Below are positions 1 through 64,000 of a DNA stretch of 64,000 nt, one piece after another. The stretch is from an uncultured Thermoguttaceae bacterium. Lineage in GTDB: Bacteria; Planctomycetota; Planctomycetia; Pirellulales; Thermoguttaceae. Within the stretch, counting starts at the first letter, position 1; each line of letters starts with the position of its first letter. The translations under genes were made by a program, and so were the position numbers. The stretch covers positions 1 through 64,000 of the forward strand of contig CALFBP010000027.1 in assembly GCA_937951625.1 (NCBI GenBank). The letters run 5' to 3'. The notes beneath the pieces were generated by a model. The model searched no databases and had not been told where the DNA came from. It was given only the letters and a program-made list of their open reading frames with translations.

Positions 1-1
1 G

Positions 2-178
2 GCCAACGTGGGTGTCGTCGAGATCACGCGGAGCGACGATTTCCTTTCCGTGCTTCGGCGGGCCGAAACCGCGCTCGACGCCGCGGATCGCCAGGGTGGA
101 AATCAGACCTGGTGTCACGACGGAAAATGCTGCGTGCCCGGCTCGGCCATGCTCCAGTCGGCACAAGCCCTGGTTTGA
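2..178 (+). CDS. C-terminal fragment of a GGDEF (diguanylate cyclase-like) protein, cut by window start
   Basis: Only the last 58 residues are present, read from base 2 to a TGA at 176-178. The fragment starts ANVGVVEITRSDDFLSVLRR and continues RAETALDAADRQGGNQ. This matches the end of a GGDEF domain (SxGVA, then DD...LLxRADxALYxAKxxGRN), where the family consensus supplies the alpha-helix carrying the RADxALY motif. The signature GGDEF loop itself lies upstream of the window, so activity cannot be judged. The tail after the domain contains CHDGKCC, a small Cys cluster. The call rests on this short motif match and on a frame open from the window edge. Confidence 0.6.
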   Translation, partial: ANVGVVEITRSDDFLSVLRRAETALDAADRQGGNQTWCHDGKCCVPGSAMLQSAQALV

Positions 179-353
179 AGCATCTTCCACCGTCTCCTGA
201 AACGTGGGCGACTCGCGTTTGCCAGATCACGTCAACCCGGCGCTCGTGATGGCGATCCATCATTTCGGGTGGTGTTTTGCCAAATGTTTCTAGCCAACCA
301 TGATGTGATACGGTATGCTTCGGATAGGGCGACGTTATTTCATCCCTTGGTAG

Positions 354-608
354 ATGAGACAACCAGTGATGGGACGACTGGCGGCGAGGGTTTTGGGCGT
401 GGTTTGCGTGGGCGGGGGCGTCGGCCTGTTGGCTTGGGGGATTAGCTCCGGTGCTCTCCGCGAGCCGATCAGCGAGCAGGGAGTCTCCTTGGCAATCTTT
501 CCGTCGGCCAGCGCAGTCATTGGTTGGGGGGCTGGTATTTTGGCGGCTGGCGTCACCACGTTACTCGTTACGTTCATGGATCGCCCTTACGGCCCTTGGG
601 ACGAGTGA
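354..608 (+). CDS. small two-TM membrane protein, unknown
   Basis: An 84-residue frame with two hydrophobic segments, about residues 8-28 (ARVLGVVCVGGGVGLLAWGI) and 52-74 (SAVIGWGAGILAAGVTTLLV), separated by a short loop. It ends in an acidic tail. No family is recognised. The ribosome binding site is weak, and ATG 369 is an alternative start. It sits alone between the GGDEF fragment and the sulfatase, with no obvious operon partner. It could be a chance frame, but the paired membrane segments argue for a real small protein. Confidence 0.4.
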   Translation: MRQPVMGRLAARVLGVVCVGGGVGLLAWGISSGALREPISEQGVSLAIFPSASAVIGWGAGILAAGVTTLLVTFMDRPYGPWDE

Positions 609-866
609 CGCTTGGGCAAAATGCCGCGGCCGCCAGGAAGCGACTTTTCGCGCTAGCGACGTGCCCTGCGACCGAACTCTGGCCAGACTGTCTCGAAAGC
701 AACCGTGGGCCGGGGCAGAAGCACTTTCCCCTAGTTGCTGCCGGTTTGGCCGCCCCCCCTTTCTTTTCGCCTCGCGGGTCTTGAAAATTGAGACTGCCGG
801 TGGGCCGCTTCTATTTTGCCGGCGTGGATCGCGGTTACCCAACCAACGCCCCGGGGGGAGGATGCC

Positions 867-2567
867 ATGACGAGGTGCGGAACGGTTGTTCTTCTTGTAG
901 CAATCAGCGCTGGGGCGGCGCTCTGCGGACCGCTGGGAGTCAATGTCGAGGCGGGCGATGTCCCACGCCGTCCCAATGTCGTTCTCATCGTCGCCGACGA
1001 CATGGGCTTCTCGGACGCCGGCTGCTATGGGGGCGAGATCCAGACGCCGAATCTGGATCAATTAGCTCAGGGGGGACTGCGGTTCACGCAATTCTACAAC
1101 ACGGCGAGGTGTTGGCCGACGCGGGCCTGCCTGCTGACCGGCTATTACGCCCAGCAAATTCGCCGCGATGCGCTGCCCGGGGTGAAAGTGGGAGGCGCCG
1201 CGGCCCGCCGGCCCGATTGGGCAAGGCTGCTGCCGGAGATGCTCCGGCAGTTGGGATACCGCTGTTACCACTCGGGCAAGTGGCATGTGGATGGCAAAGT
1301 GTTGGCGGGCGGGTTCGATCGCTCCTACTGCGTGGAGGACCACGATCGCAATTTCCATCCCAAGCGGCATACGCTGGACGACCAGCCGCTTCCACCCGTT
1401 CCGCCTGGCGGCTCTTACTATTCCACCACGGCCATTGCCCAATACGCCCTGGACATGCTGGCCGAACACCGCGACCAGCATCGCGAGCGGCCTTTTTTCC
1501 TGTATCTGGCCTTCACGATCCCACACTTTCCGCTTCATGCCCTGCCCGAGGACATTGCCCTCTACCGCGAGCGCTATCGCGTCGGTTGGGACGTGGTGCG
1601 CCAAGAGCGGTACGAACGCTTGAAAAAGATGGGCTTGGTCGACTGCCAGTTGGCTGGGCTTGATCCTGACGTGATCCCCCGCTGGAACCTCTCCGAGAAG
1701 GACTTGCGCGAGCAGATCAGCCCGGACGAGGTCGGCCGCGCCGTGCCCTGGGAAAGTTTGTCGCCCGACCAACAGCGGTTCCAGGCGGAAAAAATGGCCA
1801 TCCACGCCGCGATGATCCACCGCATGGACATCGAGATTGGCCGCGTGGTCGAACGCTTGAAGTCGATGGGCGTCTTCGAGGACACGGTGATCTTTTTCCT
1901 CTCCGACAACGGGGCCAGCGCCGAAATCATCAATCGGGGCGACAAGCACGATCCCCGCGCCGCCCCAGGGTCGGCCGGCAGCTTCCTTTGCCTTGGGCCG
2001 GGCTGGTCCAGCGCTGCGAACGCCCCGTTCCGCCTGCACAAATGCTGGGTCCATGAAGGCGGCATTGCCACCCCGCTGGTGGTGCATTGGCCGCGGGGAA
2101 TCGCCGCCCGGGGCGAACTCCGCCACACGCCCAGCCATGTCATCGACATCCCGCTGACGATCCTCGAATTGGCCGGCGGCACGTGGCCGACGGAGTTCGA
2201 GGGCAGGCCCCTCCCGCCGACGCCCGGCAAGAGCCTCGTGCCCACGTTCGCTAAGAACGTACAAGCATTGCACGAGCACTTGTGGTGGTTCCACGAGGGC
2301 AATCGAGCGATCCGTATCGGTGATTGGAAACTGGCCTCGGTCGCCGATGGTCCCTGGGAACTGTACGACTTGAAGGCTGATCGCTCCGAGACGAAGAACC
2401 TGGCGTCCGACCATCCCGATCGCGTCCGCGAACTCGAGGCCGCTTGGAACCGGCTGGCCGAGGAGTTTCGGGCATTGGCCACCCAGGACCTTCCACCCGA
2501 TGAAGCTGCCGGAAAGCTCAAGCCCGGCAAGCCGAAGCGAAAGCCCAGCCAGCCGAAAGGTAGCTAA
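867..2567 (+). CDS. secreted arylsulfatase A-type sulfatase
   Basis: A 566-residue S1-family sulfatase. The start at 867 follows a purine-rich GGGGGGAGG site and gives a hydrophobic signal peptide (about residues 5-20); an upstream in-frame ATG at 816 lacks this. Visible features are the metal-binding IVADDMG at residues 41-47 and the CxPxR formylglycine motif CWPTR with Cys82 as the residue to be matured. A later FFLSDNGA supplies another metal-binding Asp/Asn. Sulfatases of this class need a formylglycine-generating enzyme, which is not in this window. It likely desulfates an exported polysaccharide or other sulfate ester. It stands first in a block of exported catabolic enzymes but is separated from them by the leftward acetyltransferase gene. 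Confidence 0.93.
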   Translation: MTRCGTVVLLVAISAGAALCGPLGVNVEAGDVPRRPNVVLIVADDMGFSDAGCYGGEIQTPNLDQLAQGGLRFTQFYNTARCWPTRACLLTGYYAQQIRRDALPGVKVGGAAARRPDWARLLPEMLRQLGYRCYHSGKWHVDGKVLAGGFDRSYCVEDHDRNFHPKRHTLDDQPLPPVPPGGSYYSTTAIAQYALDMLAEHRDQHRERPFFLYLAFTIPHFPLHALPEDIALYRERYRVGWDVVRQERYERLKKMGLVDCQLAGLDPDVIPRWNLSEKDLREQISPDEVGRAVPWESLSPDQQRFQAEKMAIHAAMIHRMDIEIGRVVERLKSMGVFEDTVIFFLSDNGASAEIINRGDKHDPRAAPGSAGSFLCLGPGWSSAANAPFRLHKCWVHEGGIATPLVVHWPRGIAARGELRHTPSHVIDIPLTILELAGGTWPTEFEGRPLPPTPGKSLVPTFAKNVQALHEHLWWFHEGNRAIRIGDWKLASVADGPWELYDLKADRSETKNLASDHPDRVRELEAAWNRLAEEFRALATQDLPPDEAAGKLKPGKPKRKPSQPKGS

Positions 2568-2585
2568 GCGCCTCTCCCAGAAGTT

Positions 2586-2606
2586 CCCTCTCCCTTTGGG
2601 AGAGGG
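2586..2606. terminator. perfect 9-bp hairpin between convergent genes
   Basis: CCCTCTCCC, TTT, GGGAGAGGG forms a perfect stem 19 bases after the sulfatase stop and before the converging acetyltransferase end at 2735. There is no T tract, so it could be a bidirectional transcription barrier or a copy of a dispersed extragenic palindrome. Similar CTCTCCC/GGGAGAG sequences recur in many GC-rich bacterial genomes. Confidence 0.5.
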
Positions 2607-2734
2607 CAAGGGTGAGGGCCCCGATTGTTGCCAACGACGGGGAAGCGAGGCGTGGATTGCGGCTGCCCTCGCCCCCTGCCTTTCTTCCGCTCGTTGGAGA
2701 AGGGAGTTTGTGGGATAAGCCCTAAACACGGACG

Positions 2735-3631
2735 CTACCCGGTTTCCGGGCCAGAACTTGCCCAGAGGCGATCGGGTCGGTCGCAGACGGCGTCGCCGCG
2801 GACCATGCGGGTCAGCGGGCGTTGGACGGCGAAACCGCGGGCCTGGGCCCAGCGCGTGGCGGCTGGATTGTCCCAAGGAATATCGACGAACATGCGCCGG
2901 CCTGCGCACGCCGCGAGCATGGCGTCGAGCAGGCTTTGTCCGGCTTCCTCGACCGTCGCCACCGCCGGCCCGAGAAAAGAGGCAACAGTTCCTTCCCTCC
3001 ATGTTGCATAGCCGAGCAAGCCATCCGGTCCCTCGACCACGTGCATCGCGCCGGGCTGTTGGCGGAACAGATACTCGAGTAATCGTCGTCGTGGTGTGCC
3101 CGTCCACTGCTGATCCAAGCGGGCGATAGCCTCCAAGTCGAAATCCTCGGCGCGGCGCGTGTTGCTTTCAAGGCGGACATAGGGCGCCACGCCGTCCCAA
3201 CGGGCTAATTCATATTCCGGCCGGAATCCCAAGCGTTCATACACCGGTTTGCCGAGCGGGGTGGCATCGAGTCGAATCGACCGCACGCCACAGTGTTCCA
3301 AGTAGTCGATCGCTCGTTGGACCAGGCGCGTGCCGATGCCTTGCTTGCGGTGGCCGGGATCCACGAGCACCATGGCGATCCAGCCGATGGGACCGAAGAC
3401 ACAGGCTACGGCCGTGCCCAACGCTTCGTATCCAACGCCTTGGTGGACCGGGGCTTGTTCCTGGCCAGCGGCCCTGGTTCGCTCGGCCACGAAGCAACCG
3501 TCGGGCGAGAGGGCCAGGAACCGCCGCCAATCGGCCTCGGTCTGATTCCAGCCCGCCACCTCTTTAAGTCGCATCCCTAGCGGCAAATCGCCTTCGTCCA
3601 TCAGGCGGATCCGCACCATTTCGGTCGTCAT
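2735..3631 (-). CDS. two-domain GNAT N-acetyltransferase
   Basis: A 298-residue GNAT-superfamily protein. The N-terminal half has the acetyl-CoA binding signature in order: MVLVDPGHRKQGIGTRLVQR, which matches the V..xxRxxGxG(T/S)xL motif A, followed by the GVRSIRLDATPLGKPVYERLGF strand-helix typical of motif B. The C-terminal half (from about residue 150) resembles the second domain of tandem GNAT proteins and includes a YATWREG strand. The substrate is unknown; candidates are an amino sugar, a peptide N-terminus or a small amine. It is transcribed leftward and diverges from the hydrolase at 3836. No close operon partner is visible. Confidence 0.85.
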   Translation of the reverse strand: MTTEMVRIRLMDEGDLPLGMRLKEVAGWNQTEADWRRFLALSPDGCFVAERTRAAGQEQAPVHQGVGYEALGTAVACVFGPIGWIAMVLVDPGHRKQGIGTRLVQRAIDYLEHCGVRSIRLDATPLGKPVYERLGFRPEYELARWDGVAPYVRLESNTRRAEDFDLEAIARLDQQWTGTPRRRLLEYLFRQQPGAMHVVEGPDGLLGYATWREGTVASFLGPAVATVEEAGQSLLDAMLAACAGRRMFVDIPWDNPAATRWAQARGFAVQRPLTRMVRGDAVCDRPDRLWASSGPETG

Positions 3632-3835
3632 GGTCGATATGCCGTTGATGTTGGCCTTCCTCTTGCTTCCCGGGGCGCGCGGCCTGATAATCGCCCAGTG
3701 TAGCAGGGGCAGATGTGCTCACCAACCACGCCGTGTCGATGCCCTTGCCACAGGCGACGAATTTTCATCCGCTCAGGTTTTGGGCCGAGTTGGGCGGTGG
3801 TTTCGGGCGACAGCCGGGCACTGGGAGTGTTAACC

Positions 3836-4945
3836 ATGCGCAAGCGAATGATCGGGCAGACCTTGTCGTCGATCCTGCTTCTTGCCAGCGCGGCCGCCGT
3901 CGCAGGCACCGCCCAGCGATCGACCGAGGTCTCGATCCACGGCGACGCATTCTACATCAACGGAAAACCGACCTACGCGGGCCGGGAGTGGAAGGGAAAA
4001 AAGATCGAGGGCTTGTTGATCAATGCCCGCTTGGTCCAAGGAATTTTCGACGATCTGAACCCTCAAACCGTCGGTCGCTGGGCCTATCCCGACACGGGCC
4101 GCTGGGACCCCGACCGCAATACCCGCGAGTTCGTCGCCGCCATGCCGGAATGGCGGAGGCATGGGCTGTTGTGTTTCACGATCAATCTGCAAGGCGGCAG
4201 CCCGCAGGGCTACTCGCGCCAGCAGCCGTGGCATAACTCGGCGTTCAAACCCGACGGTTCGCTCCGGCCCGAGTACATGGCCCGGCTCGAAAAAATCCTG
4301 GATCGCGCCGACGCCTTGGGGATGGTGGTCATCCTGGGATTGTTCTATTTCGGGCAGGACCAGAGGCTGGCCGACGAGGGCGCCGTCTTGCGGGCGACCG
4401 ACGCGGCGGTGGACTGGGTCTTGGACCATGGCTACCGCCATGTGTTGATCGAGGTCAACAATGAGTGCAACGTCCACTACGATCACGCCATCCTCCGGCC
4501 CGATCGTGTCCACGAATTGATCGAGCGGGTCAAACAGCGTAGTGTCCGCGCTTTCGCCGGAAGCCAATCCAGGCTCCTGGTCAGCACGAGCTACGGCGGC
4601 AACACGGTACCCAAGGAAAACGTGGTTCGCGCGGCCGATTTCCTGCTGATGCACGGCAACGGCGTCAACCGCCCGGAGCGAATCGCCGAGATGGTCCGAC
4701 AGTGTCGGCAAGTGCCGGGTTACCGCCCCATGCCCATCCTCTTCAACGAGGACGATCATTTCGATTTCGATCGGCCCACCAACAACTTCCTGGCCGCGAT
4801 CGGCGAGTATGCCTCGTGGGGCTACTTCGACCCGGGCAAAAGCAATTACAGCGACGGCTATCAATGCCCACCCGTGAATTGGCAGATCAACACGCCGCGC
4901 AAGAAGGCGTTTTTCGCCCTGGTGAAGGAAATTACCGGACAGTGA
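3836..4945 (+). CDS. exported glycoside hydrolase-like protein (TIM-barrel, clan GH-A type)
   Basis: A 369-residue protein with a signal peptide at residues 1-24 (SSILLLASAAAVAGTA) and a beta/alpha-barrel pattern. Two Glu residues fall in positions like those of clan GH-A enzymes: IEVNNEC with Glu210 as the possible acid/base, and ILFNEDDH with Glu305 as the possible nucleophile. Family assignment (GH5-like or a planctomycete-specific relative) cannot be made by eye. The start at 3836 was chosen because it precedes the signal peptide; an upstream frame to 3713 would bury it. It is followed 93 bases later by the ceramidase-like gene, so the two may be co-transcribed and act on the same polymer. 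Confidence 0.7.
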   Translation: MRKRMIGQTLSSILLLASAAAVAGTAQRSTEVSIHGDAFYINGKPTYAGREWKGKKIEGLLINARLVQGIFDDLNPQTVGRWAYPDTGRWDPDRNTREFVAAMPEWRRHGLLCFTINLQGGSPQGYSRQQPWHNSAFKPDGSLRPEYMARLEKILDRADALGMVVILGLFYFGQDQRLADEGAVLRATDAAVDWVLDHGYRHVLIEVNNECNVHYDHAILRPDRVHELIERVKQRSVRAFAGSQSRLLVSTSYGGNTVPKENVVRAADFLLMHGNGVNRPERIAEMVRQCRQVPGYRPMPILFNEDDHFDFDRPTNNFLAAIGEYASWGYFDPGKSNYSDGYQCPPVNWQINTPRKKAFFALVKEITGQ

Positions 4946-5038
4946 AGAATGATGTCCTGTCGGCAGCCGCGAAACCTCGGGGACTGCCGTGGTTATTTTG
5001 AGAACGGCTTTTGTTTTGGAAGCCGTAGGAGTCGAACC

Positions 5039-7177
5039 ATGAAAAACCAGAATCTCTTGCTTTTCGCAACGGACACAAGAAGGCGGCGGCCTCGGCTGGC
5101 TGCGGTTGCGGTGACGTTGGCGGTGATTGGGTTTGTCGGCCCGCAGGTCGGACTGGGGGCGGCGCCCGACGCCAAGGTGTTTCGCGCCGGGGCCTGCGCG
5201 GTGGACGTCACGCCGCAGAAGCTGCCGGCGATCATCAATGGCGGCATGACCGAGTGGAAATCCAGCGAGGTGACCGATCCGCTCTTCTGCCGGGCCTTGG
5301 TGCTCGACGATGGAACGACCCAGTTGGCGATTGCGGTCGTCGATAGCTGCGTGATTCCCCGGGAACTGATCGACGAGGCGAAATTGCTGGCCCAACAGGC
5401 GACGGGCATTCCGGCCGGCCACATGCTGGTCTCGGCCACGCACTGCCACTCGGCCCCATCCGTGTTCGCCGTGCTGGGAACCGGGGTGGACGAGGACTAT
5501 GCCAAGTTTCTGCCGGGCAAGATCGCCGAGGCGATTGCGGGGGCGAACAAGAACCTTAGGCCGGCGCGGATCGGCTGGGCCGTGGGCCGCGATCCGAAAA
5601 ACGTCTTCTGCCGCCGCTTCATCATGAAACCCGGCACGGCCCCGACGAACCCATTCGGCGGGACCAAAGACGACCAGGCGATGATGAACCCCGGCCATCA
5701 GAACCCGAACGCCATTCGCCGCACGGGACCGGTCGATGATTCGGTCTCGGTGATCTCGGTGCAAACCAAAGACGGCCGTCCCATCGCCGTGCTGGGCAAC
5801 TACTCGACCCATTATGCCGGCGCGCCAGGGATCTCGGCCGACTATTTCGGGGTGTTTTGTCGCCGGATCGGTGAATTGATCGGGGCCGCGGCGGATTCGG
5901 GATTCGTGGGCCTCATGACCAACGGCACCAGCGGTGACGCCAACTGCTTGGATTTCGTCAACCCGCCGCGGAAGTTTGATCGTTTCACCGTGGGCGAGGA
6001 CGTGGCCCAAGCCGCCTTCGCGGCCTACAAGACCATTCAGTACTACGATTGGGTCCCATTGGCCGTCGCCGAACAGGAACTGACGCTGGAGGTGCGCATG
6101 CCCTCGGCCCAAGAGGTCGCGGAGGCCGAGGCATTCGTGGCCAAGGCCAACATGCCCAACGGCAAGCCCCGGAACGTGCCTGAGGTCTACGCCCTCGAAA
6201 CCATCATCCTCAGCAAGATGCCGCCCACGCGGCAGCTCAAGCTTCAGGCCATGCGGATCGGTGGGCTGGGGATCGCGGCGTTTCCCAATGAGGTGTTCGG
6301 CAGCACGGGGCTGGAGGTCAAGGCCCGCAGCCCGCTTCAGCCGACGATCAATATCGAACTGGCCAACGGATACTTTGGCTATATCCCCCCGCCCGATCAA
6401 TTCCCGTTGGGCGGCTACACGACGTGGCGGGCACGGAGCAGTTGTCTGGAAATCCAAGCCGAGCCGAAGATCAAGGCGGCGATCTTGGAGTTGCTCGCTC
6501 GCGTGGCCTCCGCGCGGCAGGAAGAAGCGGCCATGGTGGCCGCGGCGCATGCGGGGGCGTCGGCCCCGGCTTCGCTTCGCTTGCTGACAAGCCAAAACCC
6601 TGCTACCGGCGAATTGGCCGGTTGGAAGTTCTTCTCCGAGGACCCGAAGGCCAAGCCGTCCGATGTGTGGCGACTCGCGTCCGACGGCGTGTTGATCTGC
6701 CGCGGCAAGCCCAAAGGCTATCTTGCCACGATCAACGACTACACGAATTTCACCCTCCGCCTCGAGTGGCGATGGCCGAAGGACAAGCCGGGCAGCGGCG
6801 GCATCCTCGTCCGCATGACCGGTCCGGACAAAATCTGGCCGAAAAGCCTCGAACCACAACTCAACGCGGGCAACGCCGGCGATCTCTGGGGGTTGGACGG
6901 GTTTGCGTTGTCGGGCCCAGCCGAGCGGATGAAGGTCATCGCTGAATCCCCCTTTGGCAAACTGACCAACGTCAAGAAGACAGCGGCGATGGAAAAGCCC
7001 GCCGGCGAGTGGAACCGCTATGACATCGTGGTCCAAGGCGACACGGTCACGCTCTCGATCAACGGCGTGGAGGTGAACCGGGCCACGGGCTGCGAGGTGG
7101 TGGCGGGCAAGATTTGCCTGACCGCCGAAGGCGATGAGTATCACTTCCGCAACGTGGAGCTGATTCCCGGCGACTGA
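5039..7177 (+). CDS. neutral ceramidase-like / DUF1080 fusion, exported
   Basis: A 712-residue protein with an Arg-rich N-terminus and a hydrophobic stretch at about residues 20-40. The first part (about residues 45-500) resembles the neutral/alkaline ceramidase N-terminal domain: an AGACAVDVTPQ opening, then ATHCHSAPS with His135 and His137 as likely zinc ligands. The last part (about residues 520-712) is a DUF1080 jelly-roll domain (LEWRWPKDKPGSGGILVR, then EWNRYDIVVQGDTVTLSING), a family now linked to 3-keto-disaccharide hydrolysis or carbohydrate binding. Planctomycetes carry many ceramidase-like proteins whose true substrates are unknown, so lipid amide hydrolysis should not be assumed. 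Confidence 0.85.
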   Translation: MKNQNLLLFATDTRRRRPRLAAVAVTLAVIGFVGPQVGLGAAPDAKVFRAGACAVDVTPQKLPAIINGGMTEWKSSEVTDPLFCRALVLDDGTTQLAIAVVDSCVIPRELIDEAKLLAQQATGIPAGHMLVSATHCHSAPSVFAVLGTGVDEDYAKFLPGKIAEAIAGANKNLRPARIGWAVGRDPKNVFCRRFIMKPGTAPTNPFGGTKDDQAMMNPGHQNPNAIRRTGPVDDSVSVISVQTKDGRPIAVLGNYSTHYAGAPGISADYFGVFCRRIGELIGAAADSGFVGLMTNGTSGDANCLDFVNPPRKFDRFTVGEDVAQAAFAAYKTIQYYDWVPLAVAEQELTLEVRMPSAQEVAEAEAFVAKANMPNGKPRNVPEVYALETIILSKMPPTRQLKLQAMRIGGLGIAAFPNEVFGSTGLEVKARSPLQPTINIELANGYFGYIPPPDQFPLGGYTTWRARSSCLEIQAEPKIKAAILELLARVASARQEEAAMVAAAHAGASAPASLRLLTSQNPATGELAGWKFFSEDPKAKPSDVWRLASDGVLICRGKPKGYLATINDYTNFTLRLEWRWPKDKPGSGGILVRMTGPDKIWPKSLEPQLNAGNAGDLWGLDGFALSGPAERMKVIAESPFGKLTNVKKTAAMEKPAGEWNRYDIVVQGDTVTLSINGVEVNRATGCEVVAGKICLTAEGDEYHFRNVELIPGD

Positions 7178-7364
7178 TAGCTGGCGGGACGGTTTTCATG
7201 GGGCTGGCCGTTTGGTAGAAAGCCTTTCGGAGAAGCGCCGTCGCATCGCCTCTGGCGCCCCGATCGCCTGCCTCGCCAAGCGGCGTCCCTTGGCCGTGGT
7301 GGAAGACGGTTTCCTGCGGAACGAGTGTTTTGGCTACTGATTCTTTTTCCCCGAGGAGCGAGCA

Positions 7365-8240
7365 ATGTTGCGAAAGAATTGGCTTTTGGCTGCGATACTA
7401 TGGTTCGTTGCGGCCGCGGTGGCCATCGCGGCCCCACCGTACAAGGTCTTGATCGTCGATGGCCAGAATCTCCACGACTGGAAGGGAACCACGCCCGTGT
7501 TGAAGCAGATTTTGGAAGAGACGGGACTGTTCCAGGTCGACGTGGCCACCTCGCCGCCCAAAGGCGCGGACATGAGCGGTTTCAAGCCTAATTTCGCGGC
7601 CTACCACGCGGTGGTGAGCAACTACCAGGGCGACCCCTGGCCGGAAGAGACCAAACAAGCGCTGGTCGATTATGTGAAGAATGGCGGTGGACTGGTGATC
7701 TTCCATTTTGCCTGCGCCGCGTTCCCCGACTGGAAGGAATACAACGAGATGATCGGGCTGGGCGGCTGGGGCGGCCGCAACGAAAAGTGGGGGCCCTACG
7801 TCCGCTGGCGCGATGGGAAGTTCGTGCGCGACACGAGCCCCGGCAAGGCCGGCGGCCACGGGCCGATGCAGCCCTTCCAACTGGTCGTCCGTAACGCCGA
7901 GCATCCCATCACCAAGGGCCTGCCCGAGAAATTCATGCACGTCCCCGACGAACTTTACGGCTGGCTCCGCGGGCCCGCCGAAAATCTCACCGTCCTGGCC
8001 ACGGCCTTCGCTCCCAAAGAAAAGGGCGGCGCCGACGAGCATGAACCCATTCTGTTCACAGTCAATTACGGCAAGGGACGCGTGTTTCAGAACGCCTTGG
8101 GCCACACCGCTAAGGAGCTGAAGAGCGTGGCCTTCATCGTCACCTTCCAACGGGGCGTGGAATGGGCGGCCTCGGGCAAGGTGACGCAGAAGCTCCCCGA
8201 CGACTTCCCCACCGCCGACGAAGCTACCGTTCGGCCGTAA
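7365..8240 (+). CDS. exported ThuA-like protein
   Basis: A 291-residue protein with a cleavable signal peptide (residues 1-22, ending AIAAPP) and a ThuA-type class I glutamine-amidotransferase-like fold: YKVLIVDGQNLHDWKGTTPV at the start, then VDYVKNGGGLVIFHFACAAF and HPITKGLPEKFMHVPDELYG. ThuA proteins are tied to sugar utilisation, and in planctomycetes they usually sit next to DUF1080 and Gfo/Idh/MocA genes. It follows the DUF1080 fusion by 187 bases. The biochemical role of exported ThuA proteins is not settled. Confidence 0.85.
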   Translation: MLRKNWLLAAILWFVAAAVAIAAPPYKVLIVDGQNLHDWKGTTPVLKQILEETGLFQVDVATSPPKGADMSGFKPNFAAYHAVVSNYQGDPWPEETKQALVDYVKNGGGLVIFHFACAAFPDWKEYNEMIGLGGWGGRNEKWGPYVRWRDGKFVRDTSPGKAGGHGPMQPFQLVVRNAEHPITKGLPEKFMHVPDELYGWLRGPAENLTVLATAFAPKEKGGADEHEPILFTVNYGKGRVFQNALGHTAKELKSVAFIVTFQRGVEWAASGKVTQKLPDDFPTADEATVRP

Positions 8241-8591
8241 TCCGCTCCGTCGACAACGGCAAATCCTCTCGACCTCGCACCGTTGGGCGAGATCGGTAGC
8301 CGGCGGGCTACCGCCCTACCGATCTTGCGGGGGGGCGAAGGCCTGCTCTGCGGCTTTTTGGAGGAAATCCGCAAAATGTTGTACGGACTTCCTCAGCCAG
8401 CGACACTAACACATACGGCGAAGAAACACGCGCCAACGCGGATCACCCCCTCCCGCTGGGGGTTGGCCAAACGGAAGCTGAGCGTGAGTTTCGACGGACC
8501 GGTTGATCGGGGGGTGGCCTAGGCCTCTCGGGGCCCTTCCGGACCGGAACGGTTGGCGTGTGTTTGCGAACTGAAGCACGGGGTCGAGACC
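8241..8591. other. gene-poor interval with a strong hairpin
   Basis: This 351-base gap holds the long hairpin at 8290-8325. It also holds a 48-codon frame starting near 8376 behind GGAGG, too weak to call a gene. No promoter matching a recognised consensus was found. Confidence 0.4.
8290..8325. terminator. 15-bp bulged hairpin downstream of the thuA-like gene
   Basis: AGATCGGTAG at 8290-8299 pairs perfectly with CTACCGATCT at 8316-8325. Inside it GGCGG (8302-8306) pairs with CCGCC (8311-8315) around a GCTA tetraloop, leaving a two-base CC bulge on the left arm only. No T tract follows. It may end the thuA-like transcript or be a dispersed palindromic repeat. Confidence 0.6.
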
Positions 8592-10784
8592 ATGCGGCTG
8601 ACGCTGCGTTACTTGTTGGCTTATCTGGACGATTATCTGCTTCCGCATGATGCGCCCAAGATTCTCGATCCGGAGGAATTCGAAACCATTGCCAAGAAAA
8701 TCCAGGAGAGCGAGTTCGCCCGCTCGCTTGCCGAGAGGATTCAAGATGTGGTGCGGCTCAATCGGCTGAGCGCGCCGAGCGAAAGCGATCGCGGCACCGG
8801 TTTGGACCCCAACACGGTGGCGGAATACTTGGACAATGCGTTGCCGGATGCGCGGGTCCCGGATTTTGAGAAAGTTTGCTTGGAATCCGACGTTCATCTT
8901 GCCGAGGTGGCTTGCTGCCATCAGATTCTTGCCATGGTCGTCACCGAGCCCGTCGAGATCGACGACGAAACTCGGCAGCGGATCTATCGCTTGCCCGACG
9001 CCCTGGCACAGGAGACCGAGGAACCTGAAAACAGAGATCAGGCATCCTCGGCGATCGAAGAGTTGGCCGAAGAACCGCCGCCGCTAGCGCCCGTGGCGCC
9101 ACCAGCGCAACAGTCTTTGCGCGCGAGTCGCTCGAGACGATCGGCCGCGGCTGGTGGGCTGAACAGATCCAGGCTGGGGCGGTCGCGGTTTTCCCCGTGG
9201 ACGAAAGGCCTGGTGGCGGCAGGCGTGCTGCTGGGCGTGCTCTTGGTATGGATTGGGTGGATTGGTTTCGAGGGGGGCCAGGGTCCGCTGGCCAGGATGT
9301 TGGCGTGGCGAGGGTCCGAGCAGCCAGAGCTTGGCCCCGACGAAGCCGAGCCGCCGAAACAAGCAAATGCCGCCCCCGCGCCGCAAACTCCCCCCTTAGC
9401 CCCTCCGCGCGAGCCCGCGGAGATTGGGTCCTCGTCTTCGTCGGCCAAGCCGGATGCTCCGCTTGGGGGCGAGGAAAGTCCAATGGCGCCACAGGATGAG
9501 CTTGCCAAAGCGCCGCCGCCAGAGCCGGTGGCGGAAAAAGCCCCGCCGCCTCCTCCATCCCAACCGGCCGAACCGCCGTCGTCAGGTGAGGAGCGGTCCG
9601 CTGCCGGGACGTCGGTTCCCGCGCCGGGCGTCGTGGCGGTCAGAGCCGATGCCGCCCCATTAGGTCTGTTCGTCTCGACCAAGGAAGTGCTCCTTCGCGC
9701 GAACCCGAAGACTGGCGTCTGGCAACGCTTGACCAGCGAGGCGTCGTTATTTGCTCAGGACCGGCTTTTGAGTCTGCCCGCCTCCCGTCCCCGGTTGTCT
9801 CTGACAGGACGGATCTCCTTGGAATTGGTCAACGCCACGGCCGCTTCCCTGGTGTCGCCCGATGGCGATCGACCCGGCGGGATTAACTTGGAGTTCGGCC
9901 AGGCGTTGGCCAAGGCGGACGACGCCTCCGGGGGATTGTTGCGACTGGTGATTGGTGAGCATTCGGGCACGTGTCGCTTTGCCGACAACGATTCGGTCGT
10001 GGCTGTCGAAGCGAGCCGCGTCCGCGCCCTGGGCGACCCGGAAACTCAGCCCGGTCCCATCGCCGCGAGTCTTTACGTGGTCTCGGGCAACATTGCCTGG
10101 CATGACGATCTTTCCGGCAAGGTGGTCAAGGTCGTGGCTGGCAATCGGCTCGTCTTGAGCGAGCTACCCTTGGAGCCGGCTGCGGCGGCGCAGGCGCCTC
10201 GGTGGACGACAAGCGAGGGAAGCAGCCCGCTGGATCAGCGGGCGGCGGTGGTGCTGGAGCGGGAAGCCGTGCTTGGCCGCCCCATCATTCTCGTGCTCCG
10301 CGAGTTGGTCGGCCACCGTCAGCGCGAGGTCCGCTGGCTTGCCATGCGCAGTCTCGCCCTGGTCGAAGACTATGAGCCGCTCTTGACCGCCTTGGATGAC
10401 CCCGAGCAGGCTCGTTTCTGGAACGAGCAGATCGAACAGCTCCAGGCGGCCGTGTTTCGTGGACCGCAGTCGGCGGCGAATGTGCGGAGGGCGATGGAGC
10501 GGCTCTACGGCCCTCAAGGCGCAGCCCTCTATGAGATGCTTTGGAAATATCACGCCGACACGCTCCAGCCGGACGACGTCAATCGCCTCGTCGACTTCCT
10601 CGCCCACGACTCGCTCCCCTTCCGTGTCCTCGCCTTCTGGAACCTGAGAAATCTCTATCAGAATCGTACACTCGGCTACCGCCCCGACGATCCAGCCCCC
10701 AAGCGGCGAGCCGCTCTGCAAAAGTTGAGGGAGTTGCTGAAGGCCACGCCGCCAGACCGCAGCTCGACGGGGCCTGCCTCCTGA
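8592..10784 (+). CDS. large single-TM protein with FecR-like C-terminal region, unknown function
   Basis: A 730-residue protein. About residues 1-165 form a soluble acidic domain rich in helices (AYLDDYLLPHDAPKILDPEE). One membrane segment at about 205-227 (GLVAAGVLLGVLLVWIGWIG) follows a basic stretch. Next comes a Pro/Ala-rich linker to about residue 345, then a beta-rich region (ANPKTGVWQRLTSEASLFAQ ... VVSGNIAWHD) like the FecR domain of sigma-factor regulatory proteins. The C-terminus is helical. This architecture, a cytoplasmic N-terminal domain, one TM and a periplasmic FecR-like region, suggests a signalling or envelope-sensing role, but no sigma factor gene is next to it. The ATG at 8592 is preferred to an upstream one at 8553. 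Confidence 0.7.
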   Translation: MRLTLRYLLAYLDDYLLPHDAPKILDPEEFETIAKKIQESEFARSLAERIQDVVRLNRLSAPSESDRGTGLDPNTVAEYLDNALPDARVPDFEKVCLESDVHLAEVACCHQILAMVVTEPVEIDDETRQRIYRLPDALAQETEEPENRDQASSAIEELAEEPPPLAPVAPPAQQSLRASRSRRSAAAGGLNRSRLGRSRFSPWTKGLVAAGVLLGVLLVWIGWIGFEGGQGPLARMLAWRGSEQPELGPDEAEPPKQANAAPAPQTPPLAPPREPAEIGSSSSSAKPDAPLGGEESPMAPQDELAKAPPPEPVAEKAPPPPPSQPAEPPSSGEERSAAGTSVPAPGVVAVRADAAPLGLFVSTKEVLLRANPKTGVWQRLTSEASLFAQDRLLSLPASRPRLSLTGRISLELVNATAASLVSPDGDRPGGINLEFGQALAKADDASGGLLRLVIGEHSGTCRFADNDSVVAVEASRVRALGDPETQPGPIAASLYVVSGNIAWHDDLSGKVVKVVAGNRLVLSELPLEPAAAAQAPRWTTSEGSSPLDQRAAVVLEREAVLGRPIILVLRELVGHRQREVRWLAMRSLALVEDYEPLLTALDDPEQARFWNEQIEQLQAAVFRGPQSAANVRRAMERLYGPQGAALYEMLWKYHADTLQPDDVNRLVDFLAHDSLPFRVLAFWNLRNLYQNRTLGYRPDDPAPKRRAALQKLRELLKATPPDRSSTGPAS

Positions 10785-11213
10785 GGAATCGCCAGGCTGG
10801 TTTCAATTCAGCGCGGGGCGACGCGGTCCATGGGTGCCCGGCCGTTCTCTGGGGCGATCACTTGGTGACGGCTCGAGCGACCGAGACATTCACCGGGCCC
10901 TTGGTGAGCGCCCCCTCCCGGTAGGAATGACATCTTGTCAATCGTAAACACTGCAAATAACAAGCTGTTTTTCGTTGAGGAGCTCCCGCTGATGCAGACA
11001 CCGTCGAACTGGGCTCGCGGCATGGTGATCGCGGAAGACCGATTCCCACCCAGAGAGGGGATTTGTTCACTTTCAGACCCTTCATTTTTTCAGGGCCTTG
11101 CAGGATTCTGTTTGGGATTTCACAAAACTTTGCAGCCTTTTGCTTGATTTCTTTCACGCGAGAGGACATACTTAACGCGGATAGAAAAGCTTGCGCCGAC
11201 GAGCTAGATTTAC
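10785..11213. other. upstream region of the microcompartment operon
   Basis: These 429 bases contain no convincing gene. They become AT-richer toward the operon and hold the candidate promoter at 11144-11172. Two TTTCAC-containing stretches near 11118 and 11150 might be operator half-sites for the DeoR regulator, but no clear dyad was found. Confidence 0.45.
11144..11172 (+). promoter_or_regulatory. candidate sigma-70 promoter of the microcompartment operon
   Basis: TTGATT at 11144-11149 and CATACT at 11167-11172 are separated by 17 bases and lie 41 bases upstream of the regulator ATG. The match is 4 of 6 in each box, so this is a candidate only. Confidence 0.4.
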
Positions 11214-12035
11214 ATGTTGGCTGACCAAAGGCGTCAACAGTTGTTGGAGATGGTGCGGGCGCGGGGATTCGCCCCCCTGCCAGAGCTGGCGCGGGCGTTG
11301 TCGGTCTCTGAGGCCACGATCCGCCGCGACGTGGGGCTTTTGCAGGAGCAAGGGGCTGCCAGCCGGATCCACGGCGGCGTGCTGTACACGGGGGCCTCGC
11401 CCAAACTGCCGCACTTTGACGCCCTTGGGACGGGCCGATGGGAGCAGAAGCGGGCCATCGCGTCCAAGGCGGTGAGCTTGGTCGAGGACGGCGACACGAT
11501 CCTCTTGGATGGCGGCAGCACCACTTATGAGGTGGCGCGGTTGTTGGTGGGCCGGCCTTTGCACGTGGTCACCAACTCCCTGCCGGTGGCGAACCTTTTC
11601 GCCTCCGACACGCGAAGCGACCTGGTTTGGATTGGGGGCAACGTGTGTCCGCGGACGGGCGTGGCCTTGGGGCCTTACGCCGAGAGGATGCTCGCAACGG
11701 TCCGTGTCCGGAAGACGATCCTCAGCGTGGCGGCCGTCAACGAGGAGGGTTTGTACAACAACAATCTTCTGCTGGTGGAAACCGAGCGGGCGATGATGCG
11801 GGCCGCCGACGAAGTGATCGTCGTGGCCGATAGCTCCAAGTTCGGGCACCGCAGCTTGACGCACTTGTGCGGACTGGACGCCGTGAATTGGTTGGTAGTG
11901 GATTCAGGCATCGACGAGGGGTGGAAGGCCACGCTCGCCAGGACTGGGGTGCGGCTCCTGGTGGCGGATGGCGACCCGGCTTTCCCGAACGGGGCGGTTG
12001 TCAAAGGTTCCGAGACGACAAAAACCGGGCAGTGA
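11214..12035 (+). CDS. DeoR-family transcriptional regulator of the microcompartment operon
   Basis: A 273-residue protein with the canonical DeoR layout. The N-terminal helix-turn-helix is RRQQLLEMVRARGFAPLPEL followed by SVSEATIRRDVGLLQEQGAA; the latter is the recognition helix with the diagnostic TIRRD. The C-terminal DeoRC sensor domain carries VEDGDTILLDGGSTTYEVAR, the sugar-phosphate-binding loop, then VVTNSLPVANLF and VVADSSKFGH. DeoR regulators usually sense phosphorylated sugars. As first gene of the operon it probably represses it and senses fuculose/rhamnulose phosphates or a downstream intermediate. PduL begins 76 bases later on the same strand. Confidence 0.93.
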   Translation: MLADQRRQQLLEMVRARGFAPLPELARALSVSEATIRRDVGLLQEQGAASRIHGGVLYTGASPKLPHFDALGTGRWEQKRAIASKAVSLVEDGDTILLDGGSTTYEVARLLVGRPLHVVTNSLPVANLFASDTRSDLVWIGGNVCPRTGVALGPYAERMLATVRVRKTILSVAAVNEEGLYNNNLLLVETERAMMRAADEVIVVADSSKFGHRSLTHLCGLDAVNWLVVDSGIDEGWKATLARTGVRLLVADGDPAFPNGAVVKGSETTKTGQ

Positions 12036-12111
12036 AGTCTCGCGCCGCGGTGCGAGGCGATAGGAACAGGCGGGCGGGAATACGTTTTTTTCCCAAGGCA
12101 GTTCTCGATCC

Positions 12112-12780
12112 ATGAGTACATTGGCAACGATTGATCGGGCCGCAATCGAGCGGATGGTCCGCCAGATCGTGTTGAGGCAGACGGCCGGAGGGCCGCCAGC
12201 CAAGCCGGAGTTGGTCGTCAGCGTCTCCGCGCGGCACGTCCACCTGACTGATGAGCACGTGGAAATCCTGTTCGGGCCTGGGCACAAACTGACGGTCATG
12301 AAGAACCTTTACCAAGACGGTTTCTTCGCGGCCGAAGAGACGGTGATGGTGGTGGGGCCGAGCCGGCGGCGGATGTTGCCCACGGTGCGCATCCTAGGGC
12401 CTACCCGGCCGAAAAGCCAAGTCGAGCTGGCCTTCACCGACGGTATTTCCTTGGGCATCGACCTGCCGGTGCGGCTGAGCGGCGATATCAAAGGCACGCC
12501 GGGCTGTGTGCTGGTGGGCCCGGCGGGCGTGGTGGAATTAAAGGAGGGCGCGATCCGCGCCCAGCGGCACGTCCACATGAGTCCGGCCGACGCGGCCTAC
12601 TACGGCGTGAAGACCGGGGACCGCATGTGTCTCCGCATCGTCTCGTCCTGTACGACCACGTTCGAGGACGTGATTGTGCGGGCGGAAGAGAAGATCAAAC
12701 TCGAGGTCCACCTCGATACCGACGAAGGCAACGCGGCGGACCTCGATCATGCGACGAGCGTTGAATTGTTCAAACCGTGA
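12112..12780 (+). CDS. pduL: microcompartment phosphate propanoyltransferase PduL
   Basis: A 222-residue PduL-type phosphotransacylase. Residues 5-23 ([18 protein letters not shown]) form an amphipathic helix followed by a Gly/Pro linker, as expected of an encapsulation peptide. The two-domain core shows metal-binding HVHL (His42, His44) and RHVHMSP (His153, His155). In the pathway it would convert the acyl-CoA made by the aldehyde dehydrogenase (probably lactyl-CoA) to acyl phosphate and regenerate CoA inside the shell. The acyl phosphate would feed the acetate kinase encoded downstream. Length and motifs are normal. The first shell gene follows after 13 bases. Confidence 0.95.
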
Positions 12781-12793
12781 GGAGAATCGACCC

Positions 12794-13096
12794 ATGGCAA
12801 AAGCGATGGAAGCGTTGGGCATGATTGAGACCAAGGGTTTCGTGACCCTGGTCGAAGCCACCGACGCGGCATTGAAAGCGGCCAACGTCCAGTTCCTTGG
12901 CTGGGACAAGGTGGGCAGCGGTCTGGTGAGCGTGTTTTTGACCGGCGATGTCGCCGCCGTGAAGGCTGCCACGGACGCGGGCGCGGCCGCTGGCGGAAGG
13001 ATCGGCGAGGTGGTTTCCGTGCAGGTCATCCCCCGACCGCACGGCGACATCGACGTTGTCCTGCCAGCCACCGGCAAATCGTCCAAGGCCGACTGA
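12794..13096 (+). CDS. BMC-H hexameric shell protein 1
   Basis: A 100-residue single-domain BMC shell protein (Pfam BMC). It opens [20 protein letters not shown] and continues [20 protein letters not shown], the classical hexamer-forming fold. The [20 protein letters not shown] stretch supplies the pore-lining loop, and VIPRPH is the conserved late strand. About ten polar residues trail the domain. The start at 12794 is 13 bases after the pduL stop and gives the family-standard N-terminus. It should form flat hexamers tiling the compartment faces together with the second BMC-H. Confidence 0.97.
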
Positions 13097-13204
13097 CCGT
13101 CCTCGATGGCGCTGACACATCGGGCAGAGGGTCAGGGAGCCAGGGCGATGCCGCCTCGAAAATCCACCACCACGAAAACCTCACAACGAAGGGAACCTAT
13201 CACT

Positions 13205-13474
13205 ATGCAAGACGCCATTGGACTTCTGGAAACCAAGGGCCTCGTCGCGCTGGTTCAGGCCACCGACGCGATGGCCAAGGCGGCCAACGTGGCCATTGTC
13301 AAGCGGATTCAGATCGGCGGTGGGCTGGTCACGACCGTGGTTCGCGGCGACGTGGGCAGCGTTCGCGCCGCGGTTGAAGCGGGCGCTCAGGCCGCCTCCC
13401 AGGTCGGCGAATTGGTGGCTAGCCACATCATTCCTCGGCCAGCCGAAGGCGTGATCGCGGCCTACCTCAGTTGA
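13205..13474 (+). CDS. BMC-H hexameric shell protein 2
   Basis: An 89-residue BMC-domain protein ([20 protein letters not shown] ... [20 protein letters not shown] ... [16 protein letters not shown]). Compared with the first copy, the pore loop differs (RIQIGGG instead of DKVGSG), which suggests different metabolite selectivity. The ATG at 13205 follows GAAGGGA and is preferred to in-frame ATGs at 13106 and 13148, which would add a basic tail that BMC-H proteins lack. The 108-base gap from shell gene 1 is long for this operon and may be a translated or structured spacer. Confidence 0.95.
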
Positions 13475-13556
13475 CCAATCCCCAACAGGAAGGAACCTCT
13501 TTCGCCGTCCATCACGGCGCGGCGAAGCGCATAGCGTCCGCAAGGAGAAGGAAGCC

Positions 13557-14741
13557 ATGAAGATCTTGGTCGCGAACTTGGGCTCGACGAGCTTCAAGTA
13601 CCAACTGCTGGACATGGACGACGAAACGCAGCTCGCCCGAGGCGGGATCGAACGGATCGGATCGCCGGAGAGCCGCTGCGTAGTGACCATCGGCGGACGC
13701 CGCTTCGAGAAGGTGCTTCGCGTGCCGGACCATGCCGAGGCCGTGCGGCAATGCTTGGCCCAATTGACCGATCCCGAAACCGGCTGCATCCGCGACACGA
13801 GCGAGGTCTCGGCGATCGGCTTCAAGGCGGTGTTCGGCGGCCGCGTGGACGGAGTTCAGCGGGTCACGCCGGAAGTCTTGGCGGCCATGGAAGAGGTGGC
13901 TTGGGCCGCCCCGGCCCATAATCCGCCGTATATCCGCGCCATGCGCCTGTTGAGCGAGAAGATGCCGCAAATCCCCCTTGTGGCCGCCTTCGAGACCGAC
14001 TTCCACCGCACCATTCCCGAGTGCAACCGGCTTTATGCGGTGCCCTTGGAATGGGCGGAGCGAGGACTCGTGCGCCGCTGGGGCTACCACGGGGCCAGCC
14101 ATCGCTACATCGCCACCCGAATCGCTCAGCTCCTGAAGCGAGACGACTTGCGGGTGATCTCGTGCCATTTGGGCGGATCGAGTTCACTCTGCGCGATCCG
14201 CGACGGCAAGAGCGTGGCCAACAGCTTTGGCACCAGCGCCCAGTCGGGTCTGCCCCATAACAATCGGGCAGGGGATTTCGACCCCTACGCCCTGCCGCTG
14301 GTGATGAAGCTCACTGGCAAGTCGCTCGACGAGGTGCTGGAACTGCTGGCCTCGCAGTGCGGACTGTTGGGACTGAGCGGGCTGAGCGGCGACGTCCGCG
14401 ACCTGACCGAGGCCGCCGCGAATGGCCATGCCCGCGCGAAGCTGGCCCTCGAAGTGTTTGCCTCCCACGTGCGGCATTACCTCGGCGCGTACCTGGTCGA
14501 GCTGGGCGGGGCCGATGTCATCGTTTTTACCGGCGGAATCGGCGAGAACCAGGCCGCGTTTCGCGCCATGGTGCTCCGCAACCTGGAGGAACTGGGCATC
14601 GTCCTCGATCCGGAAGCCAACGAGCGCACGCGGACCGAAGCCCCGATCCATGCGGCCACCAGCCGCGTGCAGATTTGGGTCGTGCCGACGAACGAGGAAC
14701 TGATCGTCGCCCGGCTGGCCAAGAAGCTTTTGGAGGGCTAG
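13557..14741 (+). CDS. ackA: acetate kinase-family kinase of the compartment pathway
   Basis: A 394-residue ASKHA acetate kinase. It starts [20 protein letters not shown] (phosphate-binding loop) and contains [11 protein letters not shown], then [13 protein letters not shown] (adenosine and phosphate region) and [16 protein letters not shown] near the C-terminus. It transfers phosphate from acetyl, propionyl or lactyl phosphate to ADP; in this operon lactyl phosphate from PduL is the expected substrate. No encapsulation-type helix is visible at either end, so it may act in the cytosol or be co-trapped. BMC-P 1 starts four bases after its stop, showing tight coupling. Confidence 0.95.
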
Positions 14742-14745
14742 GGGC

Positions 14746-15060
14746 ATGTTCGTCGCCAAGGTCACCGGCTCGCTGGTTGCTACGCAGAAGACGGCCTCCA
14801 TGGTTGGCCACAAGCTCCTGGTGGTCGAGCCTTACCGGCTCGACGAGTCGCGGCGGGGGCTGAAATCGGCGGGCCGGACGTTCGTCGCTGTGGACACGGT
14901 CGGCGCGGGCGAGGGCGAACTGGTCCTGATCACGCAGGGCTCCAGCGCCCGACTCACCCCCGAAACCAAAAACCTGCCTGTCGATACGGTGATCATCGGC
15001 ATCGTCGATTCGATCCATGTCGACCAGCAGTGCGTGTACGCGAAGCAGGAAAAAGAATAA
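14746..15060 (+). CDS. BMC-P (EutN/CcmL) pentameric vertex protein 1
   Basis: A 104-residue EutN/CcmL-family protein: MFVAKVTGSLVATQKTASMV, then HKLLVVEPYRLD, FVAVDTVGAGEGELVLITQG, and a late TVIIGIVDSIHV strand. BMC-P proteins form pentamers that cap the icosahedral vertices. It begins four bases after the acetate kinase stop. It is one of three paralogues in the operon; the others are 85 and 102 residues. Confidence 0.95.
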   Translation: MFVAKVTGSLVATQKTASMVGHKLLVVEPYRLDESRRGLKSAGRTFVAVDTVGAGEGELVLITQGSSARLTPETKNLPVDTVIIGIVDSIHVDQQCVYAKQEKE

Positions 15061-15123
15061 GCGCGGGACGGAGACGATTCGATACAAAGCAAGCAAAAAC
15101 GAAGGCAAAAAGGCTGAAGAGCC

Positions 15124-16566
15124 ATGCAAGTCAACGAAGCATTCATACGCAGCGTGGTGGAAGAAGTGCTCCAGCGGATCAGCGGGAATGGGGCCGGGCC
15201 GGCGATTGTGTCGCCGCCCACGAAGACAGGTCGGTTCGGGCTATTCACCTGCCCGGACGAGGCCGTGGCCGCGGCCTTGGACGCCTATGAACAGCTTTCC
15301 CGGCGGACCCTCGAAGAACGCAAACGGATCATCGACCACATCCGGCGGATCGCCATCGAGCAGTGCGTCGAGCTGGGCACGATGGAAATGGAGGAAACCA
15401 AGATCGGCCGCCTGGTTCACAAGATCGACAAGTTGCGGACGCTTGGGGAGCGGGCGCCGGGCGTGGAGTTCCTGCGGAGCGAGGTCTTCAGCGGCGACCA
15501 CGGCCTGGCCGTGATCGAGCACGCCCCGTTCGGCGTCATCGGCGCGGTCACGCCCGTGACCCATTCGCTGCCCACGGCGACCGGCAACGCCATCAGCATG
15601 ATTGCGGCGGGCAACACGGTGGTCTTCAATCCGCACCCCAGCGGCAAAAAGGTGGCCGCCGAGGGAATCCGCCGCTTCAATGAAGCGATCTACCGCGACC
15701 TGGGCATCGACAACCTGATGTGCGTCATCGTCGAGCCGACCTTGGAGACCGCCAACCGCATCTTCAAGCACCGCGACATCTCCTTGTTGTGTGTCACCGG
15801 GGGGCCGGGCGTGGCTAAGGCCGCGATGCAGCAGGCCAAGCGGGCGGTGGTGGCCGGGCCGGGCAATCCGCCGGTCGTCGTCGACGAAACCGCCGATCTG
15901 GACCGCGCCGCCCGATCGATCATCAAGGGCTGCGGCTACGACAATAATCTCCTCTGCATCGCCGAAAAACAGGTGTTCGTCGTCGATCAGGTGTTCGACA
16001 AGATGATGGCCGCCATGGAGCGGGCCGGGGCCGTCCGCCTCAATGCCAAGGAGGTCGATGCCCTTACCAAGGTGGCCATCACCACCGTGGGCGAAGGTGA
16101 TCATAAGCACGAGGTTCCGCATCGCGACTTCCTGGGCAAGGACGCGGCCGTCCTCGCCCGGGGCATCGGCAAGTCGATCTCCCCCGATGTCGAGGTCATC
16201 TTTGGCGAGACCGACGAGTCGAACCCCTTCGTGTACGTCGAACAGATGATGCCGTTCTTGCCGTTCGTCCGGGCCAAGGACGTGGACGAGGCCATCGAAA
16301 TGGCCCGCAAGAGCGAACATGGGTTCAAGCACACGGCCATCATCCATTCGACGAGCGTGGTCAACATGACCAAGATGGGCAAAGCCTTGGAGACGACGTT
16401 GTTTATCAAGAATGGGCCTTGCATGGCCGGTTTGGGCTTGGGCGGCGAGGGGTATTGCTCGTTTTCGATTGCTGGTCCGACGGGCGAGGGGGTGACCACG
16501 CCGCTGACCTTTACCCGCGAACGACGCTGCTCGATGATCGACCAATTGAGGATTTTGGGCAAGTAG
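15124..16566 (+). CDS. CoA-acylating aldehyde dehydrogenase (PduP/EutE type)
   Basis: A 480-residue aldehyde dehydrogenase. Residues 1-20 (MQVNEAFIRSVVEEVLQRIS) form an amphipathic helix followed by a Gly/Pro-rich linker, an encapsulation peptide. The catalytic Cys278 lies in NNLLCIAEKQ, and GAVTPVTHSLPT and NTVVFNPHPSGKK match the PduP/EutE nucleotide-binding region. It oxidises an aldehyde to acyl-CoA with NAD+. Given the aldolase in this operon, L-lactaldehyde to lactyl-CoA is the likely reaction. It should work in series with PduL and acetate kinase. Confidence 0.95.
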   Translation: MQVNEAFIRSVVEEVLQRISGNGAGPAIVSPPTKTGRFGLFTCPDEAVAAALDAYEQLSRRTLEERKRIIDHIRRIAIEQCVELGTMEMEETKIGRLVHKIDKLRTLGERAPGVEFLRSEVFSGDHGLAVIEHAPFGVIGAVTPVTHSLPTATGNAISMIAAGNTVVFNPHPSGKKVAAEGIRRFNEAIYRDLGIDNLMCVIVEPTLETANRIFKHRDISLLCVTGGPGVAKAAMQQAKRAVVAGPGNPPVVVDETADLDRAARSIIKGCGYDNNLLCIAEKQVFVVDQVFDKMMAAMERAGAVRLNAKEVDALTKVAITTVGEGDHKHEVPHRDFLGKDAAVLARGIGKSISPDVEVIFGETDESNPFVYVEQMMPFLPFVRAKDVDEAIEMARKSEHGFKHTAIIHSTSVVNMTKMGKALETTLFIKNGPCMAGLGLGGEGYCSFSIAGPTGEGVTTPLTFTRERRCSMIDQLRILGK

Positions 16567-16590
16567 ATTCGATCACCCAGTCAAGCCGCA

Positions 16591-16624
16591 TCGCCCGCTG
16601 CCTCGGGTTTCGCGGCGGGCGATG
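16591..16624 (+). other. intra-operon 9-bp hairpin
   Basis: ATCGCCCGC (16591-16599) pairs perfectly with GCGGGCGAT (16616-16624) around a 16-base loop, inside the 153-base gap between the dehydrogenase and BMC-P 2. No T tract follows. It could stabilise the upstream mRNA 3' end after processing and set enzyme-to-shell ratios. Confidence 0.5.
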
Positions 16625-16719
16625 ACCGAGGCTGCTGAACCGGCAGTCGGATTCGCCAAGACGGAAACGGATCAACAGGACGGCGGCGGGGTAGAAACCG
16701 GCCGCCGCGACGTGAGGCA

Positions 16720-16977
16720 ATGCAAACAGGCCGGGTTTTGGGAACCGCGACGGCGACAGTCAAACACCCGTCGATGGAAGGCTGGAAGCTGCTGGTGGTG
16801 CAGCCCTACGGCCCCGACGGTCACACGCCTGACGGTGACCCCATCCTGGCCGTCGATGCCTTGGGGGCCGGGACAGGAGAGGTGGTGATTGTCTCCAGCG
16901 ATGGCAAGGGTACCCAGCAACTGTTGCGAAGCGAGACCACGCCCGTGCGCTGGTCGGTGATCGGAATCGTGGATTGA
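16720..16977 (+). CDS. BMC-P (EutN/CcmL) pentameric vertex protein 2
   Basis: An 85-residue EutN/CcmL protein (MQTGRVLGTATATVKHPSME, LLVVQPYGPDG, ILAVDALGAGTGEVVIVSSD, VRWSVIGIVD). It is the shortest of the three paralogues and close to the family minimum. Its TGA stop overlaps the next gene's ATG by one base (TGATG at 16975-16979), indicating translational coupling with the RpiB-like protein. Confidence 0.95.
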   Translation: MQTGRVLGTATATVKHPSMEGWKLLVVQPYGPDGHTPDGDPILAVDALGAGTGEVVIVSSDGKGTQQLLRSETTPVRWSVIGIVD

Positions 16978-17705
16978 TGAGCGAATTGGTGGAAACGATC
17001 GAGCGTGTGGTTCGGGAGGTGCTTGCCCAAATGGGGCATGAAGTGACGTGCGCCCCTGGGGCCCCCCCTGCCCACTCGGCCGATGCCGCGGATGCGTCCA
17101 ACGCGCCACCCCCTTTCCCCGCCGACAGCCTGCTGCTCAACCGCCGCGTGGTGACGTTGGCCGACTTGCCCGAGCGGCTCGGGACGGTGCGCCGTTTGGT
17201 GGTTCCCTATGGGGCAGTCCTGACGCCAGCGGTCCGCGATTTGCTCCAGCAGCAACAGATCGCGGTGGTCTTTGGCCAGCCCGATGTTCCAGCGGCGCAA
17301 AGCGTGCGAACCGTGCTGGCAGTCGCGGCCACGCAGTACGATGCGAGACCGTTGGAGAGCGCGTTGCGGCGGGAAGGATACGAGGTCGAGCTGCGGCATT
17401 CTGATTGCTTGATTCAGGCCATCGATCAGGTTGCCGAGGCCGTCGGTACGGGAACGACGATGGCCATTGTGGCGACCGAACATCCCGCAGCGGCCCTGTG
17501 TTTGGCGAATCGCCACTCGGGCGTCCGCGCGATCCTGGGCGTTCGGCCGGATCGGGTTGCCGCCGAAGCGCAAAGCGTCGGCGCCAACGTGTTGGTGGTC
17601 GATCCCACGACGAACGGTTTTTTCGTCCTTAAGCAAATGGCAATGCAGTTTCTGCGCGGCGGTCTGAAGCCGTGCCCCAAGGTGTTTCAAAAGCGTTTGG
17701 CATGA
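16977..17705 (+). CDS. microcompartment-targeted, catalytically degenerate RpiB/LacAB-like protein
   Basis: A 242-residue protein. Residues 1-20 (MSELVETIERVVREVLAQMG) form an amphipathic helix much like those of PduL and the dehydrogenase, followed by an Ala/Pro-rich linker (about 25-50). Residues 60-105 carry a VPYGAVLTPAVRDLLQQQQI segment like those found in other microcompartment proteins. Residues 112-228 resemble RpiB/LacAB sugar-phosphate isomerases: VAEAV then LANRHSGVRAILG and ANVLVVD align with the family core. The usual catalytic Cys motif (CGxGxG) is replaced by VATEHPAAA (165-173), and the N-terminal DHAG by AATQYDA. Isomerase activity is therefore doubtful; a structural or ligand-binding role inside the lumen is possible. 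This is a by-eye alignment. Confidence 0.7.
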   Translation: MSELVETIERVVREVLAQMGHEVTCAPGAPPAHSADAADASNAPPPFPADSLLLNRRVVTLADLPERLGTVRRLVVPYGAVLTPAVRDLLQQQQIAVVFGQPDVPAAQSVRTVLAVAATQYDARPLESALRREGYEVELRHSDCLIQAIDQVAEAVGTGTTMAIVATEHPAAALCLANRHSGVRAILGVRPDRVAAEAQSVGANVLVVDPTTNGFFVLKQMAMQFLRGGLKPCPKVFQKRLA

Positions 17706-17831
17706 TTCGGTTGAAGAGGACGACGACGGCCTGAGAACCAAGGCGGCGATCGGACGCGGTGCCGCATCGGACGGAAAAAGCCCGTGTGGCTTCCGCCAGG
17801 CCAAGGTACAGAATGTGGAGCAGCGGCTCTC

Positions 17832-18140
17832 ATGCGTATTGGCGAGATCATCGGCACGGTGACGCTGAACCGGTGGCACCCCAGCCTGGCTGGGGGGCGA
17901 TTCAAGCTGGTCGTGCCCCTTTCGTTGGCAGATTTGATGGGCGAAGGCAGGAAGCCGGCCGAAGAACTGACCTTATATGACGAGTTGGGGGCGGGCATGG
18001 GATCGCGCGTGGCCTTCAGCGAAGGCCGCGAGGCCGCCCAGCCCTTCCACCCCGAAGTTAAGCCCATCGACGCTTATTGTGCCGCAATCCTCGACACTGT
18101 GAACATTGTGAACCCCGCGGAGGAAAAACCGCCAAGGTAG
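17832..18140 (+). CDS. BMC-P (EutN/CcmL) pentameric vertex protein 3
   Basis: A 102-residue EutN/CcmL-like protein: MRIGEIIGTVTLNRWHPSLA, then FKLVVPLSLADLM, LTLYDELGAGMGSRVAFSEG and a C-terminal CAAILDTVNIV strand. It is the most diverged of the three vertex proteins, with a lengthened central loop (MGEGRKPAEE). The ATG at 17832 gives the standard N-terminus; the in-frame ATG at 17784 does not. Three BMC-P genes beside two BMC-H genes and no BMC-T gene match the shell composition known for the planctomycete-type compartment. Confidence 0.92.
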   Translation: MRIGEIIGTVTLNRWHPSLAGGRFKLVVPLSLADLMGEGRKPAEELTLYDELGAGMGSRVAFSEGREAAQPFHPEVKPIDAYCAAILDTVNIVNPAEEKPPR

Positions 18141-18258
18141 GATCGTGAAGGCCGGAACGGAGCTGGGATTCAGGATTCCACGTCCCATTTTGGGCGTTGC
18201 GTCCCCTTGGTCGCGCCTGCCTTCACCCCCGCCCACCTGAAGTGAGCGAGAAAACGCC

Positions 18259-19146
18259 ATGGTCAATCTTCACAAGATCAAGCAAGAGATTTGCGAAATC
18301 GGCGACCGCCTCTACAAGAAAGGTTTCGCCGCGGCGAATGACGGCAACATCAGCTATCGCATCAGCGACAAAGAGGTTGTCTGCACTCCCACGCAGATTT
18401 GCAAAGGCTTCATGAAGCCGGACGACCTTTGCGTGGTGGACATGGAAGGAAACCAGATATCCGGGCGGCGCAAACGGACCAGCGAGATCAAGCTACACCT
18501 GGCGATCATGAAGGAGCGGCCGGAGATCAAATCAGTGGTTCACTGTCATCCGCCGCACGCCACGGCGTTCGGCATTGCCCGGGAACCGGTGCCGCAATGC
18601 GTCCTGCCCGAGGTCGAGGTTTTTCTCGGCGACGTGCCGATCACGAAGTACGCCACGCCAGGCGGGGAGGAATTCGCCTCCACCGTGCTTCCCTTCGTTC
18701 ACAAGACGAACGTCATCATTTTGGCCAACCACGGGACGGTGAGTTATGGGGAGACCGTGGAACGGGCCTATTGGTGGACCGAAATCCTCGATGCCTATTG
18801 CCGCATGTTGATGCTGGCCCGGGGACTTGGCCGCATCAACTATTTCACGGAGCCGGAGGCCCGGGCGTTGTTGGACCTCAAGCAGCAATGGGGGTTCAAG
18901 GACCCACGAAATGAACTCCAGAATTGCGACATCTGCGCCAACGACGTATTTCGCGAGAGTTGGAAGGCCAGCGGCGTGGAGCGGCACGCATTTCAACCGC
19001 CCGAGTCGTATCGTCGCCAGCCAGCCCCCAACAATCCCGGTAACCCGGCGTCCGATGCGGAAGCCCTTCAAGCCACGCCGGAGCAGGAGGCGCTGATTCA
19101 GGCCATCACCGACCGGGTGGTTGCGGCGCTGAAGAACAGAGCCTAG
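18259..19146 (+). CDS. class II aldolase (fuculose/rhamnulose-1-phosphate type) with C-terminal encapsulation peptide
   Basis: A 295-residue zinc-dependent class II aldolase/adducin-family enzyme. It has NDGNISYR (28-34), the catalytic Glu76 in TSEIKLH, zinc ligands His95 and His97 in VHCHPPHA and His158 in LANHGTVSYG. Cleavage of L-fuculose- or L-rhamnulose-1-phosphate gives DHAP plus L-lactaldehyde, the substrate of the dehydrogenase. After a Pro/Asn-rich linker (about 247-265) the last 25 residues (PEQEALIQAITDRVVAALKN) form an amphipathic helix typical of a C-terminal encapsulation peptide. It is the last recognised gene of the operon; no lactaldehyde reductase follows. Confidence 0.95.
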   Translation: MVNLHKIKQEICEIGDRLYKKGFAAANDGNISYRISDKEVVCTPTQICKGFMKPDDLCVVDMEGNQISGRRKRTSEIKLHLAIMKERPEIKSVVHCHPPHATAFGIAREPVPQCVLPEVEVFLGDVPITKYATPGGEEFASTVLPFVHKTNVIILANHGTVSYGETVERAYWWTEILDAYCRMLMLARGLGRINYFTEPEARALLDLKQQWGFKDPRNELQNCDICANDVFRESWKASGVERHAFQPPESYRRQPAPNNPGNPASDAEALQATPEQEALIQAITDRVVAALKNRA

Positions 19147-19204
19147 CCCCGGGGCGAGACGCCCTGGTTTGCCCCGGCGCGGAGGTCGTCCGACGGCCGT
19201 TGGG

Positions 19205-19525
19205 TTACTTCTTGATGTCGAACACCTCGCCACTGAGGTCGAAGCCCGCCGGCTCGGCGGTGCCGGCGGAGGGCTTGGCCTCGGGGGAGCCTGCTGCGGA
19301 CGCGGTGACCCCAGCGGGCGGCTTGGTCGCCGCGGCCACCTTGGGCCGCTTGAGGTAGGCGATCCACGTCATCACGCCCTTGGGGTCCTTGAAGTATTCC
19401 GTGGAAACGAGTTCCCAGCCCTCCTCTCCGAGCTGGTTGATCTCATCGACCAGAACGGTCTCCGTCTTGCGGGTAACGGCGATGTGTTCCCACTTTTGTT
19501 GAGCGTGGACAATTGCAGTCTTCAT
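19205..19525 (-). CDS. DUF4177-like small protein with FDL tail
   Basis: A 106-residue protein starting at 19525 behind a strong GGAGG site. Residues 11-60 (KWEHIAVTRK ... GEEGWELVSTEYFKDP ... VMTWIAYLKR) match the DUF4177 fold, whose hallmark is LNxxGxEGWELV. An Ala/Pro-rich linker leads to a C-terminal GFDLSGEVFDIKK. It is a paralogue of the upstream protein at 19694-20281, sharing WELVS and VMTW.AxLKRP at the same spacing. Function is unknown. The pair lies convergent to the microcompartment operon. Confidence 0.8.
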   Translation of the reverse strand: MKTAIVHAQQKWEHIAVTRKTETVLVDEINQLGEEGWELVSTEYFKDPKGVMTWIAYLKRPKVAAATKPPAGVTASAAGSPEAKPSAGTAEPAGFDLSGEVFDIKK

Positions 19526-19693
19526 GGCAAGCTCGCCTCCGATGGGAAAGGGACGGTCGCAGTTCGCGATCAGGAAGTGTGCCACTGCTGGACCGTTGAC
19601 AGCGACGTCATCGCCCCGCCGGGACGTTCTCCGGCAGCGGTCGAGCAGTGCCACACCGCCCCTTATCCGTCCCCAATCGAGCCTTGCGCTCGG

Positions 19694-20281
19694 CTATCCC
19701 AAATCGAAGTCGGTCTCGTCGTCGTTCGCGGCGGTCGGCTTGGGCGCGGTCGGCTTGGGTGGGGAGGGTTTGGCGGGCTGAAGCTTGCTCGGAAAGGTCT
19801 CGCCCAACTCGAAATCGAAATCATCCTCGGCCGTGGGCTTGGCCTTTATCTGACGCGTTGGTTGTTTCGCTGTGGGAGAAGTATCCGCCAGCTCGAAATC
19901 GAAATCGTCGGAAAGCTCGACAGGGGTTTTCGCCGGACCCAAGGTCGAAGGGCGATGCGTCGGACGCGGAGGCCGAGCCGGAGCCGCCGGCTTGACATTC
20001 AACTCGAAATCGGTTTCTTCCTCGGCTGCACGGACCTGTGTGGGAGAGGCGGCCACCATGGCCTCCTTGCCGCCCGGCCGCCCGCTTGCTTCGCCCAGCG
20101 GCCGTTTCAGGATTGCCGTCCAGGTCATCACCCCGCCCACGTCCCGGTAATGGGCCGCGCTGACCAATTCCCACGATTCCCGACCCGCCTCGTTCAGCGC
20201 CTCGATCAACGCCGCATCGGACACGCGGGTGAGGCTTTGGTACTCCCACTTGATCTGCGATCCACTCGCCGAAGATGTCAT
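19694..20281 (-). CDS. DUF4177-like protein with four acidic-aromatic tail motifs
   Basis: A 195-residue protein. Residues 10-61 form the DUF4177-like domain (IKWEYQSLTRVSDAALIEAL ... RESWELVSAAHYRD ... VMTWTAILKRP). The rest is a Pro/Ala/Thr-rich disordered tail with four related motifs: ETDFEL (89-94), DDFDFEL (125-131), DDFDFEL (153-159) and ETDFDLG (189-195), each separated by Lys/Pro-rich linkers. Such short linear motifs suggest multivalent binding to a partner. The ATG follows GGGAG. The downstream paralogue is 168 bases away, so they may share a transcript. Confidence 0.75.
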   Translation of the reverse strand: MTSSASGSQIKWEYQSLTRVSDAALIEALNEAGRESWELVSAAHYRDVGGVMTWTAILKRPLGEASGRPGGKEAMVAASPTQVRAAEEETDFELNVKPAAPARPPRPTHRPSTLGPAKTPVELSDDFDFELADTSPTAKQPTRQIKAKPTAEDDFDFELGETFPSKLQPAKPSPPKPTAPKPTAANDDETDFDLG

Positions 20282-20885
20282 CCTAAGCGTCTCCCGTTCG
20301 CTTTCGGCCGAAGATTTCCGCCGATGATCCGCTTGGAACAGAACCGTCCGCCCAATAGAACGCCAATAAACGCCAATATAACCACCCTCCAGTTTACCAG
20401 CAAGCCAGCATTAGATGACAGCACGGCTGCGACTTTTTGCGTCAGTATGGCTTCAGCTCGAGGTCAGAGCTGGGATGCACCATGGGTTACCACACGATGC
20501 TTAGGTCGAGGGGGAGGATGTCTCCTAGGTCGTGTGCGACGGGCGCGGTAAACCATCGTGTGCGTATGGCGTCAGAACTTGAGTAGCGAGTAAAGATTCC
20601 CAGCGGCGTCGCCGTAAACTGTAGGGCTATGCTCCGCGATCCACTTGGCGGGAGCCTGCTTCACGCGATGCAGTCGCGCGAATGCGGCCCACTTTCCCGC
20701 CGGCCCGCTTCAACACATCGGAGGCCACTTCTGCAACGCTTTTCCCAGGCCCGATGACGATTCTCCGGCCTCAGTCCGTTCAAATCGCGCCTCAGCAGGT
20801 TCAAGTGGTCGGCGCGGATTTCAGACCCGTAAGAGTAGGTTCCCCACCTGTCCCAACATCTTCTCTGGTTTTCCTCGCACACCGC
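20282..20885. other. gene-poor interval with inverted repeats
   Basis: No gene is called in this 604-base stretch. It contains CACACGATG at 20491-20499 facing CATCGTGTG at 20554-20562 (54-base loop), and the REP-like element at 20654-20686. The bases after that element resemble those after the copy at 22453, so the repeat is probably longer than its conserved core. Confidence 0.5.
20654..20686. repeat. REP-like element, copy 1
   Basis: A 33-base sequence identical to 22453-22485. Its core folds as TTCACGCGA (20660-20668), TGCAG loop, TCGCGCGAA (20674-20682) with one mismatch. Flanking similarity continues rightward for roughly 90 bases with many substitutions. Together the copies bracket the Fic gene. 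Confidence 0.8.
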
Positions 20886-22046
20886 TCATAACGGTTCCGT
20901 ACCTTCATTGAGAATATTCAGATAGCGGTCATAAGCAAAGACTCGGTTGCGGTGCCTGCCGGTAAGCTCCCTCGCTACGCCAAGCCGTATCAAAGCCTCC
21001 ATGCCCTTGGTGGCCGTGGGAAAGGTGATTTCGGCGAGGCGGCTGATCTGTTTCAGATCGGTGACCGGGTAGCGGCAGAGCACCCGAAACACCCGCAGGG
21101 TTGTGGAAGCACGACGCTCCAACGTGGAAATCCGCCGGTCGTCTTCTTGGAAAAGGGAGTGGAGACGTTTTGCCGTTTCCACTGCATTGGCAGCCGTATA
21201 TTCGACCCCTTCCAGGAAGAAATCCACCCATGCTTCCCAATCGCCGTCGCTGCGCACCCTGTCGAGCAATCGGTAGTATTCGGCGCGGTGTTGCTTAAGG
21301 TACAGGCTCAGATACAGCAGAGGCTTGGAAAGGACATGTTCGTGATGAAGAAGGAAGGCGATCAGCAAGCGGCCGATGCGGCCGTTACCGTCGAGGAAGG
21401 GATGAATCGTTTCGAACTGGACATGAGCAAGTGCGGCTTTAATGAGTGCGCCGGTACTGTTTTCTGTATGGAGAAAAGCCTCGAGGGCGGCCATGCAGTC
21501 TTCCACGCGCTGCGGAGGAGGTGGGACAAAATGGGCGTTCCCCGGGCGGGTGCCGCCAATCCAGTTTTGCGTTCGCCGAAACTCTCCCGGGGAGCGTTCG
21601 CCTCCTCGCCCGCTGGACAGCAGTTTCGCGTGCATCTCCCGTATCAGGCGATTACAGAGGGGGAAACCTTCTTGCAATCGTTTCAAGCCATGTTCTAACG
21701 CCGCCACGTAGTTAGAAACCTCGACCACGTCCTCAAACGGAACGCCCGCCGCCTCTGTCAGCTCAAAGAGCAATAGATCCGATAACGAGGATTGAGTTCC
21801 TTCGATCTGGGAAGACAGGACTGCTTCGCGCCGAACATACGAGTATAGAAAAAGGTTCGGATCAGGAAGCAAAAGCGTGATACTATCCAGTCGGCCAAGT
21901 GCCAAGGTGGCCCGTTCCAAGAGCCTTTGCCGAGCTGCGGTGATCTCGAGCGGCGGATTAGGCGGCAACGGCTTGGGAATAAAGGCTCGGACTTGCTCCC
22001 CTCCAATGACTAGACTCTCTACGCAACCTGTGGTACCTCGTTTCAT
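20886..22046 (-). CDS. Fic-family AMPylase-like protein with N-terminal inhibitory motif and winged-helix tail
   Basis: A 386-residue class II Fic protein. The N-terminal part contains the inhibitory helix motif SSQIEG (78-83, the (S/T)xxxE(G/N) pattern) that blocks ATP gamma-phosphate binding. The Fic core carries HPFLDGNGRIGR (215-226), fully matching HxFx(D/E)GNGRxxR, so nucleotidyl transfer is expected. The C-terminal region (about 310-386) looks like a winged helix (VTDLKQISRLAEITFPTATK). Fic enzymes transfer AMP to a hydroxyl side chain; the target is unknown. The start at 22046 is chosen since it opens the Fic_N domain; an upstream frame to 22088 adds a basic stretch. It is isolated, between two REP-like elements. 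Confidence 0.92.
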   Translation of the reverse strand: MKRGTTGCVESLVIGGEQVRAFIPKPLPPNPPLEITAARQRLLERATLALGRLDSITLLLPDPNLFLYSYVRREAVLSSQIEGTQSSLSDLLLFELTEAAGVPFEDVVEVSNYVAALEHGLKRLQEGFPLCNRLIREMHAKLLSSGRGGERSPGEFRRTQNWIGGTRPGNAHFVPPPPQRVEDCMAALEAFLHTENSTGALIKAALAHVQFETIHPFLDGNGRIGRLLIAFLLHHEHVLSKPLLYLSLYLKQHRAEYYRLLDRVRSDGDWEAWVDFFLEGVEYTAANAVETAKRLHSLFQEDDRRISTLERRASTTLRVFRVLCRYPVTDLKQISRLAEITFPTATKGMEALIRLGVARELTGRHRNRVFAYDRYLNILNEGTEPL

Positions 22047-22058
22047 CGGCTGCCGCCT

Positions 22059-22100
22059 GCTTATTAAACGGCTGGAGAATAAACGCAAGCTTATTAAACG
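22059..22100 (-). promoter_or_regulatory. twin 12-base repeats upstream of fic (candidate operator)
   Basis: GCTTATTAAACG occurs at 22059-22070 and again at 22089-22100, exactly 30 bases apart, 12 bases upstream of the Fic ATG on the minus strand. The centre-to-centre distance is about three helical turns. Read on the minus strand each contains TTTAATAA, which may also act as a -10 element. Confidence 0.5.
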
Positions 22101-22452
22101 AACAAGCCTTTTCCTTTAATAATGCCACTGGGTTCAACTTATTGCAGCTTTTTCCGTTTTTTTTAGCTACCCTACCGATCCCACTGCGTGTCTTGCTACT
22201 TGGATGCAAAGCAAATTATCCTCTTTGCCGATCCTCTAGCACCGCGTTAAGCCCCGCGACAGCCTGGGCTTGGGAGAGGGTCAATCAAGCTCGACGGATT
22301 AAAAAACCTCGTCGGGTTGTACCCCCGGGCTTCGTGTCGGTAGGGGGGCAGAGCTTGCATCGCTTAGGTTCTCTTGGAACCGTCCCTGCGTACTGGAACG
22401 CAAAGCTCCGCGGTCGGCTGGAATGTAACGCCCTGCGGTACGCTGGGTAGGG

Positions 22453-22485
22453 GCCTGCTTCACGCGATGCAGTCGCGCGAATGCG
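22453..22485. repeat. REP-like element, copy 2
   Basis: Identical over 33 bases to 20654-20686, in the same orientation, with the hairpin arms at 22459-22467 and 22473-22481. See copy 1. Confidence 0.8.
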
Positions 22486-22740
22486 ACCCCCTCCTCCTGC
22501 CGCCCCGCCTTAAAACCTCGGAGGTCATTTCTCCAATGCTCTTCCTTTGACCCGATGCCGATCTTAGCCGCTCAGCGGTTTTAGCTGGATGAAGGTCTTG
22601 CTCGATCCGTGGGCCCGGAAAACGCCCCCGAGAATCGTTGACTCGCACGAGCCGGAAAACCGTCTTCAGCCCTGATTGATCCCCCACAGTTTTCCGCGGA
22701 CGAGAGTTACTCACGATTCGAGCATTGAACCACTTATTCG

Positions 22741-23847
22741 TTACTCGCCGCAGGATTGGGCCAAGTCGCGGAGGTAGTCTAGGGCCTCGCGGACATCGAC
22801 CACGGCCACCCCGCGGGCCCGGCCTGCCAAATCACATTGCGCCAAAAGCTTCAACTCTTCGTAATCTTCCGAGGCCTCGAGGCGTCGGCGGGCACGGGCG
22901 CCGAGCGTGCCCTCGCGCAAGGCATGGGCCTCGGGGTGGTGTTCGATCAGCCATGCTGTCCGCGGGGTGATCAATCCTTCCAACGCCTCCAGACCCGCGG
23001 CCACGTGGTCCTTGGGATCGATGGCCTTGCCTACGTCGTGCAGCAAGGCGGCCAGTAGGAATTCCTCGTCATACGGCAGTGCGTCGCGGGCCAGCTCGAA
23101 GACCTGGAGGCTGTGATAGAGGGCGTCGCCCTCGGGATGGAGCCTTGGGTTTTCCTTGACCTGTTCCAAAGGCAAAAGAAGCATTTCATAGACTCGGAAG
23201 CGATCTACCTTGCTCTCGGCTTCGAGCACGGATTGGTCGAGCACGACGTGGGGGTATTCCTCGGCCAACAACTGCTCCAATTCGGCAATGCTTGCCCGCT
23301 CGATGGGCTTGCCCGTGATCGAGCTTTTGAACGCATGATGGGCTTTGTCGGTGGGGTGGACGGTCAACGCGAAATCGAAGCGGTCTTGAACGCGAACGAG
23401 ACGAAAGACATGTTCTTCGCCCGAGGTCAATACCCGTTTGTGCTCCACCTCGTAAGCAAGCCCCTCCGATTCCAGCAAGGCGGTGATCGGTTCCAGGGTA
23501 TCGGAAAACACGTGCAGGTCGATGTCCGATCCGCAACGGACGTGTCCGGTGAGCGTGCTGCCGATCAGGCGCGGCCGGAATCGCCAGAGGAGCCGCATCA
23601 TGCGGAGGGCCTCGATCCGCATCTGGCGAAGACTCGCGTCTTGGCCGTTGCCCTCTCGGCTTCGCGCCATGACCTGGATGTCTTCGCGGATTTCGCGATT
23701 GCTGGGCAAGTCGCTCGGTTTGAATTCGTTTCCGGCGACGCGTCGGGCTGCCTTCAGCTTGGCGCGGAAGTATTCGGCTTCCTCGCGGGTGTACATCAAA
23801 CGGGCCGCTTCCCAGGCGACCCGACGGCGAAGTTTGTCGTTGGCCAT
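22741..23847 (-). CDS. nucleotidyltransferase-HD domain protein
   Basis: A 368-residue protein. A helical N-terminus (1-90) precedes a nucleotidyltransferase-like motif GHVRCGSDIDLHVF (101-114), where G-S plus DID are the expected phosphate- and metal-binding residues. The C-terminal half is an HD phosphohydrolase: His245, LLAALLHDVGKAID with His270-Asp271, and His281 (DPKDHVAAG), followed by IEHHPEA. The arrangement recalls bifunctional nucleotide-modifying or tRNA-end enzymes but matches no named one by eye. The start at 23847 was preferred because the longer frame runs through the divergent oxidoreductase region. Confidence 0.75.
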   Translation of the reverse strand: MANDKLRRRVAWEAARLMYTREEAEYFRAKLKAARRVAGNEFKPSDLPSNREIREDIQVMARSREGNGQDASLRQMRIEALRMMRLLWRFRPRLIGSTLTGHVRCGSDIDLHVFSDTLEPITALLESEGLAYEVEHKRVLTSGEEHVFRLVRVQDRFDFALTVHPTDKAHHAFKSSITGKPIERASIAELEQLLAEEYPHVVLDQSVLEAESKVDRFRVYEMLLLPLEQVKENPRLHPEGDALYHSLQVFELARDALPYDEEFLLAALLHDVGKAIDPKDHVAAGLEALEGLITPRTAWLIEHHPEAHALREGTLGARARRRLEASEDYEELKLLAQCDLAGRARGVAVVDVREALDYLRDLAQSCGE

Positions 23848-24159
23848 GCGTCGTGCGGCGAAATTCAGCCCAACCCTGCGGCTCGCAGACGGTGACGGGA
23901 CCTCAGGCCCTCCGAAAGAGCGGCGGCAACACCGTCCTTCCCGCGGCCTCACACGCCGCCCTGCTCCTCCTACATCATATCCTTCGTCCAAGCGGGAATG
24001 AAGATCGTGACGGCGAAGAGCGAAGGGGCTGAGGATAGAGAACCGCTTGTCTTGACAGCGATTGCGGGTGGAGTCGACAATGGCGGGCGTTGCCGGCTTG
24101 GAGCGGTTCCAGGCCCATACCCGCCCACGATTTCCAGCCGATTCCAAGAGACCCCCGCC

Positions 24160-25536
24160 ATGACACCTTCCTGCCCAACCCCGGCCCATTCGGAAAAGTC
24201 GAAGAAACCCTCCCGGCGCGAATTTTTGAGTCTTGGCGGCAAGGTGGCCGCCGGCTCGGCGCTGGCGGGCGTGGCGATTCCTCGCGTCCATGCAGGCGAG
24301 GACAATACGATCCGCCTGGCCTTGATCGGCTGCGGCGGGCGAGGCAGCGGCGCCGCGGTCAACGCCTTCGAGTCGCCCCATGGCCCGGTCAAGTTGGTGG
24401 CCATGGCCGATTTATTCGAAAGCCGGCTGAAGGCGTCCCATAAGATCCTTACCGCACAACATCCCGACAAGGTGGATGTCCCGCCCGAGCGGCAGTTCCT
24501 CGGTTTCGACGCCTATCGCAAGGCCATCGACTGTTTGAAGCCGGGCGACGTGGCCATGTTGACGGGCTACGTGGCCTGGCGGCCCTTGCAACTGGAATAC
24601 GCGGTCCAAAAGGGCGTCAACGTGTTCATGGAGAAGTCGTTCGCCACCGACCCGCCGCAAGTCCGCCGTGTGATCAAGGCCGGCGAGGAGGCGGAGAAAA
24701 AGAACCTCAAAATCGCCGCGGGCCTGATGTGCCGCCACTCGAAGAACCGCCAGGAACTGATCAAACGGATTCGCGACGGCCAGTTGGGCCAGATCAACCT
24801 CATCCGCGCCTATCGCATGGAGCCAGTAGGGCCTTTGCGCAAGAAGCCGCCCGCCGAAAAGGAACTGTTCTGGCAAATCCGCAATTTCGTGTGGTTCCTT
24901 TGGGTGTCGGGCGGACTGTTCGCCGAAATGGACATCCACCAAATCGACGAGATTTGCTGGATCAAGGACGCCTATCCGATCTCGGCCCACGGGATCGGCG
25001 GCCGGGCGGCCAATAGCGCCGATTGCAGCCAGATCCTCGATTCGTACTCGGTCGAGTGGACCTTCGCCGACGGGGCCAAGGCCTACGACGTGGTGCGTTA
25101 CTTGCCCAATTGCTACAACGAGTTCAGCACCTTCTTGCACGGCACCAAGTGCGCTGCCCAATTCTCGGGGGCCATTCACGCGGGCACGGTCCATACCTAC
25201 AAGGATCAGCGCTGCACGCCGGACAACATCGACTGGAAGGCCCCGAAGGAACCCGTCACGCCCTGGCAGGCCGAGTGGGACGAGCTGTTGCTGTCGATCC
25301 GCAAGGACCGGCCCCACAACGAGGCGAAGCGCGCGGCGTTGTCGAACCTGGCGGATATCATGGGTCGGGCGGCGGTCCACTCGGGCAAGATCATCACTTG
25401 GGACGAGGCGATGAACTCGAACTTCCAGTTTTGCAATTACGTCGACACGATGACCGAGGACAGCCCCCCGCCGGTCCTGCCCGACGCCGAGGGCCGCTAT
25501 CCCACGCCCGTGCCCGGCCAGTGGTCGGAGATTTGA
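24160..25536 (+). CDS. Tat-exported Gfo/Idh/MocA-family oxidoreductase
   Basis: A 458-residue protein. Residues 15-45 hold a twin-arginine signal (SRREFLSLGGKVAAGSALAG, then AIPRVHA). The Rossmann nucleotide-binding motif follows as IRLALIGCGGRGSGAAVNAF, with VAMADLFESRL after strand 2, then VFMEKSFATDPPQVRRVIKA (EK(P/S) motif) and the Gfo/Idh C-terminal beta-sheet domain. Tat export with a bound NAD(P) is typical of planctomycete family members, which probably oxidise sugars in the periplasm, consistent with the ThuA and DUF1080 proteins at the start of the window. Confidence 0.93.
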   Translation: MTPSCPTPAHSEKSKKPSRREFLSLGGKVAAGSALAGVAIPRVHAGEDNTIRLALIGCGGRGSGAAVNAFESPHGPVKLVAMADLFESRLKASHKILTAQHPDKVDVPPERQFLGFDAYRKAIDCLKPGDVAMLTGYVAWRPLQLEYAVQKGVNVFMEKSFATDPPQVRRVIKAGEEAEKKNLKIAAGLMCRHSKNRQELIKRIRDGQLGQINLIRAYRMEPVGPLRKKPPAEKELFWQIRNFVWFLWVSGGLFAEMDIHQIDEICWIKDAYPISAHGIGGRAANSADCSQILDSYSVEWTFADGAKAYDVVRYLPNCYNEFSTFLHGTKCAAQFSGAIHAGTVHTYKDQRCTPDNIDWKAPKEPVTPWQAEWDELLLSIRKDRPHNEAKRAALSNLADIMGRAAVHSGKIITWDEAMNSNFQFCNYVDTMTEDSPPPVLPDAEGRYPTPVPGQWSEI

Positions 25537-25575
25537 TTTCACACCCAATAACTAGGTTGGCGGTAACCGTTGGCA

Positions 25576-25678
25576 AGGACTGTCCTAATTTTCGCCGCGC
25601 AGGGACTGTCCCAATTTTCGCGGCGCAGAGGGACTGTCCCAATTTTCGCGGCGAATGCCGCGAAAATGGGACTGTCCC
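25576..25678. repeat. clustered GGGACTGTCCC palindromes
   Basis: AGGACTGTCCT at 25576 and GGGACTGTCCC at 25602, 25630 and 25668 occur in 103 bases. Each is a palindrome around a central T. The first three are followed by AATTTTCGC(C/G)GCG and the fourth carries it in reverse orientation, so the last two units form a large inverted repeat. It sits between two rightward genes. Confidence 0.85.
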
Positions 25679-25763
25679 TCTTGATCCCAGCCCGGCGAAA
25701 GCCTGCCACCGCCGACAGAAACCACATCCCCGGTCGCGTTGAAGCTTTGGGAGGTCGGCACAC

Positions 25764-26651
25764 ATGCGTGTTCGCCAACGGCTTGGCCTTGTGCTTGGGG
25801 CAGCGCTTGTTTGGGCGTCGTTGGCCACGGCGCAGACGAGGACCCTGTACGAAAAACAGTCGCCCTTCAATACCGTGGTGGTGACCGAGGACGGGCGTGG
25901 GTTGCGGGCGCTGCTTTTCAACCGCAACGGCGTGCGGCAGAGCGTCGTCAAGCCGGGCGATCCCGATCACTTGGAACTCGCCTACGCCAAGGTTGCGCCC
26001 ATCGGCCTGGCCTTCGTCGAGTCGCCTCGGCGGGTGCTGGTCGTGGGCCTCGGTGGCGGCACAATTCCCAGCTTTCTTCATAAGCACTATCCGCGTACGC
26101 GCATCGACGCGGTTGAAATCGATCCCGTGGTGGTCGACGTGGCCCAGCGGTTCTTCGGCGTTCGGGAAGACGAGAACCTTCGACTCCACGTGGACGATGG
26201 CCGCAAGTTCATCGAGCGCTGCCGCGAGCCATACGACATCATCTTTCTCGACGCCTTTGGTGCCGACAGCATCCCTTACGACTTGGCGACGCGCGAGTTC
26301 CTCCTGGCCGTGCGCAAGGCCCTTACGCCCGAAGGCGTCGTGGTGGGCAATGTGTGGAGCAGCTATTCCAACCCCCTCTACGAGTCGATGATCCGCACCT
26401 ATGAAGATGTTTTCGAATCGCTGTATGTCGTCGACGTTGCGGGGGCCGGGAATCGCATCCTTTTGGCCTTTCCGCGCCGCATCGAGGTCAATAAAGAAGA
26501 CCTGATTCAAAAGGCCCGCCGCATTTCCAGGGAAAAAGCGTTTCGGTTCGATCTCGGGGAATCGGTGCGATACGGCTTTCGCAAGCCCGGCCTGGAGGAA
26601 GCGGGCGGGCGGGTCTTGCGGGATCGAGACAAGCCGTCCACGCTCGATTGA
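25764..26651 (+). CDS. exported spermidine synthase-like protein
   Basis: A 295-residue protein with a signal peptide (1-23, ending ATAQ) before a spermidine-synthase-type Rossmann domain. The nucleotide motif is RVLVVGLGGGTIPSFLHKHY, strand 2 ends AVEIDPVVV, and DGRKFIERCREPYDIIFLDA is the catalytic region with the D-x-x-x-x-D spacing of the family. Related proteins fused to MFS-like membrane domains exist in many bacteria; this one is a stand-alone exported form. An SAM-dependent reaction outside the cytoplasm would be unusual, so a redirected or non-catalytic role is possible. Confidence 0.75.
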   Translation: MRVRQRLGLVLGAALVWASLATAQTRTLYEKQSPFNTVVVTEDGRGLRALLFNRNGVRQSVVKPGDPDHLELAYAKVAPIGLAFVESPRRVLVVGLGGGTIPSFLHKHYPRTRIDAVEIDPVVVDVAQRFFGVREDENLRLHVDDGRKFIERCREPYDIIFLDAFGADSIPYDLATREFLLAVRKALTPEGVVVGNVWSSYSNPLYESMIRTYEDVFESLYVVDVAGAGNRILLAFPRRIEVNKEDLIQKARRISREKAFRFDLGESVRYGFRKPGLEEAGGRVLRDRDKPSTLD

Positions 26652-26762
26652 CGCTTCTCCGCCGGGAACCTCCTGCCCGCCGCGGAAATCAATCAGCACG
26701 CCTTCGGAAAGAGCGTGCTGACGGACGATTCGCCTCCCGCTCTCGGCTCCGCCATCGTCGTT

Positions 26763-27215
26763 TCAGAACGAAGCCAAGGCCGTGGGCTCGTCTTCGTAGA
26801 TGTCGAAAAGCTGGTCGAGCCGGGCCAGTTTGAAGACATCGAGCATTGGCGAGCGGAGGCAACAAATTGTCAGCTTTCCCCGAGCCTCGGTGAGCCTTTT
26901 GTACATGAGAATGAAGCCTGCCAGCGTCGTATCGCTAAAGTACTGGCAATCGCTGAGATTGAGGACCACGTGCGGCGTGGGACTTCGCGCGAAGAGAAAC
27001 GTTCGTACTGTTTGGAACTCCGGCTCCTTGAGGATTCGGCCCGGCAAGAACCGCAGCAACACGACGTGATTCACCTCCCGATATAGGAACCACAACGGCT
27101 TGCCGCAATGAGGGCACGGAGTGTCCGCGGCAGGGCAGGCAGTGCCTAGCTCGATCTCGCCATCGCACTCGGGACAACGAAGGGGGATCGAGGAAATGTC
27201 GGGCGGTAAATTCAT
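26763..27215 (-). CDS. zinc ribbon-STAS domain protein
   Basis: A 150-residue protein. The N-terminus carries a zinc-ribbon-like Cys pattern: CPEC (14-17), Cys27 and CPHC (34-37). Residues about 50-145 form a STAS domain of the anti-anti-sigma type, with HVVLNLSDCQYFSDTTLAGF in the position of the DSSGLG phosphorylation loop. The usual acceptor Ser is replaced by Thr (SDTT). STAS proteins relay partner switching. Neighbours include no anti-sigma kinase, so the partner is elsewhere. Confidence 0.75.
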   Translation of the reverse strand: MNLPPDISSIPLRCPECDGEIELGTACPAADTPCPHCGKPLWFLYREVNHVVLLRFLPGRILKEPEFQTVRTFLFARSPTPHVVLNLSDCQYFSDTTLAGFILMYKRLTEARGKLTICCLRSPMLDVFKLARLDQLFDIYEDEPTALASF

Positions 27216-27435
27216 CGCGGCTATCCGATCGTGATCTCATTGAGCAAGCTATCTATTTTGAGTCTACCACTCCCGACGCCCGCTGAACACCCGCTTTTTC
27301 GACACGCCCATCAAATCAACCGCGAAACGACGTCGCCATCTCGTCGCCTATGGAAAAACGCGAATCAGACGACCTGCGGTCGCCGCTTGCCAGACTTGCC
27401 GATCCTTGTTGCGTTTGCCGTCGGGCGATGGCGCG

Positions 27436-28602
27436 CTACCCGTAGAAGCCAAACTCGTAGGCCGCGTCGAACAAGGCCACGATGTTTTGGGGCGGGACGA
27501 GAGCTTGGATGTTGTGGACGTTGTTGAAAACGTACCCCCCGCCAGGTTTCCAGATCGCCAGATTGCGGCGCACGTGTTCACGGATCGTCTCGGGGGAGGC
27601 GACGGGCAGGACGTGCTGGGCGTCGATCGCCCCACCCCAAAAGGAAAGCCGCTCGCCGAACCGGGACTTGAGCAACGCCGGGTCCATGTTCGCGGCGCTG
27701 ATCTGGACGGGATTGAGAACGTCGATCCCGTTGTCCAAGAGGTCAGGGATGTATTCCATGCACGAACCGCAGGTGTGATACCAGATCTTCGCTTGGGTCC
27801 GCGAGCGGATGTATTGGACGAGTTGCTTCTGCCGAGGTTTGACCACGCGCCGGTAGAAGTCCGGTCGGAACAGCGGCCCCTTCTGACCAGTCAAGTCGTC
27901 GCCAATCATGATCACGTCGACCAAGTCGCCAACCTCGTCGAGGAATCCACGATAGAAATCCAACCAGAACTTCAACGTGCGGTCGAGCAGCGCCTCGCAG
28001 AACTCGGGCTGTTGGACCATGTCCATGAACCATTGCTCCAGCCCCCGCATGTACCAGCAAATCTCGTACACCACTCCGCCGATGCCGCTGACGATGGCAT
28101 AGGGCGTCTCCCGACGCAGCGTCAGCGCCCGCTCGCGGAGGCCCACGAAACGCCCCGGATCGTCGCCTTTGGGAAACGGATATGCGCGGAGGTCGTCGAG
28201 AGTGGCCTTGGCCAAAGGGTGATGGGTGATGTCCATGTAGAACGGCTGGTCGTCGGGCATGGACCAGCGCACGCCGAACTCATCGACCAGGTCATGCCAG
28301 CGCCGCCCGTCGCGCTGTTGCACCACGATTCCCCCTTGAAAATCGGCCGCGGCCCCTGCCCGAACGTAGCGCGTGTCCACGTGAAATCGTTCCAGCACCG
28401 CCTCGCACGGCTGGGCAAGCTGCTGCACCGCGTCCATGATCGTCACGGGGGCATCGATGCCCAGGTGCTTCAGCAGCGCCTCGTAGGCGAATTTGTGGAT
28501 TCCCGTCTGGTTGCCGCCCAAGTCGATGGGCACCCGATCCGGTTCCTGGTGGTTCAAGGCCGCGAGTACCCGCTGCCGAGAAGTCATCGTTTCCTTGGGC
28601 AT
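27436..28602 (-). CDS. uroporphyrinogen decarboxylase-family protein (methyltransferase-type)
   Basis: A 388-residue UroD/MtaA-fold protein starting at 28602 behind AAGGAG. It opens TSRQRVLAALNHQEPDRVPI, the family signature, and shows a UroD-like barrel with IMIGDDLTGQKGPLFRP and YHTCGSCMEYIPDLLDNGID, where HxCG is the Zn/cobamide-type motif of methyl-transferring members. Such proteins usually demethylate small methylated compounds through a corrinoid protein; none is adjacent. Classical HemE would lack HTCG, so heme synthesis is unlikely. Confidence 0.85.
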   Translation of the reverse strand: MPKETMTSRQRVLAALNHQEPDRVPIDLGGNQTGIHKFAYEALLKHLGIDAPVTIMDAVQQLAQPCEAVLERFHVDTRYVRAGAAADFQGGIVVQQRDGRRWHDLVDEFGVRWSMPDDQPFYMDITHHPLAKATLDDLRAYPFPKGDDPGRFVGLRERALTLRRETPYAIVSGIGGVVYEICWYMRGLEQWFMDMVQQPEFCEALLDRTLKFWLDFYRGFLDEVGDLVDVIMIGDDLTGQKGPLFRPDFYRRVVKPRQKQLVQYIRSRTQAKIWYHTCGSCMEYIPDLLDNGIDVLNPVQISAANMDPALLKSRFGERLSFWGGAIDAQHVLPVASPETIREHVRRNLAIWKPGGGYVFNNVHNIQALVPPQNIVALFDAAYEFGFYG

Positions 28603-28827
28603 GAACGACTCCTTGAAATGGTGCTTGTCCTCACCCAATCCAGGGTATCCAGGGCCGACGGACCGCAGTCGCCTTCCTCGCGATGGCGGTGTAAGCCTCA
28701 GTAACGCGGAGGCCACTTGCGCTACCTGGCCGGACGCCCCTCGGGCACGACAGCAGTATGATAGCTGAGGGGAGAACGATGGAAAAAGGGCCTCCGGTTT
28801 CATCAAGGGCCTGGAAATCCCGCCTTC

Positions 28828-29568
28828 TCAAACGGGGATTTCCATGCCATCCTCTGCTAGCGTGGTGGCCGGGAAGATCGCTCGCGCCGCATCCAGCCCC
28901 ACTGGATCGTCCGACGTGTCCAAGGGATTCACATGGAGTAGGATCAATCGGCCAACCTCGGCGCGGCGGGCAAGCTCGGCCACCGGTGTGACCACGCTAT
29001 GACCGGTCTTGCGAGCGAACTCGACCTGCGAGTCGGGCAGATAACATTCGTGAAGCAACAGGTCCACGCCGCGGATGTGTTTCCAATAGGTCGCATCGGC
29101 CGAGGCCGTGGTATCCGTCACGTAGGCCAGCGACCGCCCCGGCCAGTCGAGCCGGAAGCCGATCGAACCGCCGGGATGCTCTAAGGCGAAATGTCTTAGC
29201 GTACCGGAATTCGGCAACTCGACCACCTCGGGCAGCGGACACATTTCCAAGGGTGGCCTGGCGGGAAAGATCGCCGCGGCGAAAAGGTGCTCGTCGACGG
29301 CCCGCAAAACCTCGGCCAGGGCGTGAACACGGATTCTTTCCAACCGCTTTACATGCAGCGTGCTCCACAGGTATGTCAGCCCGATCACGTGATCCAAATG
29401 GGCGTGTGTGAGGAAGATATCCAAATGCGATCCCCGCAGGTGGGGCGCGGCCCGAAACAGGCCCGTGCCCGCGTCGAGCATCACGCCGGGTTCTGGGATC
29501 AAGATGCACGGCGTGTGTCGTCGCTCACTGGGATGGTAACCGCCGCTGCCGAGCACCAGGACCTTCAT
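28828..29568 (-). CDS. MBL-fold metal-dependent hydrolase
   Basis: A 246-residue metallo-beta-lactamase-fold enzyme, MKVLVLGSGGYHPSERRHTP at the N-terminus, with the metal motif THAHLDHVIGL, then YVTDTTAS and LLHVNP later. The overall pattern resembles RNase Z-type phosphodiesterases, but a tRNA function cannot be assigned by eye. The ATG at 29568 is only five bases from the end of the upstream AsmA-like gene (29574), so the two are co-translated. Placement suggests a role linked to the envelope protein. Confidence 0.85.
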   Translation of the reverse strand: MKVLVLGSGGYHPSERRHTPCILIPEPGVMLDAGTGLFRAAPHLRGSHLDIFLTHAHLDHVIGLTYLWSTLHVKRLERIRVHALAEVLRAVDEHLFAAAIFPARPPLEMCPLPEVVELPNSGTLRHFALEHPGGSIGFRLDWPGRSLAYVTDTTASADATYWKHIRGVDLLLHECYLPDSQVEFARKTGHSVVTPVAELARRAEVGRLILLHVNPLDTSDDPVGLDAARAIFPATTLAEDGMEIPV

Positions 29569-29573
29569 CGCGG

Positions 29574-32500
29574 CTACCTTTTCTGCGGCGGGTTGATCAA
29601 TTCCCCGAGCCGATTCTTGATCACATTCTGCGTGGCGTTCTGGAGGAACTGCCGCGCCATCTGATCGAAGGCGGTCCGGTCGATCCGTGGCTGCCCCAGA
29701 TACCCGCTGATGGGCAGTTTGATCACTTGGTCCTGAAGCGCGGTCCCAAGGATTTTTCCCGTCTGCCACTTGGGCGGGATAGGCATCTCGATCATCATCG
29801 ACAGCGATTGATCGAGCCCCACCGACCCGTAGCTCCGCAGCCGCACCTCGTTGAACACCAAATCCATCTGCTGGTGATGCACCCTGCCCTTGCTCATTTG
29901 GAAAGGAATCGTCGATTCCTGGACCAGATAGGCAGGCGTGGCCCGGCCAAACAACTGGGCGATTTCACGGATGAGAAAACCAGGACCGATTTGGGCGGAG
30001 TGGATGACCAGTTTCCCCGCAATCTCTGCTTCCCACCAGTTCACAAAACCGTTCGACATGGGCCCGTCCGCGGCTGCACGGCGGGCAAGGGGGAGGCGAA
30101 AACTGTCCAAATCGATGGAGAATCGCCCCTCGGCCGAAGTCACCCCGGCCAGAAGCGGCGCGATGTATTGCAGCAACGCGGCACACATCGCGGGAGTGAT
30201 TCTCACGTGGTCTACTACCCGGCCGGGCGCCAGGGAAAGTTCTTTCGGCTCGCGGGCGAGGACCAATTGCGGGGCCATGCGAAGCCGACCCTCGTTGCAT
30301 TCCAGGTCCAGCGGACGGATTTCCAAGGCCCCTTTGGATAGCGAGGCCTCGAGTTCTCCCGCGCCAAGCTGGAACCCGTACAACTGGGCCCAGCTCCAAC
30401 CCAGCTTGGCCGAGGCCACGGCAGCCTCCGATCCCCACACGCCCTGATAGGTAAAGGGGCTCGAACCGCGACCGCCCAATCGCACTCCCTCACCCACCAT
30501 CGACCGTAAAAACTGCGAAAAACGGTCCATGTCGTAGTCGATCCGACCGGCCAGTTGCAGGTCGGGCTGCGATCCCACATGAAGCACCTTGCCCGATGCC
30601 GAACATCGGACCGTCGCCGAGGCCAATTCAATCTGTTCGAGGTGGATTTGCTGGCTGATGCTGTTGTAGTTGCCCAGGCCGGCAAATCGAACTTCGCGTT
30701 CTTGGTATCGCTGGCCGGAGGCGTGGACGATGTCCAAGTCCACAATTTGTCCTTCGAGTCGGCCCGAGATCAGTCCGGCCGATTGTTGGAACTCGGCCGT
30801 GCCCCCGAGTTTTCCGGCCATGCGCCACGAAGGCGGGGCTTTGGGGTCCACCGTGGTCCAGGCGCGAACGCGGTCCAGGGCCACCTGATAGGCCAACGTC
30901 CCGTTCAACTCGACCGGCCCTCGCGGCGGAAAGGCGCAGACGAAGCGATTGGCTTGAAGCACCAGCGACGCGCTATTGAGGTTCGCGTTTTCCACTTCCA
31001 GGCGGCGCGAGTCCCTTTCCCAACGGCCTGTGAGCGCCGCGTCTACCTTGGGCTCGCGGATGGCGATGTTCGGGCCGGTGAAGTCGAGATTCTCGGCCGT
31101 GAATCGAAGTTGACGCAAGGCGATTGCTTGGGGAGCCAAGGTCGCTCCCGTCACCACATCGTATGTGCCGTTGGCATTCCAGGTCTTCGACGGCAGCCAG
31201 ACGGCCAGTCGGCCCGGCCATCGTCCGAGCTGGCCTCGCGAGTGGATTTCCAGCGACCATGGGCCTTGTGCCCGAAACTGGGTCATGGGTACCATCAGGC
31301 GGACTTCGAGGAGGTCCGATCCCGATTCGAATTTGGCCACCGCCGTATCGAGCCGATCGGGAATCCACGATGTCGTCCGTCCGGTCGCCGCCAAGGTGAG
31401 CGTAAGGGCGTCTTCGGTCCAAGCTGGTCGCTCGGGCAAGGCCCAGCGGAAGCCATGGACGCGGAGCTGAGCGCCGGCGTCGAAGGCCCCCTCGGCAGTT
31501 CGGCTCCAATGGAGTTGTGCCCAGCCGTCGCCGCCCAATTGAATTCCACCCAAGTCCGACACGGCCCGCAACTGTTCCATCAATTTTCCAGCGTCGAACG
31601 TGGCGGTGCCGGTCAGTTGGCTTGGTGTTCCCGAGGCTTGGAATTTGAGAAAGCTTGAATCACATTGGAGGTTTTCGATGAAAATGCCCTGAGACGTCTG
31701 CTTGGCAGCCAAGCTGACCAAGACGGGTTTTTGCCAGACCACCGGCCTTCCCCCGTTGTCGGCCTTCAGGTCGGCCACCTCGAAGCGGCCCTGCCAGATC
31801 ATCCCTTCCTGTCCGGGCTGACTCGAGAGGCCCCACTGCACGTGTCCCGAGGTGATTTTAACGTCTTTATGAATTCGGAGGGTGTCGGGAAACATGGCCG
31901 CCAGACGCGGCAGGTCGAGTCGCCCGCTCCACTCGTAGCCCCGCCGAACCAATGCCTGGTTGCTGGGATCGAAGCCGCCGGAAAGAGAGGCGACACCGAG
32001 TTCCGATTCCGCCGTCACTCGGTCGAACTGCACTACGCCGTCCTTCCAGGCCGCCGCGCCGTCGAGTTTTATCTGCTTCAGGGACGGCCGGTCCCTGCCG
32101 AACATCGGGCCTGCCAACTGCACGTCCTCGGCGATGAGGCTGGTTTTCAAACTCGCATTGCGGTCCGGCTGACGCACGTCCCACCGCCCCTCGACCACGG
32201 CCGAGACCCGGCCTGCCATGCGAAGGCCCGGGGCAAAGCGTCGGGCAAGGGGTTCGAACAGCGCAAGCGACAGGCCCTCGGTCTTGACGCTGATCGAGTC
32301 CGGTCCCGCTTCTTCGCTCGACTTCGGGCCGGACGGCGATGCAGCGTCCCCAGCCCGAGCCAGCGCGTCGTTCTGTTGAATCCGCATCGTCGCTTCGAAG
32401 TTGCCCCCGCGCGGACCGTCAAAGACCACTCCCGAGGTCTTCAACTCCCAAGCGCGCCGCGGGTCGGCCGGCTTGACCCATTCCAAAGAAAACTGCTCGA

Positions 32501-33059
32501 TCTGCCAAGTTCGTTGGTGTCGCGTGTCGGCAATGGAGACCGTCCCGTCGACGATCTCCACGGCTACGTCGAAGGGCTTCATCTCGCGGGGCGCGAGATA
32601 CTTGGCAAACACCTCTTCCAAGTTGCTGCCCTGGTCATGAAGGACGACGTTGAACTTCGCTCCCACTAAGCGAAATCGACCGACTTGGGTCGCGTCCCAA
32701 AGTAAGGCCGTGAGGACACGGTCGCCAAGGGCCTCGGGGATTTCGACCACGGGTTCACCCTGGCGATCGACGATTTTGACGCCATACAGCCGCACGGGCG
32801 AAAACCAACCCAAACTCGCCGACGAGACCTCGACCCGGCCGTCCACGTCCGCCGCAATCTGGTGGGTTATCCACGAAATTAGGGGGGTATGACCGATAAG
32901 CGTCGGTAGGAGCCAAAAAAGGAAACACAAGCCAAAAACCACCCCGATGAGTAATGAACCCACCTTGTAAGATGGGGTCATCTGGCGCAAGCGCCTCTGA
33001 ATAGCGATCTTGACCCGATTGCGTCGTCTGCGCCTAGCCCGAGAACCCAGATCGTCCAT
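29574..33059 (-). CDS. large AsmA-like envelope protein
   Basis: A 1161-residue protein starting at 33059 behind GGAGGT. A basic stretch (RARRRRRNRVKI) leads to one membrane segment at about 36-56 (VGSLLIGVVFGLCFLFWLLP), followed by about 1100 residues of beta-rich repeats (e.g. VSSASLGWFSPVRLYGVKIV) typical of AsmA/TamB/DUF3971 bridge-like proteins. The C-terminal part (LDQSLSMMIEMPIPPKW ... KLPISGYLGQPRID) matches the AsmA terminal module. In diderms these proteins help move lipids across the periplasm. It is the first gene of a two-gene unit with the MBL hydrolase. Confidence 0.8.
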   Translation of the reverse strand: MDDLGSRARRRRRNRVKIAIQRRLRQMTPSYKVGSLLIGVVFGLCFLFWLLPTLIGHTPLISWITHQIAADVDGRVEVSSASLGWFSPVRLYGVKIVDRQGEPVVEIPEALGDRVLTALLWDATQVGRFRLVGAKFNVVLHDQGSNLEEVFAKYLAPREMKPFDVAVEIVDGTVSIADTRHQRTWQIEQFSLEWVKPADPRRAWELKTSGVVFDGPRGGNFEATMRIQQNDALARAGDAASPSGPKSSEEAGPDSISVKTEGLSLALFEPLARRFAPGLRMAGRVSAVVEGRWDVRQPDRNASLKTSLIAEDVQLAGPMFGRDRPSLKQIKLDGAAAWKDGVVQFDRVTAESELGVASLSGGFDPSNQALVRRGYEWSGRLDLPRLAAMFPDTLRIHKDVKITSGHVQWGLSSQPGQEGMIWQGRFEVADLKADNGGRPVVWQKPVLVSLAAKQTSQGIFIENLQCDSSFLKFQASGTPSQLTGTATFDAGKLMEQLRAVSDLGGIQLGGDGWAQLHWSRTAEGAFDAGAQLRVHGFRWALPERPAWTEDALTLTLAATGRTTSWIPDRLDTAVAKFESGSDLLEVRLMVPMTQFRAQGPWSLEIHSRGQLGRWPGRLAVWLPSKTWNANGTYDVVTGATLAPQAIALRQLRFTAENLDFTGPNIAIREPKVDAALTGRWERDSRRLEVENANLNSASLVLQANRFVCAFPPRGPVELNGTLAYQVALDRVRAWTTVDPKAPPSWRMAGKLGGTAEFQQSAGLISGRLEGQIVDLDIVHASGQRYQEREVRFAGLGNYNSISQQIHLEQIELASATVRCSASGKVLHVGSQPDLQLAGRIDYDMDRFSQFLRSMVGEGVRLGGRGSSPFTYQGVWGSEAAVASAKLGWSWAQLYGFQLGAGELEASLSKGALEIRPLDLECNEGRLRMAPQLVLAREPKELSLAPGRVVDHVRITPAMCAALLQYIAPLLAGVTSAEGRFSIDLDSFRLPLARRAAADGPMSNGFVNWWEAEIAGKLVIHSAQIGPGFLIREIAQLFGRATPAYLVQESTIPFQMSKGRVHHQQMDLVFNEVRLRSYGSVGLDQSLSMMIEMPIPPKWQTGKILGTALQDQVIKLPISGYLGQPRIDRTAFDQMARQFLQNATQNVIKNRLGELINPPQKR

Positions 33060-33273
33060 ACCGCACCTCCGTGCAACTTGGGGGGACGGCATTCTACCGC
33101 GAAAAACTTTTTCGAGCCATAGAGATCCACTCGGGGGGTGTTAGAGTATTTAGTGGGTTTAGGAAATCTGGGATGAAGGAGATCAATAAGGTTTCGATCG
33201 ATCTTTTTGACCGGGGCGTTGCCGATCGAGAGGCGGTCGGCAATCAAACGGACAGTCATTTCCGTGGCGGCTG

Positions 33274-33831
33274 TCAACTATGGCAGGGCTTTGGTGGCTC
33301 AACAGCCGGGTTGCTGAGCGGTGGGTTCCGCCTCGGCAACGCCTTCGCAGAGTTCGTCTGCGGCCGTCTCCCCAGGGAACGGAGCTTGGACAGCAACAAC
33401 GTGGCTGCGGCTCCCAGTGTGCTCGCGGCTCCCAGCCCCAGTGGACAAGTCGGTTGACCGCAACAAGGACAGACGCCGGACGAGAAAAGACTCGTAAAAC
33501 CTAGCCACCATCCAGCCCAATAGAAAGCCATTCGCAACCAATCGGTCAACCACCGCCGGGAAACCAAGGAGCGGCGAATCGGGGCCAGACTGGCTTCGTC
33601 GACTTCTTCAGGCTTACAAGGAAACCGCCATTGGCGTTCCGCTTGCCTTGCGGATGCGAGCGAGAAGACGGTTTGCGTAGTGCCGCCGGGTCCGTCGTTC
33701 CGCATTTCGACCCGCACCATAGTACCCTCATGGTGCCGCAGCACGTCGATCAACAATCGACGCAGGGCCGAACTACAGCGGATCTGGTTGTTCCCTGCGC
33801 TCATCGCCCTAGATTGGAAATCAACGTTCAT
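33274..33831 (-). CDS. hypothetical protein with CPCCGQPTC motif
   Basis: A 185-residue protein starting at 33831, 25 bases after the end of the CobW-type gene. Its first 90 residues are soluble (LRRLLIDVLRHHEGTMVRVE). A hydrophobic segment (about 100-117, MAFYWAGWWLGFTSLFSSGV) abuts a CPCCGQPTC metal-ligand-like cluster, then another hydrophobic stretch and a basic, Pro-rich tail. No family is recognised. Co-orientation and spacing with the metal GTPase suggest a shared transcript. Confidence 0.55.
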   Translation of the reverse strand: MNVDFQSRAMSAGNNQIRCSSALRRLLIDVLRHHEGTMVRVEMRNDGPGGTTQTVFSLASARQAERQWRFPCKPEEVDEASLAPIRRSLVSRRWLTDWLRMAFYWAGWWLGFTSLFSSGVCPCCGQPTCPLGLGAASTLGAAATLLLSKLRSLGRRPQTNSAKALPRRNPPLSNPAVEPPKPCHS

Positions 33832-33856
33832 TCCACCGAGTTGTTCTGATGGAAAC

Positions 33857-34885
33857 CTAGTTTTTGGGACGAAGGCAAGCAATCAAATCCGCTTCCAGCG
33901 CATCCCAGTCGATCGGTGTTTCGCGCACGATGACTTCCAGTCGGCTATCGCGGCGGTAAGCGACGAACGCTGATTGGAACTCGCGAGCGGAGCGATTCAC
34001 GAGAATCCACTCCTCTCCGATCCGAAACACGCCCTTCAACCGTTCGACGTCGAAACCGCCCACGATGACTTCGAGCAGACGGTCCTCATCGAACACGTCC
34101 TCGGGCGAGAAGATCCAGCCGCAGGCGCGATGCTCGCGGTTACCGCTGTACTGCCGATAGGGGCGGCCCGGCGAAAGAAAGCCAGGCTCCAGGCTGGCAA
34201 GCTGCATCGGTCGATGCGTGTGCGTGGAGTCATGGCTCTGCGCGTGCCACAGGGGAAACAAGGGCGTGCTCAGCGGATCAGCGGGGATATCCAACCATGC
34301 AGGTTCGAGTTCCCCTTTTTTGACCATGGCCACAAGCTGTTTGGAGGGAAATAGGGAGGTGGCCCATCGCGCAAATCGTTCCATGGTTTCCTTGCCGGTC
34401 AGATCGGTCTTGTTGGCCACCAACACGTCGGCCAAGTGGACCTGGTCCTGAAACGTGGGCGAGAGGGCGTATGGTTCGTCCAGTCGCCGCGGATCGACCA
34501 GGCAGATCGTGGCCCGTACTTCCACCGACTTGCCGAGGGGGGGCTTTCGCAGTACATCGAGCATTCGCCACGGATGGCCCAAACCGGTTGTTTCAATGAG
34601 CAGTCGCTCGGGCCGGGCTTGTCGAAGGATTTGAGCAACCGCGACATCCATGGGCAAACCCGCACTGCAACATAAACAACCTCCGGCAACTTCGCGAATC
34701 GCGACGCCATCGCCCGACGCCTCGCCAAGGGCCACGTGGTCGATCGCGACTTCGCCAAACTCATTGACGAGCACCGCCCAACGGCCACCTTGCGGTCGTC
34801 GCCGCAGTAGATGGAGGATCGCGGTCGTCTTTCCGACGCCAAGATAACCAGTGATCAGATTCACAGGGATCTTCGAAGAAGCCAT
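33857..34885 (-). CDS. COG0523/CobW-family GTPase
   Basis: A 342-residue P-loop GTPase. It carries the Walker A ITGYLGVGKTT (11-21), the metal-binding CLCC (70-73) within EVAGGCLCCSAGL, the ETTGLGHP switch region and NKTD for guanine recognition. The CobW_C domain near the end (VEVIVGGFDVERLKGVFRIG region) is present. COG0523 proteins are metallochaperones or metallation factors for zinc, iron, cobalt or nitrile hydratase. The start at 34885 gives the family N-terminus; upstream in-frame ATGs add a tail without similarity. It diverges from the CobN-like operon, whose metal function it matches. Confidence 0.9.
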   Translation of the reverse strand: MASSKIPVNLITGYLGVGKTTAILHLLRRRPQGGRWAVLVNEFGEVAIDHVALGEASGDGVAIREVAGGCLCCSAGLPMDVAVAQILRQARPERLLIETTGLGHPWRMLDVLRKPPLGKSVEVRATICLVDPRRLDEPYALSPTFQDQVHLADVLVANKTDLTGKETMERFARWATSLFPSKQLVAMVKKGELEPAWLDIPADPLSTPLFPLWHAQSHDSTHTHRPMQLASLEPGFLSPGRPYRQYSGNREHRACGWIFSPEDVFDEDRLLEVIVGGFDVERLKGVFRIGEEWILVNRSAREFQSAFVAYRRDSRLEVIVRETPIDWDALEADLIACLRPKN

Positions 34886-35452
34886 GGCAAACAAGGTCAC
34901 TAGGATGAGATTTTCGAGTTGCCGGATAAGCATTGTTGGGAAATGAGACCAAGGTACAAACCCTAGGCCGCACCAGGAACGGGGCGTCATCGACGCTTGG
35001 CCCATTACTTCCGAAGCAGAACGCCCGCCGCTCGTGATCGATATCCCCGGCCATCGTTCCCAACAGTCCGCTCCCACAGTTCCCCGGCTTCGAAGGGAAG
35101 GAATGGTAGCCAAGCTCCGCCGGGAACGGAATCAAGCGCGAAAATCAGCGTGGAGTCCAACATCCTTCCCCCCTATCCCGCCGAGCAAGAGAGGGGCTCT
35201 GTTAGAGATTACCTGTAATTTAAGCGGATCATGGGCGTTTGCGTCAACTCATCCTCCCATGTTCGCCGAACCCAACGCGGCGGCGGTGCTCAGAAAGGCA
35301 TGATGCATCGCGGCCTCAACCAGTTCGGAAGTTTGGATCGCAACCACGCGCGTCGATGTTGGTGCCCGGGGCCCAAAGAAAGAAACGCCTTTGATTGGTT
35401 GGCGGTTCATTTCTTTTACCAAACATTTACCGAGAAAAAACCTCGGCGCTAC

Positions 35453-35481
35453 TTGACATGCAAATCTCACCTGCCTATATT
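35453..35481 (+). promoter_or_regulatory. strong sigma-70-like promoter of the CobN-like operon
   Basis: TTGACA at 35453-35458 and TATATT at 35476-35481 with exactly 17 bases between. This is the best promoter match found in the window. It drives rightward and would give a leader of about 265 bases before the DUF1559 ATG. Confidence 0.7.
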
Positions 35482-35489
35482 CATCCCAG

Positions 35490-35506
35490 ATGCATTTAAT
35501 ATGCAT
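35490..35506. promoter_or_regulatory. palindromic operator candidate (Fur/Zur-like)
   Basis: ATGCATTTAATATGCAT is a perfect dyad (ATGCAT, five bases, ATGCAT) nine bases downstream of the -10 box, so it covers the probable transcription start. It can be read as a 7-1-7 site TGCATTT-A-ATATGCA, the geometry used by Fur/Zur regulators. The operon ends with a Fur-family gene, which makes autoregulation plausible. Confidence 0.5.
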
Positions 35507-35536
35507 TCGCAATTAGCCCGGCGCCTTGTTATCTAA

Positions 35537-35585
35537 GCCGCCTGATGATGCGGCCTCGTGGGCAAAACGAGGCAGATTATGCCTC
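35537..35585 (+). promoter_or_regulatory. leader with competing hairpins
   Basis: GCCGC (35537-35541) can pair with GCGGC (35550-35554); GCCTCG (35553-35558) with CGAGGC (35568-35573); and GAGGCA (35569-35574) with TGCCTC (35580-35585). The second and third stems share GAGGC and cannot coexist, and the first overlaps the second by two bases. This is the layout of a switching leader, though no known riboswitch consensus is seen. Confidence 0.45.
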
Positions 35586-35721
35586 AACGCGAAAAGTTGT
35601 GCTCACTAGGTGGCGATGGGGTGAGGGGCTGTTGTTCGTCCAATGAATGGTCGCGAGCATCCACGGAAGTGGGGGGCTCCAAGGTGGTGCGCAAGGTTGT
35701 CCGGCTCGCGTGGCTCGAAGT

Positions 35722-35737
35722 GAGGCGATCATGCCTC
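35722..35737 (+). promoter_or_regulatory. hairpin just upstream of the DUF1559 ribosome binding site
   Basis: GAGGC, GATCAT, GCCTC forms a stem three bases before the G-rich ribosome binding site (35741-35747). It resembles the leader stem at 35569-35585, so pairing between the two copies is also possible. Confidence 0.4.
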
Positions 35738-35754
35738 GAAAGGGGGGGTGTACG

Positions 35755-36759
35755 ATGAAGGCTAGGGAACGAAACGGCTTTACGCTGGTGGAATTGCTCG
35801 TCGTGATCGCCATTATTGGCATTCTTATCGCGTTGCTGCTTCCGGCAGTGCAGGCGGCGCGGGAAGCGGCGCGGCGGATGAGCTGCAACAACAACATCAA
35901 GCAATGTGCCTTGGCAATGCACAACTATCACGATACTTACCGTTGCCTGCCGGGTTTTGATTCCTCGATTTTGACCAGCTTTTCGCCGCAGGCTAGGTTA
36001 TTGCCATTCGCTGAACAGTCGAGCCTCCACAAGCTAATTGACTACTCGAAGCCGTTGTTCGTCGGTGCGAGGGCAGACAATCGTTTGAATCCTGTACACG
36101 CCGCGGCGGCGCGGACTCGGGTACCGATGTTCCGCTGCCCTAGCGACGGTGAAAACGACATTTATACGGAGTATTTCGTGCAAGCGCCCGATGCTTTCGC
36201 GGGCAGCAATTACATGGTGTGCCTCGGTTCGGGTACAGGGACCTACTACGATCATCGCTCGCGCACGGATGGGGCCTTCTACCAGCTTTCGGCCTGCTCT
36301 TTCCGCGACTACTTGGACGGACTGAGCAATACGTTGATGTTTGGGGAATGCCTTTTGGGCAATCACCGCGATACGACCGGCCCCGCGCCGGAAGATCCCC
36401 TGCGTCAGGTGGCCGATACGAGGCTACCGGTGACGCCACCAGGCCTCGGCGGGCTCTCGAATCCTGATCTGACGGCCATCGTTGCCGCTTGCAATTCGTG
36501 GAAAGGGCTTCGGGGGTCGGGTTGGATCGTGGCAAAGTTGTATACCTCCACCTTCAACTGCTACATGCCTCCCAATACCCGAGTGCCCGATGTTTACCGA
36601 ATGGGCATGGGTTGGTTCGCCGCGCGGAGCAATCATCCGGGAGGGGTGAATGTGGGATTCGCTGACGGAAGCGTGCGATTTATTTCTCAGACGATCGAAC
36701 TGACGACCTGGCGGGCCCTGGGCAGCATCGCGGGGGGCGAGGTGGTGAGCAACTTTTAA
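35755..36759 (+). CDS. DUF1559 prepilin-like protein, first gene of the metal operon
   Basis: A 334-residue protein with a type IV prepilin N-terminus: GFTLVELLVVIAIIGILIAL, where the Gly preceding Phe is the cleavage site and Glu+5 follows, then PAVQAAREAARRMSCNNNIK typical of DUF1559. The H-x9-DG motif of the family is seen as HPGGVNVGFADG near the C-terminus. Planctomycetes have dozens of these pseudopilins, whose functions are unknown. The start follows a G-tract site. It opens the transcript that encodes the channel and chelatase-like proteins, so a surface metal- or tetrapyrrole-binding role can be proposed. Confidence 0.92.
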   Translation: MKARERNGFTLVELLVVIAIIGILIALLLPAVQAAREAARRMSCNNNIKQCALAMHNYHDTYRCLPGFDSSILTSFSPQARLLPFAEQSSLHKLIDYSKPLFVGARADNRLNPVHAAAARTRVPMFRCPSDGENDIYTEYFVQAPDAFAGSNYMVCLGSGTGTYYDHRSRTDGAFYQLSACSFRDYLDGLSNTLMFGECLLGNHRDTTGPAPEDPLRQVADTRLPVTPPGLGGLSNPDLTAIVAACNSWKGLRGSGWIVAKLYTSTFNCYMPPNTRVPDVYRMGMGWFAARSNHPGGVNVGFADGSVRFISQTIELTTWRALGSIAGGEVVSNF

Positions 36760-36958
36760 TCCCTCTTGCAGGCAGCTCAAGGCGTTCTCGGTCCGCGGAA
36801 TGCGGCGATTCTTCGGGCGTTCGATCTCGTGTTCGTCGTGCAACAGCTCGCCTGGCGGTCCTGGCCTTATGGGTGAAAGCGCAGGCGAGGTGAAAGATCG
36901 CTCGAAGGCTTGAATTCAGCCGGCATAGCGCCTGGGGTGTCGTAACACGAGTGGCTCC

Positions 36959-37774
36959 ATGGGGACCCTGTTCGAGACATTTTGGAAATCAGGAGTTGCG
37001 ATCAACCGGGTGGCCGCGGACCACCCGGTCGGACTCTTTGTACTTGTCTTGGCGGTACTCGCTTTCGGTCATGCGATCTTGGGTTTAGGCCGTACTCGGC
37101 AATGGATCGTCCTGCCGGTTGTTTTCGGATTGACGGCGCTGGGGGGATTCCTATTGAATCCGTTTGCCGACGCCAACACACCGGCGGATATTCGCCGATT
37201 GTTCACGAGCTACGAAACATTGACTCTGCTATGTATCGCGCAGGTCGCGTTGCTTGGTGCATCGCTAGTTTTCGGCCTCCGGCTCGATGGCGTAAGCCTC
37301 GAGGGGCGAGATGATTTTTATCCGGCGTTGTGCCTTGCCATCGTCCACACGGTCCCCACGCCGATCGTGCTGATCGCCATGCTCTTGCTGGAGCAGGGCT
37401 ACTTGGCGGGACTGCCAGGGGCCCGGCCGGAATGGGTGGGGCGCAACGTGGGACTGTTCGTGGCTAGCGTCTTCACGGCGGCCTCCGCAGTGGCCATGAT
37501 CGTGCCAAGCCGTTGGCTTGCACTGCCGCATCATGTGCTGTCGATTGCACTTCTGATGGCCAGTATCTTCCTTCCCACATTGGAAGCCCCCTTGCCGACC
37601 CCAATGTTTTATGTCGATGTCGCATCGCTCTGGCCTCTGTGGCAGATCGCCTTGGCCTTTTTGGCGATCGTGCTTCTGGGATTGTGTCGGCTACGTCGGC
37701 CACAGTGGCTTCAACCGAACCATCTTGTCGAGTGGTTTACCACTCTGGCTTCCGCTCGGAGACAATCATCGTAA
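36959..37774 (+). CDS. polytopic inner-membrane protein of the CobN-like operon
   Basis: A 271-residue protein with about seven hydrophobic segments (e.g. VGLFVLVLAVLAFGHAILGL, LCLAIVHTVPTPIVLIAMLL, NVGLFVASVFTAASAVAMIV, LWQIALAFLAIVLLGLCRLR). No recognised signature. It starts 199 bases after the DUF1559 gene and ends eight bases before the ExbB-like gene. Its position matches the unassigned permease-like member of CobN/ExbB/DUF2149 clusters of Bacteroidota, from memory. It is a candidate substrate channel. Confidence 0.75.
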   Translation: MGTLFETFWKSGVAINRVAADHPVGLFVLVLAVLAFGHAILGLGRTRQWIVLPVVFGLTALGGFLLNPFADANTPADIRRLFTSYETLTLLCIAQVALLGASLVFGLRLDGVSLEGRDDFYPALCLAIVHTVPTPIVLIAMLLLEQGYLAGLPGARPEWVGRNVGLFVASVFTAASAVAMIVPSRWLALPHHVLSIALLMASIFLPTLEAPLPTPMFYVDVASLWPLWQIALAFLAIVLLGLCRLRRPQWLQPNHLVEWFTTLASARRQSS

Positions 37775-37782
37775 GGTGCCGT

Positions 37783-38445
37783 ATGGGAATCTTGACGAAC
37801 GTCTTTTATTTGATTTCCACCTCGTTGCTGATCCCCGTGATGTTGGCATTGCTGTGGTGCCTTGCACGGGCGTTGTTGCTGGTTGGTCGGACGTTTCGGG
37901 AGTATTTGGAGCGAATGACGCTGAAAAGGCGACTCGAGGCCTTTTCCGTGGCGATCGAGGAGGGCCAAAAGATGATCCACGAGTTGCCGTCCCAAGGGGT
38001 GCTAGCGCGAAGCCTGCTTCGGCTCGTGGAGGTCGCCAATAACGAGGTCCTGGTCGAGAGGGTCGTTCGCGAGGCGGAGTTGGCATGGGAAGCGGGGTTG
38101 GAGCGGCTTCGCGTCCTCGTGCGATTTGGGCCGGCGCTGGGGTTGATGGGGACGCTCATCCCCTTGGGACCTGCCCTGGTGGGACTGGCTGCCGGTGATC
38201 TGGAGACCATGTCGAATAACTTGGTGATCGCGTTTGCGACCACCGTGGTGGGCTTGTTGGTCGGTCTGCTGGCCTCGGGCATGTTGAGTGTGAAGAAGGC
38301 GTGGTATCATGCCGACGCGATTCTACTCTCTTTTGCCGCAAACCGCCTCGCACAGCTTGCTGATGGAAACTCGAGAGCACCAGGCACGGATGGGCAAGGC
38401 CGTGAACTGGCGAGCTTGCTCTCGAATGTTCCCGCGGAGAAATGA
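37783..38445 (+). CDS. MotA/TolQ/ExbB-family proton channel protein
   Basis: A 220-residue protein with an N-terminal membrane segment (about 5-28), a cytoplasmic loop with helices (ARSLLRLVEVANNEVLVERV), and the C-terminal pair of membrane helices GLMGTLIPLGPALVGLAAGD and NLVIAFATTVVGLLVGLLAS, which match the ExbB/TolQ/MotA channel core. It would couple the proton gradient to transport or to movement of the CobN-like protein. The start at 37783 is eight bases after the preceding stop. Its stop is four bases before the DUF2149 ATG. Confidence 0.88.
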   Translation: MGILTNVFYLISTSLLIPVMLALLWCLARALLLVGRTFREYLERMTLKRRLEAFSVAIEEGQKMIHELPSQGVLARSLLRLVEVANNEVLVERVVREAELAWEAGLERLRVLVRFGPALGLMGTLIPLGPALVGLAAGDLETMSNNLVIAFATTVVGLLVGLLASGMLSVKKAWYHADAILLSFAANRLAQLADGNSRAPGTDGQGRELASLLSNVPAEK

Positions 38446-38449
38446 CGCG

Positions 38450-38830
38450 ATGTTCCCCGTTTTCAGCCGCAAGCGGCACGTCCCGCGCTCCTTTCTGCAA
38501 GAAACATCGGACGGCGATTCCAATCCGCTGGCTGGTGTCGCCAACTTGTTCGACGTGGCCATGGTGTTTGCCGTGGCCTTGATGGTGTCGCTGGTTTCCT
38601 ATTTGCGCCTGCCGGCGCTGTTGCGAAGTCAGGATTACACCGTGATCACCAATCCCGGAAAACCCGATATGGAGATCATCGTCAAGGAAGGGCAAGAGAT
38701 CAAACACTACGAAGCCACGGAAGCCATGGGCGTTGGTTACGGTGAACTGTTGGGACAGGCCTATCGCTTGCCAGACGGTCGGGTGGTGTACGTTCCTGTC
38801 GACAAGGAGCGATCGCGCGCGAAGGAGTGA
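38450..38830 (+). CDS. DUF2149-like single-TM protein
   Basis: A 126-residue protein with NPLAGVANLFDVAMVFAVAL followed by MVSLVSYLRLP, the one membrane helix and the preceding motif that define DUF2149 (which pairs with ExbB/MotA-like channels, in the place of ExbD/TolR). The C-terminal part is soluble (PDMEIIVKEGQEIKHYEATE). An in-frame ATG at 38426 would overlap the channel gene; the site GGAGA before 38450 supports the shorter form. Confidence 0.8.
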   Translation: MFPVFSRKRHVPRSFLQETSDGDSNPLAGVANLFDVAMVFAVALMVSLVSYLRLPALLRSQDYTVITNPGKPDMEIIVKEGQEIKHYEATEAMGVGYGELLGQAYRLPDGRVVYVPVDKERSRAKE

Positions 38831-38922
38831 TCTTGCGTGGTACTAACCCAGGCGAGGCAGGGCTGAGCCTTGCCAGGCGGATCGGGCCCGAAGTGAAACA
38901 CGGATCAAAGGGGAGCAGACTC

Positions 38923-41900
38923 ATGCTGCGGCGGATTGCGATCGTGACGCTGATTTTGTTGATGTGCGTCGGGGGAGGCCTGGCGGCCTACTACCGCTAT
39001 CTCCGCCCGGTTCGCGTGGCCGTTCTGCGATTTGATGATGTCGTGTGGACCGAGTGGGAGGCCGCAGGGCGGCGAGCCGGCTATACTGTTCACCGCTATG
39101 ACCACGATGAACTCGCCTCCGCGCCTTTGGCCAATTACAACTTCATCGTCATTCGGGCGATGGGATTGGAACTCGACGAAGATCAGATCGCCAACCTTCA
39201 GCGCGCACGGCAGAGGGGATCGCAGATCCTCTTCACGACCATCAGCGATCCGGAGGTGGAGAAATACTGCACCCTCGACGAAGAGCGGAAGCGCGTGGCC
39301 GCCAGCTATTTGAGTCATGGCGGTGTGGAGAACTTCGTCGGGCTGATGCATTATCTGGCCCACGAATTCGCAGGCCGCGACATTCGCGTGCCGCCGGTGG
39401 TGGAACGACCTCTCTCCGGGCTGTTTCACGTGGGAGGCCAGGTTTTCGAAACGCTCGACGCCTACGAGGCGTTTTTGGATCAACAATCTCCCCACGGGTC
39501 GAAGGATGCGTCCCGCGTGGCGATGGTCGGTCCTCTGCTCAAGCCCTTCAATGAACTTGATCGTAAGCCCGCCGAAGATGTCATTCGGGCCCTGGAGCGT
39601 CAAGGGATTCGGGTCTATCCGATCTTTGGGTCCGAGCAAACTGTACCGCTTCTCGAAAAGATCCGACCAGACGTGGTGATCGCCTTTCCCGTTGGCACGA
39701 TCGCACGGAGCGGCTCTCTGGTGGACCTTCTCACCCGGCTGAAGTGTCCTTGCGTAAGCGCCTTAAGTATTCCCAGCAGCTTGGAGGAGTGGTTGGCGGA
39801 TCCGCGGGGGTTGTCTGGTCCCTTCATGGATTTGACGATCACCATGCCGGAACTCGAGGGCGTCATCGAGCCGATCGCCATTACGGCGAGGACTCCCAAC
39901 GAGCGAAATATCCGCGTGCGCACCCCGATCGCGGATCGTGTACAGAAACGTCTCGCGCTGGTGCGGAATTGGCTGGAACTCCGCCGCAAAGCCAACTCCG
40001 AGAAGCGCTTGGCGATCGTTTATTACAAAGGCCCTGGCGAATCGACGCTGACCGCCGCCGGCCTTGAAGTCGCGCCGTCGTTATTCAATCTTCTCAAGCG
40101 ACTGGAGGCGGAGGGTTACGATTTGGGAGGTCAATTGCCCGACAGCGTGCAAGCCTTCTCTGACATGATCCAGCGCCGTGGCAGGACGATCGGGCAATGG
40201 GCGATCGGCTCTTACGAGAAGTTCCTGGAGGAAGCGCAGCCCGAATTCGTTCCGGCCAGCGACTACGCCCGTTGGTTCCGCTTGGCTCTTTCTCCCCAGC
40301 GACAGAAGGACATGATCGAATTGTGGGGACCTATTCCGGGCAAATCGATGGTGGCGGAACGCGACGGCGCGGCCCACTTGGTGGTCAGCCGCATCCGTTT
40401 GGGAAACGTGGTGATCATGCCGCAACCCACGGTCGGAGCCGATGGCGTGGATGAAGTGCAAGCCATCCACGGCACGGAGAAGGCGCCGCCGCACTTCTAT
40501 TTGGCCGCATATCTTTGGGCTCGCTACGGCTTCCAAGCCGATGCCATCCTTCATTTCGGCACGCATGGGTCGTTGGAATTCACCTATGGCAAGTCGACTT
40601 GTCTTAGCCGCGACTGCTGGCCGGACATCCTCATCGGCGACATCCCGCACATCTATCCCTACGTCATCAACAACGTGGGCGAGGCCTTGGTGGCGAAGCG
40701 GCGATCCAATGCGGTCATCGTCTCGCATTTGACACCTCCTTTTTCCGAGTCGGGAACGTACGGCGAACTGTCGCAATTGGCCGACAGGATCGACGCCTGG
40801 GAGGTTGCCGTGGACCCGCTACTCAAGGAGGAAACGCGCAAGACGATCACCCGCCTGGTCCAATCTCTTGACTTGGGGACCGACCTGGAAATCCCCCAAG
40901 ACGCCCTTCAGTCTCGCCTATTAACCGATCAGGAAATCGAACGACTTCGCGACTATCTCCACGCCTTGAGCAACGAGCGGATTACCGATGGGTTGCACGT
41001 GATCGGACGGTCCTACACCGACGACCAAGTGGTGACTACCTCCGCCCTGATGCTCAGCGACCAAGATCGGAATACCTTACTGACGGCAGTGGGTATGGAG
41101 CCCTCGCGGGAAAGTGAAGAAACCTGTCGCACGGTGCTGCGAGAGCTCGTCAGCGGTGTGGTTCATGGCAGGCTGACGCCGGAGGTAATCTTTCCGCAGG
41201 CCGAACTGAGGCAGCTTCGTGAAGCTCAGAAAAACAGCGTCGGTTCGATGCCGCCAAAGGCGGAGCGGATGCAGGCGCAGTCAGGGGCGATGCTGAAAGA
41301 CGCGCTGCCCGCCGACATGCCGAAACAAAAGACGCCCGCCGGGATGTCGGACCAGCAGATATCGGCCGGGGCGCCGATGCGAGATTCGAAAACGATGCGT
41401 TCGCATCTTGGTTCCCAGGAACCGCAGGACCAGACGGCGAAGCCCACTCCCGATCCGGCAGCCGCCACGGCCAGCCTGACTAGGCAGCCCAACGTTTCGC
41501 AGCCGGACCGCGGCAGCAGCGCAGCAACTGACACAGACGCTTTGCGATGGAACGTCTACGGTGATCAAGATCAGAAATTGGCATTCCTGAAGGTCTTAGA
41601 CAAGATCGCGCAGTACGCGCAAGGGCTGCGTGAGTCCCCTCAGCTCGAAATGGATCGCATCGTGGCGGCGTTGCGGGGCGAGTATGTTCCGCCTTCGTCA
41701 GGAGGCGATCCATTGATTAATCCTGACTCGGTGCCGACAGGCCGTAACCTTTATTCGATCAATGCCGAGCAGACGCCCACGCAGGAGGCGTGGGAGGTCG
41801 GGCGGAGACTGGCCGATGAATTGCTGGAGCAACACAAGGCAAAGACGGGGAACTATCCGCGCCGCGTGGCCTTCACGCTGTGGGGGGGCGAGTTCATTCG

Positions 41901-43275
41901 TGGCCGTGGGACCGCGATCGCGCAAATCCTGCACTTGATCGGAGTCCGTCCGGTCTGGAGCTCGCGAGGCCTTGTCAAGCAGGTCGAAATCGTTCCCTCC
42001 GAAGAATTGGGCCGGCCTCGGATCGACGTACTCGTCCAGACTTCGGGGCAATTCCGCGACGCGGCGGCCTCGCGAATCACGTTGATCGACGAGGCCATCC
42101 GGCGTGTGAGCGAACTTGGCGAAGAGCGGTTTGCCAATTATGTACGGGAAGACTCGACGGACGCCGAGATGCGACTCAAGAATCTTGGCTACTCCCCTAA
42201 GGAGGCCCGCGAGTTCGCCACTGCCCGAATCTTTGGGGCCGCCGAGAACCGGAGTTATGGCACGGGCATTATGGGCATGGTGGAAAAGGGCGACACGTGG
42301 CAACACGAGAAAGAAATCGCCGAACGATACATCGAAAACATGGGCGGTATCTACCGCGACGGCAACCATTGGGGCACTTACAGAAAAGGGCTGTTAGAAG
42401 TTCAGTTGCAAGGCACGGAAGTCGTTGTCCAGTCTCGTTCCTCGAACGTATGGGGCCCCCTGAGCCTGGATCATGTTTACGAGTTCATGGGGGGAATCAC
42501 TCTGTCCATTCGGGCGAAGACGGGAAAGGATCCCGTTGGGTATTTCAGCGATCTACGGGTTCGCGGGCAAGGCAAACTGACCACTTCGGTGCATGCGATC
42601 CGCGAAGAATTGCGGACGACGATTTGGAACCCGAAATTCCTAAGTGGCCGCCAACGCGAGGGGGCCTCCGCGGCCGGTTCCCTCACCGAGACGGTTCGCA
42701 ACCTCTACGGTTGGACCGTGATGCAACCCGCGACCATCACGCAACAAATGTGGGACGAGACGTATCGCGTGTTCATCGAAGATAAGCACCAACTGAAGAT
42801 GCGCGAATTCTTCGAGAAGAAAAACGTCTTCGCCCTGCAAGACTTGACTTCGATCATGTTGGAGACGGCTCGCAAGGGCTATTGGAAGCCTCGTGCGGAG
42901 GTCCTCCAGCGTTTGGCGGCATTGCACGCCGAGCTGGTGGCTTCTTTCGGCGCCGCTTGCTCCTACGAAACCTGCGGCAACCGCAAGCTCCAAGAGTTCG
43001 TGACGGCGCAGCTCAATGCACCCGGTAACGAAGTGGCTCCCGAAGTACTGGACTCCTACACAACGTCGTTGGCTGCGGCCCTCCAATCCTCGCGACCAAT
43101 GCCAGAGGTCGAGGGGATCGAGCTGGAGGAGACCTGGAAACAATTACTGCGAAACGAAAGTATCCAGAACCCGCTTCTCACAGTGCTTCTTGCCGCCGCC
43201 ATCGTGTTGTTTGTCGTGCTCTTGCTGCTCATGGGGTTGATATATCGCGACGCCGCCCAAGCAGGTACACTATAA
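38923..43275 (+). CDS. membrane-anchored CobN/ChlH-family chelatase-like protein (HmuS-like candidate)
   Basis: A 1450-residue protein. Membrane helix 1 is at residues 4-26 (RIAIVTLILLMCVGGGLAAY) and a second at about 1418-1441 (PLLTVLLAAAIVLFVVLLLL), so the chelatase body faces one side of the membrane. The CobN/BchH core is clear: HFGTHGSLEFTYGKSTCLSR at about 545, followed by WPDILIGDIPHIYPYVINN and VIVSHLTPPFSESGTYGELS. An insertion of about 110 polar residues (767-876; Met/Gln/Pro/Ser-rich) interrupts it. CobN in cobalamin synthesis is soluble and needs CobS/CobT, which are absent. Membrane-anchored CobN relatives next to ExbB and DUF2149 genes (HmuS type) act on heme or metal uptake. 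Confidence 0.88.
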   Translation: MLRRIAIVTLILLMCVGGGLAAYYRYLRPVRVAVLRFDDVVWTEWEAAGRRAGYTVHRYDHDELASAPLANYNFIVIRAMGLELDEDQIANLQRARQRGSQILFTTISDPEVEKYCTLDEERKRVAASYLSHGGVENFVGLMHYLAHEFAGRDIRVPPVVERPLSGLFHVGGQVFETLDAYEAFLDQQSPHGSKDASRVAMVGPLLKPFNELDRKPAEDVIRALERQGIRVYPIFGSEQTVPLLEKIRPDVVIAFPVGTIARSGSLVDLLTRLKCPCVSALSIPSSLEEWLADPRGLSGPFMDLTITMPELEGVIEPIAITARTPNERNIRVRTPIADRVQKRLALVRNWLELRRKANSEKRLAIVYYKGPGESTLTAAGLEVAPSLFNLLKRLEAEGYDLGGQLPDSVQAFSDMIQRRGRTIGQWAIGSYEKFLEEAQPEFVPASDYARWFRLALSPQRQKDMIELWGPIPGKSMVAERDGAAHLVVSRIRLGNVVIMPQPTVGADGVDEVQAIHGTEKAPPHFYLAAYLWARYGFQADAILHFGTHGSLEFTYGKSTCLSRDCWPDILIGDIPHIYPYVINNVGEALVAKRRSNAVIVSHLTPPFSESGTYGELSQLADRIDAWEVAVDPLLKEETRKTITRLVQSLDLGTDLEIPQDALQSRLLTDQEIERLRDYLHALSNERITDGLHVIGRSYTDDQVVTTSALMLSDQDRNTLLTAVGMEPSRESEETCRTVLRELVSGVVHGRLTPEVIFPQAELRQLREAQKNSVGSMPPKAERMQAQSGAMLKDALPADMPKQKTPAGMSDQQISAGAPMRDSKTMRSHLGSQEPQDQTAKPTPDPAAATASLTRQPNVSQPDRGSSAATDTDALRWNVYGDQDQKLAFLKVLDKIAQYAQGLRESPQLEMDRIVAALRGEYVPPSSGGDPLINPDSVPTGRNLYSINAEQTPTQEAWEVGRRLADELLEQHKAKTGNYPRRVAFTLWGGEFIRGRGTAIAQILHLIGVRPVWSSRGLVKQVEIVPSEELGRPRIDVLVQTSGQFRDAAASRITLIDEAIRRVSELGEERFANYVREDSTDAEMRLKNLGYSPKEAREFATARIFGAAENRSYGTGIMGMVEKGDTWQHEKEIAERYIENMGGIYRDGNHWGTYRKGLLEVQLQGTEVVVQSRSSNVWGPLSLDHVYEFMGGITLSIRAKTGKDPVGYFSDLRVRGQGKLTTSVHAIREELRTTIWNPKFLSGRQREGASAAGSLTETVRNLYGWTVMQPATITQQMWDETYRVFIEDKHQLKMREFFEKKNVFALQDLTSIMLETARKGYWKPRAEVLQRLAALHAELVASFGAACSYETCGNRKLQEFVTAQLNAPGNEVAPEVLDSYTTSLAAALQSSRPMPEVEGIELEETWKQLLRNESIQNPLLTVLLAAAIVLFVVLLLLMGLIYRDAAQAGTL

Positions 43276-43401
43276 TGGATTCCCTCAAGTGAATCGTCCG
43301 GCGGCATCCCGTAAACCACGGCGTAGCTGGCAAAGGAGGGATCTGCGGTCGCCTGTTTCGAAAATTCCGGGGATTACTTCGTCCGGGATACATCAGAATC
43401 G

Positions 43402-43905
43402 ATGGTGGGTTCTGGCGTGAGCAACAAACGATCGAAGGCATCGGCAAATAAGTCCAGCAGTTCGCAGGACGTAGGTCTGGAGGCGATACTTCTTGCCGCT
43501 CACAAATTACTCCGCGACGCCGGTCTGCGTTGTACGCCGACTCGCTTGGCAGTGCTCCAAAATTTGGTCGCAAGCAGCAAGCCCTTGAGTCACGAGGAAG
43601 TCGCGTCGAAGCTGATGCCCCTCGGCTTCGATCATACCACGGTCTACCGCTGCCTGGTCGATTTAGCGGAGGCCGGTGTCGCCAAGCGGCTCGATCTCGG
43701 GGATCACGTCTGGCGTTTTGCCGTCCCTGATGGCCACCTGTTACACTCGGAAGAACATCCCCACTTCATTTGCGTCGTGTGTGGCAAGGCAATCTGCCTG
43801 CCGGACGTGACCGTTCAATTCGTTGGCCCGAACAATAAATTGCCGGCGGTTCTATCGGGAGTCACGGAGGTGATCCTCAAGGGCCGTTGCGAAAGCTGTC
43901 GCTGA
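43402..43905 (+). CDS. Fur-family metal-responsive regulator
   Basis: A 167-residue Fur/Zur-family repressor. The winged helix is RCTPTRLAVLQNLVASSKPL then FDHTTVYRCLVDLAEAGVAK. The dimer domain has HPHFICVVCGK (His119, His121, Cys124, Cys127) and a C-terminal CESC (163, 166), forming the structural Cys4 zinc site. The regulatory metal (Fe, Zn or other) cannot be told. The start at 43402 precedes a basic, Ser-rich tail; GTG 43417 is an alternative. It ends the CobN-like operon, 126 bases after its stop, and may bind the palindrome at 35490. Confidence 0.92.
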   Translation: MVGSGVSNKRSKASANKSSSSQDVGLEAILLAAHKLLRDAGLRCTPTRLAVLQNLVASSKPLSHEEVASKLMPLGFDHTTVYRCLVDLAEAGVAKRLDLGDHVWRFAVPDGHLLHSEEHPHFICVVCGKAICLPDVTVQFVGPNNKLPAVLSGVTEVILKGRCESCR

Positions 43906-44107
43906 AGCCTGATAGGGGCTCCCAACGCGGCCTTCGAGGCGGCTTGCGAACGCGAGAACTCGAATTGGTCCCAAAACACTGCGAGAGTGGCTAACGCTTG
44001 GCGAGACTCCTCCCGCCCGTCGAAGCCGCCGCTCTTGCCCCTTATTTCTCCCAAGCGGATGACTGTCTGGCGCGTTTTGGACGCCTTTCGGAGTCGACGC
44101 AGGGCGA

Positions 44108-46522
44108 TCAGTATAGCAGGCAAAGAGTTCGTCGCTGCCGGAATTGTTCCAACTCTACCTGCCAGGTGGCTTCGATTTCGGGCAGGTCCTTGCCGTCGAG
44201 GAGTGCCTGAAGCGTCGCGGCGTGGCCGAGGAGTCGGTCATAGTCCTTGGCGGCCCAAGCGTCGGGGTGGTTGCGCCGCAATTCGCAAGCGATGGCCAGG
44301 CCCATGCGGACCGGCTCCAGGGCATTGCGATCGGTGATCGTGATGCGAAGGCCTTGGCATTTCTCATTGGCGAACTTGCTGGAGTTGGGCGTGAACTCGA
44401 CCGGTTCAAAGCGCACGCCCGGCAGGTTTCGCCGGTTCAAGGCCTCGGCCAGGCGTGGACCGTCGAGCCAAGGGGCGCCGAACAGCTCGAAGGGCGTTTC
44501 GGTGCCGCGGCCAACAGAGAGATTGGTCGTTTCCAAAAGTCCCACGCCGGGATAAAGGATCGCTGCCCGAAGGCTCCGCATATTGGGCGAGGGATTGATC
44601 CAGCGCAATCCGGTGGTGTCGAAGTAATCCTCCCGCCGCCAGCCTTCCATGCGAACCACCTCCAACGCTAGCCCCAGTTTCAACTCCTGATTGAACATCG
44701 TGGCCAATTCGCCCACCGTCATCCCGTGGCGGATCGGCAGGCGGTGGAAGGCCACGAACGACTCACGGCCGGGGTCGAGCACGGGCCCGGCCACGTCGCG
44801 GCCATTGATCGGGTTGGGGCGGTCGAGCACCACGAACCGCAGCCGCTGCTCGGCCGCTGCCTGCATCGCATACCCCATCGTCGAGATGTAGGTGTAGAAG
44901 CGGGTCCCGATGTCCTGGATGTCGAACACCAAAGTGTCCATCCCTTGAAGCATGGCGGCCGTCGGTTTTCGCGTCTTGCCGTAAAGGCTATGGACGATGA
45001 CGCCCGTTGCTGGGTCGCGGGTGTCGGGGATATTGGCGATATCGAGTTTCCCGTGCAGGCCGTGTTCCGGGCTGAAAATGGCCGCCAACGTGACGCCAGG
45101 GGCCCTATGAAGGAGTTCCGCCGTGCTGACGCCCCGGCGGTTCACGCCCGTGTGATTCGTGATCAACCCCACCCGCCGCCCCTGCAATTGCTTGAAACCG
45201 TCGCGCTCGAGTACGTCGATGCCGGTGAGGACGCCTGCCGGGCGAACCGCCTTCTCCGGGCTTTGTCCTGAGAACGTCTTGTCGATTTGTCCCGTTTGTC
45301 CCGACATGCTTCCCAGATTGCGATCCCCCAGGGCCATGGGGCCGCGGTCGACGATCGCGTTGGCGGCGATCGTGCCGATGCGGCCGGCCAAAGGGTTGAC
45401 CGCGCCCTTGCCGTCCGGGTGAAGCCGGTTGCTGAGAAAAATCACGAACAGGTCCAGTTCAGGGTCGATCCACATGGCGGTGCCGGTGAACCCGCCGTGG
45501 CCAAAGGCCCGCGGAGAAAACGACTCCCCGCGATTCGACGAGTAGCCGGTGCGCATGTCCCAACCCAGTCCGCGCAGACCTCCGGGAATGGACTGCGGCG
45601 TGGTCATCAGGACGACGGTGTTCTCCTGAAGCACGCGGACGCCGCCATACGCCCCGCGGCCAAGGAGCATTTGAGCGTATCGGGCCAAATCCCGGGCAGT
45701 AGAAAACAGGCCTGCGTGACCGGCCACGCCGCCGAGGGCGAAGGCCCGCGGGTCGTGGACCTCGCCTTGAATCCAGGCATCGCCGCGCTTCTCGGTGGGC
45801 GCGGCCCGGCGACGCAACTCCGGCGAGGGCAAAAAGCCCGTCTCGTGCATTCCTAGCGGCTTGAAGATGTTTTCTTGGGCGAACTGGTCGAGTCGCTGCC
45901 CCGACACCCGCGACACCAACTCGCCCAAAACGAGATACCCCACGTCGGAATAAATGAACTTGCCGCCCGGCGGGGCAACCGGCTTCAAGGCCCAAAGGCG
46001 TTGGCGGGCCTTCTCGGGCCCGTCGCGGTAGTCGCTCAAAGGATTGTCGGCGATCAACCCACCTTGGTGCGTCAAGAGGTGCAGAGCCGTGATCTTGTCC
46101 TTACCGTTGGCGGCGAACTCCGGCAGGTAGACGGCCACGGGTTCTTCAAGCCGAATCTTTCCCCGCTCGGCCAAGATCATCACGCTGGTCGCGGTGGCCA
46201 CCGGCTTGGTGAGCGAGGCCAGGTCGAAAACCGTGTCGCACGTCATGGGCAGCGGCTCCGGTTGGACCTGGCGCAGCCCAAAAGCCTTCTCGAAAACGAT
46301 CTTCCCGTGGCGTCCGATGAGGACCACGCAGCCCGGCATTTTCCGCGAGGCAAGGGCCTCGTCCACCGCCCGGTCAATGGCCGCCAGTTGCCGCGAATCC
46401 ATCCCCGCTTCTTCCGGCGACGCCGAAGGCAGGTCCGGCGGCGACGCATGCAAGTACGTCCCCAGTATCATGGCCCAAAGGATGAGAGGAAAAGCCAACC
46501 GGGTTGGAATGATGCCGTCCAC
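44108..46522 (-). CDS. namZ: beta-lactamase-fold serine hydrolase fused to NamZ exo-muramidase
   Basis: An 804-residue exported fusion. The GTG at 46522 follows a G-tract site and gives a signal peptide (8-26, RLAFPLILWAMILGTYLHAS). Domain 1 (about 30-400) is a penicillin-binding/AmpC-type hydrolase: SLTK (103-106, SxxK), YSD (191-193, YxN position) and HGG (342-344, KTG position). Domain 2 (about 432-804) is DUF1343/NamZ (VGLITNHTGVNRRGVSTAEL, FSPEHGLHGKLD, DIQDIGTRFYTYISTMGYAM), an exo-beta-N-acetylmuramidase. It probably trims peptidoglycan ends and releases MurNAc for MurQ, encoded divergently. In Bacillus the equivalents YbbE and YbbC are separate genes. Confidence 0.9.
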   Translation of the reverse strand: MDGIIPTRLAFPLILWAMILGTYLHASPPDLPSASPEEAGMDSRQLAAIDRAVDEALASRKMPGCVVLIGRHGKIVFEKAFGLRQVQPEPLPMTCDTVFDLASLTKPVATATSVMILAERGKIRLEEPVAVYLPEFAANGKDKITALHLLTHQGGLIADNPLSDYRDGPEKARQRLWALKPVAPPGGKFIYSDVGYLVLGELVSRVSGQRLDQFAQENIFKPLGMHETGFLPSPELRRRAAPTEKRGDAWIQGEVHDPRAFALGGVAGHAGLFSTARDLARYAQMLLGRGAYGGVRVLQENTVVLMTTPQSIPGGLRGLGWDMRTGYSSNRGESFSPRAFGHGGFTGTAMWIDPELDLFVIFLSNRLHPDGKGAVNPLAGRIGTIAANAIVDRGPMALGDRNLGSMSGQTGQIDKTFSGQSPEKAVRPAGVLTGIDVLERDGFKQLQGRRVGLITNHTGVNRRGVSTAELLHRAPGVTLAAIFSPEHGLHGKLDIANIPDTRDPATGVIVHSLYGKTRKPTAAMLQGMDTLVFDIQDIGTRFYTYISTMGYAMQAAAEQRLRFVVLDRPNPINGRDVAGPVLDPGRESFVAFHRLPIRHGMTVGELATMFNQELKLGLALEVVRMEGWRREDYFDTTGLRWINPSPNMRSLRAAILYPGVGLLETTNLSVGRGTETPFELFGAPWLDGPRLAEALNRRNLPGVRFEPVEFTPNSSKFANEKCQGLRITITDRNALEPVRMGLAIACELRRNHPDAWAAKDYDRLLGHAATLQALLDGKDLPEIEATWQVELEQFRQRRTLCLLY

Positions 46523-46582
46523 AAAAAGGCCCCCCGTTTGCAAGAATGGCCACCTCACACGGTTCCACGTTATCCGACGACG

Positions 46583-46611
46583 ATGACACGAGTTTGTGGT
46601 GAGCATATAAT
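46583..46611 (+). promoter_or_regulatory. promoter of murQ
   Basis: ATGACA at 46583-46588 and TATAAT at 46606-46611 are 17 bases apart and 28 bases before the murQ ATG. It lies in the 117-base divergent region shared with the NamZ fusion gene. Confidence 0.65.
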
Positions 46612-46639
46612 ACGGGCCGAATCGGAAAGCTCGCAATCC

Positions 46640-47557
46640 ATGAACAGCCTGGGGCACTTGACCACCGAGGGCCGCAATCCCGCCTCGGAAGAAATCGACC
46701 GGATGTCGGCCCTCCAGATCGCGCAGTTGATCAACGCCGAGGACGCCACCGTGGCGGCGGCCGTGGCCACGCAATTGGAGGCGATCGCGAACGCGATGGA
46801 GGTGATTGCGGACCGGTTGCGTCGAGGGGGGCGGCTGGTCTATCTGGGGGCGGGGACGTCGGGCCGATTGGGCGTGCTCGATGCCTCCGAATGCCCGCCG
46901 ACTTTCAATTCCCCGCCCGGACAAGTGATCGGTTTGATTGCGGGCGGCGCCCAAGCCTTGACGAGCTCCATCGAGGGGGCGGAGGATCATCCCGAGTTCG
47001 CCGTGGAGGACCTGAAGGCGATTTCGTTCTCCTCCGCGGATGTCTTGGTCGGCATCGCCACCAGCGGCCGCACGCCGTATGTGTTGGGCGGACTCGCCTA
47101 CGCCCGGCAACTAGGGGCTTTCACCATCGGCATCGCCTGCAATCGCGAGGCATCGTTGATTGCGTACGTGGACCTGGCAATCACGCCGATCGTGGGTCCC
47201 GAGGTCATCAGCGGCTCGACCCGCATGAAGGCCGGCACCGCCACCAAAATGGTGTTGAACATGCTGAGCACCGGCGCCATGGTGCTGCTCGGCAAGACGT
47301 ATGGCAACCTGATGGTCGATCTTCAGGCCACCAACAGCAAGCTTGTGGAGCGGTCGCGGCGGATCGTCTGCACGCTGACTGGATGCTCGCCTGCGGAAGC
47401 CGAACAAACGCTGGCCCGCTGCAACGGCGAGGTCAAAACGGCGATCGTGGTCCTGCGTTGTGCCCTTGCTCCCGAGGACGCCCGCCGGCGTCTCCACCAG
47501 GTGGGCGGCCACCTTCGCAAAGCCTTGGAGCCGTCGCGTTGTGAGCGGATGGCTTGA
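46640..47557 (+). CDS. murQ: N-acetylmuramic acid 6-phosphate etherase
   Basis: A 305-residue MurQ. It has YLGAGTSGRLGVLDASECPP (SIS fold, phosphate binding), the EGAEDHPEFAVEDL helix bearing the catalytic Glu, GIATSGRTPYVLGGL, and STRMKAGTATKMVLNMLSTG, the etherase signature. It cleaves MurNAc-6-phosphate to GlcNAc-6-phosphate and D-lactate. MurNAc would come from the divergently encoded NamZ fusion and be phosphorylated by the next gene's kinase. Length and motifs are complete. Confidence 0.96.
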   Translation: MNSLGHLTTEGRNPASEEIDRMSALQIAQLINAEDATVAAAVATQLEAIANAMEVIADRLRRGGRLVYLGAGTSGRLGVLDASECPPTFNSPPGQVIGLIAGGAQALTSSIEGAEDHPEFAVEDLKAISFSSADVLVGIATSGRTPYVLGGLAYARQLGAFTIGIACNREASLIAYVDLAITPIVGPEVISGSTRMKAGTATKMVLNMLSTGAMVLLGKTYGNLMVDLQATNSKLVERSRRIVCTLTGCSPAEAEQTLARCNGEVKTAIVVLRCALAPEDARRRLHQVGGHLRKALEPSRCERMA

Positions 47558-47665
47558 CAAGGGCGGTTTCGCCTGCCGGCTGCCTTGGCTTTTTTGCCGA
47601 AGACGTCGAAATCGTAGGGTGTTCCCGAGTTCCCCAGGCATGGATCGTGATCGGTAAGCCAAGCG

Positions 47666-48688
47666 ATGCTGGACTTCACGGAGTCGGACTCGATGCTCTC
47701 GTGCGACGATTTGGTGCTGGGCATCGACGGCGGTGGAACCAAGACCGCGGCGTGGATCGCGTGGTGTCGGCCTGACGGCGAGGTGACGGTGGTGGGCCGC
47801 GGGGAGGCCGGAGGCTCGAATCCCCAAGCCGTCGGCATGTCCCAAGCCTTGGAAAACTTGGGCTTGGCCATCGAGGCCGCGCGAGGCCAAGTAGACGCTA
47901 ACCGCGATCCCCTGGCGGCGGCCGTGCTCGGGGTGGCTGGTTCCGATCGGACCGAGGTGCGCGCATCCCTCCTGCGATGGGCCGAAGAACGAGCAGTCGC
48001 CCGGCAGTTCCGCGTGGAACACGATGCCTTGCCGGTGCTTGCCGCCGGTTCCGTGGAACTTTGGGGCGTGGCCTTGATCTCGGGAACGGGCTCCTTCGCC
48101 TTCGGACGCAATACCCAAGGTCAGACCGCCCGCGCCGGCGGCTGGGGGTTCCTCCTTGGCGACGAGGGCAGCGGCTACGCCATCGCCCGAGCGGGGCTCC
48201 AGGCGGCATTTCGGGCCAGCGATGGGCGGGGGCCGCCGACGCGCTTGCTCAGCGATTTACTCTCCCGGCTGCAATGTGCTCAGCCCACCGACCTTGTCCC
48301 TCACCTGTATCGCTTTGCCAATGAGCCGGCCTCAATCGCTGCCCTGGCGCCGTGGGTGTTCGAGGCCGCCTTGGCCGGCGATGCCGTTGCCGAAGCGATC
48401 GTGGCCACGGCCGGCGACGAACTGGCGGCGATGGTGGCTGCCGTCGCGGCACGGCTGGGATTCAACAAGGAACCGTTCCCCGTGGCCATGGCGGGTGGCG
48501 TGCTCTTGGGCAACCCGCCGTTGACCGAGGCACTTCACGCGAGCTTGGCCGCCCGCGGCCTGCGGGTCTCGACGCTGACACCCGTCCCGCAGCCCGTGGT
48601 GGGCGCTGTGCGGCTGGCCGCCCAGCTTCGCGCAGAAGGTCGGCTCCTCGATCATTCCAGTGCCGATGAAGCCGTGCCCGAGCCTTAA
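47666..48688 (+). CDS. BadF/BadG-type N-acetyl sugar kinase (probable MurNAc/GlcNAc kinase)
   Basis: A 340-residue ASKHA kinase: LVLGIDGGGTKTAAWIAW (phosphate 1), ALISGTGSFAFGRNTQGQTA (phosphate 2), GGWGFLLGDEGSGYAIARAG (the GGWG..GDEGS signature of GlcNAc/MurNAc kinases) and AMAGGVLL (adenosine loop). It follows murQ by 108 bases. No phosphotransferase system is nearby, so this kinase is the likely source of MurNAc-6-phosphate. GlcNAc specificity is equally possible. The ATG at 47666 is used; 47693 is an alternative. Confidence 0.88.
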   Translation: MLDFTESDSMLSCDDLVLGIDGGGTKTAAWIAWCRPDGEVTVVGRGEAGGSNPQAVGMSQALENLGLAIEAARGQVDANRDPLAAAVLGVAGSDRTEVRASLLRWAEERAVARQFRVEHDALPVLAAGSVELWGVALISGTGSFAFGRNTQGQTARAGGWGFLLGDEGSGYAIARAGLQAAFRASDGRGPPTRLLSDLLSRLQCAQPTDLVPHLYRFANEPASIAALAPWVFEAALAGDAVAEAIVATAGDELAAMVAAVAARLGFNKEPFPVAMAGGVLLGNPPLTEALHASLAARGLRVSTLTPVPQPVVGAVRLAAQLRAEGRLLDHSSADEAVPEP

Positions 48689-48717
48689 AGACAATCGTTT
48701 TGGGCTGCGAATTACTT

Positions 48718-50661
48718 TTACAGCGGGATCCGCTCACGAATCAACTGGGCGAGTTGGCGGGGATCGCTCTGGTCGAGCCGGGCCAGCACCCGCTCCCAAC
48801 GGTACGCGAAGCTCCCGGCCTCCACGCGCGGCCGATATTTGAACAGCGTGTCGAAGGCCTTGCGACGCCGGCGGTAATCCTCCTGAATCCTCAGGAACCG
48901 CTCCACGAAACCATCCAAGTACGCTTGCACAAAAGGGCCGGGGTCCGGCACGTGCGCGATGCGACGCAAGATCGGCTGGGCATACTCGCCTACGAAATTT
49001 TGCAGGGAGCCTAAGTATTCGTTGAACGTTCCCGTATGATCGGCAACCACGATTTCCTTGGGCATCCCTTGGGCATCTTCGATGAGCACTTCGTCGCCGT
49101 CGTCGAACAACGGATTGCCGCCCAAATCCGACCGACCCACGATCAGGTTCGGCGCCGCGGCCTCGCCCAGCAGTCGGGCACAACGCACGGCGAATTCCTG
49201 GTTCTCGAAACGACACAAGGGCAACTTGTCGGTGGCGATCCCCCGAATGTAGGCCCGTTCGAAATAGGGCGACCAGATGGTGTAGCCACCTCCGTCCGGA
49301 GTGGGGTAGCGTTCGGCAATCTTCTTGGCCACGACCCGCAAGGGGAGATTCATGCCCAGTTGGCGGCATCCCAAGCGACGGTCCAGGATGTATTCGGTGT
49401 ATTCCTCGGAGCGGATCATGGCCTCGATCAAGGGACGGCCTTGATCAAGGTGCTCGCGCACACCCCATTTCTGCATCCGAATGATGCTGACGATCTCCTG
49501 CTCCACGTTGCGTTGCTTGACGACCGCCACGTACACGTCGCGCCGACCGTACATCGCAGGCCGCCGCGACAGGGAGCCAATCACCCGGCCCACGTTTACG
49601 TATTCCAAGTCCCCATATTCCCGCACGAAATTGAAAATAAACTTCTGCGGTTTATCGTCGCGGAGGCGAGCCAACTCCTCGTCATCCCCGTTCTCCTCGA
49701 GGATGGAATCCAGAATCAATTCGCCCTCTTCGATACGGCCGCCAGGAAGCCATTCGATCTGCATGAAGAACTCGGGACTGAGGGCGAGAATCTCCTCCTC
49801 GCACAAGGTCTGGTCGTCTTGCCCAAGTAAGGCCGAAACCATGCGATTGCGCCACACGGCCGTGTCAGGGTCGTCGCGGCGGAGCTCTGGCGGAACCGCT
49901 TGAGTGAACTGGTCGACAAGCGCCTGGAAGGCCGCCCGCAACCGCCCCGGCTCCATCGTCCGAAAATCGTAGCCCGCGAAGGCATTCCGCATCAGCGATT
50001 CGTCGGCGGCGAAAAACGTCACCTCGGGTTGGCCGCCTTGTCGCGTTCGTGCGGAATACTCTTGGATTTCGATCAACAGCGCGCGGAGCTCCTCGTCGTC
50101 CAACTCGCCGAGGGAAATGAATTGCTCTAACGTGAGGTACCGTATGCCCGTGGTGCGGCTGTAATAGTAGATTTCCCGACCGCCTAGCCCCATCCGCGCC
50201 GCGGGGATCATGGCCCGCATTTCCGCCTGCGACTTCGGCAGGGGACTGATCCGCCAGTATTCGCCGCGGCGCTCGATCGCCCGGCGAACCTTCTCATTGA
50301 GCACCCCCAGGAACTTGATGCGATGCTTCGGCACCAGCTCCTGGAGCATTTCGTCCGCCTGGAAGGCCAGCGGCATATTGTCGGGATCGGGCCGGATGAG
50401 AATCGCGTTGTCCTCGAAAACGAGGTCCACCGCGCTGTGCCACTCGACGCTCTCTTCCTGGCGCGAAAGCGGCGCCATCTGCTCGGCTTGGCGAGCCCGA
50501 TTCAGGAAGTCGAGATACGCCTGCCGTTGCGTCGCATGGATCCCCGGCAGGGTCACCAGCGTGTTGCTCCAGGGAAACGCCGTCCCAATTCGCGAACGGA
50601 GCCGCCCCTGCGCGTCCTTGGCCAAAGGGGGGTCGCCAAGGATGGTAATCCTGGATTTCAT
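48718..50661 (-). CDS. conserved-looking 647-residue cytoplasmic protein, unknown
   Basis: No family recognised. No signal peptide or membrane segment. It is rich in charged residues, with a Glu-rich helix block (RIEEGELILDSILEENGDDE) and a long central alpha/beta region (FIFNFVREYGDLEYVNVGRV). One late segment (LIVGRSDLGGNPLFDDGDEV, EDAQGMPKEIVVADHTGTFN) resembles a kinase- or ATP-grasp-like loop, but this is weak. It lies convergent with the sugar kinase. A contiguous 647-codon frame with typical codon use supports a real gene. Confidence 0.75.
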   Translation of the reverse strand: MKSRITILGDPPLAKDAQGRLRSRIGTAFPWSNTLVTLPGIHATQRQAYLDFLNRARQAEQMAPLSRQEESVEWHSAVDLVFEDNAILIRPDPDNMPLAFQADEMLQELVPKHRIKFLGVLNEKVRRAIERRGEYWRISPLPKSQAEMRAMIPAARMGLGGREIYYYSRTTGIRYLTLEQFISLGELDDEELRALLIEIQEYSARTRQGGQPEVTFFAADESLMRNAFAGYDFRTMEPGRLRAAFQALVDQFTQAVPPELRRDDPDTAVWRNRMVSALLGQDDQTLCEEEILALSPEFFMQIEWLPGGRIEEGELILDSILEENGDDEELARLRDDKPQKFIFNFVREYGDLEYVNVGRVIGSLSRRPAMYGRRDVYVAVVKQRNVEQEIVSIIRMQKWGVREHLDQGRPLIEAMIRSEEYTEYILDRRLGCRQLGMNLPLRVVAKKIAERYPTPDGGGYTIWSPYFERAYIRGIATDKLPLCRFENQEFAVRCARLLGEAAAPNLIVGRSDLGGNPLFDDGDEVLIEDAQGMPKEIVVADHTGTFNEYLGSLQNFVGEYAQPILRRIAHVPDPGPFVQAYLDGFVERFLRIQEDYRRRRKAFDTLFKYRPRVEAGSFAYRWERVLARLDQSDPRQLAQLIRERIPL

Positions 50662-50947
50662 GCCCTCACCGCTTTGCCATTACTAAAAGCATACCCCCTA
50701 TCAGCGATGGTGTCGAGTCTCAGCACCCCCCCGCCAAGCTCGTCGATTCAATATTAATTATGCATAAACATGATCTATTTTGTAATCAATATCAAACAGC
50801 GTTCTCCGAAACTACAAACTGCCGGAGATGCCACCATAGAGTGGTTCCTGGCACAGCCTTGGCTTGGATCGTTGCCTCCAAAATCTGCCTGCGATGCTTG
50901 GTGATCGGCTAGGTCAAGCGCAATCCACGGCCGAACCAGCCAAACGG
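50662..50947. other. AT-rich spacer
   Basis: No gene is seen. A local AT-rich stretch near 50746-50800 (TTCAATATTAATTATGCATA) may hold the leftward promoter of the 647-residue protein. Confidence 0.35.
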
Positions 50948-51352
50948 TTACGGCTTGGCGATGTAATCGATCACTAGCACCTTATCGAGGATCGGCCGGA
51001 GGAGCTTGCCGAAGGCCTTGTGCTCGGGATGCGGCAGGTAGGCATCGCGGTCCGCTGGTGTCTTGAAGGTGAGGAAGAAGCAATGAGTGAAGCCCTGGTC
51101 GAGATTTTCCGGGCTCATGTTGGTGCCCCACTCGAAATCGAGGATCACGGGGATTTTCTTGGGCAAAGCGCGGAAGGCGTCTTCGACCTGTTTGATTTGT
51201 TCCTGGGTGGCAGTGTCCTTGAACTTGAACAGCACCACATGGCGGACACGACCCAGGTTCGGATTGTTCTCTGCCGCGTCACCCTCCCCGGCTTTGGAAA
51301 CACTCGCGGCGATCAACACCAGCCCCAATGACAAGGCAAACAACGTCTTCAT
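50948..51352 (-). CDS. exported Dabb (stress-responsive alpha/beta barrel) protein
   Basis: A 134-residue protein with a signal peptide (1-20, ending SVSKAG) and a Dabb-type ferredoxin-like barrel: VRHVVLFKFKDTATQEQIKQ, then WGTNMSPENLDQGFTHCFFL and HPEHKAFGKLLRPILDKVLV with the characteristic HPxH pair. Start at 51352 behind GAGGAG. Exported Dabb proteins are common in planctomycetes; the catalytic or binding role is unknown. It is located downstream of tyrS on the same strand (107-base gap). Confidence 0.85.
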   Translation of the reverse strand: MKTLFALSLGLVLIAASVSKAGEGDAAENNPNLGRVRHVVLFKFKDTATQEQIKQVEDAFRALPKKIPVILDFEWGTNMSPENLDQGFTHCFFLTFKTPADRDAYLPHPEHKAFGKLLRPILDKVLVIDYIAKP

Positions 51353-51459
51353 GGTCTTTTTCTCCTCAAAAAATTGGAACACGAACTCGGATCAACGGGC
51401 CACATTGCACAGGAATGGCGGATAGGGTGCCATTCGAGCCAGGGCATAGCCCCGAGGCT

Positions 51460-52743
51460 TTATTGGAACCGCAACAATGCGTAGTCTTTCTTACCCCGGC
51501 GGAGTACCATGACCGACTCGCTGGCCAGGGATTCCGGACCAAGCCGGGCGTCAAGGTCAGTGACGCGGCGGTTGTTAACATAGGCGCCGCCTTGGGAAAT
51601 CGCCCGCCGGGCCTCGCTCTTGGACTTGGCAAGACCGGATTCGACCATGGCGTCGACCAGGGACAGGCCTTCGGTCGCGAGTCGGTCACGGGGCAACTCT
51701 TTGCTGGGTACGTCGCTGAAAATGTCGCATAACTCGGCATCGCTGAGGTCTTGGATCTCCGCCCCGAAGAAGACCTCGGTGGCCCGCTGCGCGGCTGCCA
51801 GACCGCTTTCCCCGTGAACGAGCCGGGTGAGTTGTTCGGCCAAGCAACGTTGGGCTTCGCGTTGGCTCGGGTCCTGGGCGTGACGCGATTCGAGCGACGC
51901 GATCTCTTCGCGTTCCATGTCGGTAAACAATCGCAAGCACTTGCCCACGTCCGCGTCGGCCAACCGAATCCAATACTGGTAGAACTGGTAGGGACTGGTC
52001 CGCTCCGCGGAGAGCCAGAGGGCACCGGATTCGGTCTTGCCCATTTTGCTGCCGTCGCTCTTGGTGAGCAAAGGGCACGTGATACCGAAGAGCTGTCCGC
52101 TGCCGAGGCGTCGGGCCAGGTCGATCCCCGCCGTGATGTTGCCCCACTGATCGCTCCCGCCAGCTTGAATCTCGCAGCCATAGTGCTCATGCAGGTAAAC
52201 GAAGTCATAGGCCTGCAAGAGCATGTAACTGAACTCGGTGTAACTCAAACCGGCGTCGGACCGCTCTAGTCGGGACTTCACCGAGTCCTTGGCCAACATG
52301 ACGTTGACCGGAAAATGCTTACCCACGTCGCGAAGAAACTCCAAATAACCGAACTTGCCCATCCAGTCGTGGTTGTTCACCAACACGGCAGGATTGCTCG
52401 TGCAGTCGAAGTCGAGAAAACGACGCAATTGCTTTTCGATCTGGGCCACGTTGTGGCGGAGTACTTCGAGCGAAAGTAGATTCCGTTCCTCGCTTTTACC
52501 GCTGGGATCGCCAATCATTCCGGTTGCCCCGCCCACTAGGGCGATCGGTCGATGACCCGCCTTCTGAAACCGCCGCAAGACCATCAACGCCACGAGATGG
52601 CCAACGTGCAGGCTATCTGCCGTGGGGTCGAATCCCACGTAGACCGTGCGCGGCCTCTCCATCAACCAGGAGGGCAATCTCGCATCGTCTGTCGTCTGAT
52701 GGATCATTCCGCGCCAGCGGAGTTCACTGTAGAGGTCGTGCAT
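51460..52743 (-). CDS. tyrS: tyrosyl-tRNA synthetase
   Basis: A 427-residue class I aminoacyl-tRNA synthetase. HVGH in DSLHVGHLVAL is the HIGH motif, KMGKT in SDGSKMGKTESGALW is the KMSKS motif, and Tyr-binding residues appear in YDFVYLHEHYG and QAGGSDQWGNITAGID. A C-terminal S4 RNA-binding domain is visible (SEARRAISQGGAYVNNRRVT). It attaches tyrosine to tRNA-Tyr in the cytosol. ATG 52743 is preferred to 52785. The ispD gene lies 63 bases upstream on the same strand. Confidence 0.96.
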   Translation of the reverse strand: MHDLYSELRWRGMIHQTTDDARLPSWLMERPRTVYVGFDPTADSLHVGHLVALMVLRRFQKAGHRPIALVGGATGMIGDPSGKSEERNLLSLEVLRHNVAQIEKQLRRFLDFDCTSNPAVLVNNHDWMGKFGYLEFLRDVGKHFPVNVMLAKDSVKSRLERSDAGLSYTEFSYMLLQAYDFVYLHEHYGCEIQAGGSDQWGNITAGIDLARRLGSGQLFGITCPLLTKSDGSKMGKTESGALWLSAERTSPYQFYQYWIRLADADVGKCLRLFTDMEREEIASLESRHAQDPSQREAQRCLAEQLTRLVHGESGLAAAQRATEVFFGAEIQDLSDAELCDIFSDVPSKELPRDRLATEGLSLVDAMVESGLAKSKSEARRAISQGGAYVNNRRVTDLDARLGPESLASESVMVLRRGKKDYALLRFQ

Positions 52744-52806
52744 GGGCAAGCTTGGTCGTGTGGTTGAGGGATCGTTGGGGCCCATCGCCTTTGTGAAAAA
52801 TTGCTG

Positions 52807-53547
52807 TTACCGCCACATGTCGTCGTCGGCGAACGGGTGCAAAGGCCCAAGGACTTTCGGCTTCGGCAGGGCCTTCAGGGCTTGTTCGGCCAGGCGGAGG
52901 TCTTCCCGCGTGGTGATCTTGAGGTTGATGGGCGAGCCGGGGACGATGGTCACGGGCTTGCCCAAACGCTCGACCAACTGGGCGTCGTCGGTCGCTTGGA
53001 ACTGGCCTCGCTTGGCATAGGCCTCCACCAAAAGGTCGCGGCGAAAGACCTGCGGCGTCTGCGCTTCCCAAAGCCCAGCGCGCGAAACGGTCTCGGTAAT
53101 CGTCATCTCGCTTCCCACTCGTTTCAATGTGCCTTGCACCGGGATGGCGAAGATGGCCGCGCCCGTACGCTCCGCCGCCTGGAAGATCTTGTCGATCCAC
53201 TCGTTGGCCAGGCACGGCCGGGCCGCGTCGTGAACGCAGACGAAATCGGCCTCGGGCTTGACCTTCGCCAAAGCGTTGGCCACCGAATCGCTCCGTTCCT
53301 TGCCGCCGTGGACCACTTGGATTCCCAAAATCGCGGCGTTTGCGGCGAACTTGAATTGGAAATACTCCTGATCGTCAGGCGAGATGACAAGGAGGGTCTG
53401 GATGACATCGGGCCGGTTGATGAATCGCTCCGCGCTGTGCATCCACACGGCCCGGTTGTCCAGCGGAGCAAACGGCTTTTTGTAGTTTTTGTCGGCGAAT
53501 CGGCTGCTGCGACCCGCCGCGGGCAGAATCACGGCAAACTTCGACAT
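52807..53547 (-). CDS. ispD: 2-C-methyl-D-erythritol 4-phosphate cytidylyltransferase
   Basis: A 246-residue IspD: AVILPAAGRSSRFADKNYKK (nucleotide loop with Lys/Arg), VVHGGKERSDSVANAL, CVHDAARPC, VQGTLKRV, AGLWEAQTPQVFRRDLL and ATDDAQLVE are the expected blocks. It activates MEP with CTP in the non-mevalonate isoprenoid pathway. The ATG at 53547 gives the family N-terminus; a frame from 53622 is an unlikely extension. Upstream of tyrS with a 63-base gap. Confidence 0.95.
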   Translation of the reverse strand: MSKFAVILPAAGRSSRFADKNYKKPFAPLDNRAVWMHSAERFINRPDVIQTLLVISPDDQEYFQFKFAANAAILGIQVVHGGKERSDSVANALAKVKPEADFVCVHDAARPCLANEWIDKIFQAAERTGAAIFAIPVQGTLKRVGSEMTITETVSRAGLWEAQTPQVFRRDLLVEAYAKRGQFQATDDAQLVERLGKPVTIVPGSPINLKITTREDLRLAEQALKALPKPKVLGPLHPFADDDMWR

Positions 53548-53732
53548 GGTTGGAAGCGTCCGGGCCAAGGGAAGGCGAGACCGGCAAACCCTGTATTTTC
53601 GGCCCACGAATCGCCGCGTCAAGCGATTTGTAAAAACGCCCTGGCTACCGATATCCCCTTCGTCCCTACTGTTTTCCTGACGGGATTACGCCTTCAATCG
53701 CTTCGCCGCGACGCGCGGCCGGGCCAAAAGAC

Positions 53733-54980
53733 TCAAGCCATCGGACCGTGGAAACGGCGGTTTTCGCGGGCCATGGCGGTCAAAAGCGCTGGCGGTCGAA
53801 AGCGGGGGCCGCGATCCGTAAGCGATTCCAGAATGGCCACGATTTGCCGTGGTCCCAGCGAGTCGGCCCAGCGGAGCAATCCACCCCGGGCCGCCGGGAA
53901 GCCAAGCCCGAGGTTCACTGCCATGTCGATTGCCTCCGGGCCGTCAACGAGACTTTCCTCCAGGACTCGGGCAGCCTCCAACACCATCGGCAGAAGCATA
54001 CGGACCATCAAATCGACTTGCGGCATCGGCATCGGTCCGTAAGACCAGGCGGCGACCAGATCGAGGAAGAAGGGGTCGGGCTCGGGCGGGTCCGCTGCAT
54101 TGCGGCTTTCGGCATATCGAAAGAAACCCGACTGCGTCTTGCGACCCAGTTTTCGGGCCTTATACATGGCCACCAATAGCGGGGAGGGCATGATGCGATC
54201 CGGAAAGGCTTCCCACAACACCCGCCCACCAAACAGCGCCGTATCAATGCCAATCTCATCCACCAGCCGCAGCGGCCCCATGGCCATGCCGAAGTCGGTT
54301 GCCGCCTGTTCCACGTCGTGAACCGACACCCCTTCCCGCAGCAATTCCAAAGCCTCGGCTAGATACGGACCAAGTAGACGATTGACGAGAAACCCTGGAC
54401 CATCCGCGACCACGATCGGCACCTTGCCGATGGCTCGCACGTAGGCCGCAGCCGTAGCCACGGTGACTGAGTCGGTTCCAGGTCCACGGACAATCTCCAC
54501 CAGGGGTCTTCGACCTACGGGATGGAAAAAATGGAGGCCTAAGAATCGGCCCGGCCGCTGGAGACGTTGCGCCAGCCGCGAAATCGGGATAGTCGAGGTG
54601 TTCGAGGCCAGCAAGACCTCGGCGCCCAGACATGCTTCGAGCCGCGAAAAGAGTTCCTGTTTGGCGGCCGCAGACTCGACGATTGACTCCAATACCAAGC
54701 CGCACCCGCGAAAACCGGCGACGTCGGCGCCGACCGACAACAATCGGCTGATCCATTGGTCGATCTGCTCGCGGGTGTGGCCGAGGACGCTTAACTCCTC
54801 AAAGACGCGCGACGTGGCCGCAACCAGGGCACCATCATCCGCATCGACAAGAACGACCGGGATGCCGCGATGCAGATTGGCCGCCGCGATCGCCGTGCCC
54901 ATCATGCCCGCGCCGACAATGCCGACTCGGCCAACGCTTCGGGCGTCAAAGGTGTTGGCGGGCATCCGTGCGAGATGCAT
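53733..54980 (-). CDS. 3-hydroxyacyl-CoA dehydrogenase
   Basis: A 415-residue enzyme with a Rossmann NAD-binding motif (GRVGIVGAGMMGTAIAAANL) at residues 16-35, LASNTSTIPISRLA and LGLHFFHPVGRRPLVEIVRG (catalytic His region with Glu partner downstream), VADGPGFLVNRLLGPYL, and two C-terminal helical 3HCDH domains. It oxidises 3-hydroxyacyl-CoA to 3-ketoacyl-CoA in fatty acid degradation. The layout resembles the FadB dehydrogenase half without the hydratase half, so the partner hydratase is elsewhere. It lies 35 bases downstream of the HEAT-like protein gene. Confidence 0.93.
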   Translation of the reverse strand: MHLARMPANTFDARSVGRVGIVGAGMMGTAIAAANLHRGIPVVLVDADDGALVAATSRVFEELSVLGHTREQIDQWISRLLSVGADVAGFRGCGLVLESIVESAAAKQELFSRLEACLGAEVLLASNTSTIPISRLAQRLQRPGRFLGLHFFHPVGRRPLVEIVRGPGTDSVTVATAAAYVRAIGKVPIVVADGPGFLVNRLLGPYLAEALELLREGVSVHDVEQAATDFGMAMGPLRLVDEIGIDTALFGGRVLWEAFPDRIMPSPLLVAMYKARKLGRKTQSGFFRYAESRNAADPPEPDPFFLDLVAAWSYGPMPMPQVDLMVRMLLPMVLEAARVLEESLVDGPEAIDMAVNLGLGFPAARGGLLRWADSLGPRQIVAILESLTDRGPRFRPPALLTAMARENRRFHGPMA

Positions 54981-55015
54981 TCCTACCGACGAGAGTCTGA
55001 ATGTTTCGCAGGCGG

Positions 55016-56719
55016 TTAACTTTTCGCGGGTGGAGCAGGGGCGGTTGCGGCCGGACCTTTCTCGGACACGACTGGGCTTACCAAATCTCGCAGTTTGCTC
55101 CGCGCAGCCACCACCTTTTTGGCCACGGCAGAGTATTCTTCCTCGTCCCCATCCAACGCCCGGATGATTTCCTGCACCGCCCCAAACACTCCATTGACGA
55201 ACTTCCAGTCAGGGTCTTGAAAATCGGCCAGTTTTTTCAAATCGGGCTCGAATTTGGCCGCGTACAGGCGAAGGCCTCCGTTTTGCGAATCGTTCGGACC
55301 GTTCAACCCCTGCCTCGCCCCGTCGAGATAATGTTTCAAGCTCCGGCGCAAGCGGGCGAGCCGATCCGCTTCGTCATCGCTAACGCCTGTTCCGGCTCCC
55401 GCCGAGCCATACATGGAGCCACCCATCGGCATCATTCCAGGCATGGGCATGGCCCCTTCGCCCATCGGATAGCTGCCTGGCATCATGGAACCCATGGCGC
55501 GGCCGGCGCTCTTGGTCGCCGTCTTGGCCGCAGGGGCTCTGGTCTTGGCCAGTTCCGCAGAGCAAATCTCCACGGCCATTTGGCCGATCGGAGCAGCGAT
55601 CTGCGTGGGAGTCAGGGCGGTGAATCCTTGATAGTCGAAGGACCCTAGCGCGCGGGCCGCGGCGGAACGGGTGGTGGCGGGGGCATCCTTGTCGGCCACG
55701 ATTTCCACCAACGTCTTGACCAACTCCGCATTCGGGGGGACAGGACGGCCATTCGGACCAACCGCTTGCAGCGTCGCCAGGGTATTGATCGCCATCGTGC
55801 GCAGCCAGGCGTGGCCCTCGGGCGAACGGTTGGCCGGAGGCGGCGATTTCGCCAGGTCCAGCAACATCGGCACGATCTGCCCGTCGCGAAGCTGTGCGTC
55901 CGCGATTCCTATGCTCGCGTGGCGTTGAAGCCCCAGCAAGGCGGCCACACGCACCGCGTCGGAATCCGTGCTCTTGATTGCGTCGAGAATCACTTTGAGC
56001 GCTGGCGGGTAGGGCTGAAGTCGCTCGCGGGAACCGGGGGGCAGTTCCTGAACGTTCAGTTCGCCAATCGCTAACATCGCGTTGTAGCGCACGGCGGGAT
56101 GATACTCAGGTCCCGTCAACCTCGACAAATACTCGAATGCCAAGCCGAGCAGCCGGTCATAAGGCGGGCCGTTTCTGGCTGCCAAAAGATCGTTGCGCAG
56201 CTCCCGGCGAAACTCGGTCAGCGCCGGATAGTTTTCCGGCACCGTCCAACGCGGCAACGCGAATTCGTTGTAGTAGGCGTCGAACTGGGCCTCCTGCCCT
56301 GCCGCAAATACCTGGGCCCGTAAAATCTTCTGGACCGTTGCTTTCTCCCGGCGATACTTCTCGACGGCCTTCTTGTAATCCTCGTTGGACATTTCCTGCT
56401 TGAACGCAACATTGCGGGCCGGGGCAGGCGCGGCAGGCTCGGCTTCCGGTTCTTTTTCCGCCGGGGTCGGCGGGGCTGTCGCATTCGGCGCAGGCTTCGC
56501 TCCCTTGGCCGGGACTTGCGCCGCCTGGGCCGAGCTGGGTTTCTCAACTCCGGGAGCTGCCTCGGACGCATTCGGTTTTCCACCCTCCCCAGGTTTCGCC
56601 TCTTTTGCCGCTGGTTGGGCTGCCACTGCCCAAGTAGCGACCGAAGACAAGATCGCCACTGCCAAAACCGCCCACCAAGGTAGGCGGCGGGCCACACGGA
56701 ATCCAACGCGATCTACCAT
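55016..56719 (-). CDS. exported HEAT-like repeat protein
   Basis: A 567-residue protein. A signal peptide (residues 15-34, WAVLAVAILSSVATWAVAAQ) precedes an Ala/Pro/Lys-rich low-complexity stretch (35-100). About residues 105-380 show helical HEAT/armadillo-like repeats (e.g. AVRVAALLGLQRHASIGIAD, ATTRSAAARALGSFDYQGF). A Met/Gly/Pro-rich linker (MGSMMPGSYPMGEGAMPMPG) leads to a helical C-terminus. No family named. It starts the leftward run that includes the dehydrogenase, ispD and tyrS. Confidence 0.75.
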   Translation of the reverse strand: MVDRVGFRVARRLPWWAVLAVAILSSVATWAVAAQPAAKEAKPGEGGKPNASEAAPGVEKPSSAQAAQVPAKGAKPAPNATAPPTPAEKEPEAEPAAPAPARNVAFKQEMSNEDYKKAVEKYRREKATVQKILRAQVFAAGQEAQFDAYYNEFALPRWTVPENYPALTEFRRELRNDLLAARNGPPYDRLLGLAFEYLSRLTGPEYHPAVRYNAMLAIGELNVQELPPGSRERLQPYPPALKVILDAIKSTDSDAVRVAALLGLQRHASIGIADAQLRDGQIVPMLLDLAKSPPPANRSPEGHAWLRTMAINTLATLQAVGPNGRPVPPNAELVKTLVEIVADKDAPATTRSAAARALGSFDYQGFTALTPTQIAAPIGQMAVEICSAELAKTRAPAAKTATKSAGRAMGSMMPGSYPMGEGAMPMPGMMPMGGSMYGSAGAGTGVSDDEADRLARLRRSLKHYLDGARQGLNGPNDSQNGGLRLYAAKFEPDLKKLADFQDPDWKFVNGVFGAVQEIIRALDGDEEEYSAVAKKVVAARSKLRDLVSPVVSEKGPAATAPAPPAKS

Positions 56720-56800
56720 GGAAAACACAACCCTTGTTGTCGAAAGACTTTGAGGCAACCCACCTATTGCTTAGCCTAACAAGCCACGAGCGAGTGTGTC

Positions 56801-56820
56801 AAGTTTGCGCAAGCAAACTT
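56801..56820. other. perfect 8-bp stem with GCAA tetraloop
   Basis: AAGTTTGC, GCAA, GCAAACTT is a perfect hairpin with a GNRA-class loop. It is 82 bases outside the start of the HEAT-like gene, in its 5' region on the minus strand, or a terminator-like element for neither neighbour. No T tract follows on either strand. Confidence 0.5.
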
Positions 56821-56951
56821 CCTTGGGGGCGAAACGTCCCACTCCCCAAAGGAAACGCCGAACCCAACTCCGTTGTTACAAAACCCGCCCTCACGCCAAG
56901 CGGTAACTAAACCTCGGGTTGCCCGACCAAGTTCGCCTCGAACCAAGCGGT

Positions 56952-56981
56952 TTGACAAAATTGGTTGTTTCGCCCTACAGT
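56952..56981 (+). promoter_or_regulatory. promoter of holB
   Basis: TTGACA (56952-56957), 18-base spacer, TACAGT (56976-56981). The -35 box is perfect and the -10 box matches 4 of 6. It lies 55 bases before the holB ATG. Confidence 0.5.
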
Positions 56982-57036
56982 GGTGCGTTGCCACGCATTC
57001 AGTTTCTCAAACAGTCGCTTTTTTTGCTGCGGTACG

Positions 57037-58095
57037 ATGGTTTGGCAAGGCGTTTTGGGGCACGACGAGATTGTTGCGTGGTTTCGCCGGGCATTGGAGC
57101 GCGGTCGCTTGGCCAGCAGCTTCTTGTTCGTCGGTCCTGAAGGGATTGGCAAGCGGCGATTTGCTTTCGCGTTGGCGCAAACACTACTCTGTTCCACGCG
57201 GTCCGAGGTGTTGATGGACCCCTGTGGTAGGTGTCCGGCTTGCCTTCAAGTACGCAGCCTCAGTCACCCTGACTTGGACTATGTGTGCAAGCCCGAAGAC
57301 AAATCGTTTTTGCCCTTGGACTTGCTTGTGGGGGATAAGGAGCGGCGGGGAAGGGAGGGGCTCTGCCACCGATTGTCCATGAAACCGTTCATGGGCGGAC
57401 GTAAGGTGGCTATCATCGACGATGCCGACTACCTGAATCCGGAGGGCGCCAATAGCTTATTAAAAACTCTGGAGGAACCACCGCCTCGGTCAGTGCTGAT
57501 CCTCATCGGTACAAGCCCCGCCAAGCAGTTGCCTACCATCCGTTCGCGCTGTCAACTCATTCGATTCCAACCCTTGGACGCGGACATCGTGACCAAGATT
57601 TTGATGGATCACGGGATGGTGGCTAGTACCGAAGACGCCCAGCGTCTCGCCCAAGAGAGTAAAGGAAGCGTCCGCCGGGCAAACGAGCTGGCCGATCCTT
57701 CTCTTTGGGGAATTCGATCCACCATTTGGGAAGGGCTCGCATGCCCACAGATTGACTGCGTGGGGCTTTCCGCCGAGATAATCCGCTTTTCGGAACAAGG
57801 GGGTCGCGAGGGGGCGGCACGCCGTGAACGACTCCGCCAAGCCATTAGCGCGGCCGTGGAGTTTTATGAAGGTCTTCTTAGACGGGCGTGCTTTAGCCCG
57901 TCTTTCGAGGGAAACCGAAGCGGGTCAAAGGGAGCCATGCAGGATCAAGCCGGCGTGGCCAATACAGACGTTATTGCCCGATGTCTCGAACGGTGTCTCG
58001 ACGCGGCGGAACAAGTTGAGCGGAATGCGTATCCCGCGACCCTAATCGAATGCTGGCTTGACGATTTGGCCGCATATTGGTCCGCGCGATTGTAG
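57037..58095 (+). CDS. holB: DNA polymerase III delta' subunit-like clamp-loader ATPase
   Basis: A 352-residue AAA+ protein. It has GQ/GHDEIVAWFRRALERGRL at the start, Walker A-like FLFVGPEGIGKRRFAFALAQ, zinc ligands CGRCPACLQV, Walker B-like KVAIIDDADYLNPEGANSLL, LEEPPPRSVLILIG and a TIRSRCQLIRF sensor/SRC motif. This is the delta' (HolB) layout; the Walker A Lys is present (GIGKRR) but delta' is usually inactive. The clamp loader opens the beta clamp at DNA replication. The start at 57037 gives the family N-terminus. No operon partner follows. Confidence 0.93.
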   Translation: MVWQGVLGHDEIVAWFRRALERGRLASSFLFVGPEGIGKRRFAFALAQTLLCSTRSEVLMDPCGRCPACLQVRSLSHPDLDYVCKPEDKSFLPLDLLVGDKERRGREGLCHRLSMKPFMGGRKVAIIDDADYLNPEGANSLLKTLEEPPPRSVLILIGTSPAKQLPTIRSRCQLIRFQPLDADIVTKILMDHGMVASTEDAQRLAQESKGSVRRANELADPSLWGIRSTIWEGLACPQIDCVGLSAEIIRFSEQGGREGAARRERLRQAISAAVEFYEGLLRRACFSPSFEGNRSGSKGAMQDQAGVANTDVIARCLERCLDAAEQVERNAYPATLIECWLDDLAAYWSARL

Positions 58096-58394
58096 AGGAC
58101 AGGCAAGGGATGGTCATCAGGGGTATATGGTTTTATCCACAGGAAGTAAAACTTTTCAGTTGTGGACTTTGCCCCCTTGACAGGCGGGGCTAAGGCGGAA
58201 AAAATGATTTGGATTAAGTTAGAATTTTATCCCGCCTGACTCAGTGCTCTCGGGGGCAGGGCACGTCTAAATCGTGCGGCCGCCAGTTGCCCTTGATTGG
58301 GCTTGAGGCCGAACAATCCGTGGTTTGACTGGTCGGGGCTCACCGCCCTTTTTTGTTTAAACCGAGTTTCAACCTTTTAGAGGAGGAACTTTCG
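58096..58394 (+). ncRNA. structured intergenic region, candidate RNA leader or small RNA
   Basis: This stretch has a TTGACA at 58177-58182 without a clear -10 box, and several stems: GCACG (58261-58265) with CGTGC (58273-58277); CGGCC (58277-58281) with GGCCG (58307-58311) enclosing GCCC/GGGC (58289-58292, 58299-58302); and GGGC, TCACC, GCCC (58336-58348) followed by six T, a weak intrinsic terminator. GTGC at 58244-58247 could also pair with the GCAC, an alternative fold. It may be an attenuator for the 71-residue protein or a separate RNA. No known RNA family was recognised. Confidence 0.4.
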
Positions 58395-58610
58395 ATGAGG
58401 AATGTTTTTGAAGCAATTCTGGAATGCGGGCACGATGAGGATTTCGTGCCCGCGATCACTGAAGATTTCGTTGCCACGGATGCGCCTGCGGGTTCTCGCG
58501 CGAAAATCGATGTGCTGGCCGAACGCATCCAGAAAGGCGTGCCCCTTTGGCACCCGGACGACCGGCGTGACTACAGCGGTCTGACCGGGGCTGTGCGTCC
58601 CCGCGATTGA
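58395..58610 (+). CDS. small acidic protein, unknown
   Basis: A 71-residue protein behind an ideal AGGAGG site (58381-58386). It reads MRNVFEAILECGHDEDFVPA at the N-terminus and ends VLAERIQKGVPLWHPDDRRD plus YSGLTGAVRPRD. No membrane segment or known domain. The strong ribosome binding site and structured upstream region suggest a highly expressed, regulated gene. It converges with csrA. Confidence 0.7.
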   Translation: MRNVFEAILECGHDEDFVPAITEDFVATDAPAGSRAKIDVLAERIQKGVPLWHPDDRRDYSGLTGAVRPRD

Positions 58611-58727
58611 CGCGCCTTCTTCCGGCCGCCTTGAGCCGCGACGTTTTTCTCCACGCGGCTTCCTCAAATGGCACCTCAGGATCGGTGTCTGCGCCGGCTT
58701 GGCCAAAAGTCGCCTCGGGCGATTGAG

Positions 58728-58916
58728 TTATCCGAGCCGGCGCAGTCGGGCGGTACTGTCTCGTGGTTTGGGCTCGAGCTCGTCTCGAAGCACCACCAGA
58801 TCCGACGGTGCTTCGATACCCAAACGAACCCTATCGCCGGAAACACGCACCACCGTGACCACAATCGAATCCCCCAGCCTTACTCGTTCGTTCTCACGCC
58901 GGGACAAAACCAACAT
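58728..58916 (-). CDS. csrA: carbon storage regulator CsrA
   Basis: A 62-residue CsrA. MLVLSRRENERVRLGDSIVV and VTVVRVSGDRVRLGIEAPSD align with the family (RNA-binding strands 1 and 5 with the R44-type Arg near VRLGIEAP). It binds GGA motifs in mRNA leaders and modulates translation. The start at 58916 follows GGAGG by eight bases; the upstream ATG at 58931 would bury that site. The C-terminus is Arg-rich (RDSTARLRRLG), a little longer than usual. Two hairpins lie upstream at 58986-59024. Confidence 0.92.
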   Translation of the reverse strand: MLVLSRRENERVRLGDSIVVTVVRVSGDRVRLGIEAPSDLVVLRDELEPKPRDSTARLRRLG

Positions 58917-58985
58917 GATTTCAACCTCCATGGATAGCCGGATTGAATCCCGGCCGCGTTATTGATTTGCTGAGTCAGTCGAGCA

Positions 58986-59024
58986 CTCGCCCTCGGGCGA
59001 GCCGACAGTTTGCTGCTCGCAAAC
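58986..59024 (-). promoter_or_regulatory. tandem hairpins upstream of csrA
   Basis: CTCGCC, CTCG, GGCGAG at 58986-59001 and GTTTGC, TGCTC, GCAAAC at 59008-59024, seven bases apart, in the gap between the 104-residue gene (ends 59112) and csrA. They may end the upstream transcript or shape the csrA leader. The loops contain no GGA on the minus strand. Confidence 0.45.
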
Positions 59025-59111
59025 GGGATTAGGCGATTCTTGAGCAAAACTCGAATTATTGCTTGACCACGCCAGGCACAAAAGTGCTGATCGCACCGTC
59101 CTCGGGGACTT

Positions 59112-59426
59112 TCACGCGGCTGTTTTCTCCAAAGCCAACGGCCCCGTCAGTTGGGTCTTCAGGAACCGCTCGCCACTCGATCCGTAAAACAACACCTGAT
59201 TTCGCTCGATCTCCCAAATCGCCGTGAATTTCACGGCCCGAGGCCCGTGAAGGCAGAAATAAATCCCACACGGCTTGCCTCCGCGACGAAGCACGTGCTC
59301 CGTCAACTGGAATGCGTCCATTTGTAGCTCGTAATAGTTACACAGGGTCTCGTTCACGTATTCGCGGAGTTCGTCCAAGTTGTTGATCTGCTGAAACCGG
59401 GCCAACATAGATTCTGTTATCTCCAT
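59112..59426 (-). CDS. small protein, unknown, upstream of csrA
   Basis: A 104-residue protein starting at 59426. Its sequence MEITESMLARFQQINNLDEL, then CNYYELQMDAFQLTEHVLRR and GGKPCGIYFCLHGPRAVKFT, shows an alpha/beta pattern with two Cys (CGIYFC). No family is recognised. Longer starts exist but have no better ribosome binding site. It is co-directional with csrA, 195 bases upstream. Confidence 0.55.
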   Translation of the reverse strand: MEITESMLARFQQINNLDELREYVNETLCNYYELQMDAFQLTEHVLRRGGKPCGIYFCLHGPRAVKFTAIWEIERNQVLFYGSSGERFLKTQLTGPLALEKTAA

Positions 59427-59577
59427 GATCTTCGCAGGGACATGAATATGTTGGGTCCTCTGCGTAAGCTGGGAAACATAGATCAAATGCCGACAAAAGA
59501 AGCTATCGGCAAATTGGGCGAAAGCCTTTGCCGAAGATGGATTCAAGATCGGACGGGGCGGTTCCGACGAGAAAACA

Positions 59578-60537
59578 CTATTTCTTTTGAGCGTAGGCCT
59601 CAAAAGCCTTGGCCACGCGGCCTTGCTTCTCGTCGCCGCGGTGAATCCAGACGCGGTATCGCAACGTGATGGATTGACCCTCTTCGATCACGTAGCTGCC
59701 GTCCTTGTGCTCGCCGCCGGGGAAGTCATGGATCCCAAACGGATTGGCGGCGAACAGCCCATAGGTCCTCACGTGCCAGTAGGTGGGAAAGCGGAAGCTG
59801 GAGGGATGATTCATGATGGCGATGCCGACGGTTTGGCCGCCCACCGGGCCGTGGTAATCGACCCAGGCCGCTTGTCGGCCCCAGGCCTCTTGATTCACTT
59901 GGCCTTCGCTGTTGACGATCCGGCCGCCCAGCTTGGCATCGACCCGCATCGTTTCCGCCACGCGAACGCCAAACGTCCCTTCCTTGGTGTCGCCGAATTT
60001 GACCGGTCCCGACGTCGCTTTCAGGGTGATGTCGAAGTCGATCCACCGGGCGTCGTTGTCTTTGTCGTTCCCAAACGTCAAGCGGCGCTGATCGCTTAGG
60101 AGGGGCTTTCCGTCAGGGCCGACCCAGTCGTTGTCGGTCACAAAACTCGCCTCGTCTCCGCTTTTGACTTCGGCGAACCGTCGATGGACGATGGTTCCAT
60201 GATTGGCATTCTCGTGCCAAAAACTCACGCCGTTCACGTCGCCGTGGGTAAACCACAAGGATCGCTGGTGGATGTGATCTTTGGTCTCGCCAGCGACCTC
60301 GCTCATCGGATAGGCCCGGGTCACCGGTTGGCCAGTAGGTCCCAGGATCGGCCATAGGATCGGCTTGGCCCCGCTCCGCGTCAGATACTCGGTAAACAGG
60401 CTGCCGTCGATTTCTACCACCATCCCCTTGGCCGACTGCTTGACCACGATCTCGGCCCGACACGGCGAGAACATTCCAAAAACGATCCCGATCCCTAGGG
60501 CAAAGCACCAAAGGCAACACGCGAAATGGCGAGACAT
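59578..60537 (-). CDS. exported DUF6807 (PmoA-like) protein
   Basis: A 319-residue protein with a signal peptide (residues 1-29, ALGIGIVFGMFSPCRA) and the DUF6807 pattern: PILWPILGPTGQPVTRAYPM, DHIHQRSLWFTHGDVNGVSF and WVDYHGPVGGQTVGIAIMNH. The function of the family is unknown; it is abundant in planctomycetes and often near oxidoreductases and sugar-related genes. The ATG at 60537 follows GAGGAG. Confidence 0.85.
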   Translation of the reverse strand: MSRHFACCLWCFALGIGIVFGMFSPCRAEIVVKQSAKGMVVEIDGSLFTEYLTRSGAKPILWPILGPTGQPVTRAYPMSEVAGETKDHIHQRSLWFTHGDVNGVSFWHENANHGTIVHRRFAEVKSGDEASFVTDNDWVGPDGKPLLSDQRRLTFGNDKDNDARWIDFDITLKATSGPVKFGDTKEGTFGVRVAETMRVDAKLGGRIVNSEGQVNQEAWGRQAAWVDYHGPVGGQTVGIAIMNHPSSFRFPTYWHVRTYGLFAANPFGIHDFPGGEHKDGSYVIEEGQSITLRYRVWIHRGDEKQGRVAKAFEAYAQKK

Positions 60538-60660
60538 GGAGGGCAACTCCTCAAGCGCCGCAGAACAGGCAGCGAAACGACCGCTATGATAACCTGACCG
60601 ACGCCGACTCGCTAGCGTCCTCAGCGTCTCAGGCTCAGACCCCTTTGGGAGGACGGTCGC

Positions 60661-61455
60661 TCAACGATCTAGCCCGCGATCGTATTGAGAAAAGTCCACC
60701 GGCTGGAAGATGGTCATGAACTCACCGGTCTGGGCGATTCGGTCCCGATCCGACTCAACGAGATGGTAGATGAACTGGTGTTCGCTGCGAATCACCGTCC
60801 TTTGAAAAGAAAAGGCCTTCTTCGGTTGCACGGTGAGCGTGATTTCACGTGGCAGTTGGCGACGCTTGTACAAGGTCTCGTTGAGGGCCAGTCGGGCCAG
60901 CACCAGCTTATAGCCTGGGTTCAATCGGGCGTTCAGCCTCGCGTACCAATCGGAGAAATCGCGGAACTGCTGGAGCACGGCGTCGGACTCCGCCTCGATC
61001 GTCGCCACGCGATAGGTTACCCAAGGGCTTTGCAGCACCAGTTCCCCCGTGGTTTCCTCGAAAACCTCTTCGAATTTCGGCGCCGCAAGGAACTTGGTAA
61101 AGGCATCGGTCTGATCCTGGGCCCATTGGCGAAAGTTCTCGCAAAGCGCGGCCACCTCAGTCGTGGCCAATTCCGTTCGCACGCGGCGCTTCGAATCCAA
61201 GAGAATAAAGCGACCTCGTGCAAGATCCAACACGATGGTTTCGCTCGTATGGCTGCCTTCTGCTGGGCTCCGTAGGTAGTCGTACACCAACCCGCGGTAG
61301 AAAATCGTACTGTTTTCCGCCTTCGGCTCCTTGTCGCTGCCAAAAAAAACCTTACTTTCGATTCGAATGCCGTCGTCTATGGCGAAGCAGATTTCCGCCG
61401 CAAGAACGACTACCGTCATGACCTCGAGGAGCCGAACGATCCTTCTGCGGGACAT
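60661..61455 (-). CDS. exported protein, unknown
   Basis: A 264-residue protein starting at 61455 behind AAGGAGGT. It has a short signal or anchor (residues 8-25, LLEVMTVVVLAAEICFAI). The rest is soluble and alternates beta strands with helices (TIFYRGLVYDYLRSPAEGSH, EITLTVQPKKAFSFQRTVIR). No family recognised, though this type of secreted protein is common in the phylum. It is isolated from its neighbours by 123 and 569 bases. Confidence 0.7.
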   Translation of the reverse strand: MSRRRIVRLLEVMTVVVLAAEICFAIDDGIRIESKVFFGSDKEPKAENSTIFYRGLVYDYLRSPAEGSHTSETIVLDLARGRFILLDSKRRVRTELATTEVAALCENFRQWAQDQTDAFTKFLAAPKFEEVFEETTGELVLQSPWVTYRVATIEAESDAVLQQFRDFSDWYARLNARLNPGYKLVLARLALNETLYKRRQLPREITLTVQPKKAFSFQRTVIRSEHQFIYHLVESDRDRIAQTGEFMTIFQPVDFSQYDRGLDR

Positions 61456-62024
61456 GGACTCTACCTCCTTGTCAAGCCAACCGCTTCAGACTTACGCGGC
61501 TGGCTTTCCGGGACTCAAGCTCGCCGAGCGGCACGATAAATGCCGTCTTCCCGTACAAACACGATTCGAGCGGGCTGCACCGGGGAAAAAAATACCGGAC
61601 CACGCCACCCAAGTAAAGTCCGGAATTCCTGCCAGTTATGATCGCGTCGGACAAATTGGCCTAAGTGACGTGATTCTTTCGCCGCCCATCAGGCTCGACG
61701 AATGACCTCACGATGCATGGTCTAATACTACCTATAAGATGTATATACCTAAACCCCGGAGAAACAAATCTAAGTCCTTGCCAGAACTAGACTTCTATTC
61801 ATGCAACAGGGTTCCACCGGGCGGGAAACCGTGTTCGGTACACGGGATTGACCTAGGCTTGACGGCATGGCCAGGTACCGATAAAGTATGTTGCAAGCGG
61901 GATCCGAAGCTGCAACTCATCGGACCGGTGCCGCAACTTCGAACGTGGTGAGGAGTCAGGGAGTCCTGAATCCTGACCGCCGAAAGCAAATTGGCTGTAC
62001 GTGAATTTTGATAGCAAAAAAGGA
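61456..62024. other. gene-poor interval upstream of tRNA-Ala
   Basis: No gene supported. An AT-rich stretch at about 61723-61760 (ATACTACCTATAAGATGTAT) may contain promoters. A 70-codon frame at 61739-61951 lacks a ribosome binding site and domain features. Confidence 0.4.
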
Positions 62025-62097
62025 GGGGGATTAGCTCAGTTGGGAGAGCGTCTGAATGGCATTCAGAAGGTCAGCGGTTCGAACCCGCTATCCTCCA
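62025..62097 (+). tRNA. tRNA-Ala(GGC)
   Basis: 73 bases with GGGGGAT/ATCCTCC acceptor arms (one G-T pair), a TAGCTCAGTTGGGAGAG D arm, anticodon stem TCTGA/TCAGA enclosing ATGGCAT (anticodon GGC), and T arm AGCGG-TTCGAAC-CCGCT. Discriminator A at 62097; CCA is not encoded. Confidence 0.95.
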
Positions 62098-62103
62098 TTT
62101 AGG

Positions 62104-62144
62104 GGCCTTGCGTGCCGATGGCCAACGCAAGGCCTTTCTTTTTT
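62104..62144 (+). terminator. intrinsic terminator of tRNA-Ala
   Basis: GGCCTTGCGT (62104-62113) pairs perfectly with ACGCAAGGCC (62125-62134), with an inner GCC/GGC pair around a GAT loop. A T-rich tract (62135-62144) follows directly. Clear intrinsic terminator. Confidence 0.92.
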
Positions 62145-62359
62145 CCTGAACGCCGCCTCAACGGCTCGCACGCCCCTAAACTGGAGTAAGGCTGCGGATT
62201 TAGAACTGGTGTTGGAAGACGGTCGACCAGGGTTTGCCATCCAGGGGCGGAAGGGATGCGACAGGCAGCGCCCGGCAGAGCAAGGCCACTTGTGCCATTA
62301 GTCCCCGAAACTGTCTTTCCGCGGTAAACTCGAGAAAAACTCTCAATCCGTCGCCAAAA

Positions 62360-62430
62360 CTACCCGGCCAGGACTCGAACCTGGAACGAGGGAACCAAAA
62401 TCCCTTGTGTTACCATTACACCACCGGGTA
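62360..62430 (-). tRNA. tRNA-Gln(TTG)
   Basis: 71 bases on the minus strand. Acceptor TACCCGG/CCGGGTA, D arm TGTAATGGTAACA, anticodon stem AGGGA/TCCCT with loop TTTTGGT (anticodon TTG), and T arm CCAGG-TTCGAGT-CCTGG. Discriminator G, as in most bacterial tRNA-Gln; CCA not encoded. Confidence 0.93.
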
Positions 62431-63049
62431 AAGCGGAGCGTTTCAAGGCCCCAGCGCGGCAGGGCAGCTCTCAACCGCCGCCAAACTAACACGGGGCGAA
62501 CAGACGTTTCCCGCTCGTCAAAATCTATTCCATTTGCGGGGGATCGGCAAGGCCCTTCCCAAAATGTGCCGGATTGCCCCAGATGACTGGCATTTTAGTG
62601 CCCTGCTTGCGGATGCTGGAAGGCGACCTCGCCGAAGGGATTTCCGCCTGAAACCAACACCCCGCCAAACAAGTATTGGAGGCCACCTTAACCAGGGGGC
62701 TCTCAGGGGGCATTCAAGGTTCATCAACGCTCCAAATTGTGTAGAGCACTCAAATAACGGATAGGGCGGCAATCGCGAAGCTCGTTTATTTCAAGCAAGT
62801 CACCCAAATTGGCGATACAGCTAGAAGAACCCGCAAGGACGATTTCGTTCTGCGCCCGTAAAACCGAATCTTTCTTATTGGGGAACAAGGGCTTTCTGGT
62901 GGACTAGCTAATGTACGGTAACTGGGAAGTCCGAAAAGACTGAAAAAGGGGCTCATTACTTGCCCCGTTGCTCAATGGCGTTGGTCTGGTTTGGACTCGT
63001 CGCCAACAGCCGCAGAGCGAACCGGTGGGGTGTTTGAAGGAGGCGCAAC
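62431..63049. other. gene-poor interval upstream of the YTV protein
   Basis: No supported gene. A hairpin GGGGC, nine bases, GCCCC (62948-62966) lies about 85 bases before the YTV-protein start. No clear promoter was identified. Confidence 0.4.
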
Positions 63050-64000
63050 ATGAGAAACGCCTGGGGAGTGCCAGTGATCATCGCCGCGTTGGCGCTGTTC
63101 ACGGCCAGCAATTCTGAGGCCAGCTATTGTGGTGCGGCCCGGTACGTTCGCTGCAAACCGGTCTGCGGCGCCGACATCGGCTGCTGCCCCGTGCAAAGCC
63201 ACACGGTGATGCGGACTGTTCGGGAGATCGTGTACGAGCAGCAGCAGGTGACTGCCTATAAAACCTGCTACGAAAAGGTCTCCGTGCCGAAGACCATCAC
63301 CCGGGTGCAGTACGTTCCTGAGACCTGTTACCGGGAGGTCAAATACACGGTCTGCAAACCGGTTTGGGAGACCCGCACCAAAGAAGTCTACTACACCGTG
63401 GCCAAGCCGGTTTACGAGACCAGGACCGCCACCTACACAGTCATGAAACCCGTGTGGGAAACCGTGACTAAGCAAATCCCCTACACGGTCATGAAGCCGG
63501 TCTGGGAAACCCGCACCAAAGAAGTCCCCTATACGGTCATGAAGCCGGTCTACGAGACCAAGACCGAGGTCTACACGGTCATGAAACCGGTCTACGAGAC
63601 CAAGACCGGCGTTTGCACGGTCATGAGGCCCGCCTGGGAAACGCGGACCAAGGAAATCCCTTACACCGTTCTCAAGCCGGTCTATGAAACGAAGACCTGC
63701 AACTACACGGTGATGAAGCCGGTCTGGGAGACCGTGACCAAGGAAATCCCCTACACGGTGATGAAGCCGGTCTACGAGACCAAGACCTGCAACTACACGG
63801 TGATGAAGCCGGTCTGGGAAACGGTCACCAAAGAGGTTCCCTACACCGTGATGAGGCCCGTGTACGAAACTCAAACCAAGGAGATCCACTACACGGTAAT
63901 GCGGCCGGTCTACGAGACCGTGGAAAAAGAGGTCTACTACACGGTGCTGAGGCCGGTCAAGTACACCAAGAAGGTCCAGGTCTGCTCAGGCCGCTGGGAG
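63050..64000 (+). CDS. exported YTV-repeat protein, truncated by window end
   Basis: 317 residues are present, starting behind AAGGAGG. A signal peptide (5-24, WGVPVIIAALALFTASNSEA) is followed by a Cys-rich stretch (CKPVCGADIGCCP) and then at least fourteen copies of a short unit based on YTVMKPVYETKTKE (YTV/KPVWE/KPVYE variants), spaced by about 12-20 residues. This is the planctomycete YTV repeat family, thought to be cell-surface. The frame is open to base 64000. Regular Tyr, Thr, Val and charged residues suggest a fibrous, beta-rich envelope protein. Confidence 0.93.
   Translation, partial: MRNAWGVPVIIAALALFTASNSEASYCGAARYVRCKPVCGADIGCCPVQSHTVMRTVREIVYEQQQVTAYKTCYEKVSVPKTITRVQYVPETCYREVKYTVCKPVWETRTKEVYYTVAKPVYETRTATYTVMKPVWETVTKQIPYTVMKPVWETRTKEVPYTVMKPVYETKTEVYTVMKPVYETKTGVCTVMRPAWETRTKEIPYTVLKPVYETKTCNYTVMKPVWETVTKEIPYTVMKPVYETKTCNYTVMKPVWETVTKEVPYTVMRPVYETQTKEIHYTVMRPVYETVEKEVYYTVLRPVKYTKKVQVCSGRWE

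Follow-up and report, generated by a model that had tools for sequence, protein, structure and literature searches.

What does a CobN-like chelatase do when it is anchored in a membrane and encoded beside an ExbB-like channel in a planctomycete, and which partners serve it where no TonB-dependent receptor is encoded? The question is raised by a gene cluster in a 64-kb stretch of DNA from an uncultured Thermoguttaceae bacterium, the whole of which is called the window here. A first-pass annotation had described five genes in close order, for a polytopic membrane protein (T), a channel protein (U), a DUF2149 protein (V), a CobN homologue (S) and a Fur-family regulator. An ORF check found all five open, on the plus strand and in this order (Table 1). 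T and U are 8 bp apart, U and V 4 bp, and V and S are either separated by 92 bp or overlap by 4 bp if the alternative GTG start of S at 38827 is chosen, an operon-like spacing from T to S. Two features had gone unmentioned, the likeness of T to HmuT and a DUF1559 gene with a prepilin-type N-terminal methylation motif that lies 200 bp upstream of T on the same strand. The DUF1559 gene is preceded by a sigma-70-like promoter match, the only one in 35100-44000, where shuffled sequences gave 2.7 on average. The COG0523/CobW-type GTPase gene further upstream is a possible metal-homeostasis neighbour; relatives of it were found near locus L003 and near the Prevotella hmu locus L039.

Table 1. Features of the chelatase cluster and its upstream flank in the window
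Feature	Coordinates	Strand	Evidence or remark
COG0523/CobW-type GTPase	33857..35113	-	PF02492 8e-43, PF07683
Sigma-70-like promoter match, TTGACA-17-TATATT	35453..35481	+	11/12, consensus only, weak
DUF1559 / SBP_bac_10 protein	35755..36759	+	PF07596 9e-58; PF07963 5e-8
T, polytopic membrane protein, putative divergent HmuT	36959..37774	+	271 aa, no Pfam family
U, MotA/TolQ/ExbB-family channel, HmuU-like	37783..38445	+	PF01618 4.3e-9
V, DUF2149 protein, HmuV-like	38450..38830	+	PF09919 2.3e-29
S, HmuS-family class I chelatase homologue	38923..43275	+	1450 aa, PF02514 5e-301
HFGTHG motif of S	40552..40569	+	superfamily catalytic His, equals HmuS His538
Low-complexity insertion of S	41212..41560 (approximate limits)	+	at the position of the HmuS Met-rich insertion, domain IV
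LSLDHVYEFMGG signature of S	42460..42495	+	HmuS Asp1208, His1209, Glu1212
Fur-family regulator	43402..43905	+	PF01475 5e-11

The Fur gene had been regarded as the end of the cluster. It does adjoin S in the window, but no similar Fur-family gene was found at the other loci. With no Fur neighbour at related loci and a Fur-box-like pattern at chance level, Fur was rejected as a part of the system. Two other stretches of the window were observed in passing and read from their sequence alone. Directly beside the cluster, 44108-48688 holds a Beta-lactamase/DUF1343-type ORF, a MurQ-like etherase and an N-acetylglucosamine kinase-like gene, possibly a peptidoglycan recycling set. Consecutive ORFs at 11214-19146 resemble a DeoR-type regulator, phosphate propanoyltransferase, acetate kinase, aldehyde dehydrogenase and class II aldolase; together they suggest a bacterial microcompartment locus of the planctomycete (PVC) type, serving the use of fucose or rhamnose.

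The proposed kinship of S to HmuS was borne out by the best match among solved structures, by the signature motif and by a fully supported clade. Among PDB entries HmuS (9d26) scored 927.6 bits, ChlH 384 and CobN 380, and the alignment to HmuS runs end to end (residues 51-1468 of 1482). In a tree of 65 sequences S falls inside a clade of 30 together with Bacteroidota HmuS (support 1.0), and within it into a subclade of 26 (support 0.996), all planctomycete except L004, whose phylum is uncertain. The motif alignment covered 45 CobN-like proteins, most of them encoded at DUF2149-linked loci: LSLDHVYEFMGG was found in S, its planctomycete relatives, L045 and Bacteroidota HmuS, while other CobN-like lineages have DND-, SNHH- or SNKY-type motifs at this position. 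The split protein of L046 carries LSLDHVYEFMGG too, and remoter family members show the variants LSLDHVYEF, RLDHVYEF and KLDHIYEF with Asp, His and Glu unchanged. With the CobN and ChlH subunits of CobNST and ChlHID, S shares the PF02514 fold and the HFGTHG motif, but it is about 545 bits closer to HmuS, it carries membrane anchors, and neither CobT nor CbiC accompanies it. From its sequence S is thus assigned to the HmuS family and not to the cobaltochelatases of the CobN type. It is the only PF02514 protein of its genome, which is 97.9% complete. The hydrophobic anchors noted earlier at the N- and C-terminal ends are both present.

In the numbering of Bacteroides thetaiotaomicron HmuS (PMC12583661), all residues of the catalytic cleft are kept in S, namely His538, Glu577, Ser1067, Ser1199, Trp1202, Asp1208, His1209 and Glu1212. 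Two positions differ, with Gly for Ser1014 and Ser for Gln1198; both are predicted propionate contacts, and the exchange is shared by the planctomycete relatives throughout the clade. At the site-1 heme, Met79 and Gly80 are kept and three residues are changed (H254V, R256T, Q299L), so that of the two axial ligands, Met79 and His254, only the former is present. Both ligands occur in the relatives L002, L004 and L006; in others they vary. The insertion in domain IV has 7 Met in 143 aligned residues (4.9% against 2.2% overall), a weak enrichment, and most planctomycete relatives have an insertion there without Met enrichment. His254 is a published defining feature of HmuS. S is therefore best described as a divergent HmuS-family protein, placed by phylogeny and catalytic residues. 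HmuS-type proteins of about 1450-1520 aa also stand alone, with no T, U or V nearby, at L122, L125, L127 and L134, and genome G485 has a second HmuS-type copy in addition to an S-T-U-V cluster (L124, L135).

The membrane partners point to the same family. T has about seven hydrophobic segments, and hhalign matched it to a profile of Bacteroidota HmuT (216 columns, E 7.6e-5, probability 62), by which it is identified as a distant HmuT; its structure prediction was of low confidence, with a pLDDT of 51 from one sequence or from five. A DUF2162 protein holds the place of T at L041 and gave no alignment to Bacteroidota HmuT. U occurs beside V and S at nearly all loci. Asp35 of V, in the stretch NLFDVAMVF, is present in 97% of 60 V proteins and occupies what we take, from likeness in sequence, to be the position of the membrane Asp of ExbD. 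Homologues of HmuT, HmuU and HmuV hence adjoin S in the window cluster.

In the hmuYRSTUV operon of Bacteroidota (PMC12583661, PMC10100974) the same four proteins are encoded, in the order S-T-U-V instead of T-U-V-S. Both systems have the catalytic residues, the HFG(T/A)HG motif, the LSLDHxxEFMGG signature and two membrane anchors on S, and neither has CobS or CobT in the cluster. The window differs in that HmuY-like and HmuR genes are absent from the cluster, and in S by the loss of His254 and the weak Met-rich insertion of the B. thetaiotaomicron protein. A DUF1559 gene is found instead of the receptor genes, in a genome that encodes neither TonB nor a TonB-dependent receptor. The absence of CobS and CobT, previously noted for the cluster, holds for CobT across the genome: CobT (PF06213) and the corrin ring protein CbiC/CobH (PF02570) had no match in the own genome or in six relatives.

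The missing receptor had been noted at the locus and can now be extended to the genome. Searches covered the own genome (G000), two relatives with a matching cluster (G238, G350) and one with another cluster type (G389), and none of the four had a PF00593 receptor or a TonB_C (PF03544) match. All other DUF2149-positive genomes searched encode at least one TonB-dependent receptor. At 97.9% completeness a receptor could still be missed in this species; G238, a single-contig assembly as is G389, agrees on the absence. Without receptor and TonB, any uptake route must be TonB-independent. FeoB is present in the own genome in a single copy.

The gene in the place of the receptor belongs with the cluster, as the conserved neighbourhood shows. 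All 14 planctomycete HmuS-type clusters whose operon and flanks were available (window, L002, L003, L006, L050, L055, L056, L124, L128-L133) have a DUF1559 gene no farther than 2.2 kb away. Ten have it directly upstream and on the same strand, at 4-438 bp or, in L130, overlapping an ORF that was called too long; in two it is 305 bp downstream and in two 1.6-2.1 kb upstream. The window holds no other DUF1559 gene, and 79 kb of unrelated sequence from relatives contained one. Planctomycete genomes carry 74 and 68 DUF1559 paralogues (PMC2754498, PMC10632474), from which we estimate a same-strand copy within 500 bp upstream at well under 1% of random places; the 14 loci are related and not independent. 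Cluster-linked proteins have the prepilin-type N terminus and SBP_bac_10 domain of the PF07596 family at large, but fall mostly into two supported subfamilies tied to the CobN-like de-chelatase module, clade B with the protein of the window (0.997) and that of L050 and L055 (0.99). Unlinked paralogues fell outside these two, but few of them were sampled, which is the main weakness of this result. No extra His/Met/Cys heme-binding signature was obvious in the cluster-linked proteins. At L003 (1862-2272), L050 (10689-11123), L055 (15030-15449) and L056 (14449-14931) the DUF1559 gene is adjoined by a gene for a lipoprotein-like protein of about 140 aa without Pfam family, no copy of which turned up at the window cluster. 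The pili-like fibres of planctomycetes, which arise from crateriform pits, bind macromolecules (PMC5394234); together with the prepilin-type N termini this makes a role of DUF1559 in capture or delivery a reasonable, if tentative, suggestion. As a separate observation, a CobN-like lineage with a TENFEYQG motif (L119, L120, L121, L066) has the order U-V-S and a divergently oriented DUF1559 gene 60-330 bp away, and no TonB-dependent receptor nearby.

Taken together, we hold it to be the more probable reading, by a modest degree, that the cluster encodes a TonB-independent HmuTUVS de-chelatase for a tetrapyrrole, probably heme, which is energised by U and V and has a DUF1559 partner. In vitro and with NADH, HmuS extracts the iron of heme, so that protoporphyrin IX and Fe(II) are formed (PMC12583661, PMC13227078). 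The module would reside in the planctomycete inner membrane, with S anchored at both ends and its body outside the cytoplasm, where it would take the metal out of a metallo-tetrapyrrole; heme and its iron are the most likely case. The Fe(II) set free could then enter through the single FeoB. U and V may form a proton-driven stator of the ExbB/ExbD type that acts most likely on S and/or T rather than on an outer-membrane receptor, and its work could be a conformational part of the de-chelation or the transfer of the tetrapyrrole through T. The pseudopilin-like DUF1559 protein would be the dedicated extracytoplasmic partner, replacing receptor and hemophore for capture or delivery. Published models let HmuU and HmuV power HmuR with TonB, or see HmuTUV as an inner-membrane complex (PMC13227078); the presence of T, U, V and S without TonB or receptor favours the second model, with U and V acting on T and/or S. 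A narrower version is offered tentatively and is rather doubtful, namely that in TonB-free planctomycetes S (and T) is driven directly by proton flow through U and V, a task that falls to ATPases in other class I chelatases, and that tetrapyrroles are captured by a pseudopilin-like DUF1559 surface protein instead of a TonB receptor and hemophore. Against a heme de-chelatase stand the partial loss of site-1 ligands, the exchanges Q1198S and S1014G, the weak Met insertion and the lone S of some relatives.

A rival reading has the same module working on another natural substrate, a metallo-tetrapyrrole such as chlorophyll or an algal breakdown product. It would fit that the site-1 ligands vary among planctomycetes while the catalytic cleft stays, and that the two predicted propionate contacts are changed clade-wide. 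Fur and FeoB of the bacterium itself point to iron, as does a gene for a ferric-siderophore reductase (SIP) close to the L055 cluster, with a homologue by sequence in L056, and we rate the other substrate as improbable. To the same low degree we expect that an unrecognised transporter of the outer membrane is what U and V energise, as ExbB and ExbD do with TonB, and that DUF1559 is an incidental neighbour. Both proteins are ExbB/ExbD-like, and other planctomycete CobN-like clusters (L049, L051, L057, L059, L064, L070, L072, L075 and others) have a TonB-dependent receptor directly upstream in the place of DUF1559. L004 also has a receptor upstream and lacks a DUF1559 gene. TonB_C and the receptor family were, however, unmatched in the three genomes with the cluster, and the adjacency of DUF1559 is far above background.

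Action of S on a corrinoid, in cobalamin salvage, de-chelation or cobalt insertion, is very unlikely, even though some hmu-like operons are said to serve cobalamin (PMC10100974) and related CobN-like/DUF2149 clusters do have cobalamin riboswitches. Such riboswitches were found at nine scanned loci (L041, L048, L054, L057, L059, L060, L064, L070, L084), all of the separate S lineage with the DND-type motif at the position of the HmuS signature, and L041 adjoins BzaF. None was present in the window or upstream of the scanned planctomycete HmuS-type clusters, and CobT and CbiC are both missing. The confinement to the DND lineage among the scanned loci fits the published remark and leaves the window on the other branch. 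Clusters of the riboswitch type, e.g., that of Trichlorobacter pGLOV01 (L041), share the U-V-S module with the window but have the DND-motif S, a DUF2162-type membrane protein, the riboswitch and a receptor. The riboswitch of L002 lies behind S and ahead of a TonB-dependent receptor. This receptor was rejected as an HmuR, since its own cobalamin riboswitch precedes it; it is probably outside the heme module and more likely a corrinoid receptor. Two observations on other lineages are added. Riboswitch loci of the DND-motif CobN-like/ExbB/DUF2149 lineage mostly have a receptor and probably serve corrinoid acquisition. On a Runella plasmid, hyp genes of hydrogenase maturation surround a CobN-like/ExbB/DUF2149 cluster (L044, 1593-11171) that also encodes a TonB-dependent receptor and a membrane protein of the urease-accessory type; this may be the module in a nickel version.

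A substitution of S for ferrochelatase, running forward, is highly improbable: G000 has HemE (C40:34692-35687) and no match to HemH (PF00762), but S would be located outside the cytoplasm by analogy to HmuS, HemH is kept in relatives with HmuS-type proteins (e.g., G474, G238, G350, G333), and it is unmatched in G396, G399, G406, G407 and G411, which have no PF02514 match either. We therefore do not connect the missing match, be it a gap, a loss or a replacement, with S, and a replacement of HemH by HmuS-type proteins was rejected, as the losses of HemH are scattered and unlinked to them.

Earlier work placed the complete hmu operon in Bacteroidota alone and assumed that HmuU and HmuV power the receptor HmuR (PMC10100974, PMC12583661). 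Among the papers searched, none was found that connects HmuS to planctomycetes or DUF1559 to TonB; some of the hits listed were soil and community studies. With the present cluster and its relatives, the HmuS family reaches a second phylum and gains many new sequences, which sort general residues, those of the catalytic cleft, from the non-general site-1 ligands and Met-rich insertion. Roles that had been joined in the operon come apart in a natural genome that has T, U, V and S and neither TonB nor receptor; U and V must serve otherwise, probably S or T. Specific subfamilies of DUF1559, which is the largest of the unexplained paralogue families in planctomycetes, are linked to a metal/tetrapyrrole module, and by this link to a defined module their function becomes testable. 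If U and V drive S directly and DUF1559 captures the tetrapyrrole, this would be the first role for a part of this family of about 70 members.
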